Shown here: piece by piece, positions 1 to 64,000 of the stretch | Numbering within the stretch: position 1 is the stretch's first letter | How the letters are laid out: each line of letters starts with the position of its first letter | Assembly (NCBI RefSeq): GCF_002847345.1 | Contig: NZ_LXFV01000013.1 | Span: 1 to 64,000 of the forward strand | Direction: 5' to 3' | DNA: 64,000 bases | From: Pectobacterium peruviense | Lineage (GTDB): Bacteria; Pseudomonadota; Gammaproteobacteria; Enterobacterales; Enterobacteriaceae | The notes under the pieces: generated by a model | Databases searched by the model: none | Told to the model about the DNA's origin: nothing | What the model saw: the letters and a program-made list of their open reading frames with translations, nothing else | Position numbers and translations under genes: made by a program

Positions 1-60
1 CGCTGACAAGCGCTAAATGCAAAATAATTATCGCTTGTCTACTATTCACCCACAAAGCGA

Positions 61-918
61 TTAAAGTGGCAGTTTTTCCAGCGAATCGAAGCCATAACGC
101 TGCAATATTGGCCACAGCGTAGCTACCTTAGGCGTAATCATCAGGCAATAAACCAGATTTTTATCTGTAGAAAGTGGAGGATTATCCAGATTAGCGATCA
201 GCCATGCTGTTCTTTTGGCTATAGCTGCACCAGAATCAACAAGACGCGTCCCTTCTGGCAATGCCATCTTCAGCTCTTCTGCTAACAATGGGAAATGCGT
301 ACACCCAAGTACAACCGTATCGGGTGGCTCCGGCAGACGTAGCCAAGGACGCAGAATTTTTTGCAGTTCAGGAATTGAGATCATATCCCCCTGCAATTTA
401 GCCTCTGCCAACTCAACCAGTTCTGATGACCCCAGCGACAAAATCTGGCAATCAGTAGCAAAACGGGCAATCAGCTCGTGCGTATACGGGCGTTGAACGG
501 TTGCCCGCGTCGCCAGTAGGCCAACAACTCCATTGCGCGTCAACTTAGCCGCAGGTTTAACCGCTGGGACAACGCCCACGACAGGGAAAGTAAAACGTTC
601 ACGTAAAGCAGGAAGGGAAATCGTACTCGCCGTATTGCAAGCAATCACAACCAATGCGAGCTGATGACGTTGTTGGACTGCGCTAACAATCTCAACCACG
701 CGATCGATAATAAACTGCTGTGATTTCTCACCATAAGGAAACGCTTCATTATCGAATGCGTATATATAGTGAAGATCCGGCAGGAGTTGCCGGATCTCAT
801 CATAAACAGACAGCCCGCCTACGCCGGAATCAAACACCAGAACCGTAGGACGAGATGGCAGGTTAGAAGGTATAGCTTCCAGTGAGATAGTATTCTCGCC
901 CTGCCGTGCGGTAGCCAT
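61..918 (-). CDS. murI: Glutamate racemase
   Basis: Interconverts L- and D-glutamate in the cytoplasm, supplying D-Glu for peptidoglycan. The 285-residue product has the family's landmarks: FDSGVGG near residue 30, ACNTAS with one catalytic cysteine near 92, and GCTHFPLL with the other near 204. I chose the ATG giving MATARQGEN because it aligns with the E. coli start; an in-frame upstream start at 963 would add 15 unconserved residues. The gene begins inside the 3' end of btuB (56-bp overlap) on the same strand, so the two are probably translationally coupled, the same order as in E. coli. Identification is secure; only the start is open. Confidence 0.96.
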   Translation of the reverse strand: MATARQGENTISLEAIPSNLPSRPTVLVFDSGVGGLSVYDEIRQLLPDLHYIYAFDNEAFPYGEKSQQFIIDRVVEIVSAVQQRHQLALVVIACNTASTISLPALRERFTFPVVGVVPAVKPAAKLTRNGVVGLLATRATVQRPYTHELIARFATDCQILSLGSSELVELAEAKLQGDMISIPELQKILRPWLRLPEPPDTVVLGCTHFPLLAEELKMALPEGTRLVDSGAAIAKRTAWLIANLDNPPLSTDKNLVYCLMITPKVATLWPILQRYGFDSLEKLPL

Positions 919-2767
919 ATGCCGTCTCATAATCTTTATCAAACAGGTTGGCGATTCTACCACGAACTGTCAGATGAGAGGTGACGGGATATGATGCGGA
1001 AACATCAACCGTACTGTAGCTAGGTAGGCGGCGGGTATTTGCTGCATTATCAAACCGCTTACCTACATACTGGTAACTCAAATTAAAATCGACGTCATAC
1101 AGGTTCCAATCAACTTGGTACTTTGCTTGCTGCTTCGCACGACGTGCCAAAACCTTATCATTTTCATCGTTACGGGCATCAAGATAGTCCAAAGTGATTT
1201 GATGATTCAGCACACCAGTCTCAAATGATCCCGTCCACTCCAGCCCCTTCATCGTTGCCGCATCAACGTTATAATAAGTTCCAGTATTTGTTGCAAAAGC
1301 ATACTCATACGCGATCAGATTATCGATCTTATTAATATAACCCGACAAACGCCAACTTAATGGCCCGGTTAAACCTTCCAATCCGGCTTCCCATTGTTTC
1401 GACTCTTCAGGCTTTAGGTTTTCATTTGATTCAATATCGAAACGCTTCTGCCCATACAGCTGTCCCAGAGTGGGTGCCTGAAAGCCTGTCGCATAGGAGA
1501 GGGTTACTCGGTAATCGGGGAAGAATTCCCAGCCTGATGCAAGCTGCCAAGTACCATGTCTACCAAATTTCTCATTGTCATCACCGCGTACAGACCCCTC
1601 CAGAATAACAGCACCATATTGCTGTTGCGCGGTTAAATAGGCCCCCGAATTATCCTGCTTATAGCGATTACTCTCGCGGTTCAGTGTATTAAAACTAACA
1701 CCTTCTGAAGTTAACTTCTGCTGGCGCCAGTCAATGCCCGCGCTGACCATACCATGGCTGAGCGCCAAGGTATTCCCCCACAGCACGTCATATTGGTCCA
1801 TATCATCTTGAGAGTTATAAGCACCATAGCGCCCTTGAGTACTGAGATATTGGATTGAAGTATATTTCTGATAGCTGGCAATCAACTGAGAAGCATAACT
1901 CTCATGGGAGAATCGTAATCCGCCACTATAGGTATGATTGTAGCTCTGCTGTTCATTTTGAATAGGAAAACCAAAGTCTTGGGAAAGCGCATCATAGTCA
2001 CTGTTGCTGCCATAACCGTAGCCACGGAAGAACCCAGAAATTGAATCGTTAAACTGATGTTCAACACCTGCCCAGAATGTTTTATTGCGCCAGCCATCTT
2101 TATCTAAGTCTAACGCCTGATTAGATGAATCTGGGTAAACATTGAATCCCCGAGTATCCTGATAAGCTCCAGCTAAAGAGATTCGAGTGCTATCACCAAC
2201 TGACTGATGCAAGCTTCCGCTATATTCCTGATAGCGGTTCGAACCAACTCCGGCACTGAGTGCTGTCTTATTTTCTGTTGTTTGCGTAATGATATTAATC
2301 ACACCACCAATAGCATCAGCACCATATATCGCCGAACGTGGGCCACGCATAAACTCAATACGCTGCACCAAAGCAATCGGAATAAGGTTGAAATCTGGAT
2401 CACCTGTAATACCGTATTTAGCAATAGGGACACCATCAATGAGTACCAAAGTATGACGAGCTTCCGAACCACGGATATACATTGATGCGCTTTGCCCCAA
2501 CCCACCAGTCTGAGCGATATTCACCCCTGGCAATCGACGCATGGCTTCCAAGACATTTTTCGCCTGCCAGCGATCAATGTCATCACGAGTGACCACATCA
2601 ATTGGCGCCAACACCGAAGAAACTGGCTGTGCGAAACGATTTGCTGTCACCACCACATCATCAGCATTTTTTTCCGATGACGGATTCTGAGTTGAATTGT
2701 TTTCCTGCGCCCAGCCAGAAAATGCCGTGACGGAAAGCGCCGTCAGCAGCGAAATTTTTTTAATCAT
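863..2767 (-). CDS. btuB: Vitamin B12 outer-membrane receptor
   Basis: TonB-dependent beta-barrel that takes cobalamin across the outer membrane. The 634 residues start with a signal peptide ending near SGWAQ, followed by a TonB box (DDVVVTANRF, about residue 36) and a plug domain with the typical VEFMRGPRSAIYGADAIGGV-type segment, then a barrel ending in the aromatic terminus YYLTGSYTF. Length is close to the 614 residues of E. coli BtuB. Upstream lies a cobalamin riboswitch, which predicts repression when adenosylcobalamin is abundant. The 3' end overlaps murI. Assignment rests on homology and the riboswitch together. Confidence 0.96.
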   Translation of the reverse strand: MIKKISLLTALSVTAFSGWAQENNSTQNPSSEKNADDVVVTANRFAQPVSSVLAPIDVVTRDDIDRWQAKNVLEAMRRLPGVNIAQTGGLGQSASMYIRGSEARHTLVLIDGVPIAKYGITGDPDFNLIPIALVQRIEFMRGPRSAIYGADAIGGVINIITQTTENKTALSAGVGSNRYQEYSGSLHQSVGDSTRISLAGAYQDTRGFNVYPDSSNQALDLDKDGWRNKTFWAGVEHQFNDSISGFFRGYGYGSNSDYDALSQDFGFPIQNEQQSYNHTYSGGLRFSHESYASQLIASYQKYTSIQYLSTQGRYGAYNSQDDMDQYDVLWGNTLALSHGMVSAGIDWRQQKLTSEGVSFNTLNRESNRYKQDNSGAYLTAQQQYGAVILEGSVRGDDNEKFGRHGTWQLASGWEFFPDYRVTLSYATGFQAPTLGQLYGQKRFDIESNENLKPEESKQWEAGLEGLTGPLSWRLSGYINKIDNLIAYEYAFATNTGTYYNVDAATMKGLEWTGSFETGVLNHQITLDYLDARNDENDKVLARRAKQQAKYQVDWNLYDVDFNLSYQYVGKRFDNAANTRRLPSYSTVDVSASYPVTSHLTVRGRIANLFDKDYETAYGYRTAGREYYLTGSYTF

Positions 2768-2844
2768 TGTTAAAGCATCCGAGAAATAATAAGGATGCCG
2801 CAGGTTCTGTTAATAGCACGCGATATGCAGAACTAATTGCGACG

Positions 2845-3165
2845 TATTCCGGCAGGTCTTCGGGCTTGGATGCCGCTGTTGCCACAGACCGTCAATGACG
2901 GTAGGGGATACAACGAAAGCGATGACTTCCCATCTATACCCGGCATACTTCAAGTTACATGTACGTTGGCTACGTTCAGTCATCCGAATCACTTACTCAA
3001 GTAAGCTCATCGGGACTCCTGCTCTTGCCGCCTGCCTGAAACTCGAATTATTTAGGGTACATAACAGTGTCTGCAATAATGCTATCGCTCGGACATTCCT
3101 TACCGCTGCGCGTCAGCCCCAGATTTACACTGGATTTCCTTTTGACTTGTGAAACAAGGCCGGAC
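2845..3165 (-). promoter_or_regulatory. Cobalamin riboswitch (btuB leader)
   Basis: Reading the minus strand there are, in order, the aptamer blocks AAATCCAGTG...AATCTGG, GCTGACGCGCAGCGGTAAGG, ACACTG, TGGGAAGTCAT and the B12 box AAGCCCGAAGACCTGCCGG (2849-2867), all matching the E. coli btuB leader. AGCGAT (before) and ATCGCT (after) can form the central stem. The peripheral arm between ACACTG and TGGGAAGTC holds a complete ERIC repeat. About 80 nt lie between the B12 box and the btuB start; there a GTTCTG...CAGAAC hairpin (2803-2832) and a GCATCC...GGATGC hairpin next to the start codon are candidates for the expression platform. Aptamer identity is firm; the switching mechanism is inferred. 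Confidence 0.92.
2935..3060 (-). repeat. ERIC element inside the btuB riboswitch
   Basis: Enterobacterial repetitive intergenic consensus, about 126 bp. It has terminal inverted ends (TACCC...GGGTA), the central palindrome GAGCTTACTTGAGTAAGTGA and the tail ACTTGAAGTATGCCGGGTA. Three further copies lie in this window. Its ends pair with each other, so in RNA it should fold as one long hairpin extending a peripheral arm of the aptamer. Confidence 0.93.
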
Positions 3166-3310
3166 GCTCATCCTACAATCGCGAATTGTGGAAGTCTAGA
3201 CTTCTATATCACTACAGGATAATAATGTAACAAAACTGGACTTCCTGGCCGGATTCCCTACAATTCCCGGCCAATAACCCCCTTTTAGACGCCGTTCAGA
3301 CGAGAAAACC

Positions 3311-4414
3311 ATGACGCCAGAAATCCTGCCCATCGAAGATTATGACGACCAGCTTGCAGAGAAAACGGCGCGTCTGCGTGGAATGATGGCACCTTTCAAC
3401 GCACCGGAACCTGTCGTCTTCCGTTCTCCCGTCAGTCACTATCGGATGCGCGCCGAATTCCGTATCTGGCACGAGGGTGACGAGCTTTACCACATCATGT
3501 TTGACCAGCAGACCAAACAACGCATCCGCGTCGATCGATTCCCAGCAGCCAGTGAACTGATTAATCGCCTGATGCCGGTGCTACTTGCCGCAATCCAGCC
3601 TGACCCCGTACTGCGCCGTAAACTATTCCAGATAGATTACCTGTCGACCCTAAGCGGCGAAGTGATCGTTTCTCTGCTGTATCACCGCGCACTGAACGAA
3701 GAATGGCAGGAACACGCCCGCACACTGCGCGATAGCCTGACGGCGCAAGGGTTCAACCTACAGTTGATTGGTCGCGCGACGAAAACCAAAATCTGCCTCG
3801 ATCGCGATTATGTCGATGAATGCCTGCCGGTTGCTGGCAAGAATATGATTTACCGACAGGTAGAGAACAGCTTCACTCAGCCGAATGCCGCAGTAAATAT
3901 TAAGATGCTGGAATGGGCGTTGGATGCAACAGCAGGCTCGAAAGGGGATTTACTGGAGCTATATTGCGGTAATGGCAATTTTTCACTCGCGCTGGCAAGA
4001 AACTTCGAGCGCGTGCTGGCGACTGAAATCGCCAAGCCATCCGTCGCGGCTGCGCAATATAACATCACCGCGAATCAGATAGAGAACGTGCAGATTATCC
4101 GTATGGCGGCAGAAGAATTTACGCAGGCCATGCAGGGTACACGCCAGTTTAATCGCTTACAGGGCATCGACCTGACAAGCTACCAGTGCGAGACAATTTT
4201 TGTTGACCCACCGCGCAGCGGACTGGATGAAGAAACGGTGAAACTGGTGCAGGCGTACCCGCGCATTCTTTATATTTCCTGTAACCCGGAAACGTTGAGC
4301 AGCAACCTGCAAACACTCTCGGAAACCCACGACATTCGCCGTCTGGCACTGTTCGATCAATTCCCTTACACCCACCACATGGAGTGTGGCGTACTGCTGG
4401 AAAAACGTCAGTAA
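3311..4414 (+). CDS. trmA: tRNA (uracil-5-)-methyltransferase
   Basis: SAM-dependent methylation of U54 in the T-loop of tRNAs (also reported on tmRNA and rRNA in vitro). At 367 residues it matches the E. coli length. Visible landmarks are the SAM-binding [13 protein letters not shown] (about residue 217), the [11 protein letters not shown] motif (about 298) and SCNPETL containing the nucleophilic cysteine (about 324). It diverges from btuB, so the roughly 540 bp between them contain both promoters. It is followed by a 9-bp perfect hairpin that may end transcription. Confidence 0.97.
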
Positions 4415-4423
4415 CCGCACAAT

Positions 4424-4449
4424 TCTGGCGGGTCATCCATCCCGCCAGA
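4424..4449. terminator. Hairpin between trmA and yijD
   Basis: TCTGGCGGG and CCCGCCAGA form a 9-bp perfect stem with an 8-nt loop between two convergent genes. No strong T-run follows on either strand, so intrinsic termination is plausible but not certain. Confidence 0.5.
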
Positions 4450-4458
4450 GCACACCTA

Positions 4459-4845
4459 CTACAGTGTTTCACTCTCTTCGGCTGATACTGACTCCGCTGC
4501 CTTTCTGCGACGCAGTCTCAGGCCAATCCAGAAAACCAATGCCACACACAGGATTGAAGGAATAAAGTTCGATCCAATGGCTGGATATTCAACACGCACG
4601 ATGGCGCTGTAAATCAATAAACCCAGCAGAAAACTGGCCGCCGCCAACATCGGAATACCTTCCGGCATACTGTGGTGCAAATAGCGTTCATGCAGGCAGT
4701 AGATGGACAATACCAGCGCAATCAGAGGAAAAATCGAGAACGGAACAATACTGCTGAACAAAGCAGCGAACGCGCCATTGACGGATAAGCCCGCAATCAG
4801 CGCCAGAACCAGCGTACCTTTTTCTTGGTGAGGTTTTTCTGTCAT
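4459..4845 (-). CDS. yijD: YijD family inner-membrane protein
   Basis: Small integral membrane protein of 128 residues with about four hydrophobic segments (roughly residues 12-28, 33-48, 65-82, 93-108) and a basic tail (RLRRRK). Its position directly after fabR on the same strand, as in E. coli, supports the name. The function of the family is not established. The spacing to fabR (32 bp) suggests co-transcription. GGGAGAA precedes the ATG. Confidence 0.88.
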
Positions 4846-4877
4846 GGTTTCTCCCTTCTCATGTTGGTATAGCAGAT

Positions 4878-5507
4878 TTATGGCACGGTAAAGCTGCTGT
4901 CGTGTTCTTTTCTGTACCAGTAATAGGCACCTTTAGCGATCATCCGCAGTTGCAGTACCAACCGTTCTTCCAGTTGTTTACGCTGTTCCAGCGAAACGTC
5001 CAAGGCTTCCGCTCCCGCACTGAAAACAATCGTCACCATCGCTTCCGACTGCGCTTCTGCGAAGCTGCGGGGAATATGGTTTTCCACCTCAAGATAATCC
5101 GCCAGTTCAGCGATAAAATGCTGAATTTCCCGCGCGACCGCCGCACGGAAAGCCGCCGACGTCCCTGAGCGTTCACGCAGCAATAGCCGGAACGCATTCG
5201 GATTATTGCCGATAAATTCCATGAAGGTAGAAACCGATGTCCTGATCACGCTACCCGTTTTGGCGATACGCTGCCGAGCCTGACGCATTAACTGGCGCAG
5301 CATCAGCCCGCTTTCGTCAACCATTGTCAGCCCCAGCTCATCCACGTCACGGAAGTGGCGATAGAAAGATGTCGGCGCAATACCCGCCTCGCGGGCGACT
5401 TCACGTAGGCTCAAGCTGGTAAAGCTACGCTCAGCGCTTAACTGGCTAAATGCAGCTTCAATAAGGGAACGACGAGTCCGTTCTTTTTGTTGTGCTCTGA
5501 CACCCAT
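4878..5507 (-). CDS. fabR: TetR-type repressor of unsaturated fatty acid synthesis
   Basis: Represses fabA/fabB-type genes in response to the saturated/unsaturated acyl balance (known for E. coli FabR). The N-terminal TetR helix-turn-helix ([19 protein letters not shown], about residues 29-47) is nearly identical to E. coli, and the 209-residue length fits. The ATG giving [10 protein letters not shown] was chosen over a TTG four codons upstream because it matches the E. coli protein. It diverges from sthA. Confidence 0.95.
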
Positions 5508-5718
5508 TATGCTGCCCAAATGATCTCTCCCCTTTCCAGAGAGGCACTATAGCAAACTTTATTGTCCGCAGAATGAGACAAAGTTTGCCATATTAAGAAT
5601 GTGAGAATCTGTTTCCATAGTAAAGGCAGGGATGATTGGGTTCTGCCGCAGTCGATGCTACAATCGCACAATGTTAAATTCGCGTTATTAATTTGTATAA
5701 AAACAGGTTTAACCTACC

Positions 5719-7125
5719 ATGACTCTAGAACATCAATTCGATTATGATGCCATCGTTATTGGTTCCGGTCCCGGCGGTGAAGGTGCAGCAATGGGATTGG
5801 CCAAGCACGGCGCTAAAATTGCGGTGATTGAACGCCACTACAACGTCGGCGGCGGCTGTACCCACTGGGGTACGATTCCTTCAAAAGCCCTTCGCCACGC
5901 CGTCAGCCGTATTATCGAGTTCAATCAAAACCCCCTCTACAGTGACAACTCCCGCATTATTCGCTCCTCATTTTCCGACATTCTGCGCCATGCCGACAGC
6001 GTTATTGGTCAGCAAACCCGTATGCGACAAGGATTTTATGAGCGTAATCAGTGCGAGCTGTTCTCCGGTGAAGCCAGCTTCATCGACGCCCATACGATTG
6101 CCGTTCACTACCCAGATAATACTCATGAAACGCTGACCGCCGCGAATATCATTATCGCGACCGGCTCACGTCCGTATCATCCGGTAGAAGTCGACTTCAA
6201 CCATCCGCGCATTTACGACAGCGACTCTATTCTGCAACTCGACCACGAGCCTCAGCACGTCATTATCTATGGCGCGGGCGTTATCGGCTGCGAATACGCT
6301 TCTATCTTTCGCGGCCTGAGCGTTAAGGTCGATTTAATCAACACCCGCGATAGGCTGCTGGCCTTTCTCGACCAGGAAATGTCGGATGCGCTGTCCTACC
6401 ATTTCTGGAACAACGGCGTGGTTATCCGCCACAACGAAGAATTCGACAGTATTGAAGGGCTGTCTGACGGCGTCATCGTCAATCTGAAATCAGGCAAGAA
6501 GATGAAGGCAGACTGTCTACTCTATGCCAACGGACGCACGGGGAACACGGAAACGCTGGGGCTGGAAAATATCGGCCTGAGCACCGACAGCCGCGGCCAG
6601 CTCAAGGTCAATAGTATGTACCAGACTGCGCTGGCACACATTTATGCCATCGGTGATGTCATCGGTTATCCCAGCTTGGCATCAGCCGCTTACGATCAGG
6701 GCAGACTCGCCGCGCAAGCAATCATTAAAGGCGACGCCAGCGCGCATCTGATCGAAGATATTCCGACCGGCATTTATACCATCCCAGAAATCAGCTCCGT
6801 AGGGAAAACCGAGCAAGAACTCACCGCGATGAAAGTGCCTTATGAAGTGGGTCGGGCACAGTTCAAACATCTGGCACGAGCACAGATTGTTGGGATGAAT
6901 GTGGGGAGTTTGAAGATTCTGTTTCACCGCGAAACGAAACAGATTCTGGGTATTCACTGCTTTGGTGAGCGTGCCGCTGAGATTATCCACATCGGGCAGG
7001 CCATCATGGAACAGAAAGGTGAAGGTAATACTATCGAATACTTCGTTAATACCACCTTCAACTATCCAACCATGGCAGAAGCTTACCGCGTGGCGGCGTT
7101 GAACGGACTTAATCGCTTATTTTGA
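5719..7125 (+). CDS. sthA: Soluble pyridine nucleotide transhydrogenase
   Basis: Energy-independent flavoprotein that transfers hydride between NADPH and NAD+, relieving NADPH excess. The 468 residues have an FAD-binding [11 protein letters not shown] (about residue 12), a [10 protein letters not shown] segment with a single cysteine in place of the redox-active pair of related disulfide reductases (normal for this family), a second Rossmann motif [13 protein letters not shown] (about 184) and the FAD motif YAIGDVIG (about 310). The last 9 bp overlap the end of the convergent oxyR. Confidence 0.97.
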
Positions 7126-8025
7126 CAGGTTTTCCATATAGCCCTGCATATGCTCGCGGATGGTATCAGCAAGCTGCTCATAGCGTCCGCGCAGCGGTGA
7201 ACCGGGGCGATACACCAGCGCGACAGTACGCTTAGGCTCCGGTTTATAGCACGGCAAATAGCAGACGCCATCGCGCTCACGCTCACGCGGAACCGATAAC
7301 GCTGGCAGCAGCGTAATACCACTTCCGGCTGCGACCATGTTACGCAGTGTCTCCAGACTGGTCGCCCGGAAATGCGTATCCTCATCAGCCCCAGCCTGAA
7401 AACAGAAGCCCATTGCCTGATCGCGCAGACAGTGGCCGTCCTCCAGCATCAGCAGCTTTTCACCCGCCAGATCGGACATCGCCACGCGTTCGCGGTTCGC
7501 CCAAGGGTGATCCTGATAAATCGCCAGTTTCATCGGCTCGTCAAACAGGGGAACTTCGATAAAGGCTTCAGACTCTTTCACCATCGCCAGAATGGCACAG
7601 TCCAGTTTTCCGCTGTCCAACTGGGCAAGCAGTTGGTGTGTTTGCGCTTCGTGCAGATACATTTCAAGCTTGGGAAACGTACGGTGCAGCATCGGAATGA
7701 TTTGCGGCAGCAGATAAGGCCCCACGGTGGGGATAAGGCCAATGTGCAGTGGCCCAGACATGCTTTCACCCTGCTGGCTAGCCATCTCTTTTAATACCTT
7801 GACCTCGCGTAATACCGTTCGCGCCTGCTCGACCAACAGCAGCCCAGCCTGCGTAAATAGTACCTTGCGACTGGTGCGCTCCAGCAGCATCACGCCTAGC
7901 TCATCTTCCAGTTTACGAATCTGTCCACTGAGTGTTGGCTGGCTGACATGGCAGGAATCTGCCGCACGCCGAAAGTGGCGATGCTCCGCCAGCGCGACAA
8001 GATACTCTAAGTCCCGAATATTCAT
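7117..8025 (-). CDS. oxyR: Hydrogen peroxide sensing LysR-type regulator
   Basis: Activates the peroxide response when two cysteines form a disulfide. The 302 residues comprise a LysR winged helix (residues 1-60, [19 protein letters not shown]) and a regulatory domain with both redox cysteines in [11 protein letters not shown], equivalent to C199 and C208 of E. coli. The ATG giving MNIRDLEYL was chosen; the 25 codons upstream are not conserved. AAGGAGAA precedes it. ATAG/CTAT tetramers just upstream (8043-8090) resemble OxyR half-sites, suggesting autoregulation. No recognisable oxyS RNA was found beside it. Confidence 0.97.
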
Positions 8026-8161
8026 TATTATTCTCCTTATCATGATAGCTAACAGCGATAGATAGGATACCAATGAACGACAATCCCTATCAACATCCAA
8101 AATGAATAATATATCCCACCGAAGCGTATCTATTTATTTCTACAAGAATAAAACAATATTT

Positions 8162-8566
8162 TTACGGTTTCGGTACCACTAGGGCATACCTACCAGCCCT
8201 CAGCCACGCTATAACAAGCGGACTGACATCATCAAGCGATTTGGTATCGACAGCATTTTGTGTGCGTTGGTCAACGATACCCTCGCGATCGATGTCTAGA
8301 AAGCTGACCAGAAGACGAAACTGTTCACGATATGGAAATAGGCGGGTAAAAAATAACGTTCGAATATCCAGAGGGAATGATGAATAACGTTGCCGGGCGG
8401 CCATCATACAGCTATTAGAAATAAAAATGATGAGTGATAAAACGAGCTCGAGAGATAAACGATGCTTCAGATCTGTGGCTGTCAGCAGAACCTGACGAAT
8501 AGGAATCTCATCCTTGAGACTCCTCCCTTTCAAGGCTCCCACAAGCCGTAGTGACAAATATTCCAA
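8162..8566 (-). CDS. Hypothetical protein, doubtful
   Basis: A 134-codon open frame in the gap between oxyR and metF. I do not recognise it. It would start with TTG and has no convincing ribosome-binding site; an internal double ATG (about codon 54) is an alternative. One hydrophobic stretch (LELVLSLIIFISNS, about residues 39-52) is visible. It lies where a block of genes present in E. coli is absent, so it may be a remnant or chance frame. Confidence 0.3.
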   Translation of the reverse strand: MEYLSLRLVGALKGRSLKDEIPIRQVLLTATDLKHRLSLELVLSLIIFISNSCMMAARQRYSSFPLDIRTLFFTRLFPYREQFRLLVSFLDIDREGIVDQRTQNAVDTKSLDDVSPLVIAWLRAGRYALVVPKP

Positions 8567-8627
8567 TATCTGAATCTACGGCAACAGCGTGACAGCCCTT
8601 TTTCTTCCTGAAATCTTGCGCGTCGCC

Positions 8628-9563
<936 letters not shown>

Positions 9564-9565
9564 TT

Positions 9566-9597
9566 ACACGTCTATACGTTTAGACGTCTATATAGAA
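9566..9597. promoter_or_regulatory. MetJ operator of metF (tandem met boxes)
   Basis: Adjacent 8-bp units ACACGTCT, ATACGTTT and AGACGTCT, plus a weaker ATATAGAA, read against the consensus AGACGTCT. Two or more tandem boxes are needed for cooperative MetJ binding. Confidence 0.88.
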
Positions 9598-9777
9598 AAT
9601 GACGTAATCTGCTTAAAGAGTCAACGTTTTTCAGCCCGACAGGTGGTGATGATTACTCACGGTAAATGAAAAAAGTTCATGATGGGTTTCTCGCAAAAGT
9701 GCAGTCTCTTCGTCACATGGTTATGTCAACGCGGATACAATTTCGTGTGCGATCACGATAACCTAGGAAATACGCCG

Positions 9778-10539
9778 TCAGGCGCAGGAGAAATCGTGAA
9801 AATGTACGGTGTGCCCGTCTTCCGTCGTCAGAAAAATAGCGTACTGCGGGGCTTCCAGACTGACTTCAAATCCCGGAGCGAAACGCAAGGCAGACTGATG
9901 ATTGGTACCGCGTATCGTGCTGAACGATATTCCTCGCCAGCCACCGCTAGCAGGCCGATGCACATGCCCCGCCGAAATATGCCGCACATTACCGACGCGG
10001 TGGCATATCTGAGACAGCGCCTCTGCCGCCTCGGGAACCAGCCGAACGTCATCAAGCGCAGGTAGCCCGATCGACATCGGTGGATGGTGCAGGAACAGGA
10101 ACACATTCTTTCCTTCCGCGGCCTGAAGCTGCTGCTCAAGCCATGCTAATCGCACGGAGCACAGCGTTCCGGCCACTTCACCTGCATGTAACGAGTCCAG
10201 CAGAATGACGCAATCATCCCCTACCGCCGTCACACTTTGCACAAATCCGTTTTCATCCGACAGCGTCGGGAACTGGGCCAAAAACACGTCCCGATCGTCG
10301 TGATTCCCCATCGTCACACGCCAGGGAACCTGTAGTTCAGCCAGCGCCGATGCCAGAAACGTATAAGATGCCGCGCTGCCGTCATCGGACAGATCGCCGG
10401 AGATCACCACCAGCTCGGCATCACAGTGGTGTGCGTTGATATCCGCAATCGCCGCTTTCAGTTGCAGTTCGGGATCGCGACCATGCAAGTTGCCGCCTTC
10501 TGCGGTCAGATGCAGGTCGGAAAGTTGAATCAGTTTCAT
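9778..10539 (-). CDS. GpdQ/CpdA-like metallophosphodiesterase
   Basis: Calcineurin-fold binuclear metal phosphodiesterase of 253 residues. The metal ligands are visible in order: LSDLHL (about residue 6), ISGDLSDDG (about 47), MGNHDD (about 81), FLHHPPM (about 150) and SAGHVHR (about 191). The family includes glycerophosphodiesterase GpdQ and cyclic-nucleotide diesterases, and the sequence alone does not settle the substrate. There is no signal peptide, so it should act in the cytoplasm. It is the last gene of an operon with an ABC importer and a LacI regulator, which suggests it cleaves an imported phosphodiester. ATG at MKLIQLS chosen. Confidence 0.85.
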   Translation of the reverse strand: MKLIQLSDLHLTAEGGNLHGRDPELQLKAAIADINAHHCDAELVVISGDLSDDGSAASYTFLASALAELQVPWRVTMGNHDDRDVFLAQFPTLSDENGFVQSVTAVGDDCVILLDSLHAGEVAGTLCSVRLAWLEQQLQAAEGKNVFLFLHHPPMSIGLPALDDVRLVPEAAEALSQICHRVGNVRHISAGHVHRPASGGWRGISFSTIRGTNHQSALRFAPGFEVSLEAPQYAIFLTTEDGHTVHFHDFSCA

Positions 10540-10586
10540 CGTTGTCCTCGGTTTTACTATCCACGCGCTGTTGTTCATCAATACCG

Positions 10587-11591
10587 TTACGCAGACTGGC
10601 GACGGATTAACGGAGCGGCCACTTTCGCTCGGCACGCGGGTTCTTGTAGATGAGATTGGCGTCGATCGAGCAACGCCAACGCCTGTGCCGCCATCGTTGC
10701 GGGATCCTGACGAAATGTTGTCAACGCATAGGCATCCCACCCTGCGGCAGGAATATCGTCAAACCCGATAACCATGAGATCTTGCGGAACAGCAAGCCCA
10801 TATTGCTTTGCACGATCGATTACGCCAAACGCGACTAAATCGTTAACGCAGAACACCGCATCCGGTCTGGCAGCTTCTGGGAGTGAACACAGCGTCTGCC
10901 CCACCGCCAGCCCGTCGTCATAATCCGTATCACCACCACGCACGACAGCAACGGGTAGCCCTAATGCGCGCGCCTCCTCACAAAACGCCTGTTCACGTTC
11001 CATGATATTGGGCGTTGCCGAAGCCGCTCCGGCCAGAGCCAGACGCGTTCTACCCGATGAGGCAAACAGCCGCGCCGCCATGCGCGCGGCGGTATCATTA
11101 TCGATGTGTACGCTGTCGCACGCCGGTTCGTGCCGCCCAATGACAATCAGCGGCTGCCCATTTAGCTGTGCCAATTCGACAAATTCTTTAGGCGGCGAGC
11201 CGGAAAGCACAATCGTCGCTTCTGCCCGATGGCCGAATAGAATTGAACGCGCTGCAACCATCGCTTCTCGCACATGGCTGGTGTTGATAAGAACAGGAAT
11301 CGAGCCGCGTTGAATTAACGCCTGCGATAGCTCCGCGACCAAATTGGCACGAAACCCGACCTCAGGATGTGTCACCACCAGCCCCACCAGACGGCTACTG
11401 TTCGTCAGCAAGCCACGCGCCAAATCGTTAACCTGATATCCCAACTCCTGCGCTGCTGCCATCACTTTGGCATAGGTGGCAGCAGACACGCTTGCACCGG
11501 GGGTAAAACTACGGGACACCGCCGAGCGCGATACACCAGCCCGACGCGCGACATCCTGTGCGCTAACGTAACCCGGTTTACCCACCGTCAT
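10587..11591 (-). CDS. LacI-family transcriptional regulator
   Basis: 334 residues: an N-terminal LacI helix-turn-helix (VSAQDVARRAGVSRSAVSRSF, about residues 9-29), a hinge, and a periplasmic-binding-like effector domain (for example VIGFDDIPAAGWDAY, about 275). The start overlaps the preceding permease gene by 4 bp, so it belongs to the ABC transporter operon and probably controls it. The effector is unknown. A palindrome AAAACGTTT upstream of the first operon gene is a candidate operator. Confidence 0.88.
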   Translation of the reverse strand: MTVGKPGYVSAQDVARRAGVSRSAVSRSFTPGASVSAATYAKVMAAAQELGYQVNDLARGLLTNSSRLVGLVVTHPEVGFRANLVAELSQALIQRGSIPVLINTSHVREAMVAARSILFGHRAEATIVLSGSPPKEFVELAQLNGQPLIVIGRHEPACDSVHIDNDTAARMAARLFASSGRTRLALAGAASATPNIMEREQAFCEEARALGLPVAVVRGGDTDYDDGLAVGQTLCSLPEAARPDAVFCVNDLVAFGVIDRAKQYGLAVPQDLMVIGFDDIPAAGWDAYALTTFRQDPATMAAQALALLDRRQSHLQEPACRAKVAAPLIRRQSA

Positions 11592-12394
11592 TTTCCTATC
11601 CTTGCCATAACGTCAGCTTTCAGAAAACGCTCCACGACCAGCATGAACAAGACTGAAGGAATCAGCAGTACCAGCGCGGTAATAGAGGCAATCTGATAGT
11701 TACCGCCCGCCCCTGCGGTATAGAGCAGCAGTGGCATCATCTGCACATCCGGCGCGCCTACAAAATAGCTGCCGGTAAACTCATCCAGCGATTCGAGGAA
11801 AACAAAAATGGCAGACGCCATCAGACCCGGCATAGCCAGCGGCAGAGTAATATCGACAAAGGCGCGCCACGGCCCTGCGCCTATTGAACGTGCTGCCTGT
11901 TCCATTTCACGCCCTACCGCAGAGAACGCAGCTGAAGCAATCCAAACGGCAAACACCAACCCGTGTACCGTGTGAACCAGCACGACGCCCAGCAACGTGC
12001 CGTTCAGCCCCCACTGATAAAACAGGCGAGCAATATTGACGTACACCGTCAGGTTCGGAAACGCCTGTGGGATCAGGAATACCAACAGTATCAGGCCACG
12101 AGCGGGTAGCGGCAGACGCGCCAATGCATACCCAGCCGGAATCGCCAGCGACAGCGATGCCAGCACCGTAAACACCGCCACCAGCACGCTATTCCCCAAT
12201 GCTTCCCAGGCCACACCGCGCGGTGAAAACACCCGCTTCCAGAAAGCAAAGCCCCAGTCATTGGGCAACAGATGAGGATAGAACCATTTTTCCGCTACCG
12301 ACCACAGCAAGAGGTTCGCCAATGGTCCAAAGATCAAGAAGATCAGTGTCCCCAGAATCAGCATTCTCGGGATCCACCACAGTACGTTCTTCAT
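11588..12394 (-). CDS. ABC transporter permease (second subunit)
   Basis: 268-residue inner-membrane permease of the binding-protein-dependent class, with about six membrane segments and the EAA-loop sequence EQAARSIGAGPWRAFVDITLP (about residues 163-183) that contacts the ATPase. It overlaps the upstream permease gene and the downstream regulator gene by 4 bp each. Resembles permeases of the PotC/AfuB/phosphonate type; substrate not readable from this subunit. Confidence 0.9.
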   Translation of the reverse strand: MKNVLWWIPRMLILGTLIFLIFGPLANLLLWSVAEKWFYPHLLPNDWGFAFWKRVFSPRGVAWEALGNSVLVAVFTVLASLSLAIPAGYALARLPLPARGLILLVFLIPQAFPNLTVYVNIARLFYQWGLNGTLLGVVLVHTVHGLVFAVWIASAAFSAVGREMEQAARSIGAGPWRAFVDITLPLAMPGLMASAIFVFLESLDEFTGSYFVGAPDVQMMPLLLYTAGAGGNYQIASITALVLLIPSVLFMLVVERFLKADVMARIGK

Positions 12395-13230
12395 GCCTTC
12401 TCTCTCATATTCAGGCGGAGATAAATCACAGCAAACAGGCCAGTCATCAGCAGGGAAATCACCCCCAATGCATTCGCCACACCATAATCGCCGTAGGCGT
12501 TAATGCGGAAAGCAATATTGGCGGTTAACATCGTCGGCGACTGGGCATTGATCATCATCGGCACGGACAGTACCGACATCATGGTGACGAAGGAGAGAAT
12601 GAGTCCAGTGAGCAGCGTTTGCCCAACCTGCGGCACCACAATTTCACACAGAATACGCAGGCGCGATGCGCCTAAGTTACGGGCGGACTCTATCATCGTG
12701 CGATCCAGCGACGCCATCGCACCCGCGACCAACAGCGCCACAAACGGCGTCTGTTTCCAGACGAAGGCGAATACAATGCCACGCCAATCCAGCCAATTAC
12801 TGGCGCTGGCGATATCAACGATGCCGAGCGCATCCAGCGCGCCATTCAGCCAGCCGTTCTTAGCCAGAAACGTACGTAAAATTTGCCCCGTCACAATAAA
12901 CGGGATAAACAACGGCCAGCGATATACCCAACGTAGCAACGCCACCATGCGCGGGCTTTCCCCCAACGTCAGGTAACCGCCAATCAGGACGGACAGCAGG
13001 CCGATCAACAACGTAGCGAGGCTCACAATCATCAGAGTAAACAGGATATCGGGCAGATACAGCGTCAATGCCGTGACAAAATTATCAATGCCCACGCCAT
13101 TCTGACTGACAAAAGCGCCCCCAACCGACAGCCCTAGCGGCGTGATAAAACAAACTGCCACCACCGCCAAAGCGGGTAACACAAGCGCGATCCCCGCCAG
13201 TCGGGAAGAGAATTGGGATACTTGCAACAT
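12391..13230 (-). CDS. ABC transporter permease (first subunit)
   Basis: 279 residues, about six membrane spans, EAA-type loop ESARNLGASRLRILCEIVVP (about residues 182-201). GCGGAGAC precedes the ATG. It pairs with the following permease to form the heterodimeric channel and lies 70 bp downstream of the binding-protein gene. Confidence 0.9.
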   Translation of the reverse strand: MLQVSQFSSRLAGIALVLPALAVVAVCFITPLGLSVGGAFVSQNGVGIDNFVTALTLYLPDILFTLMIVSLATLLIGLLSVLIGGYLTLGESPRMVALLRWVYRWPLFIPFIVTGQILRTFLAKNGWLNGALDALGIVDIASASNWLDWRGIVFAFVWKQTPFVALLVAGAMASLDRTMIESARNLGASRLRILCEIVVPQVGQTLLTGLILSFVTMMSVLSVPMMINAQSPTMLTANIAFRINAYGDYGVANALGVISLLMTGLFAVIYLRLNMREKA

Positions 13231-13300
13231 GAATGTCTCCGCGCTCTGGCTTCATCCCGCCAGAGCGCATGTGGTACTAAGTGTATATACCGCGAGTGGA

Positions 13301-14434
13301 TTACTTCGCCATCGCCTGCTCATAGGCGTTCAGGATCGCAGTGTGATAAGGCGCGATAGGGAAAGTCTTGCCTTTGCTCGCCAACTCATCAGGCGTCACA
13401 TCGGTAAACAGGCGTTGCCAAATTTCAGGTTTCAGCTCAGCCTGAACGTACTTGGCATCAATCCCCGGATACCAGTTAAAGCGCTCGACAATCCCTTCAG
13501 CCTGCACTTTGGCGCTGGTTGCCAGTTCAATAAACTGTTTCGCCAGTTCACGATTCGGTGCCTGTGCGGGGATGACGTAGTGCATCGGTTGCCCAGGCAT
13601 ACCCGGTGCAGGAAGCAGCAGTTTGAAATTGTCTGGCAGTTGTCCACTCGCTTTCCAGGAATAGAACATGTCGACCCACACCGGCCCCATGGCGATTTCA
13701 CCACGACTCAACATATCGAGCGTGCCCGCGTTGCCCGGCGTCAGCGTCACGTTCTTGTTAAAGGCTTTCAGGCGTTCAAACGCTGGCTGCCATTTTTTCG
13801 CTTCCGCTTCGTCAAACGGTCCGTTCATCAGCTTCTGTGCATCGCCGCCGTAAGCGTAAATCCAGCCCATCACAAAACTGACGCCCGATGCGCCGCCCTT
13901 AATGCCGTTATAGCCAAACATCTTCGGATTCGCGGCCGCCCACTGCTGGATCTCGTCATAGCTTTTAGGCGGATTAGCCACCATGCCAGGGTTATAAGCT
14001 AGTGCCGTCTGGCTACTGAACATCGGCATCACATAACCTTTCACATCTGTGCCCATGGCTTTATCTGCTGCGGCCATGCTGACCAGCTTGCCGCTGGCGA
14101 TATCATCGCGATACTTCAACAGATCGCCCTTTTGCACCATCGGACCGACAAATTTCTCATGCACAACCGCGACATCGGTGTCCCATACTTTGGCACCCGC
14201 AGCCTGCTGCGCAGTAAAGCGCTCAAGGATTTTCTGCGACCCTGCATCGCCCGGACCAGTGCCAACAGCGCGCACTTTTACGCCGGGATGCTGCTTCTCA
14301 AACAGCGGCCCTAAGTATTCATTCACATAGTCGACCATATTCTGATCGCCCGCCGTCAACACGGTTAATTCCTGTGCCTGCACAGCAGCCAGCGGCGTAC
14401 TCATCATCAGCGTTGCAGCAAAAATGCGTTTCAT
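13301..14434 (-). CDS. ABC transporter periplasmic binding protein
   Basis: 377-residue extracellular solute-binding protein (type-1/iron-type superfamily) with a signal peptide (MKRIFAATLMMSTPLAAVQA, cleavage after AQA). The ATG follows GGAGACAA; a TTG five codons upstream was not used. It provides substrate specificity for the ATPase and permeases around it. Similar families bind ferric iron, spermidine, 2-aminoethylphosphonate or phosphorylated sugars. The linked phosphodiesterase favours a phosphorus-containing ligand, but this is inference. Confidence 0.88.
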   Translation of the reverse strand: MKRIFAATLMMSTPLAAVQAQELTVLTAGDQNMVDYVNEYLGPLFEKQHPGVKVRAVGTGPGDAGSQKILERFTAQQAAGAKVWDTDVAVVHEKFVGPMVQKGDLLKYRDDIASGKLVSMAAADKAMGTDVKGYVMPMFSSQTALAYNPGMVANPPKSYDEIQQWAAANPKMFGYNGIKGGASGVSFVMGWIYAYGGDAQKLMNGPFDEAEAKKWQPAFERLKAFNKNVTLTPGNAGTLDMLSRGEIAMGPVWVDMFYSWKASGQLPDNFKLLLPAPGMPGQPMHYVIPAQAPNRELAKQFIELATSAKVQAEGIVERFNWYPGIDAKYVQAELKPEIWQRLFTDVTPDELASKGKTFPIAPYHTAILNAYEQAMAK

Positions 14435-14456
14435 ATCATTTGTCTCCAATTCAGGG

Positions 14457-15647
14457 TCAGGCCGTCAGGCCAGGAAGCGGGGAATAAAGTGAAGTCGTAT
14501 TGGGTTCCGCCGTCAGCGACGTGGGCTCTTCTGCCAGCGGGAAAAGAAACAGTGCCTCGGCGGGGATCTGCACGGCAACCCGCTGTCCAATGGCATAAGG
14601 GTGAGTGGCATGAACCTGTATCCGCCACGATCCACTGGCAATCGTATGCAGCCAGTATCCGCCGGGGTAACTTTGTGACAGCACCGTGCCGTAGCGCATC
14701 AACATGCCGAGCTGGATGAGAGGAACGTCTGCCGGATCGTAAAGCTGAGCAGCCTCCGCACGGAAGCGCGCCTCTATCGGGCCGGGCTGTAGCGACGTGT
14801 TCGCAGGCACCAGTGAGTGGCTTTCTGCATCCCCAGGAATCATCAACGTATCGCCGTCATAGCGAGCGTCCAGCACAAGCCGATTTTCCGCGCCCATAAA
14901 CGCCGCGACAAACGAGCTGGCCGGATGGTGATACACCTCTTGTGGGCTACCCGCCTGCATGATGCGACCCTGATTCAAAATCACGATACGATCCGCCATC
15001 ACCATCGCTTCTTCCCGATCGTGCGTAACGTGGATCGCGGTCAACCCCAGCCGCTGTTGCAGCGCACGGATTTCATCACGCAGCTGTAGACGAATACGGG
15101 TATCCAGATTGGAGAGCGGTTCGTCCAACAGCAGAATATCGGGTCGTACCGCCAACGCGCGACCCAGAGCGACGCGCTGGCGCTGCCCACCGGACAGTTC
15201 CGCAGGCTTACGGGCGCCCAGCCCCGTCAAACCCAGCATCGTTTCCAGTTCCGCTACGCGACTGGCTATTTCCGCACGCGGTACACGGCGCAAGCGCAGC
15301 CCGTACGCAATATGCTGCGCTACCGTCATATGCGGCCACAGCGCATAGCTCTGAAACACTAGCGCCATTCCGCGTTTCTCTGGCGGCGCTTGCGTCATAT
15401 CCTGTCCGTTAACGCGAATCGCTCCCGAACGCGGTGACGAGAAACCAGCAACCGTACGTAATAACGTCGTTTTGCCGCACCCTGACGAACCGAGCAACGC
15501 AACGAATTCGCCCTGCGCAATCTCCAGATGGATATCGTTCAATACGGCTGTCGTGCCGTATCCAACATGTAGATGGTCGATAACAATGTGCGGGGTTGCC
15601 GCAGAGGACGTTGTTTTTTGCACAGCTGTGCATTCCACGATAAACAA
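14457..15647 (-). CDS. ABC transporter ATP-binding protein
   Basis: 396 residues: Walker A GSSGCGKTT (about 53-61), signature LSGGQRQR (about 153), Walker B ILLLDEPLSNLD (about 174), H-loop THDREEA, then a C-terminal TOBE-like regulatory domain from about residue 270. First gene of a six-gene operon (ATPase, binding protein, two permeases, LacI regulator, phosphodiesterase). The longest frame begins with TTG; GTG codons 4 and 9 are alternatives and no site has a strong ribosome-binding sequence, so the exact start is uncertain. Confidence 0.88.
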   Translation of the reverse strand: MFIVECTAVQKTTSSAATPHIVIDHLHVGYGTTAVLNDIHLEIAQGEFVALLGSSGCGKTTLLRTVAGFSSPRSGAIRVNGQDMTQAPPEKRGMALVFQSYALWPHMTVAQHIAYGLRLRRVPRAEIASRVAELETMLGLTGLGARKPAELSGGQRQRVALGRALAVRPDILLLDEPLSNLDTRIRLQLRDEIRALQQRLGLTAIHVTHDREEAMVMADRIVILNQGRIMQAGSPQEVYHHPASSFVAAFMGAENRLVLDARYDGDTLMIPGDAESHSLVPANTSLQPGPIEARFRAEAAQLYDPADVPLIQLGMLMRYGTVLSQSYPGGYWLHTIASGSWRIQVHATHPYAIGQRVAVQIPAEALFLFPLAEEPTSLTAEPNTTSLYSPLPGLTA

Positions 15648-15736
15648 ACAATGCGCAGATTGTGCGGTGAGATCGTGTCAGTGGCGTGTTGTCACCATGA
15701 CATTTCAATGACAAGACTGACGGGGCATAGCGGCAG

Positions 15737-15745
15737 AAAACGTTT
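15737..15745. promoter_or_regulatory. Possible LacI-type operator
   Basis: AAAACGTTT, a CG-centred palindrome of the kind bound by LacI/GalR regulators, about 90 bp before the first gene of the ABC-phosphodiesterase operon. Suggestive only. Confidence 0.3.
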
Positions 15746-15829
15746 GGAAGGTAGGGAAGTGAAGGAACGTATCTCTTTAGTATTGGCCGTCTCCCCAATA
15801 CGCGGAAACGGCCAACGATGATGTTGCAA

Positions 15830-18265
15830 TTACAGTAACTGCACCAAACGGCTTAGATCAGATTGAAGCGCACCCGCCGTCACATCGCGCCCCGCACCCG
15901 GCCCACGGATAACCAACGGGTTATCCCGATACCAACGACTTTCAATCGCAAATACATTGTCACCCGGCAACAGCGAAGCCAGAGGGTGATCGGGACGGAC
16001 TGCCTCAACGCCGACGCGCGCTTTACCGTTGCTGTCAAAGCGTGCGACATGGCGCAGAACCAAGCCCATTTCCTGTGCGGCTTCCAGACGTTGCAGCATC
16101 TGTTCGTTCAGAGAATCACCGTTTTCAAAGAAGTAATCGACAGATCCCTGTTCACAGCTCGGCGGAACCAGCGACTCGACCCGAACCTGACTAGGTTCGA
16201 TATCATATCCCGCCTCGCGAGCCAGAATCACCAGCTTACGCATGACATCCTGACCGGAGAGGTCAACGCGCGGATCCGGTTCGGTCAGCCCCTGCTGGCA
16301 AGCCTGATCGACCAGTTCGGTGAACGGTACAGTGCCGTCAAACTGCAAAAATAGCCAAGAGAGCGTGCCGGAAAAAATCCCGCTAATCGACAGAATACTG
16401 TCGCCGCTTTCCCGTAAATCGCGTACGGCAAAGTTGACCGGCAAACCCGCGCCAACGGTCGCGTTATACAGCCAGTGGCGATCCGTTTTGGCGAACGCAT
16501 CGCGGATCTGACGATAGTTATTGCCGCCGGATGCACCCGCCAGTTTGTTGGCGCTGATGACGTGAAAACCATAGCTGGCGAAATCCAGATACAGATCGGC
16601 AACCGATTCACTGGCGGTAACGTCCAATACCACTAAATCATCAAAGGGGTGCGCACGCATCCACAGGAACAGATCTTCGCCATCCCGCTCTTGCGCTTCA
16701 CTTTCGAAGAAAGCCAACGCGCGACTGGCATCCAGCCCATCATAATTCAACAGGCTGCGCGTACTGTCCACCACACCAGCTAGCACAAATTCGAAGCCGG
16801 TACGTGCAGAAAGGTTGCTCTGTTCACGCGCAAACAGCTCCAGCCAGCGTGAACCAATATTTCCCTTGCCGAACAGCACCAGACCGATACGCTTTTCTGC
16901 GCGGAACAGCGAATGGTGCAAGCCGCGAATCAAATGTTCCGTCGGGCCAACACGCAAAACGGCCACCAGGCTGATGCCATCATCGGCCTGGCGGACAAAT
17001 TCAATCGGCTGATCTTTCAATTGCTGGTAGAAACGGTGGCTGTGTAACGGGTTTTTACCCACGCCCGCACCAACCATGGCGACCATCGCCAACCCATCAC
17101 GCTCGCTGAGTTCAACGGGCAACGCGGCCTGTGTCAGCAGCTGTAATGCGCTTTCCACCACTTCGGAGGTGTAGCACAGTTGCAGCAGGCTACGATCCTG
17201 ATGAACACCAATCGCCAGCGGTTTCAACTGCGCACGGTTCAGAAGCTGTTCGACTTCTTTTTGCAACAGCGCGAAATCGTGTTCGGAAGGAACCTGGACT
17301 TCAATCAGGCACACATCATCATGGCTGGTGACAATTTTAGCCCCCGTACCCGAGGCCAGCACGCGTTCGATACGCGTCGACCCCTGTTCAGGCTGATAGC
17401 TGCAACGCAGTTGCAGATCGATATCGCTACCGGAAACGGGTTGTAAGGTACGCGTATGCAGCACAGGAGCGGCCAGACGCGCCAGCTCGCTGGCCTCATC
17501 CAAACGCAGCAATGGCAGCAGGCAGGCATCTTTCACTTTGCGCGGGTCAGCGCTATAAACCCCGGCGACGTCGCTCCAGATGGTCACGCGCTCAACACCC
17601 GCCAGCGCACCAATTTGCGTCGCGGAGTAGTCACTCCCGTTGCGACCCAGCAGTACCGTTTCACCCGCGTCATTACGGCAGATAAAACCGGTTACCACCA
17701 AACGCTGCCCTGAATGTTGCGTCAGATATTGCTGCAACAGCGGCCAGGAGCGCCCTTCATCAACCTGAGGCTGCGCGGCACGTTCCGCACAGAGAAAATT
17801 ACGCGCATCCAGCCAGGCTGCATTCATATCCCGATGATTCAGCACGGCGGACATCAAGCGAGCCGACCAAATTTCACCGTGCCCAACCACTTCGGCGTAG
17901 ACAGCATCCGTAATCTTGCCATCCAGCAGCGCAGCCAAACGCTCCAGATCGCGAATAAACTGGGCTGTCAGCGCCTCTGCATCCTGCGCAGGCAAAAGCC
18001 CGGCAATCAATTCACTTTGATAACGGCGTAATGCCTGCTGAACCTGATGCGCCGACAGACGATCGCTCTGACTCAGTTTCAACCAGCTAATCAGCTGGTT
18101 TGTGGTACTGCCTGCGGCAGACACCACCATCAAATCACCGGGGTGGCTATACTCCGCCATAATACCGGCTACGCGCAGGTAACACTTCACATCAGCCAGA
18201 CTGCTACCGCCAAACTTATGCAGCTGTCGGCCTGTTACCGATGGCGCTACTCCTAATGCACTCAT
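15830..18265 (-). CDS. metL: Bifunctional aspartokinase II / homoserine dehydrogenase II
   Basis: Carries out the first and third steps of the methionine branch of the aspartate pathway. The 811 residues match the E. coli length: the N-terminal kinase domain starts with HKFGGSSLADVKCY (about residue 16) and contains GRNGSDYSATQIGAL; the C-terminal dehydrogenase has VLFGKGNIGSRWLE (about 467) and NATVGAGLPV. The gene lies 2 bp after metB, forming the metBL operon, and should share MetJ control through the boxes upstream of metB. Confidence 0.97.
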   Translation of the reverse strand: MSALGVAPSVTGRQLHKFGGSSLADVKCYLRVAGIMAEYSHPGDLMVVSAAGSTTNQLISWLKLSQSDRLSAHQVQQALRRYQSELIAGLLPAQDAEALTAQFIRDLERLAALLDGKITDAVYAEVVGHGEIWSARLMSAVLNHRDMNAAWLDARNFLCAERAAQPQVDEGRSWPLLQQYLTQHSGQRLVVTGFICRNDAGETVLLGRNGSDYSATQIGALAGVERVTIWSDVAGVYSADPRKVKDACLLPLLRLDEASELARLAAPVLHTRTLQPVSGSDIDLQLRCSYQPEQGSTRIERVLASGTGAKIVTSHDDVCLIEVQVPSEHDFALLQKEVEQLLNRAQLKPLAIGVHQDRSLLQLCYTSEVVESALQLLTQAALPVELSERDGLAMVAMVGAGVGKNPLHSHRFYQQLKDQPIEFVRQADDGISLVAVLRVGPTEHLIRGLHHSLFRAEKRIGLVLFGKGNIGSRWLELFAREQSNLSARTGFEFVLAGVVDSTRSLLNYDGLDASRALAFFESEAQERDGEDLFLWMRAHPFDDLVVLDVTASESVADLYLDFASYGFHVISANKLAGASGGNNYRQIRDAFAKTDRHWLYNATVGAGLPVNFAVRDLRESGDSILSISGIFSGTLSWLFLQFDGTVPFTELVDQACQQGLTEPDPRVDLSGQDVMRKLVILAREAGYDIEPSQVRVESLVPPSCEQGSVDYFFENGDSLNEQMLQRLEAAQEMGLVLRHVARFDSNGKARVGVEAVRPDHPLASLLPGDNVFAIESRWYRDNPLVIRGPGAGRDVTAGALQSDLSRLVQLL

Positions 18266-18267
18266 TC

Positions 18268-19428
18268 TTACCTCTTGGCTGCGGCTTGAAACGCACGATC
18301 CAGATCGGCAACCAGATCATCGCCGTCTTCAATGCCGGTGGAAATACGCAGTAATGTTTCAGAGATACCCGCTGCGGCACGCGCCTCTGGCGCCATACCC
18401 GCATGCGTCATCGTTGCAGCATGAGAGATGAGGCTCTCAACCCCGCCAAGCGATTCCGCCAGCGTGAACAGCTCCAGCGAGGCCAGAAAACGTCGCAGGG
18501 TGTCTTCATCTCCATCCAGCTCAAAACTTAGCATAGCGCCAAAACCAGATTGTTGACGACGGGCAATATCATGGCCGGGATTGTTCGGCAGTGAAGGATG
18601 ATACAGAGCTTTCACCAACGGCTGTGTCTGTAAGAATTCAACCACTTGTTGCGCATTACGCTGCGCGGCCGCCATGCGCGGCGATAAGGTACGCAGGCCA
18701 CGTAGCAGCAGATAACTGTCAAACGCCGCGCCCGTCACACCAATATTGTTCGCCCACCAGGCCAGTTCAGTAATGGTATCGACATCTTTGGCGATCACGG
18801 CACCCGCCACCACGTCGGAGTGACCATTCAGGTACTTGGTACATGAATGCACCACCAGATCGGCTCCCAGTTCCAGCGGCTTCTGCAACGCCGGGCTCAG
18901 GAAGGTGTTATCCACCACGCTGACTGCACCCGCTTCCCGCGCAGCCTGACAAATCGCAGCAATATCGACGACACGCAGCAGCGGATTGCTCGGACTTTCC
19001 ACCAGCACGAGCTTCGGCTTTTCTGCCAACGCCGCGTTGAGCGCATGAGTATCACCTTGATCGACAAATTTGACGCGAAACGCGCCGCGCTTGCTCAGGC
19101 TGTCAAACAGACGATAACTACCGCCGTAGCAGTCATGCGGAGCCACCAGCAAATCGCCAGGGCGCAGGAACACCGTGCAAACCAGCATAATCGCCGACAT
19201 CCCGCTGCTCGTCATTACCGCACCCGCACCGCCTTCCAGTTCGGCAAGCGCACGCTGTACCACATCACGCGTAGGGTTACCGCGACGCGAATAGTCGTGT
19301 GCGCGTGGCTGATTGAATCCGGTAAAGTTATACGTGCTGGAGAGGTGAATGGGGGGGACAACGCAGCCATACTGCTCGTCATCATTTAACCCACTGCGGA
19401 CTGCGATCGTTGCCTGTTTACGCGTCAT
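18268..19428 (-). CDS. metB: Cystathionine gamma-synthase
   Basis: PLP enzyme joining O-succinylhomoserine and cysteine. 386 residues, nearly collinear with E. coli MetB. The PLP lysine is in HSCTKYLNGHSDV (about residue 198); YSRRGNPT and SSGMSAI are also typical. The ATG at MTRKQATIAV was chosen; an upstream in-frame start would add 14 unconserved residues. It diverges from metJ across a tandem met-box array. Confidence 0.97.
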   Translation of the reverse strand: MTRKQATIAVRSGLNDDEQYGCVVPPIHLSSTYNFTGFNQPRAHDYSRRGNPTRDVVQRALAELEGGAGAVMTSSGMSAIMLVCTVFLRPGDLLVAPHDCYGGSYRLFDSLSKRGAFRVKFVDQGDTHALNAALAEKPKLVLVESPSNPLLRVVDIAAICQAAREAGAVSVVDNTFLSPALQKPLELGADLVVHSCTKYLNGHSDVVAGAVIAKDVDTITELAWWANNIGVTGAAFDSYLLLRGLRTLSPRMAAAQRNAQQVVEFLQTQPLVKALYHPSLPNNPGHDIARRQQSGFGAMLSFELDGDEDTLRRFLASLELFTLAESLGGVESLISHAATMTHAGMAPEARAAAGISETLLRISTGIEDGDDLVADLDRAFQAAAKR

Positions 19429-19489
19429 CGGCTCATTTCCTGGCTGGAGGCTGAAAAGATAGGAACTCAAGAGTAAACGCAGTTTTAAT

Positions 19490-19521
19490 AGACGTCAACA
19501 CATCTAGACATCTAAACTTCT
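19490..19521. promoter_or_regulatory. MetJ operator between metB and metJ
   Basis: Four consecutive 8-bp units AGACGTCA, ACACATCT, AGACATCT and AAACTTCT match the met box AGACGTCT to different degrees; further degenerate units may follow to about 19537. The array lies between the divergent starts, so it can repress metBL and autoregulate metJ. Confidence 0.88.
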
Positions 19522-19615
19522 TTGCGTATAGATTGAGCATAAGCATAATAACCGCTAGAATTGTGGCATTTCATGACAGATGCTGTCTTCATTAGATTAA
19601 TTTTTAAGGTATCCC

Positions 19616-19933
19616 ATGGCTGAGTGGAACGGCGAGTATGTCAGCCCTTACGCTGAACACGGTAAAAAAAGCGAACAGGTCAAGAAGATAACAGTATCTA
19701 TTCCCTTGAAAGTATTGAAGATACTAACTGACGAACGCACACGTCGTCAGGTGAACAACCTGCGCCACGCCACCAACAGCGAGCTGCTGTGCGAAGCGTT
19801 TCTGCATGCGTTCACAGGTCAACCGTTACCGAATGATGAAGACCTGCGTAAAGAGCGCAGCGATGAAATTCCTGAGGCAGCGAAAATCATCATGCGTGAA
19901 ATGGGTATCGACCCGGATACGTGGGAATACTGA
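19616..19933 (+). CDS. metJ: Methionine repressor
   Basis: 105-residue ribbon-helix-helix repressor that uses S-adenosylmethionine as corepressor. The DNA-binding strand is [17 protein letters not shown] (about residues 22-38), followed by the helix region [19 protein letters not shown]. Length and sequence match E. coli MetJ. Its own operator and that of metBL lie upstream, and another array lies before metF in this window. A strong terminator follows. Confidence 0.98.
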
Positions 19934-19960
19934 TCGCTCGTTGCAATCGATCTTTCTAAC

Positions 19961-19989
19961 AAAACCCCGCTTTTTTTGGCGGGGTTTTG
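19961..19989 (+). terminator. metJ terminator
   Basis: AAAACCCCGC and GCGGGGTTTT form a 10-bp stem around a T-rich loop, with A-rich and T-rich flanks; strong intrinsic terminator. Confidence 0.9.
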
Positions 19990-20090
19990 TTATGCAAAGA
20001 CACACCACGCCTCATTAACATCAACCGCCCTCTCTTCTTCCACTCGTTTCCTTTTCCGCCCACGTTGTGAATCGAGATTGCATTTAATTT

Positions 20091-20108
20091 GTTATGTTAT
20101 AACATATC
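20091..20108. promoter_or_regulatory. Zur-like operator
   Basis: GTTATGTTATAACATATC, a near-perfect palindrome centred on TTATAA, close to the gamma-proteobacterial Zur consensus (GATATGTTATAACATATC type). It lies 32 bp before the start of a FecBCD-type ABC importer. Recognised by eye; not scored against a matrix. Confidence 0.6.
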
Positions 20109-20140
20109 ATTTTTAGCATATAACGGTGATATGCCGCATC

Positions 20141-20938
20141 ATGACAGAGCCTCTCTCCAACAAACCTGTACTGCTACAGCTTCACCATGTTTCCGTTGCC
20201 GACGCCCATCGGGCTCCAAGACTCAGTGATATTTCGTTGTCCATGCACTCGGGCGAGCGTTTGGCACTGATTGGGCCAAATGGCAGCGGCAAATCCACGC
20301 TGTTGCGCGTGCTGACCAGTGAACTTAGCGCAACGGCAGGGTATGTCCATTTGAACGGTCAACCGCTGAACGCACTCAGCCGTCATGAGCGAGCAAAGCG
20401 CATCGCGATTCTGGCGCAAAGTGATGCACCAGACCTGCGCCTGCGGGTCGCGGAATATGTCGCCTTAGGGCGCATTCCGCACCATGGATTCAGCACACCT
20501 ACGCACGATCGCCAACTCATTGATGAAGCGCTGGACGATACCGGATTACTACCGCTGCGCCACCGCCTGCTGGGTACACTCTCCGGCGGGGAACGTCAGC
20601 GTGCCGCGCTGGCACGCGCGTTTGCACAAACGCCGCAGCTCCTGCTGCTGGATGAACCGACCAACCATCTCGATCCGTTAGCGCGCGCGCAGTTGCTGTC
20701 TCTCGTGCGGAAACGCGGTATTTCAACACTAGCGGTATTGCACGATCTGCCATTGATTACGCCCTTTGCCGATCGCGTCGCCGTTTTGCAGCAGGGTGCG
20801 CTACTCCGCTGGGGAACGCCTGCACACGCGCTGAGCGCTGACTGTGTGAAATCCGTATTTGGGATGGAAAGCTTTACGGTGCCACATCCGCTAAACGGTT
20901 CACCCATTCGCATCTTTGAAGCCCCTGAACTGCACTAA
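20141..20938 (+). CDS. FecE-type ABC transporter ATP-binding protein
   Basis: 265-residue ATPase with Walker A GPNGSGKST (about 46-54), signature LSGGERQRAA (about 148), Walker B LLLLDEPTNHLD (about 168) and H-loop LHDLP. Members drive import of iron-siderophore, haem, cobalamin or other metal chelates. First gene of a three-gene operon, followed 9 bp later by its binding protein. ATG at MTEPLSNK chosen over a GTG five codons earlier. The Zur-like palindrome upstream points to control by zinc. Confidence 0.88.
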   Translation: MTEPLSNKPVLLQLHHVSVADAHRAPRLSDISLSMHSGERLALIGPNGSGKSTLLRVLTSELSATAGYVHLNGQPLNALSRHERAKRIAILAQSDAPDLRLRVAEYVALGRIPHHGFSTPTHDRQLIDEALDDTGLLPLRHRLLGTLSGGERQRAALARAFAQTPQLLLLDEPTNHLDPLARAQLLSLVRKRGISTLAVLHDLPLITPFADRVAVLQQGALLRWGTPAHALSADCVKSVFGMESFTVPHPLNGSPIRIFEAPELH

Positions 20939-20947
20939 GGAACCCTG

Positions 20948-21910
20948 ATGAAAATAACGCTTCTGTCTGGACTGCTGGCATTGACGTCGTGCTGGGCACA
21001 TGCATCGGGTTTTCCGGTCACGGTCGACAGCTGTGGGCAACCGCTAACCTTTACCCAGCCTCCACAGCGCGCCGTTATTCATGACCTGAATATGGCAGAG
21101 ATGGCGTTTGTACTGGGCTTACAAAAAAATATCGTTGGGCTGACCGGAATCACTGGCTGGTATAAAGCAACGCCAGATTTTATCCATCAGCAGGGCACGA
21201 TCCCTGAACTGGCAGCAAAATACCCGACGTTGGAAAACCTGCTGGCCGTACATCCGGATTTCTTCTTTGCCGGGTGGAACTACGGCATGAAAGTAGGCGG
21301 AGAAGTCACACCGCAGTCGCTGAAAAAATACGGTATTCAGACCCTCGTTCTTAGCGAAAGCTGTGTTTTCACCGAACAGCAACAGCAGCGTCCGAAAGCC
21401 AGCATGGATCTGCTCTATGGCGACCTGCTGAAGCTGGGGAAAATCTTCGGTAAGCAGGAACAAGTTCAGGAACAGGTCGATGGCTGGAAACAGCACCTTG
21501 CCACCCTGCAAGCCCGTATCGGCAATCGGCCAAAGCAGAAGATTTTTCTGTATGACTCTGGCGACGATAAGCCTTTTACCAGCGGTAAATTCGCTATGCC
21601 AACCGCCATCATTGAGGCAGCGGGTGGCAAGAACGTGATGGACGATATGGAAACGAGCTGGGCCTCCACATCGTGGGAAAGCGTGGCGGCACGCGAGCCT
21701 GATTTTATCATTTTGCTGGATTACCAGACGGGCAACGGCGCAGAGGCATTAAGACTCTTTTTGGAATCACACCCGCTGATGAAATTTACCCCTGCGGTAC
21801 AGCAACATCGTTATCTGAAGCTCCAATATGCGGAGCTAACACCAGGGCCCGCCAACATCACTGCCATTGATAAACTGGCGCACGCCCTTTACCCGGATGC
21901 CTTTAAGTGA
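20948..21910 (+). CDS. FecB/BtuF-type periplasmic binding protein
   Basis: 320 residues: a signal sequence (MKITLLSGLLALTSCWAHA; LTSC could also be a lipobox), then a class III metal-chelate-binding fold starting FPVTVDSCGQPLTF, with VIHDLNMAEMAFVLGL (about residues 41-56). Its stop codon overlaps the permease start (GTGA). The ligand is not identifiable by reading; this family includes siderophore, haem and cobalamin binders. Confidence 0.85.
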   Translation: MKITLLSGLLALTSCWAHASGFPVTVDSCGQPLTFTQPPQRAVIHDLNMAEMAFVLGLQKNIVGLTGITGWYKATPDFIHQQGTIPELAAKYPTLENLLAVHPDFFFAGWNYGMKVGGEVTPQSLKKYGIQTLVLSESCVFTEQQQQRPKASMDLLYGDLLKLGKIFGKQEQVQEQVDGWKQHLATLQARIGNRPKQKIFLYDSGDDKPFTSGKFAMPTAIIEAAGGKNVMDDMETSWASTSWESVAAREPDFIILLDYQTGNGAEALRLFLESHPLMKFTPAVQQHRYLKLQYAELTPGPANITAIDKLAHALYPDAFK

Positions 21911-22911
21911 GCCCAACGTCTTCACGTTATGCCGCGACTTTCGTTATCGCGCTGCTGATATTGGTTGGGCTGATGCTGTTAAATATTGCGACAGGCAGCA
22001 CGACGATTCCCCTTACGCAGGTCGCCAGCGTATTGGGGCTATCGTCAGCAGACGTCTCGCCGATGACCTCACGCATCATTCTGGAGCTGCGCATTCCCCG
22101 CAGCCTGCTGGCAGCGTTGTGTGGCGCGGGTTTAGCGATGGTCGGTGCCTTTCTGCAAACGGCGACTCGCAACGATCTGGCTGACCCTTTTTTGTTCGGC
22201 CTGTCTGCCGGAGCCTCGGCGGGTGCCGTCGCTGTCATCACTCGTTTTGGTGAGCAACTCGGTGACTGGGCACTGCCAGTAGCGGCCTTCTGTGGCGGAA
22301 TATTATCGGCCGTCGCCGTGACCGTGCTGTTTCTGCTGCAACAGGCGCGTGGCGCAGAACGCTTGATCATCTGCGGATTAGCGATCTCTTTTCTGTTCGG
22401 CGCGTTGACGAATTATCTGGTGTTTTCCGGCGATCAACGCGCTGCCAGCTCAATTCTTTTCTGGTCACTCGGCGGGCTGGGGCTTGCCCGTTGGGATACC
22501 TTACCTTTTGCGGTGTTCAGCGTCCTGCTGCTATTTAGCCTCACCGCCCTGCGCTGGCGTGCGCTTGATGCGCTGTTGGCAGGCGGGCAAACTGCGGCTT
22601 CAATGGGGGTTAATCTGTCTCGCGTACGAGTGGAAATCTTCATCTGCTGCGCGTTCGCCACCTCGCTATTGGTCGCGCTGACCGGCGTGATCGGGTTTAT
22701 CGGACTGATGATTCCCCATCTGGCTCGCCCGTTGAGCGGCGTGTTGCACAAAAAGCTTCTGCCGCTGACAGCGGTGCTCGGGGCGATACTGCTGTGCGGT
22801 GGCGATTGGCTCAGCCGGCAGCTACTCGCGCCGCAGGAATTACCTATCGGGATTATTACGGCAGGATTAGGCGGTATTTTCGTTCTGGGGCTGCTAGTGA
22901 AACATCAGTAG
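21907..22911 (+). CDS. FecCD-family ABC permease
   Basis: 334 residues with 9-10 hydrophobic helices, typical of the BtuC/FecCD fold, with LRIPRSLLAALCGAGLAMVG (about 61-80), ADPFLFGLSAGAS and GFIGLMIPHLARPL (about 262). GTG start overlapping the previous stop by 4 bp. A single permease gene implies a homodimeric channel. Ends the operon at a strong terminator shared with rpmE. Confidence 0.9.
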   Translation: MSPTSSRYAATFVIALLILVGLMLLNIATGSTTIPLTQVASVLGLSSADVSPMTSRIILELRIPRSLLAALCGAGLAMVGAFLQTATRNDLADPFLFGLSAGASAGAVAVITRFGEQLGDWALPVAAFCGGILSAVAVTVLFLLQQARGAERLIICGLAISFLFGALTNYLVFSGDQRAASSILFWSLGGLGLARWDTLPFAVFSVLLLFSLTALRWRALDALLAGGQTAASMGVNLSRVRVEIFICCAFATSLLVALTGVIGFIGLMIPHLARPLSGVLHKKLLPLTAVLGAILLCGGDWLSRQLLAPQELPIGIITAGLGGIFVLGLLVKHQ

Positions 22912-22932
22912 GGATATTGATACGCTAGAAAC

Positions 22933-22960
22933 AACAAAGGCACCGATAGGTGCCTTTGTT
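22933..22960. terminator. Bidirectional terminator, ABC permease / rpmE
   Basis: AACAAAGGCACC, GATA loop, GGTGCCTTTGTT: a perfect 12-bp stem between convergent genes with A/T flanks on both sides. Confidence 0.9.
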
Positions 22961-22994
22961 GAAAGTTACTGTGCCAATAATTAGCCAGTAGAAC

Positions 22995-23210
22995 TTATTT
23001 TTTAGCGCCTGGTACGGAGAAACGCTTGTTGAAGCGGTCAACACGGCCACCGCTTGCAACATCACGTTGTTTGCCGGTGTAGAACGGGTGACATTCGCCA
23101 CAGACGTCCAGGTTCAGGTCACGACCCACGGTAGAATGGGTTTTGATCACGTTACCGCAAGAGCAAGTTACAGTAACTTCAGAATAATTCGGGTGAATAC
23201 CTTTTTTCAT
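22995..23210 (-). CDS. rpmE: 50S ribosomal protein L31 (zinc form)
   Basis: 71 residues. Carries the four zinc-binding cysteines (CSC near residue 16 and CGEC near 37), so this is the C+ form that Zur-regulated C- paralogues replace during zinc starvation. AGAGGTTTCCC precedes the ATG. Its neighbour priA diverges, as in E. coli. Confidence 0.98.
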
Positions 23211-23417
23211 GGGAAACCTCTGTTAAGGCCGTGTCGCTATCCAGCCCTGTTCCGCCAGACACCACACGAAAGTTGAGTAAGTAAGTTCATTATGCGAACG
23301 GCACAATGGCGGCGGATCATACAGAATCTGATACCCCGATGCAATCGCATCCACACATTATCCCTCGCAGCATGTACACTAGCGCCTTGCTTTATTTTTT
23401 ACCTGCGTCGCGCATGA

Positions 23418-25679
<2,262 letters not shown>

Positions 25680-25950
25680 CGTTTCCTGTTAGATCATTTC
25701 GGTTTCTTGCCACACATTTTTTGCGAGCGGCGTCGAGAACACGACATTCATCACACTTTCTGTGCAAATTAAGCAACAAAACCTGCGTTCAATCTGTTAT
25801 CACTGTTTGCGCAGGCAGTATGCTGGAGCCCGGTGCTACACGGTTGGCATACTGCGCCGAAAAGCGTTACCCGTAATCATAGAGAGTCAGCAGACAGGAG
25901 CGTTCTGCTGGCAGTCAGCGCCAGTTAACGCTGACGCAAGGAGAAAAGCG

Positions 25951-26994
25951 TTGAAGCAGAAGAAAGGCGTCACCACGGCGACGATGAAAGACGTGGCGGA
26001 TGAGGCGGGCGTTTCCACCGCCACCGTATCCCGAACGTTAATGAACCCAGAGAAAGTCTCTGCGACCACCCGCAGGAAGGTCGAGCAGGCTGTCATCGCC
26101 GTTGGCTATTCGCCTCACGCACTCAACAGAAACCTCAAGCGTAACGAGTCACGTACGATCCTGACGATCGTGCCAGATATCTGCGATCCTTATTTCTCTG
26201 AAATATTTCGTGGGATCGAGGAAACGGCAGCCGAACACGGCTATCTGGTGTTGATTGGCGATTGCGCTCATCAACATCAGAAAGAGAAAACCTTCGTCGA
26301 CCTGATTATTACCAAACAGATCGACGGTATGGTGTTGCTCGGTTCTAATCTGCCGTTTGATGCAGGCCAGGAAGAGCAGCGCAATCTGCCACCGATGGTG
26401 ATGGCGAATGAGTTTTCGCCAGACCTGGCGCTACCAACCGTGCACATCGATAACCTGACTGCCGCCTTTGAAGCCGTACACTATTTGCATCAGGCCGGTC
26501 ATCAGCGTATCGCCTGCATTGCGGGCCCAGAGCACATGCATCTGAGCCAATACCGCTTGCAAGGGTATATTCAAGCCCTGCGCCGTAACGGAACTCTTAT
26601 CGATAACCAGTATATCTTTCGGGGCGATTTCACCTACGAAACGGGAATCAACGGCCTGATTGCGCTGATGCAACATCCACAGCCACCCAGCGCTATCTTC
26701 TGCCATAGCGATCTCATGGCGTTGGGCGTGCTGGCGCAGGCCCGAAAGATGGGGCTGGATATCCCGCGCGATCTCTCCATCATCGGCTTCGACGATATTG
26801 AGCAAGCGCAGTACTGCTGGCCTCCTCTGACTTCTGTCGCTCAACCACGCTATCAGATCGGACGCGAGGCAATGCTGCTACTCTTAGAGCAGTTGCAAGG
26901 TAACACAGTACAAAGCGGTTCACGTCTGTTGTCCAGTGAGCTGGTTATACGAGACAGCGTCGCCGCGCCAAATTACGCCCGTAACAGGCTTTAA
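25951..26994 (+). CDS. cytR: Nucleoside-responsive LacI-type repressor CytR
   Basis: Represses nucleoside uptake and catabolism genes together with CRP and is induced by cytidine (known for E. coli). 347 residues: helix-turn-helix MKDVADEAGVSTATVSRTLM (about 11-30), effector domain with ILTIVPDICDPYFSEI. I chose a TTG start because CAAGGAG lies 7 bp upstream and the resulting LKQKKGVTTATMKDV aligns with the E. coli N terminus; the frame upstream to 25762 is open but not conserved. Confidence 0.94.
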   Translation: MKQKKGVTTATMKDVADEAGVSTATVSRTLMNPEKVSATTRRKVEQAVIAVGYSPHALNRNLKRNESRTILTIVPDICDPYFSEIFRGIEETAAEHGYLVLIGDCAHQHQKEKTFVDLIITKQIDGMVLLGSNLPFDAGQEEQRNLPPMVMANEFSPDLALPTVHIDNLTAAFEAVHYLHQAGHQRIACIAGPEHMHLSQYRLQGYIQALRRNGTLIDNQYIFRGDFTYETGINGLIALMQHPQPPSAIFCHSDLMALGVLAQARKMGLDIPRDLSIIGFDDIEQAQYCWPPLTSVAQPRYQIGREAMLLLLEQLQGNTVQSGSRLLSSELVIRDSVAAPNYARNRL

Positions 26995-27051
26995 GACTTC
27001 AGGTGCTGGTCAAATATTTGAGGGTTCAGTAACATGACCCCCTAATTATGT

Positions 27052-27177
<126 letters not shown>

Positions 27178-27207
27178 ATTTACCTATCAATTCACAGCGA
27201 AACGACA

Positions 27208-28083
27208 GTGGCACAAAGAGACTACGTGAGCCGAGGACGTTCATCAGCAACGCGTCGGAAAACGACAAATAGCCGAAAAAAAGGCAACGCTTCAGGCGCG
27301 TCCAAAACAATGGTCGCGCTCGCTGTTGCCGTTTTGGTCACCTTCGCGGGCGGTCTGTACTTTATCGCCCATAATAAACCCGACGACTCCCCTGTCCTTC
27401 CGCATCAGAACGTGGGCAAGGGTAACGGGTTGCCACCCAAGCCGGAAGAACGTTGGCGTTACATCAAAGAGCTGGAAAATCGTCAATTGGGCGTTACGAC
27501 GCCAACGGAACCTTCGGCGGGTGGAGAGATCCGGTCGCCTGTGCAGTTGACAGATGAACAGCGCCAGCTGTTGGAACAGATGCAGTCTGATATGCGGCGT
27601 CAGCCAACGCAGCTTTCTGAGGTGCCGTATAACGACCAGACGCAGGTTCCGCGTTCACAGGTGACCATTAAGCCACCGACGCAATCGATGCAGCAACCGC
27701 CTGTTGTGACAACCCAGCCTGCAACGCGTGCACCAGTCGTTACGCAAACGACGCCTGTTGTTCCAAGGCAAGACATTCCAAGACAAGAAACACCAAAACA
27801 GGAAGCACCGAAGCAACAGCTGGTCAAACAGCCTGAAGCACCAAAAGTCGAAAAAACACAACGCTGGGCGATTCAATGCGGCTCCTTCAAAACTATGGAC
27901 CCCGCCGAATCCGTGAGAGCGCAGCTGGCGTTTGCGGGTATCGAAAGCCGCATCACCTCCAACGGTGGCTGGAACCGCATCATGCTGGGGCCTTACAACA
28001 ACCGCGCTGCCGCCGATAGCATGCTTCAACGTCTTAAAGGTGCGGGCGCATCAAACTGTATTCCTCTTGCTAGCGGGGGTTGA
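27208..28083 (+). CDS. ftsN: Cell division protein FtsN
   Basis: Late divisome activator anchored in the inner membrane. 291 residues: basic cytoplasmic tail (AQRDYVSRGRSS), membrane segment TMVALAVAVLVTFAGGLYFI (about 34-53), a conserved periplasmic block GLPPKPEERWRYIKELENRQ (about 73-92), a Pro/Gln-rich linker and a C-terminal SPOR domain (about 217-291, RWAIQCGSF to ASNCIPLASGG) that binds denuded glycan. It starts with GTG where E. coli has MAQRDYV; the open frame upstream reads into an ERIC repeat and is not coding. Slightly shorter than the 319-residue E. coli protein because the linker is shorter. Confidence 0.94.
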   Translation: MAQRDYVSRGRSSATRRKTTNSRKKGNASGASKTMVALAVAVLVTFAGGLYFIAHNKPDDSPVLPHQNVGKGNGLPPKPEERWRYIKELENRQLGVTTPTEPSAGGEIRSPVQLTDEQRQLLEQMQSDMRRQPTQLSEVPYNDQTQVPRSQVTIKPPTQSMQQPPVVTTQPATRAPVVTQTTPVVPRQDIPRQETPKQEAPKQQLVKQPEAPKVEKTQRWAIQCGSFKTMDPAESVRAQLAFAGIESRITSNGGWNRIMLGPYNNRAAADSMLQRLKGAGASNCIPLASGG

Positions 28084-28107
28084 AAAACCCCACGCTTTCC
28101 CCCATCT
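28080..28107 (+). promoter_or_regulatory. Sigma-32 heat-shock promoter of hslVU
   Basis: TTGAAA, a 14-bp spacer, then CCCCATCT; an almost exact RpoH promoter (CTTGAAA / CCCCATNT). It starts at the ftsN stop codon and drives hslVU, as in E. coli. A CCCCG...CGGGG hairpin followed by TCTTTTT (28122-28147) lies in the predicted leader. Confidence 0.85.
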
Positions 28108-28166
28108 ATAACATCAATGTGCCCCGAATCATGCGGGGGTCTTTTTCTTCAAACGGGGACTGACTC

Positions 28167-28697
28167 GTGACAACAATTGTAAGCGTACGCCGCAACGGCC
28201 AAGTGGTCATTGGCGGTGATGGACAAGCCACTCTGGGCAACACCGTGATGAAAGGCAACGTACGTAAAGTACGTCGCCTCTACCATGACCGCGTCATCGC
28301 CGGTTTCGCCGGTGGCACCGCGGATGCCTTCACCCTTTTTGAGCTTTTCGAGCGCAAGCTGGAACTGCACCAGGGTCATCTGGTGAAAGCCGCTGTCGAG
28401 CTGGCGAAAGACTGGCGTACCGACCGTATGCTGCGTCGACTGGAGGCCTTGCTGGCTGTCGCGGACGAAAATGCCTCACTGATCATTACTGGTAATGGCG
28501 ATGTCGTGCAGCCTGAGAACGATCTGATCGCTATTGGCTCCGGCGGCCCTTATGCGCAGGCCGCAGCCCGTGCTTTACTGGAAAATACCGAACTGGGTGC
28601 CCGTGATATCGTCGAGAAATCTCTGGGGATTGCTGGCGACATCTGTATCTACACCAACCAGTTCCACACGATAGAAGAATTAGCCTCCAAGGCGTAA
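28167..28697 (+). CDS. hslV: ATP-dependent protease peptidase subunit HslV
   Basis: Proteolytic core of HslUV. 176 residues; the Thr of MTTIVSVRR becomes the N-terminal nucleophile after Met removal. [17 protein letters not shown] and [11 protein letters not shown] are family blocks. GTG start preceded by GGGGA. Forms an operon with hslU (9-bp gap). Confidence 0.98.
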
Positions 28698-28706
28698 GGA
28701 TCAACT

Positions 28707-30038
28707 ATGTCTGAAATGACCCCGCGCGAGATAGTCAGCGAACTCGACAGCTATATCATCGGCCAGCACAAAGCAAAACGCGCCGTTTCCATCGCGCTGC
28801 GTAACCGCTGGCGCCGTATGCAGTTGGACGAAGCACTCCGCCATGAAGTGACGCCTAAAAACATTCTCATGATCGGCCCGACTGGCGTAGGTAAAACCGA
28901 AATCGCTCGTCGCCTCGCGAAGCTCGCCAATGCGCCGTTCATCAAAGTGGAAGCGACCAAATTCACCGAAGTTGGCTACGTGGGTAAGGAAGTTGATTCC
29001 ATCATCCGCGATCTGACGGATTCCGCGATCAAAATGGTGCGTCACCAGTCCATCGAAAAAAACCGCTTCCGTGCGGAAGAGATGGCGGAAGACCGCATTT
29101 TGGACGTGCTGATTCCTCCGGCGAAAAACAACTGGGGACAATCAGAAGGCACTCAGGAGCCTTCCGCAACCCGTCAGGCATTCCGCAAGAAACTGCGTGA
29201 AGGCCAGTTGGACGACAAAGAGATCGAAATCGATCTGGCAGCCGCCCCCGTTGGCGTAGAGATCATGGCTCCGCCGGGCATGGAAGAGATGACCAATCAG
29301 CTACAGTCCATGTTCCAGAATCTGGCAGGACAGAAGCAGAAAGCGCGTAAGGTCAAAATTAAAGATGCTTTCAAGCTGCTGATAGAAGAAGAAGCGGCTA
29401 AGTTGGTGAACCCAGAAGAGCTGAAACAGCAGGCGATTGAAGCCGTTGAGCAGCACGGTATCGTGTTCATCGACGAAATCGACAAAATTTGTAAGCGTGG
29501 CGAAAGCTCCGGCCCGGATGTTTCTCGTGAAGGCGTTCAGCGCGACCTGCTGCCGCTGGTTGAAGGCTGCACCGTATCGACCAAGCACGGTATGGTCAAA
29601 ACTGACCACATCCTGTTTATCGCGTCGGGCGCATTCCAGGTTGCCAGCCCGTCCGATCTGATTCCAGAGTTGCAGGGACGTCTGCCGATTCGTGTGGAAT
29701 TGCAAGCGCTGACGACAGAAGATTTCGAGCGCATCCTGACAGAGCCGAGCGCCTCGCTGACCGAACAGTACAAAGCGCTGATGGCGACGGAAGGTGTCGA
29801 TATTTCATTCACCGCCGATGGTATCCGTCGCATTGCCGAAGCCGCCTGGCAGGTGAACGAAAGCACCGAGAATATCGGCGCGCGTCGTCTGCATACCGTT
29901 ATGGAGCGTCTGATCGAAGACGTTTCTTACGACGCTAGCGAAATGAATGGTCAAAGCGTTATGATTGACGCAGATTATGTACGTAGTCATCTGGATGAAT
30001 TAGTAGCAGATGAAGATCTGAGCCGATTTATCTTATAA
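28707..30038 (+). CDS. hslU: ATP-dependent protease ATPase subunit HslU
   Basis: AAA+ unfoldase that feeds HslV. 443 residues as in E. coli: Walker [13 protein letters not shown] (about 57), pore motif GYVGKEVDS (about 90), an inserted I domain (about 110-240), Walker B IVFIDEID (about 250), sensor region and C terminus LSRFIL that docks into HslV. AAGGA precedes the ATG. Confidence 0.98.
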
Positions 30039-30068
30039 TCCGTTTTCGCGGATCGCACTATTAACGAT

Positions 30069-30100
30069 AAAGTGGGAGGCGTAGGCCTCCCACTTTTGTT
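30069..30100 (+). terminator. hslVU terminator
   Basis: AAAGTGGGAGGC, short loop, GCCTCCCACTTTTG: 12-bp stem followed by TTTTGTTT. Confidence 0.92.
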
Positions 30101-30183
30101 TCTGGCACCGCCATCACTGACTTTTTTTGTTTATAAACGGATGATTCACGCAATTGAATCGTCAATAAAAATTGAAGCACACC

Positions 30184-31101
30184 ATGACCATATCGACCCA
30201 TAGCAGCAAAACCAAAGCCTGGCTGGATAGTCTTCGTCCAAAAACGTTGCCATTAGCTTTTGCCTCCATCGTCACCGGCTCGGCGATTGCGAGCTGGCAT
30301 AGCAGTTTTAAACCGGGCGTAGCATTACTGGCGTTGTTAACCGCCGGACTGCTGCAAATCCTCTCCAATCTGGCGAACGACTATGGGGATGCGATAAAAG
30401 GCAGCGATACCGAAGAACGCATCGGGCCGTTGCGCGGCATCCAAACGGGTGTCATTACGCTGTCGCAACTGCGCAATGCGCTAATCGTAACCGTGGCACT
30501 CACCATCATTTCGGGTGTGAGTCTGGTGATTCTCGCCTGTGAAAAACCAGCGGATATCTTCGGTTTCCTGATTCTAGGGCTACTGGCGATTTTCGCCGCT
30601 ATCACTTATACCGTCGGCAATAAACCCTACGGCTATATCGGGCTCGGCGATATCTCGGTGCTCATCTTTTTCGGCTGGCTTAGCGTCGCGGGGTCGTATT
30701 ATTTGCAAACTGGCCACTTCGACAGCGTTGTTATGCTGCCTGCGACGGCCTGTGGTCTATTGGCAACAGCCGTTCTGAATATCAATAACCTGCGCGATAT
30801 CGACAACGACCGCATCAGTGGGAAAAACACGCTGGCGGTACGTCTTGGCGCGGAAAAAGCACGCTTCTACCACACGATACTGCTGCTGCTGGCTCCAGTT
30901 TGCCTTGGCCTGTTCGCGACGTTTTATCTGCACAGTCTGGCGGGCTGGCTCTTTATTCTGGCACTCCCGCTGCTGATTAAGCAGGCCCGTTATGTACTGC
31001 GTGAAAGTAGCGCCTTCAGTATGCGTCCAATGTTGGAAAAAACGGTGAAAGGCGCGCTGTTGACCAATATTTTGTTCGCCGTTGGCGTGATACTGAGTTA
31101 G
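30184..31101 (+). CDS. menA: 1,4-dihydroxy-2-naphthoate polyprenyltransferase
   Basis: UbiA-superfamily membrane prenyltransferase attaching the octaprenyl chain in menaquinone synthesis. 305 residues with about eight membrane helices. The first Asp-rich motif is in LANDYGDAIKGSDTEER (about residues 64-80) and the second in NNLRDIDNDRISGK (about 201-214). ATG chosen over a TTG four codons upstream. Confidence 0.96.
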   Translation: MTISTHSSKTKAWLDSLRPKTLPLAFASIVTGSAIASWHSSFKPGVALLALLTAGLLQILSNLANDYGDAIKGSDTEERIGPLRGIQTGVITLSQLRNALIVTVALTIISGVSLVILACEKPADIFGFLILGLLAIFAAITYTVGNKPYGYIGLGDISVLIFFGWLSVAGSYYLQTGHFDSVVMLPATACGLLATAVLNINNLRDIDNDRISGKNTLAVRLGAEKARFYHTILLLLAPVCLGLFATFYLHSLAGWLFILALPLLIKQARYVLRESSAFSMRPMLEKTVKGALLTNILFAVGVILS

Positions 31102-31208
31102 TGCGGGTAAATTGAGCACAGGCAAAAAGCGGCATGCATTTACTGATGCGCATCAAGTTAACATTTGATGATTTTGCCAACAGCTGTCAGAAAGGGATAT
31201 ACTCATGA

Positions 31209-31721
<513 letters not shown>

Positions 31722-31763
31722 TATCGTTGAGTTTCTGCGTTTTTATTGCGGCAACATCATCAC

Positions 31764-31792
31764 AAAAAAGGGCGATATACGCCCTTTTTTAT
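31764..31792 (+). terminator. rraA terminator
   Basis: AAAAAAGGGCG, loop ATATA, CGCCCTTTTTT; strong and nearly symmetric, so it could also stop transcription from the zapB side. Confidence 0.9.
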
Positions 31793-31839
31793 TTGGCTCA
31801 ATCGATAAGCCGTTCCTTCGCCTGAGCCAGTAAGTCTAC

Positions 31840-32079
31840 TTAGACTTCTTCCATTTTGCCTAACAGCGCGCGCAGGCGCTCTTGCCACACTACTTGCTCT
31901 TCTTTCAACTGTTCGTTCTCGCGCACCAGCGCTTCACGTGAACCCGCTGCCGCCTGAACATCCTGCGACAGTGTGTTGTTCTGCTCTTTCAGCTCTTCAA
32001 TTTCCATTTGCAACAGCGTGATAGTATCAATCGCCTGCTGAACTTTCGCTTCCAGCTTTTCAAACACTTCAAATGACAT
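31840..32079 (-). CDS. zapB: Cell division coiled-coil protein ZapB
   Basis: 79-residue, almost entirely coiled-coil protein (heptads throughout [19 protein letters not shown]) that joins the Z-ring through ZapA and links it to MatP. Sequence and position between rraA and glpF match E. coli. Confidence 0.96.
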
Positions 32080-32309
32080 TCTTCAAACCCCTTTTAATCG
32101 CAACAAGGCAAAGATCGGTTAACGCTGGCTTTCGGACTCTGTAACCAACACTCACGGTGTCGCGTCATCCGCCCGCAAACATAATCCTGACCGCGGGACG
32201 GCTGGCAAGACAGACCATAACGAAATTGTATGTAGCCAATGGCCCCCTGTCTAGCGCACATCCCCCACTACGCGAGTGTCGCAGCTTTTCTTACTTAACA
32301 CTATCAGTA

Positions 32310-32372
32310 CAAACTGAAAAACCGGCAATACAAACCGAAAAACGAGCGACTCAAACTGAAAACGCCCCCGTT
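32310..32372. repeat. Three tandem 21-bp imperfect repeats
   Basis: Units begin at 32310, 32331 and 32352 with CAAACTGAAAAACCGGCA, CAAACCGAAAAACGAGCGA and CAAACTGAAAACGCC. The exact 21-bp period (two helical turns) is clear; the role is not known. Confidence 0.7.
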
Positions 32373-32458
32373 TACTTCTCCGTTACTCCGATTGTGTTAA
32401 TAAATTTAACCTGAGCGTTACTATCAACCGTGGACGAAAAACCACTACGAGTCATTTT

Positions 32459-32476
32459 ATAAGCGAATACGCTCAT
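32459..32476. promoter_or_regulatory. Candidate GlpR operator 1 (glpF)
   Basis: ATAAGCG and CGCTCAT in inverted orientation separated by AATA, resembling GlpR half-sites such as ATGTTCG/ATGAGCG. GlpR repression of glpFKX is established in E. coli; this site is assigned by eye. Confidence 0.5.
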
Positions 32477-32511
32477 TTTCTTGACGCGCAACACACATTT
32501 CAATTTCGATA

Positions 32512-32529
32512 TTTCTCGTTTTCGCTCAT
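32512..32529. promoter_or_regulatory. Candidate GlpR operator 2 (glpF)
   Basis: TTTCTCGTT followed by TTCGCTCAT, an inverted pair of GlpR-like half-sites with the same 4-bp spacing as operator 1, about 53 bp further downstream (five helical turns). Confidence 0.5.
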
Positions 32530-32629
32530 TAACGATAAATTCACATCATAAATACATTTAAAACAGGGGATGCCGCCAGACGGTATCCTTAGACCTACCA
32601 CTCTGTACGTTACCCAGCAGGAAAAAAAT

Positions 32630-35034
<2,405 letters not shown>

Positions 35035-35043
35035 CTCCCCCAT

Positions 35044-35071
35044 AGCGGGCGCGCCTGTCGCGTCCGTTTTT
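35044..35071 (+). terminator. glpK terminator
   Basis: CGGGCGCG and CGCGTCCG with a short loop, followed by TTTTTT. Likely reduces read-through into glpX. Confidence 0.75.
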
Positions 35072-35156
35072 TCCGCATCACTTAACCGCCCCCCTTCCCC
35101 GTTGTGATAAAATCCTATTCCATATCCTAATGTTGATCGTTTAAGAACCGAGATAC

Positions 35157-35214
35157 CGGGGGCGACCACGGTGCGAGGTCTCCCTGCGGGAACCCCATCA
35201 CCGTGTTTCCCCCT
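35157..35214 (+). other. Long interrupted hairpin before glpX
   Basis: GGGGG (35158-35162) pairs with CCCCC (35109+100 region, 35209-35213), and CACGGTG (35167-35173) with CACCGTG (35199-35205); an inner CCC-TGC-GGG hairpin caps it. No T-run follows, so it looks like a structured leader or mRNA stabiliser rather than a terminator. Confidence 0.6.
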
Positions 35215-35277
35215 AAATTCAGGCTTAAGTGGCTAACATAAGGCGACTCCCTTCCGAACGACAACAGACAGGTATTT

Positions 35278-36288
35278 ATGAAACGTGAATTAGCCATCGA
35301 GTTCTCGCGCGTCACCGAAGCAGCCGCGCTGGCAGGCTATAAGTGGTTAGGCCGTGGCGATAAGAATGCCGCAGACAATGCCGCCGTACAGGCAATGCGG
35401 ATTATGCTAAATCAGGTCAATATCAACGGTCAGATTGTCATCGGCGAAGGGGAAATCGACGAAGCGCCCATGTTGTTCATCGGTGAACAGGTCGGTACCG
35501 GTAAGGGCGATGCCGTTGATATCGCTGTCGATCCGATTGAAGGCACGCGGATGACAGCAATGGGTCAGGCGAATGCGCTAGCCGTGCTGGCCGTCGGCGA
35601 AAAAGGGACATTTCTGCACGCGCCAGACATGTACATGGAAAAGCTGATCGTCGGGCCTGAAGCGAAAGGGTCGATTGACCTCAACCTGCCGCTGGCGGAT
35701 AACCTGCGCAATGTCGCGCTGAAGCTAGGTAAACCGCTCAACCAGTTAACCGTAACTACATTGGCTAAACCGCGTCACGATGCCTGCATCGCGGAAATGC
35801 AGCAGTTGGGAGTGAAAGTGTTCGCCATTCCAGACGGCGACGTAGCCGCATCAATCCTCACCTGCATGCCGGACAGCGAAGTTGACGTACTGTACGGCAT
35901 CGGCGGTGCGCCAGAAGGCGTTATCTCGGCAGCGGTTATCCGTGCGCTCGACGGCGACATGCAAGGGCGCTTGCTGGCACGTCATGAAGTGAAAGGCGAT
36001 AGCGCTGAAAACCGCCGCATAGGCGAAGACGAGCTGGCACGCTGCCGACAAATGGGCATCGAAGCGGGTGGTGTCCTCAAACTTGATGACATGGCGCGCA
36101 ACGATAACGTGATTTTCTCCGCGACTGGCATCACCAAAGGTGATTTGCTGGACGGAATCGCGCGTAAAGGCAACATGGCCACCACAGAAACACTATTGAT
36201 CCGCGGTAAATCTCGTACGATCCGCCGGATTAAATCGACGCACTATCTGGATCGTAAGGATCGCAAGCTGCACGAATTCCTGTTGTAG
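35278..36288 (+). CDS. glpX: Class II fructose-1,6-bisphosphatase
   Basis: Gluconeogenic phosphatase. 336 residues; metal and substrate residues lie in IGEGEIDEAPMLFIG (about 57-71), VDPIEGTRM (about 86) and GIGGAPEGV (about 207). Third gene of the glp cluster, but separated from glpK by 243 bp that contain a terminator and a strong hairpin, so it may have its own promoter. Confidence 0.97.
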   Translation: MKRELAIEFSRVTEAAALAGYKWLGRGDKNAADNAAVQAMRIMLNQVNINGQIVIGEGEIDEAPMLFIGEQVGTGKGDAVDIAVDPIEGTRMTAMGQANALAVLAVGEKGTFLHAPDMYMEKLIVGPEAKGSIDLNLPLADNLRNVALKLGKPLNQLTVTTLAKPRHDACIAEMQQLGVKVFAIPDGDVAASILTCMPDSEVDVLYGIGGAPEGVISAAVIRALDGDMQGRLLARHEVKGDSAENRRIGEDELARCRQMGIEAGGVLKLDDMARNDNVIFSATGITKGDLLDGIARKGNMATTETLLIRGKSRTIRRIKSTHYLDRKDRKLHEFLL

Positions 36289-36380
36289 CAGGCCACTGTC
36301 CGGCTGACTGATTGTTTCACAGTTGTTAATAAATGGCGTATCTTAGACGCACGACTGACGTGCACGAATAATGGCGTCGA

Positions 36381-36577
<197 letters not shown>

Positions 36578-36594
36578 AACAGGAGCAGAAAATT

Positions 36595-37341
36595 ATGGCT
36601 GAGTGGGTAACAGGCAAAGTGGTTCAGGTAGAGAACTGGACAGAAAGTCTGTTTAGCATTCGGGTTCATGCACCCGCCGATTCATTCACTGCCGGGCAGT
36701 ATGGCAAGCTGGCGCTGGAGATTGAGGGTGAAAAAGTGCAGCGCGCGTATTCGTACGTGAATGCACCTAGCGATCCTACACTTGAGTTCTATCTGGTGAC
36801 CGTGCCGGAAGGCAAACTTAGCCCTCATCTGCATGCCATGCAGCCGGGTTCGGAAGTCATGATCGTCAAAGAGGCCGCTGGCTTTTTCGTGCTGGAAGAG
36901 ATTCCTGATTGTGAAACGCTATGGATGCTGGCAACAGGCACGGGCATCGGCCCTTATTTGTCGATCCTTCAAGAAGGCAAGGATCTGGAGCGTTTTAAGA
37001 ACATCGTGCTGGTTCATGCCGCTCGGTTTTCACGCGATCTGAGCTATCTGCCGCTGATGCAGCAGTTACAGCAGCGCTACCACGGCAAACTGCATATTCA
37101 AACGGTGGTTAGCCGGGAAGAGGAAGCAGGCTCACTGACAGGCCGTATTCCTACGTTGATCAGCAACGGCACGCTGGAAGCCGCTGTGGGCTTACCGATG
37201 GATACCGCCACCAGCCATGTCATGCTGTGCGGTAACCCGCAGATGGTGCGTGATACTCAGCTGTTGCTGAAAGAAGAGCGGCAAATGACCAAGCACCTGC
37301 GCCGCAGGCCCGGTCATATGACTGCCGAGAACTATTGGTAA
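36595..37341 (+). CDS. fpr: Ferredoxin/flavodoxin--NADP+ reductase
   Basis: FAD enzyme moving electrons between NADPH and flavodoxin or ferredoxin. 248 residues as in E. coli: FAD-binding RAYSYVNAPSDP (about 50-61), NADP-binding ATGTGIGPYLSIL (about 113-125), CGNPQMVRD, and the characteristic C terminus ending in Trp (TAENYW). The leader is almost wholly made of an ERIC element, so the SoxS-type control known in E. coli may not be conserved. Confidence 0.97.
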   Translation: MAEWVTGKVVQVENWTESLFSIRVHAPADSFTAGQYGKLALEIEGEKVQRAYSYVNAPSDPTLEFYLVTVPEGKLSPHLHAMQPGSEVMIVKEAAGFFVLEEIPDCETLWMLATGTGIGPYLSILQEGKDLERFKNIVLVHAARFSRDLSYLPLMQQLQQRYHGKLHIQTVVSREEEAGSLTGRIPTLISNGTLEAAVGLPMDTATSHVMLCGNPQMVRDTQLLLKEERQMTKHLRRRPGHMTAENYW

Positions 37342-37359
37342 ACAGCGAATTATTCCCAA

Positions 37360-37782
37360 TTAGCGGCGGAAGCGAAACGGCTCCGCCTCTGCTCCAAATC
37401 GGTTTTCCCCTTTTGTCCCCAGAAAAACGCCGCAGTCGAGCAACGTCATCACGACAATCAGGATCGGCAAGAAGCGGCCAATGCCCCACTGCCAGATAGC
37501 GGAAAACATGTACCAATTCCCTGAGGCTAATACCCACGCCACCACTAACAGCAGCGCCCACCAGCCACTTTTGTTACGGTCATGTAGCCGCTTCACCATC
37601 ATCGCCGCTGTCGGCCACAGTAATACCACCAAACCAAACGCCGTAAGTTGCGTATCTAGCCAGTTTTGGCCAGAAAGCGTAAACAATACCGCCATCAGCG
37701 CTACCCAAATAGCCATCCAGAGCCAGAAATCACGACGGCCAATACGGCCTTTAAACGAGAAGCACCATTGCTGTAATGTCAT
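37360..37782 (-). CDS. yiiR: DUF805 family membrane protein YiiR
   Basis: 140 residues. The DUF805 signature FSFKGRIGRRDFW (about 8-20) is followed by about four hydrophobic segments, with KRLHDRNKSGWW between the second and third. Convergent with fpr, as in E. coli. Function of the family is unknown. Confidence 0.9.
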   Translation of the reverse strand: MTLQQWCFSFKGRIGRRDFWLWMAIWVALMAVLFTLSGQNWLDTQLTAFGLVVLLWPTAAMMVKRLHDRNKSGWWALLLVVAWVLASGNWYMFSAIWQWGIGRFLPILIVVMTLLDCGVFLGTKGENRFGAEAEPFRFRR

Positions 37783-37955
37783 TAACGATAACGCCCTGAA
37801 TTATTAGCCTGTCTGGCCGAATTAATCTGTATTTTAGCCCGAGCGATTTTACCTCAACCAAGATGTTTACCTGCAATCTTTACGCGATTTTTGACAACGA
37901 CGTACAAATGCCGCTTTAATCAAACGTATTCTGCCGTTATCGGCCTGGACATCTT

Positions 37956-38579
37956 ATGAAGTGGTTGACCCGAACCCCTATGACACGAAAACGCATCGCT
38001 TCACTGTTGGTTTTATCATCGCTGGTGCTGTACCAGACTCACGCGGGAGCCGATCCAACGTTTCCGCCCAAAGCTTCAGCCAATGCGCCGTACCTGCTGG
38101 CCGGTGCCCCAACCTTCGATCAAACCATCACGCAATTCCGTTCCCGCTATAACCTGAGTAACCCGACGCTGCCGATCGGTGAATTTCGGGTTGTCGATAC
38201 CGGCAATATCATCAGCATGTTGACCCGTGCAGCTAGCCGGATCAACGACCACCTCTATGCTTCAACCGCGCTAGAGAAAGGCACAGGGAAAATCAAAACA
38301 CTGCAAATCACCTGGCTACCGCAGCCGCAGAACGAACAAGAAACCGCAGCGCGTCGTAAACAGGCCATCGACTATATGGCAGCACTGGCACGCACGTTCG
38401 CCCCGTCGCTGACGGAAGAACAAAGTATGAAAAAAGTCACCGAACTGCTGGGAAAAGGCAAAGGACAGCGCTTTTATCAGCAAACGGAAGGAGCCTTACG
38501 CTATGTTGTTGCAGATGACGGCGAAAAAGGGCTAACTTTTGCTGTTGAACCGATTAAGCTAACGCTATCTGAACCGTGA
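37956..38579 (+). CDS. yiiQ: DUF1454 family periplasmic protein YiiQ
   Basis: 207 residues with a cleavable signal peptide ending near THAGA, then APYLLAGAPTFDQTITQFR and the C-terminal block TEGALRYVVADDGEKGLTF shared with E. coli YiiQ. No function is established. Position next to tpiA is conserved. Confidence 0.9.
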   Translation: MKWLTRTPMTRKRIASLLVLSSLVLYQTHAGADPTFPPKASANAPYLLAGAPTFDQTITQFRSRYNLSNPTLPIGEFRVVDTGNIISMLTRAASRINDHLYASTALEKGTGKIKTLQITWLPQPQNEQETAARRKQAIDYMAALARTFAPSLTEEQSMKKVTELLGKGKGQRFYQQTEGALRYVVADDGEKGLTFAVEPIKLTLSEP

Positions 38580-38706
38580 TCAACACGGTAATTAATGACA
38601 AAAAACAGAGCCACGGTCACATTTCGTCTCTATACTGTGGGCAAGTTATATTGCCTAACGGCAGTACTGTTTACTTCATTAATGCGTTTATTCATTAACA
38701 CATTGA

Positions 38707-39504
<798 letters not shown>

Positions 39505-39543
39505 GTTTTTATCGAAAAACAGACGGACAAATGTTCGTCTGAT

Positions 39544-39586
39544 AAAAAAGCCGGTTCACGCTATTGCGCCAACCGGCTTTTTTTAT
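39544..39586 (+). terminator. tpiA terminator
   Basis: AAAAAAGCCGGTT and AACCGGCTTTTTTT around a 16-nt loop; strong, and usable from both sides. Confidence 0.92.
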
Positions 39587-39641
39587 GACGAGCAGGACAC
39601 TCACTACCCTTCTTTTAAGCCATCCGTTCACGGCTCGGCGG

Positions 39642-40745
39642 TTACTTCACCGCTGGGATTTGCTGCGTAATGCAGTGAATATTTCCCCCACCCAGCAGGA
39701 TTTCCCGCGCAGGCACACCGCTAATCACGTAGCCAGGGAACATCTGTTGCAGCAGATCGCGTGCAACATCATCCGTCTTCTCATCCAGCAGTGGGAAAAT
39801 GATCTGCTGATTGCTGATCAGGAAATTCACATAAGACCCTGCTAGGCGAGAACCAGCAAGACGCTCAACCGCATCACCACTGTCCACGCCCTGCGCTTCC
39901 TCGATGGTCGCATAGAGCGGGCCGGGAGCAGGTAGTTTCCAGATTTTCAGCTCACGCCCTTGCGCATCGCGCGCTGCCGACAGAACCTCATAGGCCGCTA
40001 CGGAGCGTGCATACTGTGGATCGTTTTCATCATCGGTCCAGTGCAACGCCACTTCACCGGGGCGCACGAAACAGCACATGTTATCGATATGCCCGTCGGT
40101 TTCGTCGTTGTACACGCCCTCTTCCAGCCAGATAATCGTCGAAATGCTGAGGTAATCACGCATCAACTGTTCGATTTCCGCTTTGCTCAGGTGCGGGTTA
40201 CGGTTCGGATTGAGCAAGCATTCTGCCGTGGTCAGCAGCGTGCCTTCACCATCGACATGGATCGAGCCGCCTTCCAAAATCAGCGGTGCGGCATAGCGCG
40301 CGACCTGGTGATAATCCAGCACCTGTGCTGCGACTTTCTCATCCTGACGCCAGTCTTCGTACAGACCGCCCAGCTCACCGCCCCAGGCGTTGAACTGCCA
40401 GTCGATACCCCGACGCTCGCCAGCCTGATTCAGCACGATAGTTGGGCCAGTGTCGCGCATCCAGGCATCGTCGCTTTCCATTTCCACCAGCGTAACATTC
40501 ACCGGCATCACTTTTTGCGCATCCGCCATGTAGCGTGCAGGCACGCCCATGATAACAGGCGTGTTTTGGGCGATGGCTTCCGCCACGCGCGCGAACGTTT
40601 TCTGCGCCGGAACGCCCCGTTCACGCCAGTTATCGGTACGATACGGCCAAATCATCCACACAGCATCATGCGGTGCCCACTCGGCGGGCATCGCAAAAAC
40701 ATCCTGATGTGGCGTGGTGAGATGAGGAGTTGCTAACTGTGACAT
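39642..40745 (-). CDS. aguA: Agmatine deiminase
   Basis: Hydrolyses agmatine to N-carbamoylputrescine and ammonia. 367 residues with the guanidino-modifying fold: MRDTGPTIV (about 92), [11 protein letters not shown] (about 155), the histidine in ETDGHIDNM (about 215) and the catalytic cysteine in [11 protein letters not shown] (about 357). ATG follows CGGAGATA. Lies 3 bp after aguB, so the two genes form an operon for agmatine to putrescine conversion. Confidence 0.96.
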
Positions 40746-40748
40746 CAC

Positions 40749-41633
40749 TTATCTCCGGGTCTTGCCGTCTGAACTGGCAATGGTACCGTACATTTCCGGG
40801 CGACGGTCGCGGAACAGGCCCCATGAGGCGCGCTGAGCAGCAATCGCTTCTAAATCAAATTCATGCACCAGAATAGCTTCGTCCGTCTTATTGGCCTGAG
40901 CCAACAGCGCACCGGTTTGATCGGCAATGAATGAAGAACCGTAGAACGTCATTTCCAGACCGTCGATGTATTTACTGGCTTCTGTACCGATGCGGTTGGA
41001 GGCAATCACTGGCACCAGATTCGCCGCGGCATGTCCTTGCTGAACGCGGGTCCAGTGCGGCTGGCTGTCGATGTCCGGGTAGGCCGGTTCGGAACCAATG
41101 GCAGTCGGATAGAAAATCAGCTCTGCGCCCTGCAATGCCAGGCTGCGTGCGGTTTCAGGGAACCACTGATCCCAACAAATGCCCACGCCGATTTTCGCGT
41201 AGCGCGTCTGCCAGACTTTAAAGCCCGTGTCGCCAGGAATGAAGAACTGCTTTTCCTGATACGCCGGACCGTTCGGAATGTGGGTTTTGCGGTAAACGTC
41301 CAACACAGAACCATCCGCATCAATCATCACCAGCGAGTTGTAATAGGCGTTATTGGCACGCTCAAAGAAGCTCAGCGGCAGCACCACGTTTAGCTCCGCC
41401 GCCAGTGCAGAGAAATGCTTAATCAGCGGGCTGGTTTCCAGCTCCTGCGCCAGCGCATAGTGCTCCGGGCTTTGATCGATGCAGAAATACGGTGCGGCAA
41501 ACAGTTCCTGAATCAGGATAACCTGCGCGCCTTTTGCATGCGCTTGTCGCACCAGTTTTTCAGCGTTTTCGATATTCTTGGGCAGATCCCAGGAACACGC
41601 CATTTGTGTTGCGGCAACGGTAACTTTTTTCAT
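40749..41633 (-). CDS. aguB: N-carbamoylputrescine amidase
   Basis: Nitrilase-superfamily enzyme releasing putrescine, CO2 and ammonia. 294 residues; the Glu-Lys-Cys triad is visible in IQELFAAPYF (about 43), YRKTHIPNG (about 119) and GVGICWDQWFPE (about 155). First gene of aguBA. An ERIC element lies about 120 bp upstream of the start. Confidence 0.96.
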   Translation of the reverse strand: MKKVTVAATQMACSWDLPKNIENAEKLVRQAHAKGAQVILIQELFAAPYFCIDQSPEHYALAQELETSPLIKHFSALAAELNVVLPLSFFERANNAYYNSLVMIDADGSVLDVYRKTHIPNGPAYQEKQFFIPGDTGFKVWQTRYAKIGVGICWDQWFPETARSLALQGAELIFYPTAIGSEPAYPDIDSQPHWTRVQQGHAAANLVPVIASNRIGTEASKYIDGLEMTFYGSSFIADQTGALLAQANKTDEAILVHEFDLEAIAAQRASWGLFRDRRPEMYGTIASSDGKTRR

Positions 41634-41754
41634 GCGAAAACCTCAATAATAACGATATATACCCGCCCTTTTTCACCGGCAAGTATCGGCAATAAGTGTT
41701 TCTCTCGGTCACGATTATGCATCGGCACTAACCGGCGCGGCCTTAACGAGTGTC

Positions 41755-41879
<125 letters not shown>

Positions 41880-42235
41880 GGCCAACACACCTGCGCATAC
41901 CCAATAGGAATATCCTGTTAAGGTATTGACCGAGAATGACATACGCATTATGCCAGTTAATGACAGCACTTCACTATGCTGAAAATGAATGATCTCGCGT
42001 GGCGAACAGAAAAGAAAAAACCGCCTTTTCCACAGCAGTTTCTGTAAAAATCAGTTGAGCGGTAGTAACGGATAGATCGCAAAGACGCTGTAAACACACC
42101 CCTGTGCGCTCGGCTTGCGCCATCCCTGGCGCAAACGCTTTACTCTTCTATTCCGTTACTACCGTTTTCGTTCAGCAAAATAAATTTATCAACAGCCTGA
42201 CTGTCGATGCTCAAGATTAGGAAGAAAGCGATCGC
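41880..42235. other. Non-coding gap between the ERIC and the ABC ATPase gene
   Basis: 356 bp without a convincing gene. It contains a 105-bp unit bounded by 13-bp perfect inverted repeats and an internal hairpin, annotated separately. The rest is AT-rich and may contain the aguB promoter. Confidence 0.6.
42060..42164. repeat. 105-bp element with terminal inverted repeats
   Basis: CGGTAGTAACGGA at the left and TCCGTTACTACCG at the right are perfect 13-bp inverted ends. Inside, TTGCGCCA-TCCC-TGGCGCAA (42115-42134) forms an 8-bp hairpin with a 4-nt loop. No open frame. Could be a miniature transposable element or a structured 3' region of the adjacent operon. Confidence 0.65.
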
Positions 42236-42994
42236 TCAGGCTTCAACGGTATCCGCCTGATGCAGCGCGTGACTGACCGCTTGGCGTTGCTCCAACAAGG
42301 CGGTGCTGGTTCGGTCGCGCGGATAAGCCAAATTGACTGGTAGAATTGCACTAATCCGACCGGGACGGGGTGACATGACGACCACTCTGTCCGCCAGAAA
42401 CACGGCTTCTTCCACATCATGCGTCACCAGCAAGATCGTCAAATCCGTTTGTCGACGAATCTCCGCCAGACGTTCCTGTAACTGCTGTTTGGTCAGCGCA
42501 TCAAGCGCGCCAAAAGGCTCATCCAGCAAGAGAATGCGCGGCGTCGACACCAGCCCACGGGCGATCGCTACACGCTGTGCCATCCCACCAGACAGCTGAT
42601 GCGGCCATGCGTCGGCAAAGTCTTCCAGCCCCATCATCTGGAGATAATGTGCAATTTGCTGCGCAATTTCGGCAGAAGAAAGATTGAGATTAAGCATACC
42701 GAGGCGAATATTGCCCGTTACGGTGAGCCACGGAAACAAACGCGGCTCCTGAAACACCAGGCTAACCTCGTCGGGAATGCCGTTCACAGGCCGATCGCCA
42801 ATCAGAATACGGCCTCGTCCAGTGGTATCAATCCCAGCCGCCAAACGCAGCAGCGTCGATTTACCACAGCCGCTGGCACCAATGACCGCAACCAGCTCGC
42901 CAGCATGCAGCGACAGGTCGATGTCCTGTAACACCGTCAGCGGGACACCGTTGACGGTAAAATGTTTGGTAATGTGCTGAAAATGCAGGGACAT
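42236..42994 (-). CDS. NitT/TauT-type ABC ATPase (SsuB/AtsC-like)
   Basis: 252 residues: Walker A GASGCGKST, Q-loop VFQEPRLFPWLTV, signature LSGGMAQRVAIARGL, Walker B ILLLDEPFGALD, H-loop THDVEEA. The FGALDALTK block is typical of ATPases for nitrate, taurine, sulfonate or sulfate-ester import. The ATG at MSLHFQH follows AACGGAGGAACG and is preferred over an upstream ATG that overlaps the permease stop. Last gene of the minus-strand arm of the TonB-linked island. Confidence 0.88.
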   Translation of the reverse strand: MSLHFQHITKHFTVNGVPLTVLQDIDLSLHAGELVAVIGASGCGKSTLLRLAAGIDTTGRGRILIGDRPVNGIPDEVSLVFQEPRLFPWLTVTGNIRLGMLNLNLSSAEIAQQIAHYLQMMGLEDFADAWPHQLSGGMAQRVAIARGLVSTPRILLLDEPFGALDALTKQQLQERLAEIRRQTDLTILLVTHDVEEAVFLADRVVVMSPRPGRISAILPVNLAYPRDRTSTALLEQRQAVSHALHQADTVEA

Positions 42995-43011
42995 CGTTCC
43001 TCCGTTAGCCA

Positions 43012-44622
43012 TCATGCAAAGCGCCAGCGGGTCAGCCGCCGTTCAGACAAGGTAATCAACCGGGAAAATAGTGCAGCCACCACCGCAATCAGCACCACAC
43101 CGGCCATGATGCGATCGGATTCAAGCAGTTGTTGCGCACGAATCATCATGCCGCCCAATCCTTCTCCCGACGGCATGAAATACTCGGCGCCAATCGCCCC
43201 CGTCCACGCATGCATCAACGCGAGTCGCAGGCCGGAAAACATCGGCGGTAACACGCTGGGTAGTATCAGCGTGCGGAGCGTCTGTACTGGTGTCAGACGC
43301 AGAACCTGCGCCACTTCCAACAACGCAGGTGGTAGCTGGGCGATTCCCTGACGGGTCGCCAGCATGACGGGAAAGAATGCCGCCACAGCGATAAATACGA
43401 TTTTGGCGCTCTCGCCTAAACCGAACCAGGCCGTGATCAGCGGTAGCCAGGCAAATAGCGCCACGCAGCGCAAGGCGGACAACGCCGGATTAAACAGCCT
43501 GTCGGCGATGCGCCAGCCGCCGAGCAACGCACCGACCAGCACACCGATTGCGCTTCCCAGCATAAAGCCCTGTAGTGCGCGCAGCAGGCTGGCATTGAGA
43601 TCGGACAACAGCCCTCCCTGAATCAACCCAGACCACAGCGCGTCAACCACGCTACTCGGCGCGGGAAGAAAAGCCACGTTCACCCACTCTCTCGTACTGC
43701 TTACCTGCCACAAGGCAAGCAATATCAATGGCGCTAACCAAGGCGTCAACGACAGACTCGGCAGTGCATAACTCAGGCTATCGCGCCCCAGCACCGGTGC
43801 TGGCCAGTGAATCCAGCGACGCTCCAGCTTCAGTAGCACACGTTCCCCGGCAAACCCCAATATTCCGATGATCAGAATGCAGACGAATACAAAATCCAAC
43901 ATGAACAGTTGGCGGCTTTGTACCAACAGATAGCCCAGCCCTTCGCTGGATGCCAACAGCTCAACCGCAATCAAGGCGACCCATCCGGTAGAAAACGCCA
44001 GCCGAACGCCCGTCATCACATAAGGCAACATCGCAGGCAGAATCAGATAACGCAGGAAGGCAACCGGTGATAAACGCAGGCTGCGCGCCATTTCGTGCAA
44101 TTTTTGTGGCGTCTGTTGAATACCGGCGCACGTGTAAAGCGTCACCGGCACCGTGACCGATTTCACCAGCACCACCAATTTCAGCGCTTCCCCGATCCCC
44201 AGTGACAGCATCAAAAGCGGGATCCAGGCTAACGTCGGGATCTGCGCGATGACGGTAAATAGCGGCATAAACAGCGCATTCAACCGTCGATTCAGACCGA
44301 ATAAACTGCCCAAAACCAGACCCAGCACGATACCGCCGCTGAAACCAATCACCAGCCGCATCAAGCTGATGGGTAACTGGTGAATCAGCTCTTCAGGAAT
44401 AAAATCCCTTGCACTATCCACCACCGCCAGCGGCGAAGGCAGGATCTGTTCAGACATCCACCCATGCCAACTCGCAAGCCACCAGCTAGCAAGTACCAGC
44501 AGCGGCACGACGAGCGATACGATCAGTGGAATGGCTAGCGCAGAATGTCCCGCCGACAGCGCAACGGCGCTCAGAGAGGTATCAGGAGCGGAACGTATCC
44601 GCAGCGGAGATTTAGGCATCAT
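43012..44622 (-). CDS. Fused double ABC permease (AtsB-like)
   Basis: 536 residues made of two homologous TauC/SsuC-type permease domains in one chain. The first half carries LPSPLAVVDSARDF and the EAA-loop KLHEMARSLRLSPVAFLRYL (about 185-204); the second repeats the plan with LPAPSSVVDALWSG and LLEVAQVLRLTPVQTLRTLI (about 437-456). A normal SsuC is about 260 residues and works as a homodimer, so this fusion provides the whole channel. AtsB of the pseudomonad sulfate-ester importer has the same two-domain plan. Two adjacent ATGs are possible starts. Confidence 0.88.
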   Translation of the reverse strand: MMPKSPLRIRSAPDTSLSAVALSAGHSALAIPLIVSLVVPLLVLASWWLASWHGWMSEQILPSPLAVVDSARDFIPEELIHQLPISLMRLVIGFSGGIVLGLVLGSLFGLNRRLNALFMPLFTVIAQIPTLAWIPLLMLSLGIGEALKLVVLVKSVTVPVTLYTCAGIQQTPQKLHEMARSLRLSPVAFLRYLILPAMLPYVMTGVRLAFSTGWVALIAVELLASSEGLGYLLVQSRQLFMLDFVFVCILIIGILGFAGERVLLKLERRWIHWPAPVLGRDSLSYALPSLSLTPWLAPLILLALWQVSSTREWVNVAFLPAPSSVVDALWSGLIQGGLLSDLNASLLRALQGFMLGSAIGVLVGALLGGWRIADRLFNPALSALRCVALFAWLPLITAWFGLGESAKIVFIAVAAFFPVMLATRQGIAQLPPALLEVAQVLRLTPVQTLRTLILPSVLPPMFSGLRLALMHAWTGAIGAEYFMPSGEGLGGMMIRAQQLLESDRIMAGVVLIAVVAALFSRLITLSERRLTRWRFA

Positions 44623-44642
44623 GATCGTCGGTATCCGCAGCG

Positions 44643-45044
44643 TTATTTTTGCGTCAGCAGGGAGAGACGGGTAATCCCCGCCTGCTCGACATCGGCCAGC
44701 AGCGCGGCGACATCACCGTAATTCGCTTCTTTATCCGCCTGCACCTGCACCACCAAATCTGCATTACCCGCTTTCGCCTGCTGCAAGCGCGGCACCAGTT
44801 GTTCCCGCGCTAGGTTTTCTTTATTGATGAAGAGGCGCTGCTCACCATCAATGCTAATAACAATCGGATCGGTGCGATCGACCGGAGACACCGCCGCCGT
44901 TTTTGGTAGCTGAATAGGAATGGCATTGGTCAGCATCGGCGCGGTCACGATAAACACCACCAGCAATACCAGCATGACATCCACGAGCGGCGTGATATTC
45001 ATTTCACTCATCACGTCGTCGTCATTACGCGAGGTAAACGCCAT
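44643..45044 (-). CDS. exbD: ExbD-family energy transducer
   Basis: 133 residues: short cytoplasmic tail, one membrane helix (PLVDVMLVLLVVFIVTAPML, about 19-38) with the conserved protonatable Asp at its start, and a periplasmic domain. Works with ExbB to power TonB using the proton gradient. 1-bp gap after exbB. Because it is in the operon with the ABC genes, it probably serves the island's own receptor. Confidence 0.92.
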   Translation of the reverse strand: MAFTSRNDDDVMSEMNITPLVDVMLVLLVVFIVTAPMLTNAIPIQLPKTAAVSPVDRTDPIVISIDGEQRLFINKENLAREQLVPRLQQAKAGNADLVVQVQADKEANYGDVAALLADVEQAGITRLSLLTQK

Positions 45045-45045
45045 C

Positions 45046-45762
45046 TCAGACCACCTCTCTCAGGTTCTTCACGGAGAAAGAGGCAGACGATGGCTCCACA
45101 CTGGTCTGGAGTGCGCTGACATGAAAATCGTGCGCCTGCATCACGCTGTATACATCATGAGCGAAGTCATCCATATCCGCGACGGCCAGCTTGAGACGAC
45201 GCAAAAAGTAGTTGTAGATCAGCACCGCAGGAACCGCGACAGCGATCCCGACGCCGGTGGCTATCAGCGCATTACCAATCGGCCCTGCGACAGTGTCGAG
45301 GCTGGCAGAACCAGAAAGCCCGATTTCCTGCAACGCCGCCATAATGCCCCACACGGTGCCAAACAGGCCGATAAACGGCGACGTACTGCCAATGCTGGCC
45401 AACACCGCCAGCCCACTTTCCAGCGAACGACGTTCGCGTTGAATCTGCTGTTGCAGCGCGCGCTCAACCCTATCGGGCAGATGAATATTCAGAGCAAGCT
45501 GCCCGCTAATCCGCTTCGGCGCTTTGACCGCAGCCAGTGCCAGATTGGCGAGTGAACTGGGCTGCTTTGCGCTGGTTTCTGGCGTCTGGCTGACGTCATC
45601 CTGCTGCCAGAAAGCCTCGCGAAAGCGTCGATCGCGCCGCTGCGCACGTCCATATTGGACGAACTTCAGTAGCCCCAGCCCCCAGGTGACGAGAGAAAAC
45701 AGCAACAGCAACAGGATCACCGCACCTTCCGCAGAAAAGAGTTCAATGTGTCCAAGCGTCAT
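45046..45762 (-). CDS. exbB: ExbB/TolQ-family proton channel subunit
   Basis: 238 residues with three membrane segments (about 13-35, 120-145 and 160-185). The MotA/TolQ/ExbB core is ASIGSTSPFIGLFGTVWGIM and GPIGNALIATGVGIAVAVPA. The ATG at MTLGHIEL was chosen over a TTG two codons upstream. Lies between tonB and exbD. Confidence 0.92.
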   Translation of the reverse strand: MTLGHIELFSAEGAVILLLLLFSLVTWGLGLLKFVQYGRAQRRDRRFREAFWQQDDVSQTPETSAKQPSSLANLALAAVKAPKRISGQLALNIHLPDRVERALQQQIQRERRSLESGLAVLASIGSTSPFIGLFGTVWGIMAALQEIGLSGSASLDTVAGPIGNALIATGVGIAVAVPAVLIYNYFLRRLKLAVADMDDFAHDVYSVMQAHDFHVSALQTSVEPSSASFSVKNLREVV

Positions 45763-45772
45763 AACCAATACC

Positions 45773-46648
45773 TCATGAGTTCAGCGAAAAATCGACAGGA
45801 ACAACGACCCAGCCGCTAACCGGCTGACTGCCGCGACGCGCCGGAACAAAAGACCAGCGCAGCACCGTATCTCTGGCGGCCTCATCAAGTGACGGATAGC
45901 CGCTGGATTGATGAATACGAATGGTTTGCACCTTACCGTCGGCACGTACCTGCACGTTCAACAGCACGGTGCCTTCATAACCACGGCTAATCGCTACGTC
46001 GGGATAAGACGGTGCGGGATTATGCAGGTAGTCGGCATTGGCGAGCGGCGGTGTCAACGGTGCGTCAACGGGCTGCGCGACTGCATTTTGCGCCACAGGA
46101 GCGGGGGTTATCGGTGCCGTTGCAGATGCAGTTTCTTTCTGGGGTTGCGCGGTTGGTTTAGGCGCGGGAGTGCTCTTTTTCACCGGCGTCTTTTTCGGTA
46201 CAGGTTCAGGTTTTTTCTCCGGCACTTTTTTCTCCGGCACTTTTTTTTCAGGAACAGGGGGCAGCAATGCATTTTCATCCACCTGCGGCTCAGTTATCGT
46301 TGGTTCTTCCACCGGCTGTGGCGTCGGCACTTCAGGTTCTGCAATCGGAACAACCTCTTGCTGCACAGGCTCTGCCACCATAGAAACCAGTTCGACGCTG
46401 ACAGGCTGCGGCCGCGCAGGCACCGTCACGGGCGGCGGCGACGCGACGTTGAACAACGCCAGAACCCCAGCGTGCAATAACAGCGTCGCTCCCACCGCCA
46501 GCCAGCGCTCCGGCCGGGACGTGGGCGTCGTATTCAGATGCGGTAAGCGTTGCTGCGCCGCACTACTGACTCGGCTAGCATGCGGCGTTGGTTCCGGTGA
46601 ATAAGACCGGGGTATCGGCGCGGCTCCCGCATAGAGTAATTCCGTCAT
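45773..46648 (-). CDS. tonB: TonB energy transducer (island copy)
   Basis: 291 residues: one N-terminal membrane anchor preceded by basic residues (LLLHAGVLALFNVA, containing the His used by TonB for proton coupling), a long Pro/Glu/Lys-rich periplasmic spacer including VPEKKVPEKKVPEKK repeats, and a C-terminal TonB domain (PSYPDVAISRGYEGTVLLNV to VVVPVDF) that contacts receptors. ATG follows CAGGAGCAACC. First gene of the minus-strand arm; the chromosomal housekeeping tonB is presumably elsewhere. Confidence 0.93.
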   Translation of the reverse strand: MTELLYAGAAPIPRSYSPEPTPHASRVSSAAQQRLPHLNTTPTSRPERWLAVGATLLLHAGVLALFNVASPPPVTVPARPQPVSVELVSMVAEPVQQEVVPIAEPEVPTPQPVEEPTITEPQVDENALLPPVPEKKVPEKKVPEKKPEPVPKKTPVKKSTPAPKPTAQPQKETASATAPITPAPVAQNAVAQPVDAPLTPPLANADYLHNPAPSYPDVAISRGYEGTVLLNVQVRADGKVQTIRIHQSSGYPSLDEAARDTVLRWSFVPARRGSQPVSGWVVVPVDFSLNS

Positions 46649-47091
46649 GATGGTTGCTCCTGACAATATATCTTTATCGCTCTATTTCACGTTGCAGGTG
46701 TCAATGACGACGTCGCCTGAAATAGCATTGGGATAATCGATTCTTCCCGACTACTTAATAAAGTCAACGTATGTATCTGCATATCGATATTCATTTCATT
46801 CTTTATTTCTTTAATAAAGCGATAACGTTAATAATCGACACTCAGACTAAAGGTAAAAATTACCGACAGGCTAATGCATAGTTGGAATAGTTTTTTTTCG
46901 TTCGTTGCATACCGATGAAATAGACGATGAATACTGACTTAGCTATTTACTAAAAATAATAATGCTTTTTTTGTATTAGTCAGTTTATTGCCAAGCCTTT
47001 AAATGTGGTGCTGCACACGATATGACGCCGTTCGAAACAGGCGCAATAACACAATCCCTATTCATCGATTTCATTACTGGCGGGTAAAATA
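46649..47091. promoter_or_regulatory. Divergent control region of the TonB-linked island
   Basis: 443 bp, strongly AT-rich, between the tonB and binding-protein starts, which face away from each other. GTTGGAATAG followed by a T8 run and a second GCAT (46876-46911) recalls promoters of sulfur-starvation genes controlled by CysB/Cbl, but the match is loose. No ORF or large palindrome seen. Confidence 0.45.
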
Positions 47092-48099
47092 ATGACGACA
47101 TCAGGACGAAAATGGTTAGTAACCAGCTTATTGGCAATGGGTATGGCCTGGTCAGGCATCGCCTCAGCGATCACCGAGATTCGTATTGCCGCGCCAGACA
47201 TTGGCGCGGGTACAAAACCCAGCGGCGGTGGCTTACTCGATGTCATCCACAGTCAGAAGCTGCTGGAACGCGAGTTTAGCAAAGATGGGATCAGCGTGCG
47301 TTGGACGTTCATCAAAGGCGCGGGCCCCGTCATCAACGAAGCGTTTGGTAACCATCAGGTCGACGTGGCCTATCTGGGGGATTTAGCCAGCATTATTGGC
47401 CGTTCGCGCGGTCTGGATACCCGCGTGATCGCCGTAGCATCACGCGGTATCAATCACTATCTGGCGGTGGCGAAAGGCTCCGGCATTGAGAAAATCCCCG
47501 ATCTGAAAGGCAAACGCATCGGGCTCTTTCGTGGAACGGCGGGTGAGCTTTCCTTTGTCAGCGCGCTTGATTCGCAAGGTCTGAAACCCTCTGACGTTAA
47601 GCTGATCAATCTCGATTTCGCAGCGGCCAGCGCGGCGTTGGCTGCCGGACAGATTGATGCCACCTGGGGCGGCAGCAATACGCTTTCACTGCGGGATAAA
47701 GGGCTGGCAGACATTCCGCTATCCAGCCGCGATTTGAACGGTGCGGGTCAGCTCAGCGGCTTCCTGTTAGTCGATGAGAAATTTGCCAAAGGCAACGAGG
47801 ATATTCTTCGCCGCTTAGTCAAAGTTCAGCGAGAAGCGGCAAACTGGGCTAGCGACGACAAAAATAAAGATGAATTTATTCAACTCTTAGCTACTCAATC
47901 AGGTTACCCAGAAAATATATTACGCGTCGAATGGGATACATTGCCGCCATTAACTGAGCGTCTTTCGCCAGAATTGGATCCCGCCTTCGTAGAAAAATTA
48001 AAACGTGCCGTCACATTGGCCTATGAATCGCGCCTTATTCGACAACCTTTTGATGTTGATAAATGGCTGAATGATTCTTATCTAAAAGCAACGCAGTAA
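47092..48099 (+). CDS. NitT/TauT-type periplasmic binding protein (SsuA/AtsR-like)
   Basis: 335 residues: signal peptide with cleavage near GIASA, then an SBP fold with IRIAAPDIGAGTKPSGGGLL, WTFIKGAGPVINEAFGNHQVD (about 75-95) and LAAGQIDATWGGSN (about 183). Family members bind aliphatic sulfonates, taurine, nitrate or sulfate esters. It is the expected partner of the permease and ATPase on the opposite strand. First gene of the plus-strand arm, 85 bp before the receptor gene. Confidence 0.87.
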   Translation: MTTSGRKWLVTSLLAMGMAWSGIASAITEIRIAAPDIGAGTKPSGGGLLDVIHSQKLLEREFSKDGISVRWTFIKGAGPVINEAFGNHQVDVAYLGDLASIIGRSRGLDTRVIAVASRGINHYLAVAKGSGIEKIPDLKGKRIGLFRGTAGELSFVSALDSQGLKPSDVKLINLDFAAASAALAAGQIDATWGGSNTLSLRDKGLADIPLSSRDLNGAGQLSGFLLVDEKFAKGNEDILRRLVKVQREAANWASDDKNKDEFIQLLATQSGYPENILRVEWDTLPPLTERLSPELDPAFVEKLKRAVTLAYESRLIRQPFDVDKWLNDSYLKATQ

Positions 48100-48184
48100 C
48101 TTATTTCCCCCAAATATTATAACCCACGTATTGCCGTGATATTCACGGCAATCGGCAGCCTATTGACGACATTCGGAAGAAGCT

Positions 48185-50455
48185 ATGTATTTTAAAAAAC
48201 ACCAGCAGTATTTAAAAAAACACCAACGAAAAATAACGTCGGGCATTTTAATGAGCTGCGTCTTAACGCTTCCTGCTATAGCCCGAGCTGACGACCCGAA
48301 AATTACAACGAATAACGTTCCACCAACCGAGGCAACCACCGCCGCCCCCGTCCAGCTGAAACGCGTGAAAGTGAACGCTCAGCGTGCGACTGTTCAACCG
48401 CCGACTACACTGGCATCGGTAATTGACGGCAAAACGCTCGAAGAAGAGCGGATATACCGCTTTGAAGAGCTGTCACAGCTCGTGACAGGGCTGGATGTCG
48501 ATACCGTCGATGTGATGGATACTACCGTCACCATCCGTGGGATTGGCGACGGTGGCGAGAGCGGCACCAACATCGGTATGCCGGGCAGCGTGGGCCTGTT
48601 TGTCGATGGCGTCTACTTGTCCCGCCCCGGCGTTATCTCTAACGATTTGCTAGATATCGACAGCACCCGCGTGTTGAAAGGCCCGCAGGGCGCCGCCTAC
48701 GGCTTTAATACCACCGGCGGCGCGATTGATATTCGCACCCGCAAACCGACCTTCACACCCGAATATTCATTGGAACAATCATTCGGTCAACGCGGCTATC
48801 TGCAATCCAAACTGATGGCATCCGGGCTACTCAGCGACCACTGGGCAGGCCGCATCAACCTGTCACGTACCGAACGCGGTGGAAACGTCACGAATATCGA
48901 AAATGGCCATAAGCTCGGGGGCAGCACCAATAACGGCGTGCGCGGCCAGTTGCTGTATCAGCCGAATGACAGCTTTAGCCTCAGAATCACCGGCGACTAC
49001 AGCGATTCCACCCAACGTCCCGTTTCAGTTCTGGTGAGTGCAACCGACGCATTCCGCACCCGTGCGGAACAGACTGGCCTCAAGGTCGTCGGGGGTCGTC
49101 AGGTCGCGATGGATGACGAAAACGTGATTCGCGTGGCACAAGGCGGCGGCTCGGTAGAAGCCAACTGGAAACTGAAAAGCGGTTATAGCGTCAATTCACT
49201 GTCATCACTGCGCTATTTCCGTGTGTTACCCAGCACGGCGGATAACTGGAATATTCCGCTCTATCACGACAGCGGTGCTGACGTGCGCGATCGCGTCTGG
49301 TCGCAAAGCTTTTGGCTGGACTCACCCAAAGGCAATAAATTCGATTATTCGCTGGGCGTCGATTACTGGGGAGAGAACCTCGATACCGAGGCAAACAGTC
49401 GCTACTACAACGACAGCCGTGTCCAGACGTGGGTAGGCAGTGGCTATCGGAACATTAATGTCCAACGCGTTGGTACGTTAGATGACACCGTCTATTCCGC
49501 CTATGGCCGCGGAACCTGGCACGCTGCCGATAAGCTGGACGTCATTGTCGGCCTGCGACAGACCTACGAGAAAAAAGAGGGGACGTTTATCCGCAGAAAC
49601 CGCGCAAACTTTACCTCCGGCCCGCTCTCGCAAACCAACCGCCTGCCTTCTGGCTCCGTCAGTCTGAACTGGTTCGCCGCACCGAACGTCACCCCTTATG
49701 TCACAGTGGGCTACGGGGAAAAATCCGGCGGCCTGAACGTATCGTCCGGGGCTGCAAGGCAGTTGGGGATAGACTCACTGTACGTCGATCCAGAGAAAAC
49801 CCGTTCGGCAGAATTGGGCGTCAAGACACACTGGCTACAGCGCAAAGTAGAGTGGAATACCGCACTGTTCTGGAGTGTGGTCGAAGATTTCCAGAATAAT
49901 GCCTATGACGAGGAAACGGATACCAGCTACCTGATTAACGCCGGGAAATTCCGCTCACGCGGCGGGGAATCCCAACTGACGCTACGCCCGCTTGATGGCC
50001 TGAGTATCAGTCTCGCCGGTACTGTTCTGGATACCAACTACCTGAATTTCCCTAACGCCCGCTGCCCGGCAGAAATCTCCGCCGTCTCGTGCGATATGTC
50101 GGGAAAACGCGTCTTCAAATCTCCCACGCTGAGCTACAACACGCGCGTGCGCTATCAATGGGATACGCCAAATAACCTGCAAGCCTCAGTTTCCGGTCAA
50201 TGGTCATGGAGGAGCTGGGCCTACGGTACGCTTGATGATTCCGAGAGCAATCGCATTCCATCGTATGGCGTCCTGAATCTGTCTAGTGGCCTGAGCGGCA
50301 AGCAAGGCGACAACCGTTGGAACGTGTCGCTGTGGGTAAAAAATGCGTTGGATAAAAACTACTACCGCTCCGTCAGAGGTTCCAGCGCCACAACGGGCGT
50401 GATTGGCGAACCGCGCATGGTCGGGATCTCAGTCGGCTACGATTTCAAGGGCTGA
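48185..50455 (+). CDS. TonB-dependent outer-membrane receptor
   Basis: 756 residues: long N-terminal signal sequence (cleavage near ARADD), a short extension, a possible TonB box (VQLKRVKVNAQ, about 56-66), plug domain with VTIRGIGDGG and VLKGPQGAAYGFNTTGGAIDI (about 162-182), and a 22-strand barrel ending GISVGYDFKG. The fold resembles receptors of the FecA/SftP type; the ligand cannot be read. It lies between the binding protein and the lyase-like gene, so the ligand is probably the substrate or product of one of them. Confidence 0.9.
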   Translation: MYFKKHQQYLKKHQRKITSGILMSCVLTLPAIARADDPKITTNNVPPTEATTAAPVQLKRVKVNAQRATVQPPTTLASVIDGKTLEEERIYRFEELSQLVTGLDVDTVDVMDTTVTIRGIGDGGESGTNIGMPGSVGLFVDGVYLSRPGVISNDLLDIDSTRVLKGPQGAAYGFNTTGGAIDIRTRKPTFTPEYSLEQSFGQRGYLQSKLMASGLLSDHWAGRINLSRTERGGNVTNIENGHKLGGSTNNGVRGQLLYQPNDSFSLRITGDYSDSTQRPVSVLVSATDAFRTRAEQTGLKVVGGRQVAMDDENVIRVAQGGGSVEANWKLKSGYSVNSLSSLRYFRVLPSTADNWNIPLYHDSGADVRDRVWSQSFWLDSPKGNKFDYSLGVDYWGENLDTEANSRYYNDSRVQTWVGSGYRNINVQRVGTLDDTVYSAYGRGTWHAADKLDVIVGLRQTYEKKEGTFIRRNRANFTSGPLSQTNRLPSGSVSLNWFAAPNVTPYVTVGYGEKSGGLNVSSGAARQLGIDSLYVDPEKTRSAELGVKTHWLQRKVEWNTALFWSVVEDFQNNAYDEETDTSYLINAGKFRSRGGESQLTLRPLDGLSISLAGTVLDTNYLNFPNARCPAEISAVSCDMSGKRVFKSPTLSYNTRVRYQWDTPNNLQASVSGQWSWRSWAYGTLDDSESNRIPSYGVLNLSSGLSGKQGDNRWNVSLWVKNALDKNYYRSVRGSSATTGVIGEPRMVGISVGYDFKG

Positions 50456-50459
50456 TGTC

Positions 50460-53234
50460 ATGAACAAGATGACCTACTCACGCCGACGTTTCCTGCGCGA
50501 CAGTACGCTACTCACGCTGTCGGCACCGTTCTGGAAACCTGCGGTCGCCGCACCTCTTACAGCGGCCTCCAACCAAGCTAGCGATACCGTACCGCAGGTC
50601 AGCCTGCGCTGGCTGGACGGACAGATGCCTCACGCCTTCAGTGGCGTCACCTGGGGCGTACCCTGGCCGCAGGGGGCTGTACGCGGCGATAGCAACTTCC
50701 AGTTACACGGCACCCAGCAGCAGGTTTACGACCTGCAAAGCTGGCCGCTAGCGCGTTGGCCGGACGGTTCGATTAAATGGTCGGCACATGCTCTGGGCGG
50801 TGAGACACCGCCACAAGATACACTCGTTTTGCGGCCAACGGCCAAAGCAGGCGCGCCATCGGGTGTCGGGATGGTTAGCCAGCACGATCGCGGCTGGACA
50901 GTCGATACTGGCCATATTCGGTGCGTGATTCCACGTTCAGGCTCCCGCCTGATTGAAGAAGTCTGGCGGGATAACCGTCTGGCGTTAACCAACGGCAGGC
51001 TGGTATTGCGCATGCAGCGCGGTGCGGAGACGGGCAATACGCTGACGCAGGACACGTATCAGGGCGAGATCGAGACAGTTACGGTGGAGCAAAACGGGCC
51101 ACAGCGCACGGTGATTGCGCTACGCGGTACGCATCACACACAGCAGCAGGGGGTTACGCGCATCCCCTTTGTTATCCGGCTGTATAGCTATGCGAATACC
51201 GACTCGCTGCGCGTGGTACACACCCTGATCTATGACAACGATGACGATCGGCTCAGCCTGAAAGGGCTTGGGTTAGCGTTCGACATTCCACTAGAGGGGG
51301 AGTTGCACGATCGACACGTCCGCTTCGTCTCGGATCAAGGCGGGCTCTTTCGTGAAGCGGTACGCGGCCTGAGCGGCTTACGTCGCGATCCCGGTGCAGC
51401 CGTTATCGCGGCACAGCTGGCGGGGCAAGCCACGCCGCCGATAGCGGATTTTTCACCGGAGGTCGGCAAACGGCTGGATTACATCCCCGCGTTTGGCAGC
51501 TACCGCCTGACTCAGCACCACCCCGACGGTTTCCAGATCCACAAACGCACCACGGCTGGACAGGGTTGGCTGCTTTCCGCCACGGGCGAACGGGCGGCAG
51601 GCGTCGGCTATCTCGGCACGCCGAAAGGCGGCGTAGCGTTCGGCCTGCGCAATTTCTGGCAGAGTTACCCCGCCAGTCTGGAAATCGAAAATGCTCACAC
51701 TGACGTGGCAACCGTCACGCTGTGGCTGTGGTCGCCGTGGGCGGAACCGATGGATATGCGCTTTTATCATGACGGGCTGGGTCAGGATACCCATGACAAA
51801 CAGCGCGAAGGGCTGGCGATCACCTATGAGGACTATGAACCGGGCTTCGGCTCCGCAGTTGGCGTAGCGCGCACCAGCGAACTGTTTATCGATGTTCTGC
51901 CCGCGACGCCCGACGCGGAAAATCTGGTGAATCGAGCACGACGTATGCAGCAACCGCCGCTGCTGGTGGCAGATGCACAGGATTTGTACCGCGCACAGGC
52001 GTTTGGATCGATGTGGGCCCCCGCCTCTGCCGCAACACCTGCACGAACCAGTCTGGAGAAGCAGTTGGGAGCATATTTCGACGCCTACCAGCAGGAGATC
52101 GAGCAGCGAAAATGGTACGGCTTCTGGGATTTCGGTGACGTCATGCATACCTATGACAGCGACCGTCACGTCTGGCGCTACGATGTGGGCGGCTACGCAT
52201 GGGATAACTCAGAACTGAGTACCGATCTGTGGCTCTGGTATTACTTCCTGCACAGCGGGCGCGCCGAGGTGTTTCGTATCGCGGAAGCCATGACACGCCA
52301 CACCGGTGAGGTCGACGTGCACCATCTGGGACGTTTTAGTCCGCTGGGGTCGCGGCACAATGTCCGCCACTGGGGCGACAGCGCCAAACAGCTGCGTATT
52401 TCTACCGTCGCCAACCGCCGTTTTCTCTACTACCTCACCGCCGATGAGCGCATCGGTGAACTGATGGATGAACAAGTTGAGGCGCTGCGCACGCTAGGCA
52501 CGGTGCTACCGGGCCGCAAAATCGGCCAGACGCATCCCGATAACCCAAACCATATCAGTCTGGGTTTCGGCACCGACTGGGGTGCGGTCGCCGCCGCGTG
52601 GCTCACTGCCTGGGAACGCCACGGCGATCCCGCGATGCGCGAACGCTTGCTCAACAGTATGCAGACGCTGGCCGCCCAGCCGCACGGTTTTTTCACGGGC
52701 AGCGCCGCCATCGATCCCGATACCGGCAGATTTCTTCCCGCTCCTGCGGATCAGGTGGAAATCTCACACCTCAGCGCAGTGTTTGGTCTGACAGAAATCT
52801 GTAGCGAACTGATTGAGGTGCTGCCCGATCCCGACTTTAGACGGGCGTGGCTCGACTACTGTCGGCTGTATAACGATCCAGTCTCACTAAGCGCCGCCGT
52901 AGGTAAAACGGTGAAAAAGCTCAATCTGGCTCAAGGCCATGCCCGACTGACCGCCTTTGCCGCACGACAACTGAATGACAGTACGCTGGCGCAGCGCGCG
53001 TGGGCAGAATTTACCGCGGGCAGCGGCGGTATTGCCAACCCGACGCTCACGCAACGACGCCTGACGCCCCCTGAAGTGCTCTCCCCGATCAACGAGCCGG
53101 TGATTGACTCCACCATTGATAAACATTCCGGCAGTACCACGGCAACCAATCTGGCGACCAACGCCGTTGCCCAGTGGGGATTAACCGCCATCGCCCTACT
53201 GGCCGTGTTGGATGACATTCCTCCTTCTTCTTAA
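50460..53234 (+). CDS. Tat-exported exo-rhamnogalacturonan-lyase-family protein (PcRGLX/YetA-like)
   Basis: 924 residues. A twin-arginine signal (SRRRFLRD then a hydrophobic stretch and AVAA) predicts folded export to the periplasm. The N-terminal domain has VSLRWLDGQMPHAFSGVTWG, PWPQGAVRG and LARWPDGSIKWS (residues about 45-110), which I recognise as the PcRGLX/YetA-like beta-sandwich family; a central region and an alpha-helical C-terminal region follow. Fungal PcRGLX cleaves rhamnogalacturonan I; bacterial members are mostly untested. The ATG with AAGGG upstream was chosen; it starts 4 bp after the receptor stop. By eye it is GC-richer than neighbouring core genes. Confidence 0.8.
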   Translation: MNKMTYSRRRFLRDSTLLTLSAPFWKPAVAAPLTAASNQASDTVPQVSLRWLDGQMPHAFSGVTWGVPWPQGAVRGDSNFQLHGTQQQVYDLQSWPLARWPDGSIKWSAHALGGETPPQDTLVLRPTAKAGAPSGVGMVSQHDRGWTVDTGHIRCVIPRSGSRLIEEVWRDNRLALTNGRLVLRMQRGAETGNTLTQDTYQGEIETVTVEQNGPQRTVIALRGTHHTQQQGVTRIPFVIRLYSYANTDSLRVVHTLIYDNDDDRLSLKGLGLAFDIPLEGELHDRHVRFVSDQGGLFREAVRGLSGLRRDPGAAVIAAQLAGQATPPIADFSPEVGKRLDYIPAFGSYRLTQHHPDGFQIHKRTTAGQGWLLSATGERAAGVGYLGTPKGGVAFGLRNFWQSYPASLEIENAHTDVATVTLWLWSPWAEPMDMRFYHDGLGQDTHDKQREGLAITYEDYEPGFGSAVGVARTSELFIDVLPATPDAENLVNRARRMQQPPLLVADAQDLYRAQAFGSMWAPASAATPARTSLEKQLGAYFDAYQQEIEQRKWYGFWDFGDVMHTYDSDRHVWRYDVGGYAWDNSELSTDLWLWYYFLHSGRAEVFRIAEAMTRHTGEVDVHHLGRFSPLGSRHNVRHWGDSAKQLRISTVANRRFLYYLTADERIGELMDEQVEALRTLGTVLPGRKIGQTHPDNPNHISLGFGTDWGAVAAAWLTAWERHGDPAMRERLLNSMQTLAAQPHGFFTGSAAIDPDTGRFLPAPADQVEISHLSAVFGLTEICSELIEVLPDPDFRRAWLDYCRLYNDPVSLSAAVGKTVKKLNLAQGHARLTAFAARQLNDSTLAQRAWAEFTAGSGGIANPTLTQRRLTPPEVLSPINEPVIDSTIDKHSGSTTATNLATNAVAQWGLTAIALLAVLDDIPPSS

Positions 53235-53962
53235 TGCCGTCACCCGACAGCACGTTACAGGACATCACCATGATTGACCCTAGCTGTACTGAAAACACGC
53301 TCCTCCTCTCACCACAGGTAAACGGCACGCATGACATTATCGATTCCCCGCACCGTTCGGCGCTTATCTGGGCAACGGATTCCGCGGGTCAGCCGCTACA
53401 ATGGCAGGTGGAGCAGGAAGATCCTGACCGCACGGCGATCCAGACCACGCCAGAGCGTCTGACTCTGGAGAGCGCCGCTGGACTGACGCTTTGGCTAGAT
53501 GCCCCGCTCTCGGGCACCTATCGCATTGCCTTCACGCGGGAAATTCTGGTCGCGGATCGCCCCTATGACCGCGTGTCGGACCTGAATCAGTTCTGGGCTG
53601 CACGCGACCTGCACCACCCGAACCTGTTTACCCGGCACGGTAAGCTCAACGAATATGACAGCCTGAACTTGTACTATGTCGGCATGGGCGGCAACTGGAA
53701 CAGCACCACGCGCTTTCGTTATTACGATGGCCACGGCGAGCGCCTGCTGCTTGGCGAATACACCGATGCCACGCATCTGCTGCGTCCTAATCATCGCTAT
53801 CGCATCGTGATTGAAGTGGATCGGCGGGAAACACGTTTCTGGGTCGATGATGTGCTCTATTTCCACGCGAGCTACCCAAATACGCCTGCTCCGGGCTATT
53901 TCGGCTTTAGGACGGTATTTTCACGTCAGGAAATTAGCGAGTTCAGCATCACTCCGCTGTAA
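53234..53962 (+). CDS. DUF1961 (YesU-like) protein
   Basis: 242 residues, with a concanavalin-like beta-sandwich expected. The block VSDLNQFWAARDLHHPNLF, YYVGMGGNWNSTTRFRYYDG and EYTDATHLLRPNHRYRI (about 112-205) matches the DUF1961 family, whose best-known member is Bacillus subtilis YesU from the rhamnogalacturonan utilisation cluster. No signal peptide is visible, so it may act in the cytoplasm. The start codon overlaps the previous stop (TAATG); a second ATG at 53270 preceded by CAGGA is possible. Activity unknown. Confidence 0.8.
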   Translation: MPSPDSTLQDITMIDPSCTENTLLLSPQVNGTHDIIDSPHRSALIWATDSAGQPLQWQVEQEDPDRTAIQTTPERLTLESAAGLTLWLDAPLSGTYRIAFTREILVADRPYDRVSDLNQFWAARDLHHPNLFTRHGKLNEYDSLNLYYVGMGGNWNSTTRFRYYDGHGERLLLGEYTDATHLLRPNHRYRIVIEVDRRETRFWVDDVLYFHASYPNTPAPGYFGFRTVFSRQEISEFSITPL

Positions 53963-54878
53963 GCGACGCTGGCGCGCCGTGCAGGTCACTGTCGACCTGC
54001 ACGAAGGTGTCGATCAGCTTGCGTGCCAGCAGAGACAGACGGGCGTCTGCCAGATAAATAATGCCGTAGTGGGTATAAAATTCGTCGGTGTTGTCGTCCA
54101 GACCCGCAATCTTCAACATATGAATGCCGTGCCTATCGGGCTCATTGAAATGATTGGTCGTCCCGATAGCATCCGAATGGCGCACCACGTCCAACAGACT
54201 ATAGCCATTTTCACACTCAATACTGGTGCGAATATCCAGCTTACCGCTCAGTTGCACCAGTGCACGGTGCAGGTTGGGTGGACGAATCGTTGCTGCCAGC
54301 GGATAGGAAAAGAACTGCTCGACGGTAATCTCTTCCTGCGCCGCCAACGGATGCTCGCTACGGCAGCAAAATCCCCAGCGATGCTGGCTAAGCGGCTGAA
54401 CCCGATAGCGGGTATCGAATTCAAAGTTACGCATGTCCGCCACGATGAAATCCAGTTCTTCGGCCATGAGCCGATGGCCCAGCGCCTGCCAGTTATCAAC
54501 GCGAAAGACCATCCGCACCTTAGGGTACAGCCGAGAGAAAGCCCCGATCACCTGCGGCATCAGCCAGGCGGCGGGTGCCGGGCCGCAGCCAAAATTCACT
54601 TCGCCCGCTTCTTTCTCATTGAACTGCTGAATATCGTTAAACAGATCGTGCGTCTGATTAATCAGGCGACGTGCATGCTCCAGCACCACCAGTCCTTTCG
54701 GCGTGGGTTCCAACTGGTTCATGCGATCGATCAGGCGGGTACCAATGGTCTGCTCCAGCGACTGGATACTACGGCTGAAAGCGGATTGGGACAGCTTCAT
54801 CGCCTGTGCCGCAGACGTAAAATTGCGATGCTCAATCAGGGCAATAAAGTGGCGCAGTTGGCGAAGATCGATATTCAT
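53949..54878 (-). CDS. LysR-type transcriptional regulator
   Basis: 309 residues: winged helix at the N terminus (MNIDLRQLRHFIALIEHRNF and SQSAFSRSIQSLEQTIGTRL) and a LysR effector domain. It converges on the DUF1961 gene with a 14-bp overlap of the coding ends. The position suggests that it controls the island, as SftR controls the pseudomonad sulfate-ester receptor, but this is inference. Its ligand is not evident. Confidence 0.9.
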   Translation of the reverse strand: MNIDLRQLRHFIALIEHRNFTSAAQAMKLSQSAFSRSIQSLEQTIGTRLIDRMNQLEPTPKGLVVLEHARRLINQTHDLFNDIQQFNEKEAGEVNFGCGPAPAAWLMPQVIGAFSRLYPKVRMVFRVDNWQALGHRLMAEELDFIVADMRNFEFDTRYRVQPLSQHRWGFCCRSEHPLAAQEEITVEQFFSYPLAATIRPPNLHRALVQLSGKLDIRTSIECENGYSLLDVVRHSDAIGTTNHFNEPDRHGIHMLKIAGLDDNTDEFYTHYGIIYLADARLSLLARKLIDTFVQVDSDLHGAPASLTAE

Positions 54879-55390
54879 GGCGGCAATGGGTGTGTCATCA
54901 GAACGGAAGGAATTTGCAGGCTAGCAGGTCTGGTCGCGCAGAAAAAATAATAAAACCGCTGTTTATATGCTCACTGGTTATATATCTAAGGCGGTTGATG
55001 TAATGGGGGAAGCAACGGAGATAGCATCTCCACTTAGTGCTGTCTCTTGATCATATGTTTTATGTAACTTGGGGAATAGTTTCGTGCGCGATAATGACGT
55101 TATTTTTATGCTACCTCGTAGCACGCGCCCGACACGGGACGGCTCAAACGCCGCTCGCCCCGTGACCCCAGGCTTTCGGCGGAAATTATGCCGCTGAAGC
55201 GGTGCCTTCGTCGATACCCAGCTTTACGGACCGCTTGCGACACGCTCCCTGCGTGGCGCAAGCTTGAGCCGCGTCCATGCGGCTCATCCTAAGCTAGCTA
55301 TCTCCTCAGCATAATTTTTTACGCCGGATAACGGCAAAACCAGCAAAACTTGTGTAGCCGCCATTCAGCGAAAACATCAACTTTCCTAGA
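54879..55390. other. Intergenic region with hairpin cluster
   Basis: 512 bp between the LysR gene start and the pfkA stop. The left part (to about 55100) is AT-rich and presumably holds the LysR promoter. The centre (55109-55286) holds five adjacent palindromes, annotated separately. No gene is visible. Confidence 0.75.
55109..55286. repeat. Cluster of five hairpins downstream of pfkA
   Basis: TGCTAC/GTAGCA (55109-55123); CACGGG...CCCGTG with inner CGGC/GCCG (55133-55164); a bulged GCTT...AAGC stem (55172-55200); GCTTGCGACACGC/GCGTGGCGCAAGC (55233-55263, one mismatch); TGAGCCGC/GCGGCTCA (55265-55286). GC-rich, non-coding, in the 3' flank of pfkA. Looks like a mosaic of dispersed palindromic units. 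Confidence 0.8.
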
Positions 55391-56353
55391 TCAGAACAGC
55401 TTTTTCGCCGTCTCTAACCAGTCGCCTTTGAAAGGACGTTTCATGTTCTCGATGGCGTCAACGATGTCGTGGTGCACCATTTTTTCATTCTGGATACCGA
55501 CACAGCGACCACCGTAGCCCTGCTGTAGCAGCTCGATAGAATAAGCGCCCATGCGGGAAGCCAGAATACGGTCGTACGCGACCGGCGAACCGCCGCGCTG
55601 AATGTGGCCGAGTACGGTCGAACGGGTTTCACGCCCCGTCTCTTTCTCAATGTATTTCGCCAGCTCATCGACGTCGCACACCAGCTCGGTGATTGCCACA
55701 ATCGCGTGCTTTTTACCTTTCTCGATACCCGCTTTAATTTCGCTAACCAGATCTTCCGGGCTGAACGGCACTTCCGGCAGGACGATAAATTCACAGCCGC
55801 CAGCAATTGCCGCCGCCAGCGTCAGGTCACCACAGTGGCGTCCCATGACTTCAACAATCGAAATACGCTGGTGGGAAGAGGAGGTATCGCGCAGTCGGTC
55901 AATCGCTTCCAGCACGGTTTCCAGCGCGGTAAAGTAGCCGATGGTGTAGTCTGTACCCGCCACGTCGTTATCGATCGTGCCCGGCAAACCGATACAGGGA
56001 AAACCCATTTCCGTCAGACGTTTAGCACCCATGTAGGAACCGTCACCGCCGATAACCACCAGCGCATCCAGACCGCGTCTCTGCATGTTTTCCACGCAGA
56101 CCTGACGCACCGCTTCATCACGGAACTGTGGGAAGCGCGCGGAACCAAGGAACGTACCGCCGCGGTTAATTACATCCGATACGCTGTAGCGATCCAACTG
56201 CTCCATGCGATCTTCGTACAAGCCCTGATAGCCATCATAAATGCCGTAGATTTCCAGCCCTTCCGACAGTGCAGCACGAACCACACCTCGAATTGCCGCA
56301 TTCATACCTGGTGCATCGCCACCGCTCGTCAACACTCCGATTCTTCTAATCAT
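55391..56353 (-). CDS. pfkA: 6-phosphofructokinase I
   Basis: Commits fructose 6-phosphate to glycolysis. 320 residues as in E. coli: ATP site [13 protein letters not shown] (about 12), GGDGSYMGA (about 102), catalytic [11 protein letters not shown] (about 126, with the general-base Asp), and the IQRGGSP region. A Cra-type palindrome lies about 120 bp upstream, consistent with Cra repression known in E. coli. Confidence 0.98.
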
Positions 56354-56473
56354 GACAACCTCTGGACTTGTAGATGTAATTTTGCAGGATTCTTCTATCG
56401 TAAATTCACCGCCGCCGTTACGCAGGCAGCAACGCCTTATTCTTTTATTAGCATATTATAACAAACACCCGAA

Positions 56474-56489
56474 GCTGAATTGATTCAGG
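56474..56489. promoter_or_regulatory. Cra (FruR) operator of pfkA
   Basis: GCTGAATTGATTCAGG, close to the Cra consensus GCTGAAWCGWTTCAGC. Positioned upstream of pfkA, a known Cra target. Confidence 0.65.
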
Positions 56490-56560
56490 TCAGGCTAAAT
56501 TGTGCATAAATTTTCATGGCCTATCACGTTTTTAACATAAAATGCTGAAAATACCGTCAA

Positions 56561-57466
56561 CTACGCCGTCAGCCTGCCACGTTGATTTTCCGGCACGGCG
56601 GAAACCGGATCCTGATGGATAATAATATCGGCACCCGGAAACTGTTTACGTAATGCCTGTTCCAGATCGTCGGCGATTTGATGCGCCTCAGCCAGCGGCA
56701 GGGCGTCATCCATTTCCAAATGCAGTTGGATAAAGCGCGTCGGCCCAGAACGTCGGGTGCGCAACGCATGTGCACCGCGAATACCCGGCCAGTTCACGAT
56801 CACCTCAGCAATGGCGCGATGTTCTTCATCCGGCAGTGCGCGATCCAGCAGCGACTGCACGGCGTCGTAACCCATACGCAATGCGCTATATAAAATATAG
56901 ACGCCAATACCCAACGCAAACAGGGAATCGGCGCGAGTAATGCCTTTCCAACTGAGTGCCAACGCCACCAGAATGGCACCGTTCATCAACAGGTCGGACT
57001 GATAATGCAGCATATCCGCCCGTACCGCCTGACTGTGTGTGTGCTTGACCACCCAGCGTTGGAACGACACCAGCAGCAGCGTAGCCACCAGCGCAATGAG
57101 CGTCACCCACATGCCGACTTCCGGCGCGTGCAGCGTCTGTGGCTCCAGCGAATGTTGTAGACCCGTCAGGATCAGGAACAGCGCCGAACCGGAAATAAAC
57201 ATGCTCTGCGCCAGCGCGGCCAGCGATTCCGCCTTACCGTGGCCGAACGCATGCTCAGTATCCGCCGGCTGCAACGAATAGCGCACCACCAGCAGGTTCA
57301 CCAGCGATGCGGCGATATCCACCAGCGAATCAACCAGCGATGCCAGCAGGCTGACCGAACCGGTATGCCACCAGGCAAACACTTTCATCACAAACAGCAC
57401 CAGCGCAACGGCCGTTGCGCTCACCGCCGCCAGCGTCACCAGACGCGCATAGTGTGGATTCATCAT
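56561..57466 (-). CDS. fieF: Ferrous iron/zinc efflux pump FieF
   Basis: Cation diffusion facilitator exporting Fe2+ and Zn2+ in exchange for protons. 301 residues (300 if the second ATG is used): six membrane helices, metal-binding [11 protein letters not shown] (about 44-54) and [10 protein letters not shown] (about 153), then a cytoplasmic dimerisation domain with [11 protein letters not shown] and IIIHQDP. Same location between pfkA and cpxP as in E. coli, except for the sotB insertion. Confidence 0.96.
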
Positions 57467-57506
57467 GCCCTCACAGAAAACAGATCGTCTGGGTCGCTGC
57501 CCGTAC

Positions 57507-58694
57507 TCAGTTCGTTAATGATGTTTTTAGCACATGGGAATAGCGAACAAACGTAAAAATACAGCACACCGTCGCCAGTATCGCCATCGCTGCCCCCATG
57601 TAGCCGATGTCGGGCAGGCCCAAATGGGTAATAACCTGATTACCGAGTAGCGCGCCGCCGCCGATCCCGATGTTATAGATCCCCGAATAAAGTGCCATCG
57701 CTACATCAGTTGCATCCGATGCCAACGTCAATACCTTGACCTGCATGCCCAGACTTAGCGCCATAATGGCGATCCCCCAGACGATGCACAGCGTCGACAA
57801 GCTCCATCCGCTGAATGACAAAGGTAGCAATAGCAGCAAACACACCGCCAGAAACGCGAACGACACAATCAGGAAGCCGGCAGGATACTTGCTGCTGTAG
57901 CGGCTAAACAACATGCTGCCAATGATTCCGGCACCGCCAAAAATCAGTAACAGGATGGTCGTGAAGTTTTCACTCAACAACGCCACTTTCAGGATAAACG
58001 GCTCGATGTAACTGTAGGCGGTAAAATGCGCCGTCACGATCATGACCGTCAGGCCGTACACACACAGCAACGCGGGGCGTTTAAGCAGGAGAGGCAAACT
58101 CTTCAACGACCCAGAGTTGCTGCTCGGCAACACAGGCAGGAGCTTCATCAGGCCCACCATAATCACCGCAGCGATCAGGCCAATAAGGACAAACGTCACG
58201 CGCCAGCCCAGATACTGCCCAACCACACGCCCCAGCGGTAACCCTAGCACCAGCGCCAGCGCCGTTCCGGTCGCCAGCAGACTCAACGCCTGTGCTTTTT
58301 TATCCGCAGGCGCCAGTCGCACCACCAACGATGCCGTAATCGACCAGAACACCGCATGAGACAGCGCCACGCCGATACGGGCCATGATCAGCACCCAATA
58401 ATTCCAGGCGAGGCCGGACAGCACATTACTGATGGCGAACAGGATAAAGATTTTGATCAGTAGGCTACGTCGTTCCATATCGCTGGACAGCAGCATGCAG
58501 GGCAGCGACATCAGCCCAACGACCCAGGCATAAATCGTGATGATCAGCCCAACCTGCGCAGCGCTCATGGAAAAGCTGGCAGCTATGTCTGACAGTAACG
58601 CAACAGGGGCAAATTCAGCGGTGTTAAAAATGAATGCCGCCAGAGAAAGGCTGACGACGCGTAACCAGGCGGTCGAACGGGGAGAACGGGTCAT
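57507..58694 (-). CDS. sotB: Sugar efflux transporter SotB
   Basis: 395-residue major facilitator with 12 membrane helices; blocks [38 protein letters not shown] and [20 protein letters not shown] match the SotB/YdeA family, which exports arabinose and related sugars. A SotB protein was characterised in the related soft-rot genus Dickeya (Erwinia chrysanthemi). It sits between fieF and cpxP, where E. coli has no gene, so it is an insertion in the conserved order. A 10-bp palindrome lies about 190 bp upstream. Confidence 0.9.
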
Positions 58695-58956
58695 GGTATT
58701 GATATCAAAAGTTAAAATAAAAGAATGCGCCGCCCACTGTCATGGCAGAGGCTAACGCGGTGAAGCAATGGTACAGGGAAAGTATGACATCGCCATGTAA
58801 CGGCGAGCGGCCAACAGTGTTTCAGCGTGCTTTTATGAGGATGTCAGCCAAAAGCCTGAAGACAGGTCAGGGAACATTCATGAGCATCATTTTTGATGCT
58901 CATATTCTACGCGTTACCACTCCCTTACGCTGTCTTTTTTCGTGCCGAATTTTAGA
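58695..58956. other. Upstream region of sotB
   Basis: No gene seen. Holds the sotB promoter presumably and a perfect palindrome ATGAGCATCA-TTTT-TGATGCTCAT at 58880-58903, which may be an operator or a hairpin. Confidence 0.55.
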
Positions 58957-58985
58957 TAAAAAAAAGCCCTCCATCATGGAGGGCG
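58957..58985 (-). terminator. cpxP/CpxQ terminator
   Basis: GCCCTCCA-TGA-TGGAGGGC followed by a run of T on the minus strand; Rho-independent terminator and 3' end of CpxQ. Confidence 0.92.
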
Positions 58986-59018
58986 AAAAGACAGGGATGG
59001 TGTCTATGGCAAGGAAAA
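58958..59018 (-). ncRNA. cpxQ: CpxQ small RNA (3' end of cpxP mRNA)
   Basis: On the minus strand the sequence TTTTCCTTGCCATAGACACC, then ATCCCTGTCTTTT, a GCCCTCCA/TGGAGGGC hairpin and a T8 tail match the CpxQ RNA of E. coli and Salmonella almost base for base in the seed part; the terminator stem differs but the design is the same. CpxQ is cut from the cpxP 3' UTR by RNase E, binds Hfq and represses envelope-protein mRNAs. The 5' end is set by analogy. Confidence 0.88.
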
Positions 59019-59087
59019 ACAGGGTGTGTACCTACTACACATTACTACTCGGACTGCACTACGTTACGACTTACTACACTCGCACTA

Positions 59088-59612
59088 CTACTCGGGACTA
59101 TCTGTCTCAGTATGGTTTGTCATACCTGATGACGGCGCAACCATCTGATTAAACATGGATATCTGTTGCTGCATCTCTTTCATGCGTTGCTTATGCTTCA
59201 GTTCTAAGATCTCTTTCTGCGCTGGCGTCAGCAGGTTATACATTTGGTTGCGCACTCGGGTCATCTGAATCTGACGCTCAATCTGCACACTCATCATTCG
59301 GGTTATCTGCGCTCGCACCGCCGCTTCATCAAACGTTTCCGCCGTCACCAGCTTATGCATGGCTTTAACATCTTCGGTGTTAAACGCCGGCTTGTCCTGA
59401 CGGCTCTGGTGCATCAAATCGCGCATTTGCTGGCGCTGTTGCTCAGTCAGCCTCACGCCATCGAACATACCTTGCTGGCCGGATGCGCCTTTTGTGGCGG
59501 AATCATCGATATGCCAGCCGCTCGCCGGAGCGTCTCCACTTTCTGCTGCAAAGGCGGTAAAAGTGCCTAACATAAGCAGTGAAGCAAGAGATAAGGTTGC
59601 GAACTGTTGCAT
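59088..59612 (-). CDS. cpxP: Periplasmic Cpx stress adaptor CpxP
   Basis: Binds CpxA to keep it quiet and helps deliver misfolded proteins to DegP. 174 residues: signal peptide ending near AFAAE, two LTxxQ-type motifs (LTEQQRQQM, about 54, and LTPAQKEIL, about 128) and long helices that form the cradle-shaped dimer. ATG follows CTCTGGAGAG; the frame is open further upstream but unconserved. Divergent from cpxRA over a CpxR box, and its 3' UTR encodes CpxQ. Confidence 0.94.
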   Translation of the reverse strand: MQQFATLSLASLLMLGTFTAFAAESGDAPASGWHIDDSATKGASGQQGMFDGVRLTEQQRQQMRDLMHQSRQDKPAFNTEDVKAMHKLVTAETFDEAAVRAQITRMMSVQIERQIQMTRVRNQMYNLLTPAQKEILELKHKQRMKEMQQQISMFNQMVAPSSGMTNHTETDSPE

Positions 59613-59696
59613 CAATAACTCTCCAGAGCGGTACGTCATTTTGTGAATCAATGAGCATGAGTCTACGCATCTTGCTGCAAACATGCGTCAGAGGAT

Positions 59697-59711
59697 GTAA
59701 AACTACGTAAA
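59697..59711. promoter_or_regulatory. CpxR box
   Basis: GTAAA-ACTAC-GTAAA, an exact match to the consensus GTAAA-N5-GTAAA, between cpxP and cpxR. Confidence 0.92.
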
Positions 59712-59765
59712 GTCATGGAATAGCGCTAATCTATGTCGTATTTTGCCCTTGGAGGTAGAGAAAAC

Positions 59766-60464
59766 ATGAATAAAATTCTGCTGGTTGATGACGATAGAGA
59801 GCTGACATCTTTATTGAAAGAATTGCTCGAAATGGAAGGTTTTAACGTCGTTGTCGCCTACGACGGCGAACAGGCGTTACAGATATTAGATAACACCATT
59901 GATCTGTTATTACTGGATGTGATGATGCCGAAGAAAAACGGTATCGACACATTAAAAGAACTACGACAGCAGCATCAAACACCGGTCATCATGTTGACCG
60001 CCCGCGGCAGCGAACTGGACCGCGTTCTTGGTCTGGAACTGGGTGCAGATGATTATCTGCCGAAGCCTTTTAACGACAGGGAGCTGGTGGCGCGGATTCG
60101 CGCGATTCTCCGCCGTTCTAATTGGACCGATCAACAGCAGGCGGGTGATAACAGTGCGCCGACGCTGGAAGTCGATGGCCTGCGTCTGAACCCCGGACGG
60201 CAGGAAGCCAGCTTTGACGATATCGTGCTGGACCTGACGGGCACGGAATTCACGCTGCTCTATCTGCTGGCACAGCGGCTGGGACAGGTGGTTTCGCGCG
60301 AGCATTTAAGTCAGGAAGTGCTGGGGAAACGACTGACGCCGTTTGACCGTGCGATCGACATGCATATCTCGAACCTGCGGCGTAAATTGCCAGAACGTAA
60401 GGATGGCTTACCCTGGTTTAAAACGCTGCGTGGACGAGGCTATTTGATGGTATCGGCTGCATGA
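59766..60464 (+). CDS. cpxR: Envelope-stress response regulator CpxR
   Basis: OmpR-family regulator, 232 residues as in E. coli. Receiver domain with the acidic pocket DDD (about 8-10), phosphorylated Asp in LLLLDVMMP (about 51), Thr in MLTARG and Lys in LPKPF; C-terminal winged helix with LTGTEFTLLYLL and AIDMHISNLRRKL. The ATG giving MNKILLVDDD was chosen; an upstream frame adds 11 residues. Overlaps cpxA by 4 bp. Confidence 0.97.
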   Translation: MNKILLVDDDRELTSLLKELLEMEGFNVVVAYDGEQALQILDNTIDLLLLDVMMPKKNGIDTLKELRQQHQTPVIMLTARGSELDRVLGLELGADDYLPKPFNDRELVARIRAILRRSNWTDQQQAGDNSAPTLEVDGLRLNPGRQEASFDDIVLDLTGTEFTLLYLLAQRLGQVVSREHLSQEVLGKRLTPFDRAIDMHISNLRRKLPERKDGLPWFKTLRGRGYLMVSAA

Positions 60465-61831
60465 TCAATAGTTTGACCGCCCGTATCTTTGCCATTTTTT
60501 GGTTAACGCTGGCGCTGGTACTCATGCTGGTTCTGATGGTGCCCAAGCTGGACTCGCGCCAGCTTACCGCCTTGCTGGAAAACGAGCAGCGGCAGGGCAT
60601 CATGCTGGAACAGCACATTGAAGCAGACCTCGCCAACACACCAGCCAACGATCTGCGCTGGTGGTTGCGGCTGTTCTGGGTGCTGGAGAAGTGGGCTCCC
60701 CCGGGGCAACGTCTTTTTCTGGTCACCAGCGAAGGTCGTATTTTCGGCGCAGAAAAGCATGAAACACCGATTGTGCGTAATTTTATCGGGCTGTCGGATA
60801 ACGCCGACCACCCGCAAAAGAAAAATTACGGCCGCATTGAGCTTCTCGGTCCTTTTGCGATCCGCGATGGTGATGACAACTACCAGCTTTACCTGATTCG
60901 TCCTGCCAGCAGTCCGCAGTCAGATTTCATTAGTCTGCTGTTTGACCGTCCTTTACTGCTGCTGATCTTCACCATGCTGATCAGTTCACCGCTGTTGCTT
61001 TGGCTCGCCTGGAGTCTGGCGAAACCCGCACGTAAGCTCAAACACGCTGCCGACGAAGTCGCCAAAGGCAACTTACGACAACACCCTGAGTTAGAGTCTG
61101 GACCGCAGGAGTTTCTGGCGACGGGCGTCAGCTTTAACCAGATGGTTAGCGCGCTGGAGCGGATGGTTACCGCACAGCAACGGCTGCTGTCGGATATCTC
61201 TCATGAGCTGCGCACGCCGCTGACGCGCTTACAGCTGGCAACGGCGCTGCTGCGTCGGCGTCAAGGTGAAGGCAATGAGCTGAACCGCATTGAGATGGAG
61301 ACTCAGCGGCTCGACAGCATGATTAACGATCTGCTGGTGCTCTCACGTAATCAACACAAGAACGAACTGACCCGTGAGTTCCTGCGTGCCGATGAACTGT
61401 GGGGCAATGTGCTAGATGATGCCGCCTTTGAAGCCGAGCAAATGGGGAAAACGCTGGAAGTACCTTATCCTCCGGGACCGTGGACACTCTTTGGCAACCC
61501 TGCCTCGCTCGACAGTGCGTTGGAAAATATCGTGCGCAACGCGCTACGTTATTCCCACAACCACATCGAAGTGGCTTTCTCAGTGGATAATCAGGGCATC
61601 ACCATTAAAGTGGATGACGATGGCCCCGGCGTCAGCCCGGAAGATCGTGAACAGATTTTCCGCCCCTTCTACCGTACGGATGAAGCACGTGACCGCGCAT
61701 CTGGCGGAAGCGGTTTAGGGCTTGCCATCGTGGAAACCGCCATTACGCAACACAAAGGCTGGGTAAAAGCGGAGGACAGCCCGCTAGGTGGGTTGCGCTT
61801 AATCATCTGGCTGCCGTTGCATCAACGGTAA
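60461..61831 (+). CDS. cpxA: Envelope-stress sensor kinase CpxA
   Basis: 456 residues: membrane helix 1 (about 8-28), periplasmic sensor (about 29-165) that CpxP binds, membrane helix 2 (about 166-186), HAMP, the phosphorylated His in SDISHELRTPLTR (about 248), N box NIVRNALRYSHNH (about 356), and G boxes DDDGPGV and GGSGLGLAIVE. Start overlaps the cpxR stop (ATGA). Confidence 0.97.
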   Translation: MINSLTARIFAIFWLTLALVLMLVLMVPKLDSRQLTALLENEQRQGIMLEQHIEADLANTPANDLRWWLRLFWVLEKWAPPGQRLFLVTSEGRIFGAEKHETPIVRNFIGLSDNADHPQKKNYGRIELLGPFAIRDGDDNYQLYLIRPASSPQSDFISLLFDRPLLLLIFTMLISSPLLLWLAWSLAKPARKLKHAADEVAKGNLRQHPELESGPQEFLATGVSFNQMVSALERMVTAQQRLLSDISHELRTPLTRLQLATALLRRRQGEGNELNRIEMETQRLDSMINDLLVLSRNQHKNELTREFLRADELWGNVLDDAAFEAEQMGKTLEVPYPPGPWTLFGNPASLDSALENIVRNALRYSHNHIEVAFSVDNQGITIKVDDDGPGVSPEDREQIFRPFYRTDEARDRASGGSGLGLAIVETAITQHKGWVKAEDSPLGGLRLIIWLPLHQR

Positions 61832-61865
61832 GTCAGGCAAAATCCTTCCTATCACAACATCCTCT

Positions 61866-61887
61866 CAGGTGCCCGCACGGGCACCTG
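61866..61887 (+). terminator. Hairpin after cpxA
   Basis: CAGGTGCCC-GCAC-GGGCACCTG, a perfect 9-bp stem 34 bp after cpxA. The following sequence is only weakly T-rich. Confidence 0.6.
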
Positions 61888-61995
61888 TCACGTTCTGTTT
61901 ATCTTCTCTGCATTGAGTTTTTTACGCGATTGCGTAGAGTAATCGTCACTCATGCCGAAAACAGGCAAGACCGTGTTGAATGAAGGATACTAACC

Positions 61996-64000
61996 ATGAA
62001 AGGAGTAACGCTGCTGGCTGGCGTACTGAGCGCGTTAATGAGCAGTCAGGCATTCAGTTCCAGCGATGGAGTTTGCGGCTTTTCCGACTCGGAATGTGGC
62101 GTATCCGCCCTGCCTTATTTGCAGCCGGGCAATGATACACGCGCTAACCTGATGCTGCTGCAAAGCCGCCTCCACAACATGTCGCTTCCGTTACCCCATC
62201 CGTTGCCCGATCAAACGCGTTCACGTATCGATCCTTTCACTGCCTACCGGGTCATGGGGATTGCGGCTACGGAAACACCTCAGACGGCAGAGTCAGGAGA
62301 GGATGTCACGGCGGATGCTCCTTATCTCTCGACGCTCAACAAAGCGAAGCGACTGAATCTTCCCTTGTCCGTTCAGGGTACGCTCTCCACGTTTTCGCCT
62401 GACGATAACGAAGGACGACATATTTCCAATGAGCTCTCCACGCTGGAAGCATTTTTCGACGTCCTGCTGGCTGACACAACGCTCACCGAGGAACAGCGCA
62501 CGTTGCTGGCACATCAGCGGGTGAATCTCCTCAATGCGCAGTATACCAAAGAGGCACTGGGTGAGGGGCTTGCAAGCCTGCCGGATGAAGGCCATGCCGG
62601 CGCACTCAAGCAGTATCTGTCCGCAATTCTGGCGTTTTATCAGGGTCACTTTGATGAGGCTGAAAGCAGCTTTCAGGCGTTAACGTCTTCGTCGCAGCCG
62701 TGGGTTGCGGAAACTTCGCGCTATATGTTGATTCGCGTGGCAATCAATAAAGCCATGGAAAACGCGTTAGATGAATACAACATGTTCGATGCCAGTAAAG
62801 CCGATAAAGCCGCTGCACAACTGGCTATTCAGCATATTGGCGACTATCTGAAACAGTATCCGGACGGGCAATACATCGAATCCGCTAACGGGTTATACCG
62901 CCGCGCTTACTGGATAATCGACGATGTGAATGCCTTAGCAAAAACGTACCAACACGAGTTGAATAACACCTCCGACATCGAAACTCTCCTTGAATTGAGT
63001 GACGAGATCGACAACAAGCTGCTGGAAAACAGGCAGTTCACCAGCGCCCCGGGCAGCGCGCCGTTGACGATGGTGCAAGATCTCAAGCGCTTGCGTTCAG
63101 ATGAGGGATGGATGGCATTGCCCGCGTTATCCACCGATGAGCTGGCCGCGCAGAAACCGCTGTTTGAGCAAGACAATATGCAGGAAGCATTCAGCTACCT
63201 TCAGGCATCACAGCTGTTTTATGGTCAAAAAGATTACGCTGCCGTGGTTAACAGCGTTCCCGCGACACAGGCGGGCGATCTCACAGATACCGTGCGTTTT
63301 AGCCTGCAAGTATTACGTGGTCGGGCGCTGGTGCGTCTGGAGCGTTGGGACGAGGCTGAAGCGCATTGGCGTCAGCTGTTAACGCGTAATATGGGATATA
63401 GCCAAAACCAGTTCCTACAGCTGGCACTCGCGGAAACGCTGGTCAAAGCGGGACATCCGGAGCGCGTCTTTACCGCTGACAGTCCGGTGAAGAATCTGCG
63501 TTTTCGTTCTGCAGTGCTGAAAATCAGCGCCAACGCCGATCTGCTCCGTCAGCAAACGGGTCCACAGCAAACCCATGAAGAACGGGCTATCGCGCTACAT
63601 ACGCTGTTAACCAAATCCCTGACCCACGGTGATTACGCCAGCTATCTCAACGATATTCAGTTAAGAAAAGACATCGCGCCGCTGGTTAGCAGCGAAAACC
63701 AGAGTTGGAATCAGGAAGATTTGACGGCATTTGACTGGGACGGCAGCGACACCGAGGAAGGCTACCAATGTCCGGCACTGGATAATGTGGTCACGACGCT
63801 CAACCAACGCCCCAATGATGCCCGAGCGATTAACTGCCTCGGCGAGTTTTTCCTGCGCACCAATAACAGCGTGGGCTTCGACTGGGGTGAAAGCAATATG
63901 CTGAGCGGACTCACCAATGCACCCGCCCAGTTCGCTGGCACCGAATATAATCGTCTGGATGGTTATGTGCGGGTGATCGCCGATCCAAAAGCGCCGCCGG
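61996..64000 (+). CDS. Secreted helical-repeat-like protein, cut by window end
   Basis: An uninterrupted frame of 668 codons, still open at the window edge. The ATG is in TAACCATGAAAGGAG and the first residues (MKGVTLLAGVLSALMSSQAF) are a signal peptide, so the product is exported. A cysteine pair follows (VCGFSDSECGV). The rest is rich in Leu/Ala/Gln helices with a TPR-like feel, for example AILAFYQGHFDEAESSFQAL (about 212-231) and RGRALVRLERWDEAEAHWRQ (about 443-462). I do not recognise the family. It follows cpxA but has its own upstream region, so co-regulation with Cpx is not shown. Confidence 0.8.
   Translation, partial: MKGVTLLAGVLSALMSSQAFSSSDGVCGFSDSECGVSALPYLQPGNDTRANLMLLQSRLHNMSLPLPHPLPDQTRSRIDPFTAYRVMGIAATETPQTAESGEDVTADAPYLSTLNKAKRLNLPLSVQGTLSTFSPDDNEGRHISNELSTLEAFFDVLLADTTLTEEQRTLLAHQRVNLLNAQYTKEALGEGLASLPDEGHAGALKQYLSAILAFYQGHFDEAESSFQALTSSSQPWVAETSRYMLIRVAINKAMENALDEYNMFDASKADKAAAQLAIQHIGDYLKQYPDGQYIESANGLYRRAYWIIDDVNALAKTYQHELNNTSDIETLLELSDEIDNKLLENRQFTSAPGSAPLTMVQDLKRLRSDEGWMALPALSTDELAAQKPLFEQDNMQEAFSYLQASQLFYGQKDYAAVVNSVPATQAGDLTDTVRFSLQVLRGRALVRLERWDEAEAHWRQLLTRNMGYSQNQFLQLALAETLVKAGHPERVFTADSPVKNLRFRSAVLKISANADLLRQQTGPQQTHEERAIALHTLLTKSLTHGDYASYLNDIQLRKDIAPLVSSENQSWNQEDLTAFDWDGSDTEEGYQCPALDNVVTTLNQRPNDARAINCLGEFFLRTNNSVGFDWGESNMLSGLTNAPAQFAGTEYNRLDGYVRVIADPKAPP

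What the first reader, a model, noticed from the sequence alone, without database searches (positions are those of the whole stretch)
42236..54878. Self-powered TonB-plus-ABC uptake island linked to pectin-type enzymes
Seen: a private tonB-exbB-exbD set runs into a fused double permease and an ATPase on one strand. Divergently there are the matching binding protein, a TonB-dependent receptor, a Tat-exported PcRGLX/YetA-like protein and a DUF1961 protein, with a LysR regulator closing the unit. Known: AtsRBC (double-permease AtsB) plus receptor SftP and regulator SftR import sulfate esters in pseudomonads, while PcRGLX and YesU relatives belong to rhamnogalacturonan degradation. Inference: one system captures a plant-derived ligand at the outer membrane, cleaves it in the periplasm and imports a small product, possibly a sulfur-bearing or charged one that standard sugar porters would not take. 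The block replaces cdh-sbp of E. coli between tpiA and pfkA. I know of no described system with this exact set.
Basis: partly seen in the sequence, partly recalled or inferred. Interest (0 to 1): 0.82.

Follow-up and report, generated by a model that had tools for sequence, protein, structure and literature searches.

The report
Sulfate-ester-type importer carrying a pectin lyase
In soft-rot bacteria, a nutrient-uptake machine whose relatives travel with sulfate-ester-cutting enzymes instead carries an enzyme of the kind that cuts the pectin called rhamnogalacturonan, so what it feeds on is an open and testable question.

Summary
The gene set is real and at the stated place, in a Pectobacterium genome. 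One correction: the last protein of the + arm is DUF6250, not DUF1961. The lyase is a full-length PL26/PcRGLX homologue keeping the tyrosine that was mutated in a solved structure.

Comparison shows two modules of different origin. Module 1, the uptake chassis: binding protein, fused double permease, ATPase, TonB receptor, private TonB-ExbB-ExbD, LysR. In one gammaproteobacterium of another family (G150/L069) all of it except the LysR sits with a sulfatase, a TauD-family dioxygenase and an arylsulfotransferase, without lyase or DUF6250. The island receptor groups with that receptor, not with five receptors of lyase-bearing loci. Module 2, PcRGLX plus DUF6250, occurs as a pair elsewhere, in three cases beside pectin genes.

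The island is present or absent as a unit in Pectobacterium (same 21 of 25 genomes). An open-frame copy lies elsewhere in another genus.

Best reading: an ats/sft-type sulfate-ester importer whose enzymes were exchanged for a rhamnogalacturonan lyase pair. The ligand, an acidic pectin disaccharide or a sulfur-bearing compound, is unresolved.

The parts
42236..43015 (-). ABC importer ATPase (AtsC/SsuB-like)
   Evidence: PF00005; 59% identical to the ATPase of the genome's second ats-like cassette, 57% to that of G150
43012..44622 (-). fused double permease (AtsB-like)
   Evidence: two BPD_transp_1 stretches; 51% to G150, 48% to the own-genome paralogue
44643..45044 (-). ExbD
   Evidence: PF02472; 58% to Azotobacter plasmid ExbD, 57% to G150
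45046..45768 (-). ExbB
   Evidence: PF01618; 62% to Azotobacter, 55% to G150
45773..46666 (-). TonB (likely start a few codons inside the TTG ORF, at MTELLYAG)
   Evidence: PF03544; C-terminal part 57% to Azotobacter and G150 TonB
46667..47091 (.). divergent promoter region, A+T-rich, with blocks conserved in 8 aligned Pectobacterium sequences; a TTAG-N7-CTAA dyad in the window copy and most others (LysR-site reading is inference)
   Evidence: alignment; G+C 0.355
47092..48099 (+). periplasmic binding protein (AtsR/SsuA-type)
   Evidence: PF09084, and TIGR01728 below its cut-off; 49% to the binding protein of G150, 44% to the own-genome paralogue; tree
48185..50455 (+). TonB-dependent receptor (SftP-like)
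   Evidence: PF00593, PF07715; 38% to G150 receptor, E 3e-165
50460..53234 (+). Tat-exported PL26/PcRGLX rhamnogalacturonan exo-lyase homologue
   Evidence: PF19501, PF21345, PF21346; PDB 5xq3 E 3.9e-225; start and Tat motif
53234..53962 (+). DUF6250 protein without signal peptide
   Evidence: PF19763 E 3.8e-61; N-terminus compared with six relatives
53949..54878 (-). LysR regulator (SftR-type)
   Evidence: PF00126, PF03466; 41% to the LysR of the own-genome ats-like cassette
54940..54958 (-). PhoP operator, exact match to the one printed for P. versatile sftR
   Evidence: 0 mismatches; 0.02 matches expected by chance at up to 3 mismatches; operator from PMC7843439 Table 4

Best explanation
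The island is an ats/sft-type (sulfate-ester family) uptake chassis whose usual enzymes have been replaced by a rhamnogalacturonan-I lyase pair. SHOWN by sequence: gene order, families, kinship of both modules, and common presence/absence. INFERRED: the receptor, driven by its own TonB-ExbB-ExbD, brings an acidic plant-wall oligosaccharide into the periplasm. The Tat-exported PL26 lyase trims it by beta-elimination. DUF6250 assists the lyase, perhaps carried through Tat by it. The AtsR-like binding protein passes a small anionic product to the AtsB-AtsC-like ABC importer. The SftR-like LysR senses a product and switches on the divergent operons; PhoP raises the regulator. Most likely cargo: an unsaturated galacturonosyl-rhamnose disaccharide, its carboxylate sitting where relatives bind a sulfate. 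The genome has two GH88/105 enzymes that could process it.
For: Chassis minus LysR with sulfatase, TauD and ASST in G150/L069; published ats/sft cluster; own-genome paralogous cassette with an arylsulfotransferase. Island receptor E 3e-165 to G150; its best match to five receptors in PcRGLX-bearing loci is E 0.002; receptor tree support 1.000. PcRGLX-DUF6250 pairs beside PL11 lyase, GH35, GH43, oligogalacturonate lyase, pectinesterase and Pel9A-like. Tyr mutated in 5xqo kept in 9 of 9 lyases examined. Lyase and island permease in the same 21 of 25 Pectobacterium genomes. Ten-gene copy in another genus, island at 4.77 Mb and pfkA at 2.67 Mb of one contig. Island-less site in G387, 284 bases between pfkA and the agu genes. 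Lyase gene 4 bases after the receptor, one-base overlap with DUF6250. Two GH88/105 in the genome.
Against: The binding protein keeps many motifs of sulfate-ester-associated relatives (GAGP, GDL, RGTA..LSF, NLDF), which fits an unchanged sulfur ligand as well. No KdgR-like box in the island promoter. PcRGLX is not always in pectin loci nor always paired: the G722 surroundings scanned show no pectin family, and short loci of G722, G596 and G701 show no DUF6250. G150 is a single example. Pectobacterium is thought to have other importers for this disaccharide (RhiT, recalled). NMT1-type binding proteins usually take smaller ligands than a disaccharide (recalled). No structure of adequate confidence was obtained. 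DUF6250 lacks a signal peptide here, so its place beside the periplasmic lyase is uncertain.
Confidence: 0.45

Rival explanations
1. Sulfur scavenging kept: the chassis still imports a sulfate ester or other organosulfur compound from plants, and the lyase pair strips a uronic-acid/rhamnose part from a sulfated glycoside or glycan, or loosens the wall, so that the sulfur compound can pass.
For: Seven chassis relatives had readable neighbours and each has an enzyme of a kind used on organosulfur compounds: sulfatase, TauD and ASST in G150; ASST in the own cassette L040; NtaA/DmoA-family monooxygenases in Azotobacter and Acinetobacter; TauD and/or LLM oxidoreductase in three more plasmids. These enzyme families also have other substrates, and the Azotobacter stretch has no permease match. 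Binding-protein motifs conserved. The island LysR is named SftR in print, if the operator match is taken as identity.
Against: No sulfatase, sulfotransferase or monooxygenase in the island. Three of four sulfatase-family hits of the genome lack the C/S-x-P/A-x-R signature; the fourth has S-N-A-A-R but looks like the membrane protein YejM (recalled). A sulfated RG-I in crop plants is not established knowledge (recalled).
Confidence: 0.3
2. Two neighbours, two jobs: the lyase pair was inserted into the receptor operon of a sulfate-ester importer and is only co-expressed with it; lyase products leave by other importers such as RhiT.
For: The two modules occur apart outside this lineage.
Against: Lyase genes lie inside the operon between receptor and LysR, 4 bases after the receptor. 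Both arms are kept together in another genus and are absent together in 4 of 25 Pectobacterium genomes.
Confidence: 0.2
3. Ordinary iron or siderophore uptake island with a passenger enzyme.
For: The receptor hits the TonB-siderophore family model below its cut-off; its best PDB match is the pesticin receptor.
Against: The binding protein and permease are SsuA/AtsB-type, not siderophore-type; the receptor's relatives sit in organosulfur-type loci.
Confidence: 0.05

Closest known systems
Pseudomonas ats/sft sulfate-ester cluster (atsACBR-sftR-atsK-sftP; PMC3596284, passages)
   Same: Binding protein, permease, ATPase, LysR regulator and TonB-dependent receptor of the same general kinds.
   Different: Has arylsulfatase and alkylsulfatase and, as listed there, no private TonB-ExbB-ExbD; the island has PcRGLX and DUF6250 instead. 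Direct sequence comparison with the Pseudomonas proteins was not made.
G150/L069 locus of an unnamed gammaproteobacterium
   Same: Receptor, TonB, ExbB, ExbD, fused permease, ATPase and binding protein, 38-57% identical, all on one strand.
   Different: Carries sulfatase, TauD-family dioxygenase and arylsulfotransferase; no match to lyase, DUF6250 or the island LysR in the stretch read.
Loci with PcRGLX-DUF6250 pairs (Novosphingobium L028, Sphingomonas L027, Hymenobacter L026, G666 L047)
   Same: Same enzyme pair, adjacent.
   Different: The four receptors compared from L027 and L028 do not resemble the island's; other glycan enzymes or MFS transporters stand near some of them; no SsuA-type importer or TonB set was seen in the annotated or scanned genes.
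PcRGLX of Penicillium chrysogenum (PL26; PDB 5xq3, 5xqg, 5xqj, 5xqo; organism and family number recalled)
   Same: Homology over 868 residues, E 3.9e-225; the tyrosine changed to phenylalanine in 5xqo is conserved.
   Different: Here bacterial, Tat-exported, coupled to an uptake system.
Second ats-like cassette of the same genome (L040)
   Same: LysR, binding protein, double permease and ATPase, 41-59% identical.
   Different: No match to the TonB trio or lyase in the stretch; an arylsulfotransferase-thioredoxin fusion follows.

Membership tests
ats/sft sulfate-ester uptake system | SsuA/AtsR-type binding protein, AtsB double permease and AtsC ATPase | tested here: met
ats/sft sulfate-ester uptake system | SftP-type receptor and SftR-type LysR | tested here: met
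   Receptor related to the receptor of the sulfatase-bearing G150 locus; LysR 41% to that of the own ats-like cassette; PhoP operator match to the printed sftR. Not compared with the Pseudomonas proteins themselves.
ats/sft sulfate-ester uptake system | Linked sulfatase (AtsA) or alkylsulfatase (AtsK) | tested here: not met
   None among the ten island proteins; of four sulfatase-family hits in the genome three lack the C/S-x-P/A-x-R signature and the fourth, matching it as S-N-A-A-R, looks like YejM (recalled). Hence filed as a variant, not a member.
ats/sft sulfate-ester uptake system | Induction by sulfate limitation; binding of sulfate esters | not testable with these tools
   needs expression and binding experiments
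PL26 exo-rhamnogalacturonan lyase | Three-domain PcRGLX architecture | tested here: met
   PF19501, PF21345, PF21346 all over cut-off
PL26 exo-rhamnogalacturonan lyase | Tyrosine mutated in 5xqo conserved (catalytic role inferred) | tested here: met
   9 of 9 lyases examined
PL26 exo-rhamnogalacturonan lyase | Lyase activity on RG-I | not testable with these tools
   needs purified enzyme
DUF1961 (YesU) | PF09224 match | tested here: not met
   No match in the genome; the protein is PF19763/DUF6250
Pectin (KdgR) regulon | KdgR box in the promoter | tested here: not met
   Five 3-mismatch sites in the window against 2.6 expected by chance, none in the divergent promoter; consensus recalled

The most novel reading that the evidence does not exclude
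A self-powered sulfate-ester uptake machine was converted into an importer for an acidic pectin sugar by exchanging its enzymes (sulfatases out, PL26 lyase plus DUF6250 in). The receptor, TonB trio and ABC importer would then be a reusable chassis whose cargo is set by the enzyme pair, with a carboxylate replacing the sulfate in the binding pocket and the signal-less DUF6250 riding through Tat on the lyase.
Probability: 0.35. Interest if true: 0.78.

Novelty: new variant of a known kind. Interest (0 to 1): 0.58.

Why it matters
It joins two fields that do not usually meet: sulfur scavenging and pectin breakdown by soft-rot bacteria. If the sugar reading is right, an importer family known for sulfur compounds would gain a carbohydrate member and a clear case of enzyme exchange on a fixed transport chassis. 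If the sulfur reading is right, a pectin-type lyase would be part of sulfur supply on plants. Genes that look like this island have been listed in print as sulfate-ester genes and predicted host-interaction factors of Dickeya and Pectobacterium (PMC4079955) without mention, in the passages seen, of a lyase. A binding assay on one small soluble protein would separate the readings.

Tried and rejected
Rejected: DUF1961 identity. KdgR control. Siderophore uptake as the main job (last rival). Receptor from a rhamnogalacturonan locus: blastp to five receptors in PcRGLX-bearing loci gave E 0.002, 0.49, 1.6, 4.6 and no match; distant relatives of the receptor (about 30%) do exist on the same Novosphingobium and Sphingobium plasmids but far from the lyase. 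A genome sulfatase as partner: none convincing. A second case of PcRGLX with an SsuABC-type importer: Niveispirillum L033 has a binding protein, permease and ATPase about 4 kb from its lyase, but the binding protein matches NMT1_2 and follows a nitrate-sensing chemoreceptor, so probably a nitrate importer and no support.

Led nowhere: AlphaFold models of DUF6250 and the binding protein had mean pLDDT 46 and 44 from nine near-identical sequences each, so no pocket analysis was possible; the DUF6250 model is all-beta at low confidence. Two fold-search requests did not complete. Class-wide DUF6250 search: 3 of 369 genomes, only the own genome over the cut-off. Class-wide double-permease search at E 1e-70: 2 of 369, own genome included, with at most three candidates scored per genome in the rows shown, so a lower bound; G150 is a single example. 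Phylum-wide PcRGLX: 7 of 398, two of them Pectobacterium and one (G739) weak and partial. Of the five others, G666 has DUF6250 beside the lyase; the short loci of G722, G596 and G701 show none. The ten G722 proteins scanned, the lyase included, show no other pectin family. Surroundings of G596, G701 and G739 were fetched but not scanned for families. Hymenobacter has a pectinesterase about 9 kb from the pair but otherwise unrelated neighbours. Literature (listings unless said otherwise): DUF6250 gave 0 papers; YetA/rhamnogalacturonan/PcRGLX gave 2 irrelevant ones. The statement that I found no description of the combined island rests in an open-access library only. Dickeya: I did not look at a named Dickeya genome; its copy rests on PMC4079955 alone.
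Full report
What is there. The window lies in a Pectobacterium genome (relatives). Between tpiA (38737-39504) and pfkA (55391-56353) lie two agu-like genes and then the island. One arm on the minus strand: TonB, ExbB, ExbD, a fused double permease and an ATPase. A divergent arm on the plus strand: an SsuA/AtsR-type binding protein, a TonB-dependent receptor, a PcRGLX protein and a DUF6250 protein. A convergent LysR gene closes it. The lyase most likely starts at ATG 50460, four bases after the receptor stop, and overlaps the DUF6250 gene by one base, so both look like part of the binding-protein/receptor operon.

The lyase. All three PcRGLX domains are present. The solved PcRGLX aligns over 868 residues at E 3.9e-225; the residue that differs in entry 5xqo, a tyrosine turned into phenylalanine, is a tyrosine here and in 9 of 9 lyases examined. 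The protein has a twin-arginine motif. DUF6250 relatives of six other organisms have a hydrophobic N-terminus (peak 1.8 to 2.9); the island protein does not (0.43), nor, by eye, does the G846 copy. That it rides through Tat with the lyase is a guess.

The enzyme pair elsewhere. Of 10 plasmid records with a PcRGLX match, four also have an adjacent DUF6250 match: Hymenobacter, Sphingomonas, Sphingobium (by coordinates; locus not opened) and Novosphingobium, the last with two pairs. G666 has the pair too. Of the other six records I opened two: Pseudoalteromonas has DUF1961 beside the lyase; Niveispirillum has no DUF6250 match. The Novosphingobium locus holds a PL11 rhamnogalacturonan lyase, GH35, GH43, a GDSL esterase and three receptors. 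Sphingomonas has an oligogalacturonate lyase; G666 has a pectinesterase and a Pel9A-like protein. Against a universal link: the ten G722 proteins scanned, the lyase included, show no other pectin family, and the short loci of G722, G596 and G701 show no DUF6250. DUF6250 also stands beside or near chondroitinase-family lyases in a Bacteroides and a Vibrio plasmid, so it may be a general lyase companion.

The chassis elsewhere. In G150, a gammaproteobacterium of another family, one strand carries receptor (38%), arylsulfotransferase, TauD-family dioxygenase, TonB, ExbB, ExbD (55-57%), double permease (50-51%), ATPase (57%), a sulfatase with a CSPTR signature and a binding protein (49%), with no match to PcRGLX, DUF6250 or the island LysR in the stretch. 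An Azotobacter plasmid has receptor, NtaA/DmoA-family monooxygenase, aldo/keto reductase, SsuA-type protein (27%) and a TonB-ExbB-ExbD trio 57-62% identical, but no permease match. An Acinetobacter plasmid has permease, ATPase, binding protein, receptor and the same two enzyme kinds. Three further plasmids have TauD and/or LLM oxidoreductases beside the ABC genes; a Variovorax receptor locus (L060) carries no annotation and was not read further. The Pseudomonas UW4 cluster is described as atsACBR-sftR-atsK-sftP (PMC3596284, passages). The genome's own paralogous cassette ends in an arylsulfotransferase-thioredoxin protein. Small trees place the island and G846 next to G150 for permease (0.915) and binding protein (0.821), and with G150 and Variovorax for the receptor (1.000); the ATPase tree is unresolved (0.329).

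One unit in its lineage. PcRGLX and the island permease (at least 88% identity) are in the same 21 of 25 Pectobacterium genomes; G370, G380, G387 and G390 lack both. In G387 only 284 bases separate pfkA from the agu genes, and that stretch with its edges matches the window on both sides of the island; G370 has a 3.3 kb gap without island matches; in G380 and G390 no agu or island match was found near pfkA in the stretches read. Among 149 genomes of the family, one per genus, only the own genome and G846 have lyase and receptor at the cut-offs used. The G846 island has all ten genes, nine at 64-81% identity and TonB at 48%, as open frames, with island at 4.77 Mb and pfkA at 2.67 Mb of one contig. 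Whether the four Pectobacterium genomes lost the island or never had it is not settled.

Regulation. PMC7843439 (passages) reports a LysR gene called sftR, activated 2.34-fold by PhoP in cells grown in minimal medium with polypectate, with a 19-base operator. That exact sequence occurs once in the window, 62-80 bases upstream of the island LysR, and not in the paralogous cassette. So the printed SftR is most likely the island LysR; I did not compare proteins. The authors saw their only potential SftR operator in an atsR-atsBCA intergenic region. No KdgR-like box is in the island promoter.

Prior sight. PMC4079955 (passages) lists, among predicted host-interaction factors, Dickeya dadantii 3937 genes numbered between ABF-0019115 and 0019125 (hypotheticals, sftP, atsR, ExbB, ExbD, astB) and P. 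carotovorum counterparts. The numbering fits this island, but I saw no sequences.

Interpretation. Two modules of different ancestry were joined and kept together. Either the importer changed its cargo to an acidic pectin disaccharide, or it still takes an organosulfur compound and the lyase helps to reach it. For the first: operon structure, joint presence and absence, two GH88/105 enzymes in the genome, no convincing sulfatase. For the second: conserved binding-protein motifs, the enzyme neighbours of the seven chassis relatives that could be read, and absence of a KdgR box. I hold the first at 0.45 and the second at 0.3. Structure prediction did not help.

Noticed in passing
L040 7726-14296 (G000 contig 4): A second ats-like cassette in the same genome: LysR, binding protein, double permease, ATPase and an arylsulfotransferase fused to a thioredoxin domain; no signal peptide obvious by eye on the last.
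   Followed up: partly
L005 and L075 (G388); L008: Decaying island copies: permease and lyase broken in one Pectobacterium, many frame breaks in a Symbiopectobacterium copy.
   Followed up: partly
L003 and L006, divergent promoter region (alignment A2): Inserts of over 100 bases, ERIC-like in look (recalled), at different points of the divergent promoter in two species.
   Followed up: no
window 46667-47091: Long blocks conserved in 8 aligned sequences, including a TTAG-N7-CTAA dyad in most, a candidate LysR site.
   Followed up: no
L030, L031: DUF6250 beside (Bacteroides) or about 10 kb from (Vibrio) chondroitinase-family polysaccharide lyases, with a sulfatase next to it in Vibrio: perhaps a general companion of lyases that make unsaturated uronides. 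YesU, of DUF1961, binds fucosylated glycans (PMC6120924, abstract).
   Followed up: partly
L056, L055: Plasmid-borne receptor plus NtaA/DmoA-family monooxygenase plus aldo/keto reductase plus SsuA-type binding protein, in Azotobacter with a private TonB trio: a related, possibly self-powered organosulfur locus.
   Followed up: partly
L033 18225-23617: Niveispirillum PcRGLX lies near a nitrate-sensing chemoreceptor and an NMT1_2-type binding protein, permease and ATPase; probably chance neighbourhood.
   Followed up: partly
window 39642-41633: Genes resembling agmatine deiminase and N-carbamoylputrescine amidase between tpiA and the island (names recalled, no family scan).
   Followed up: no
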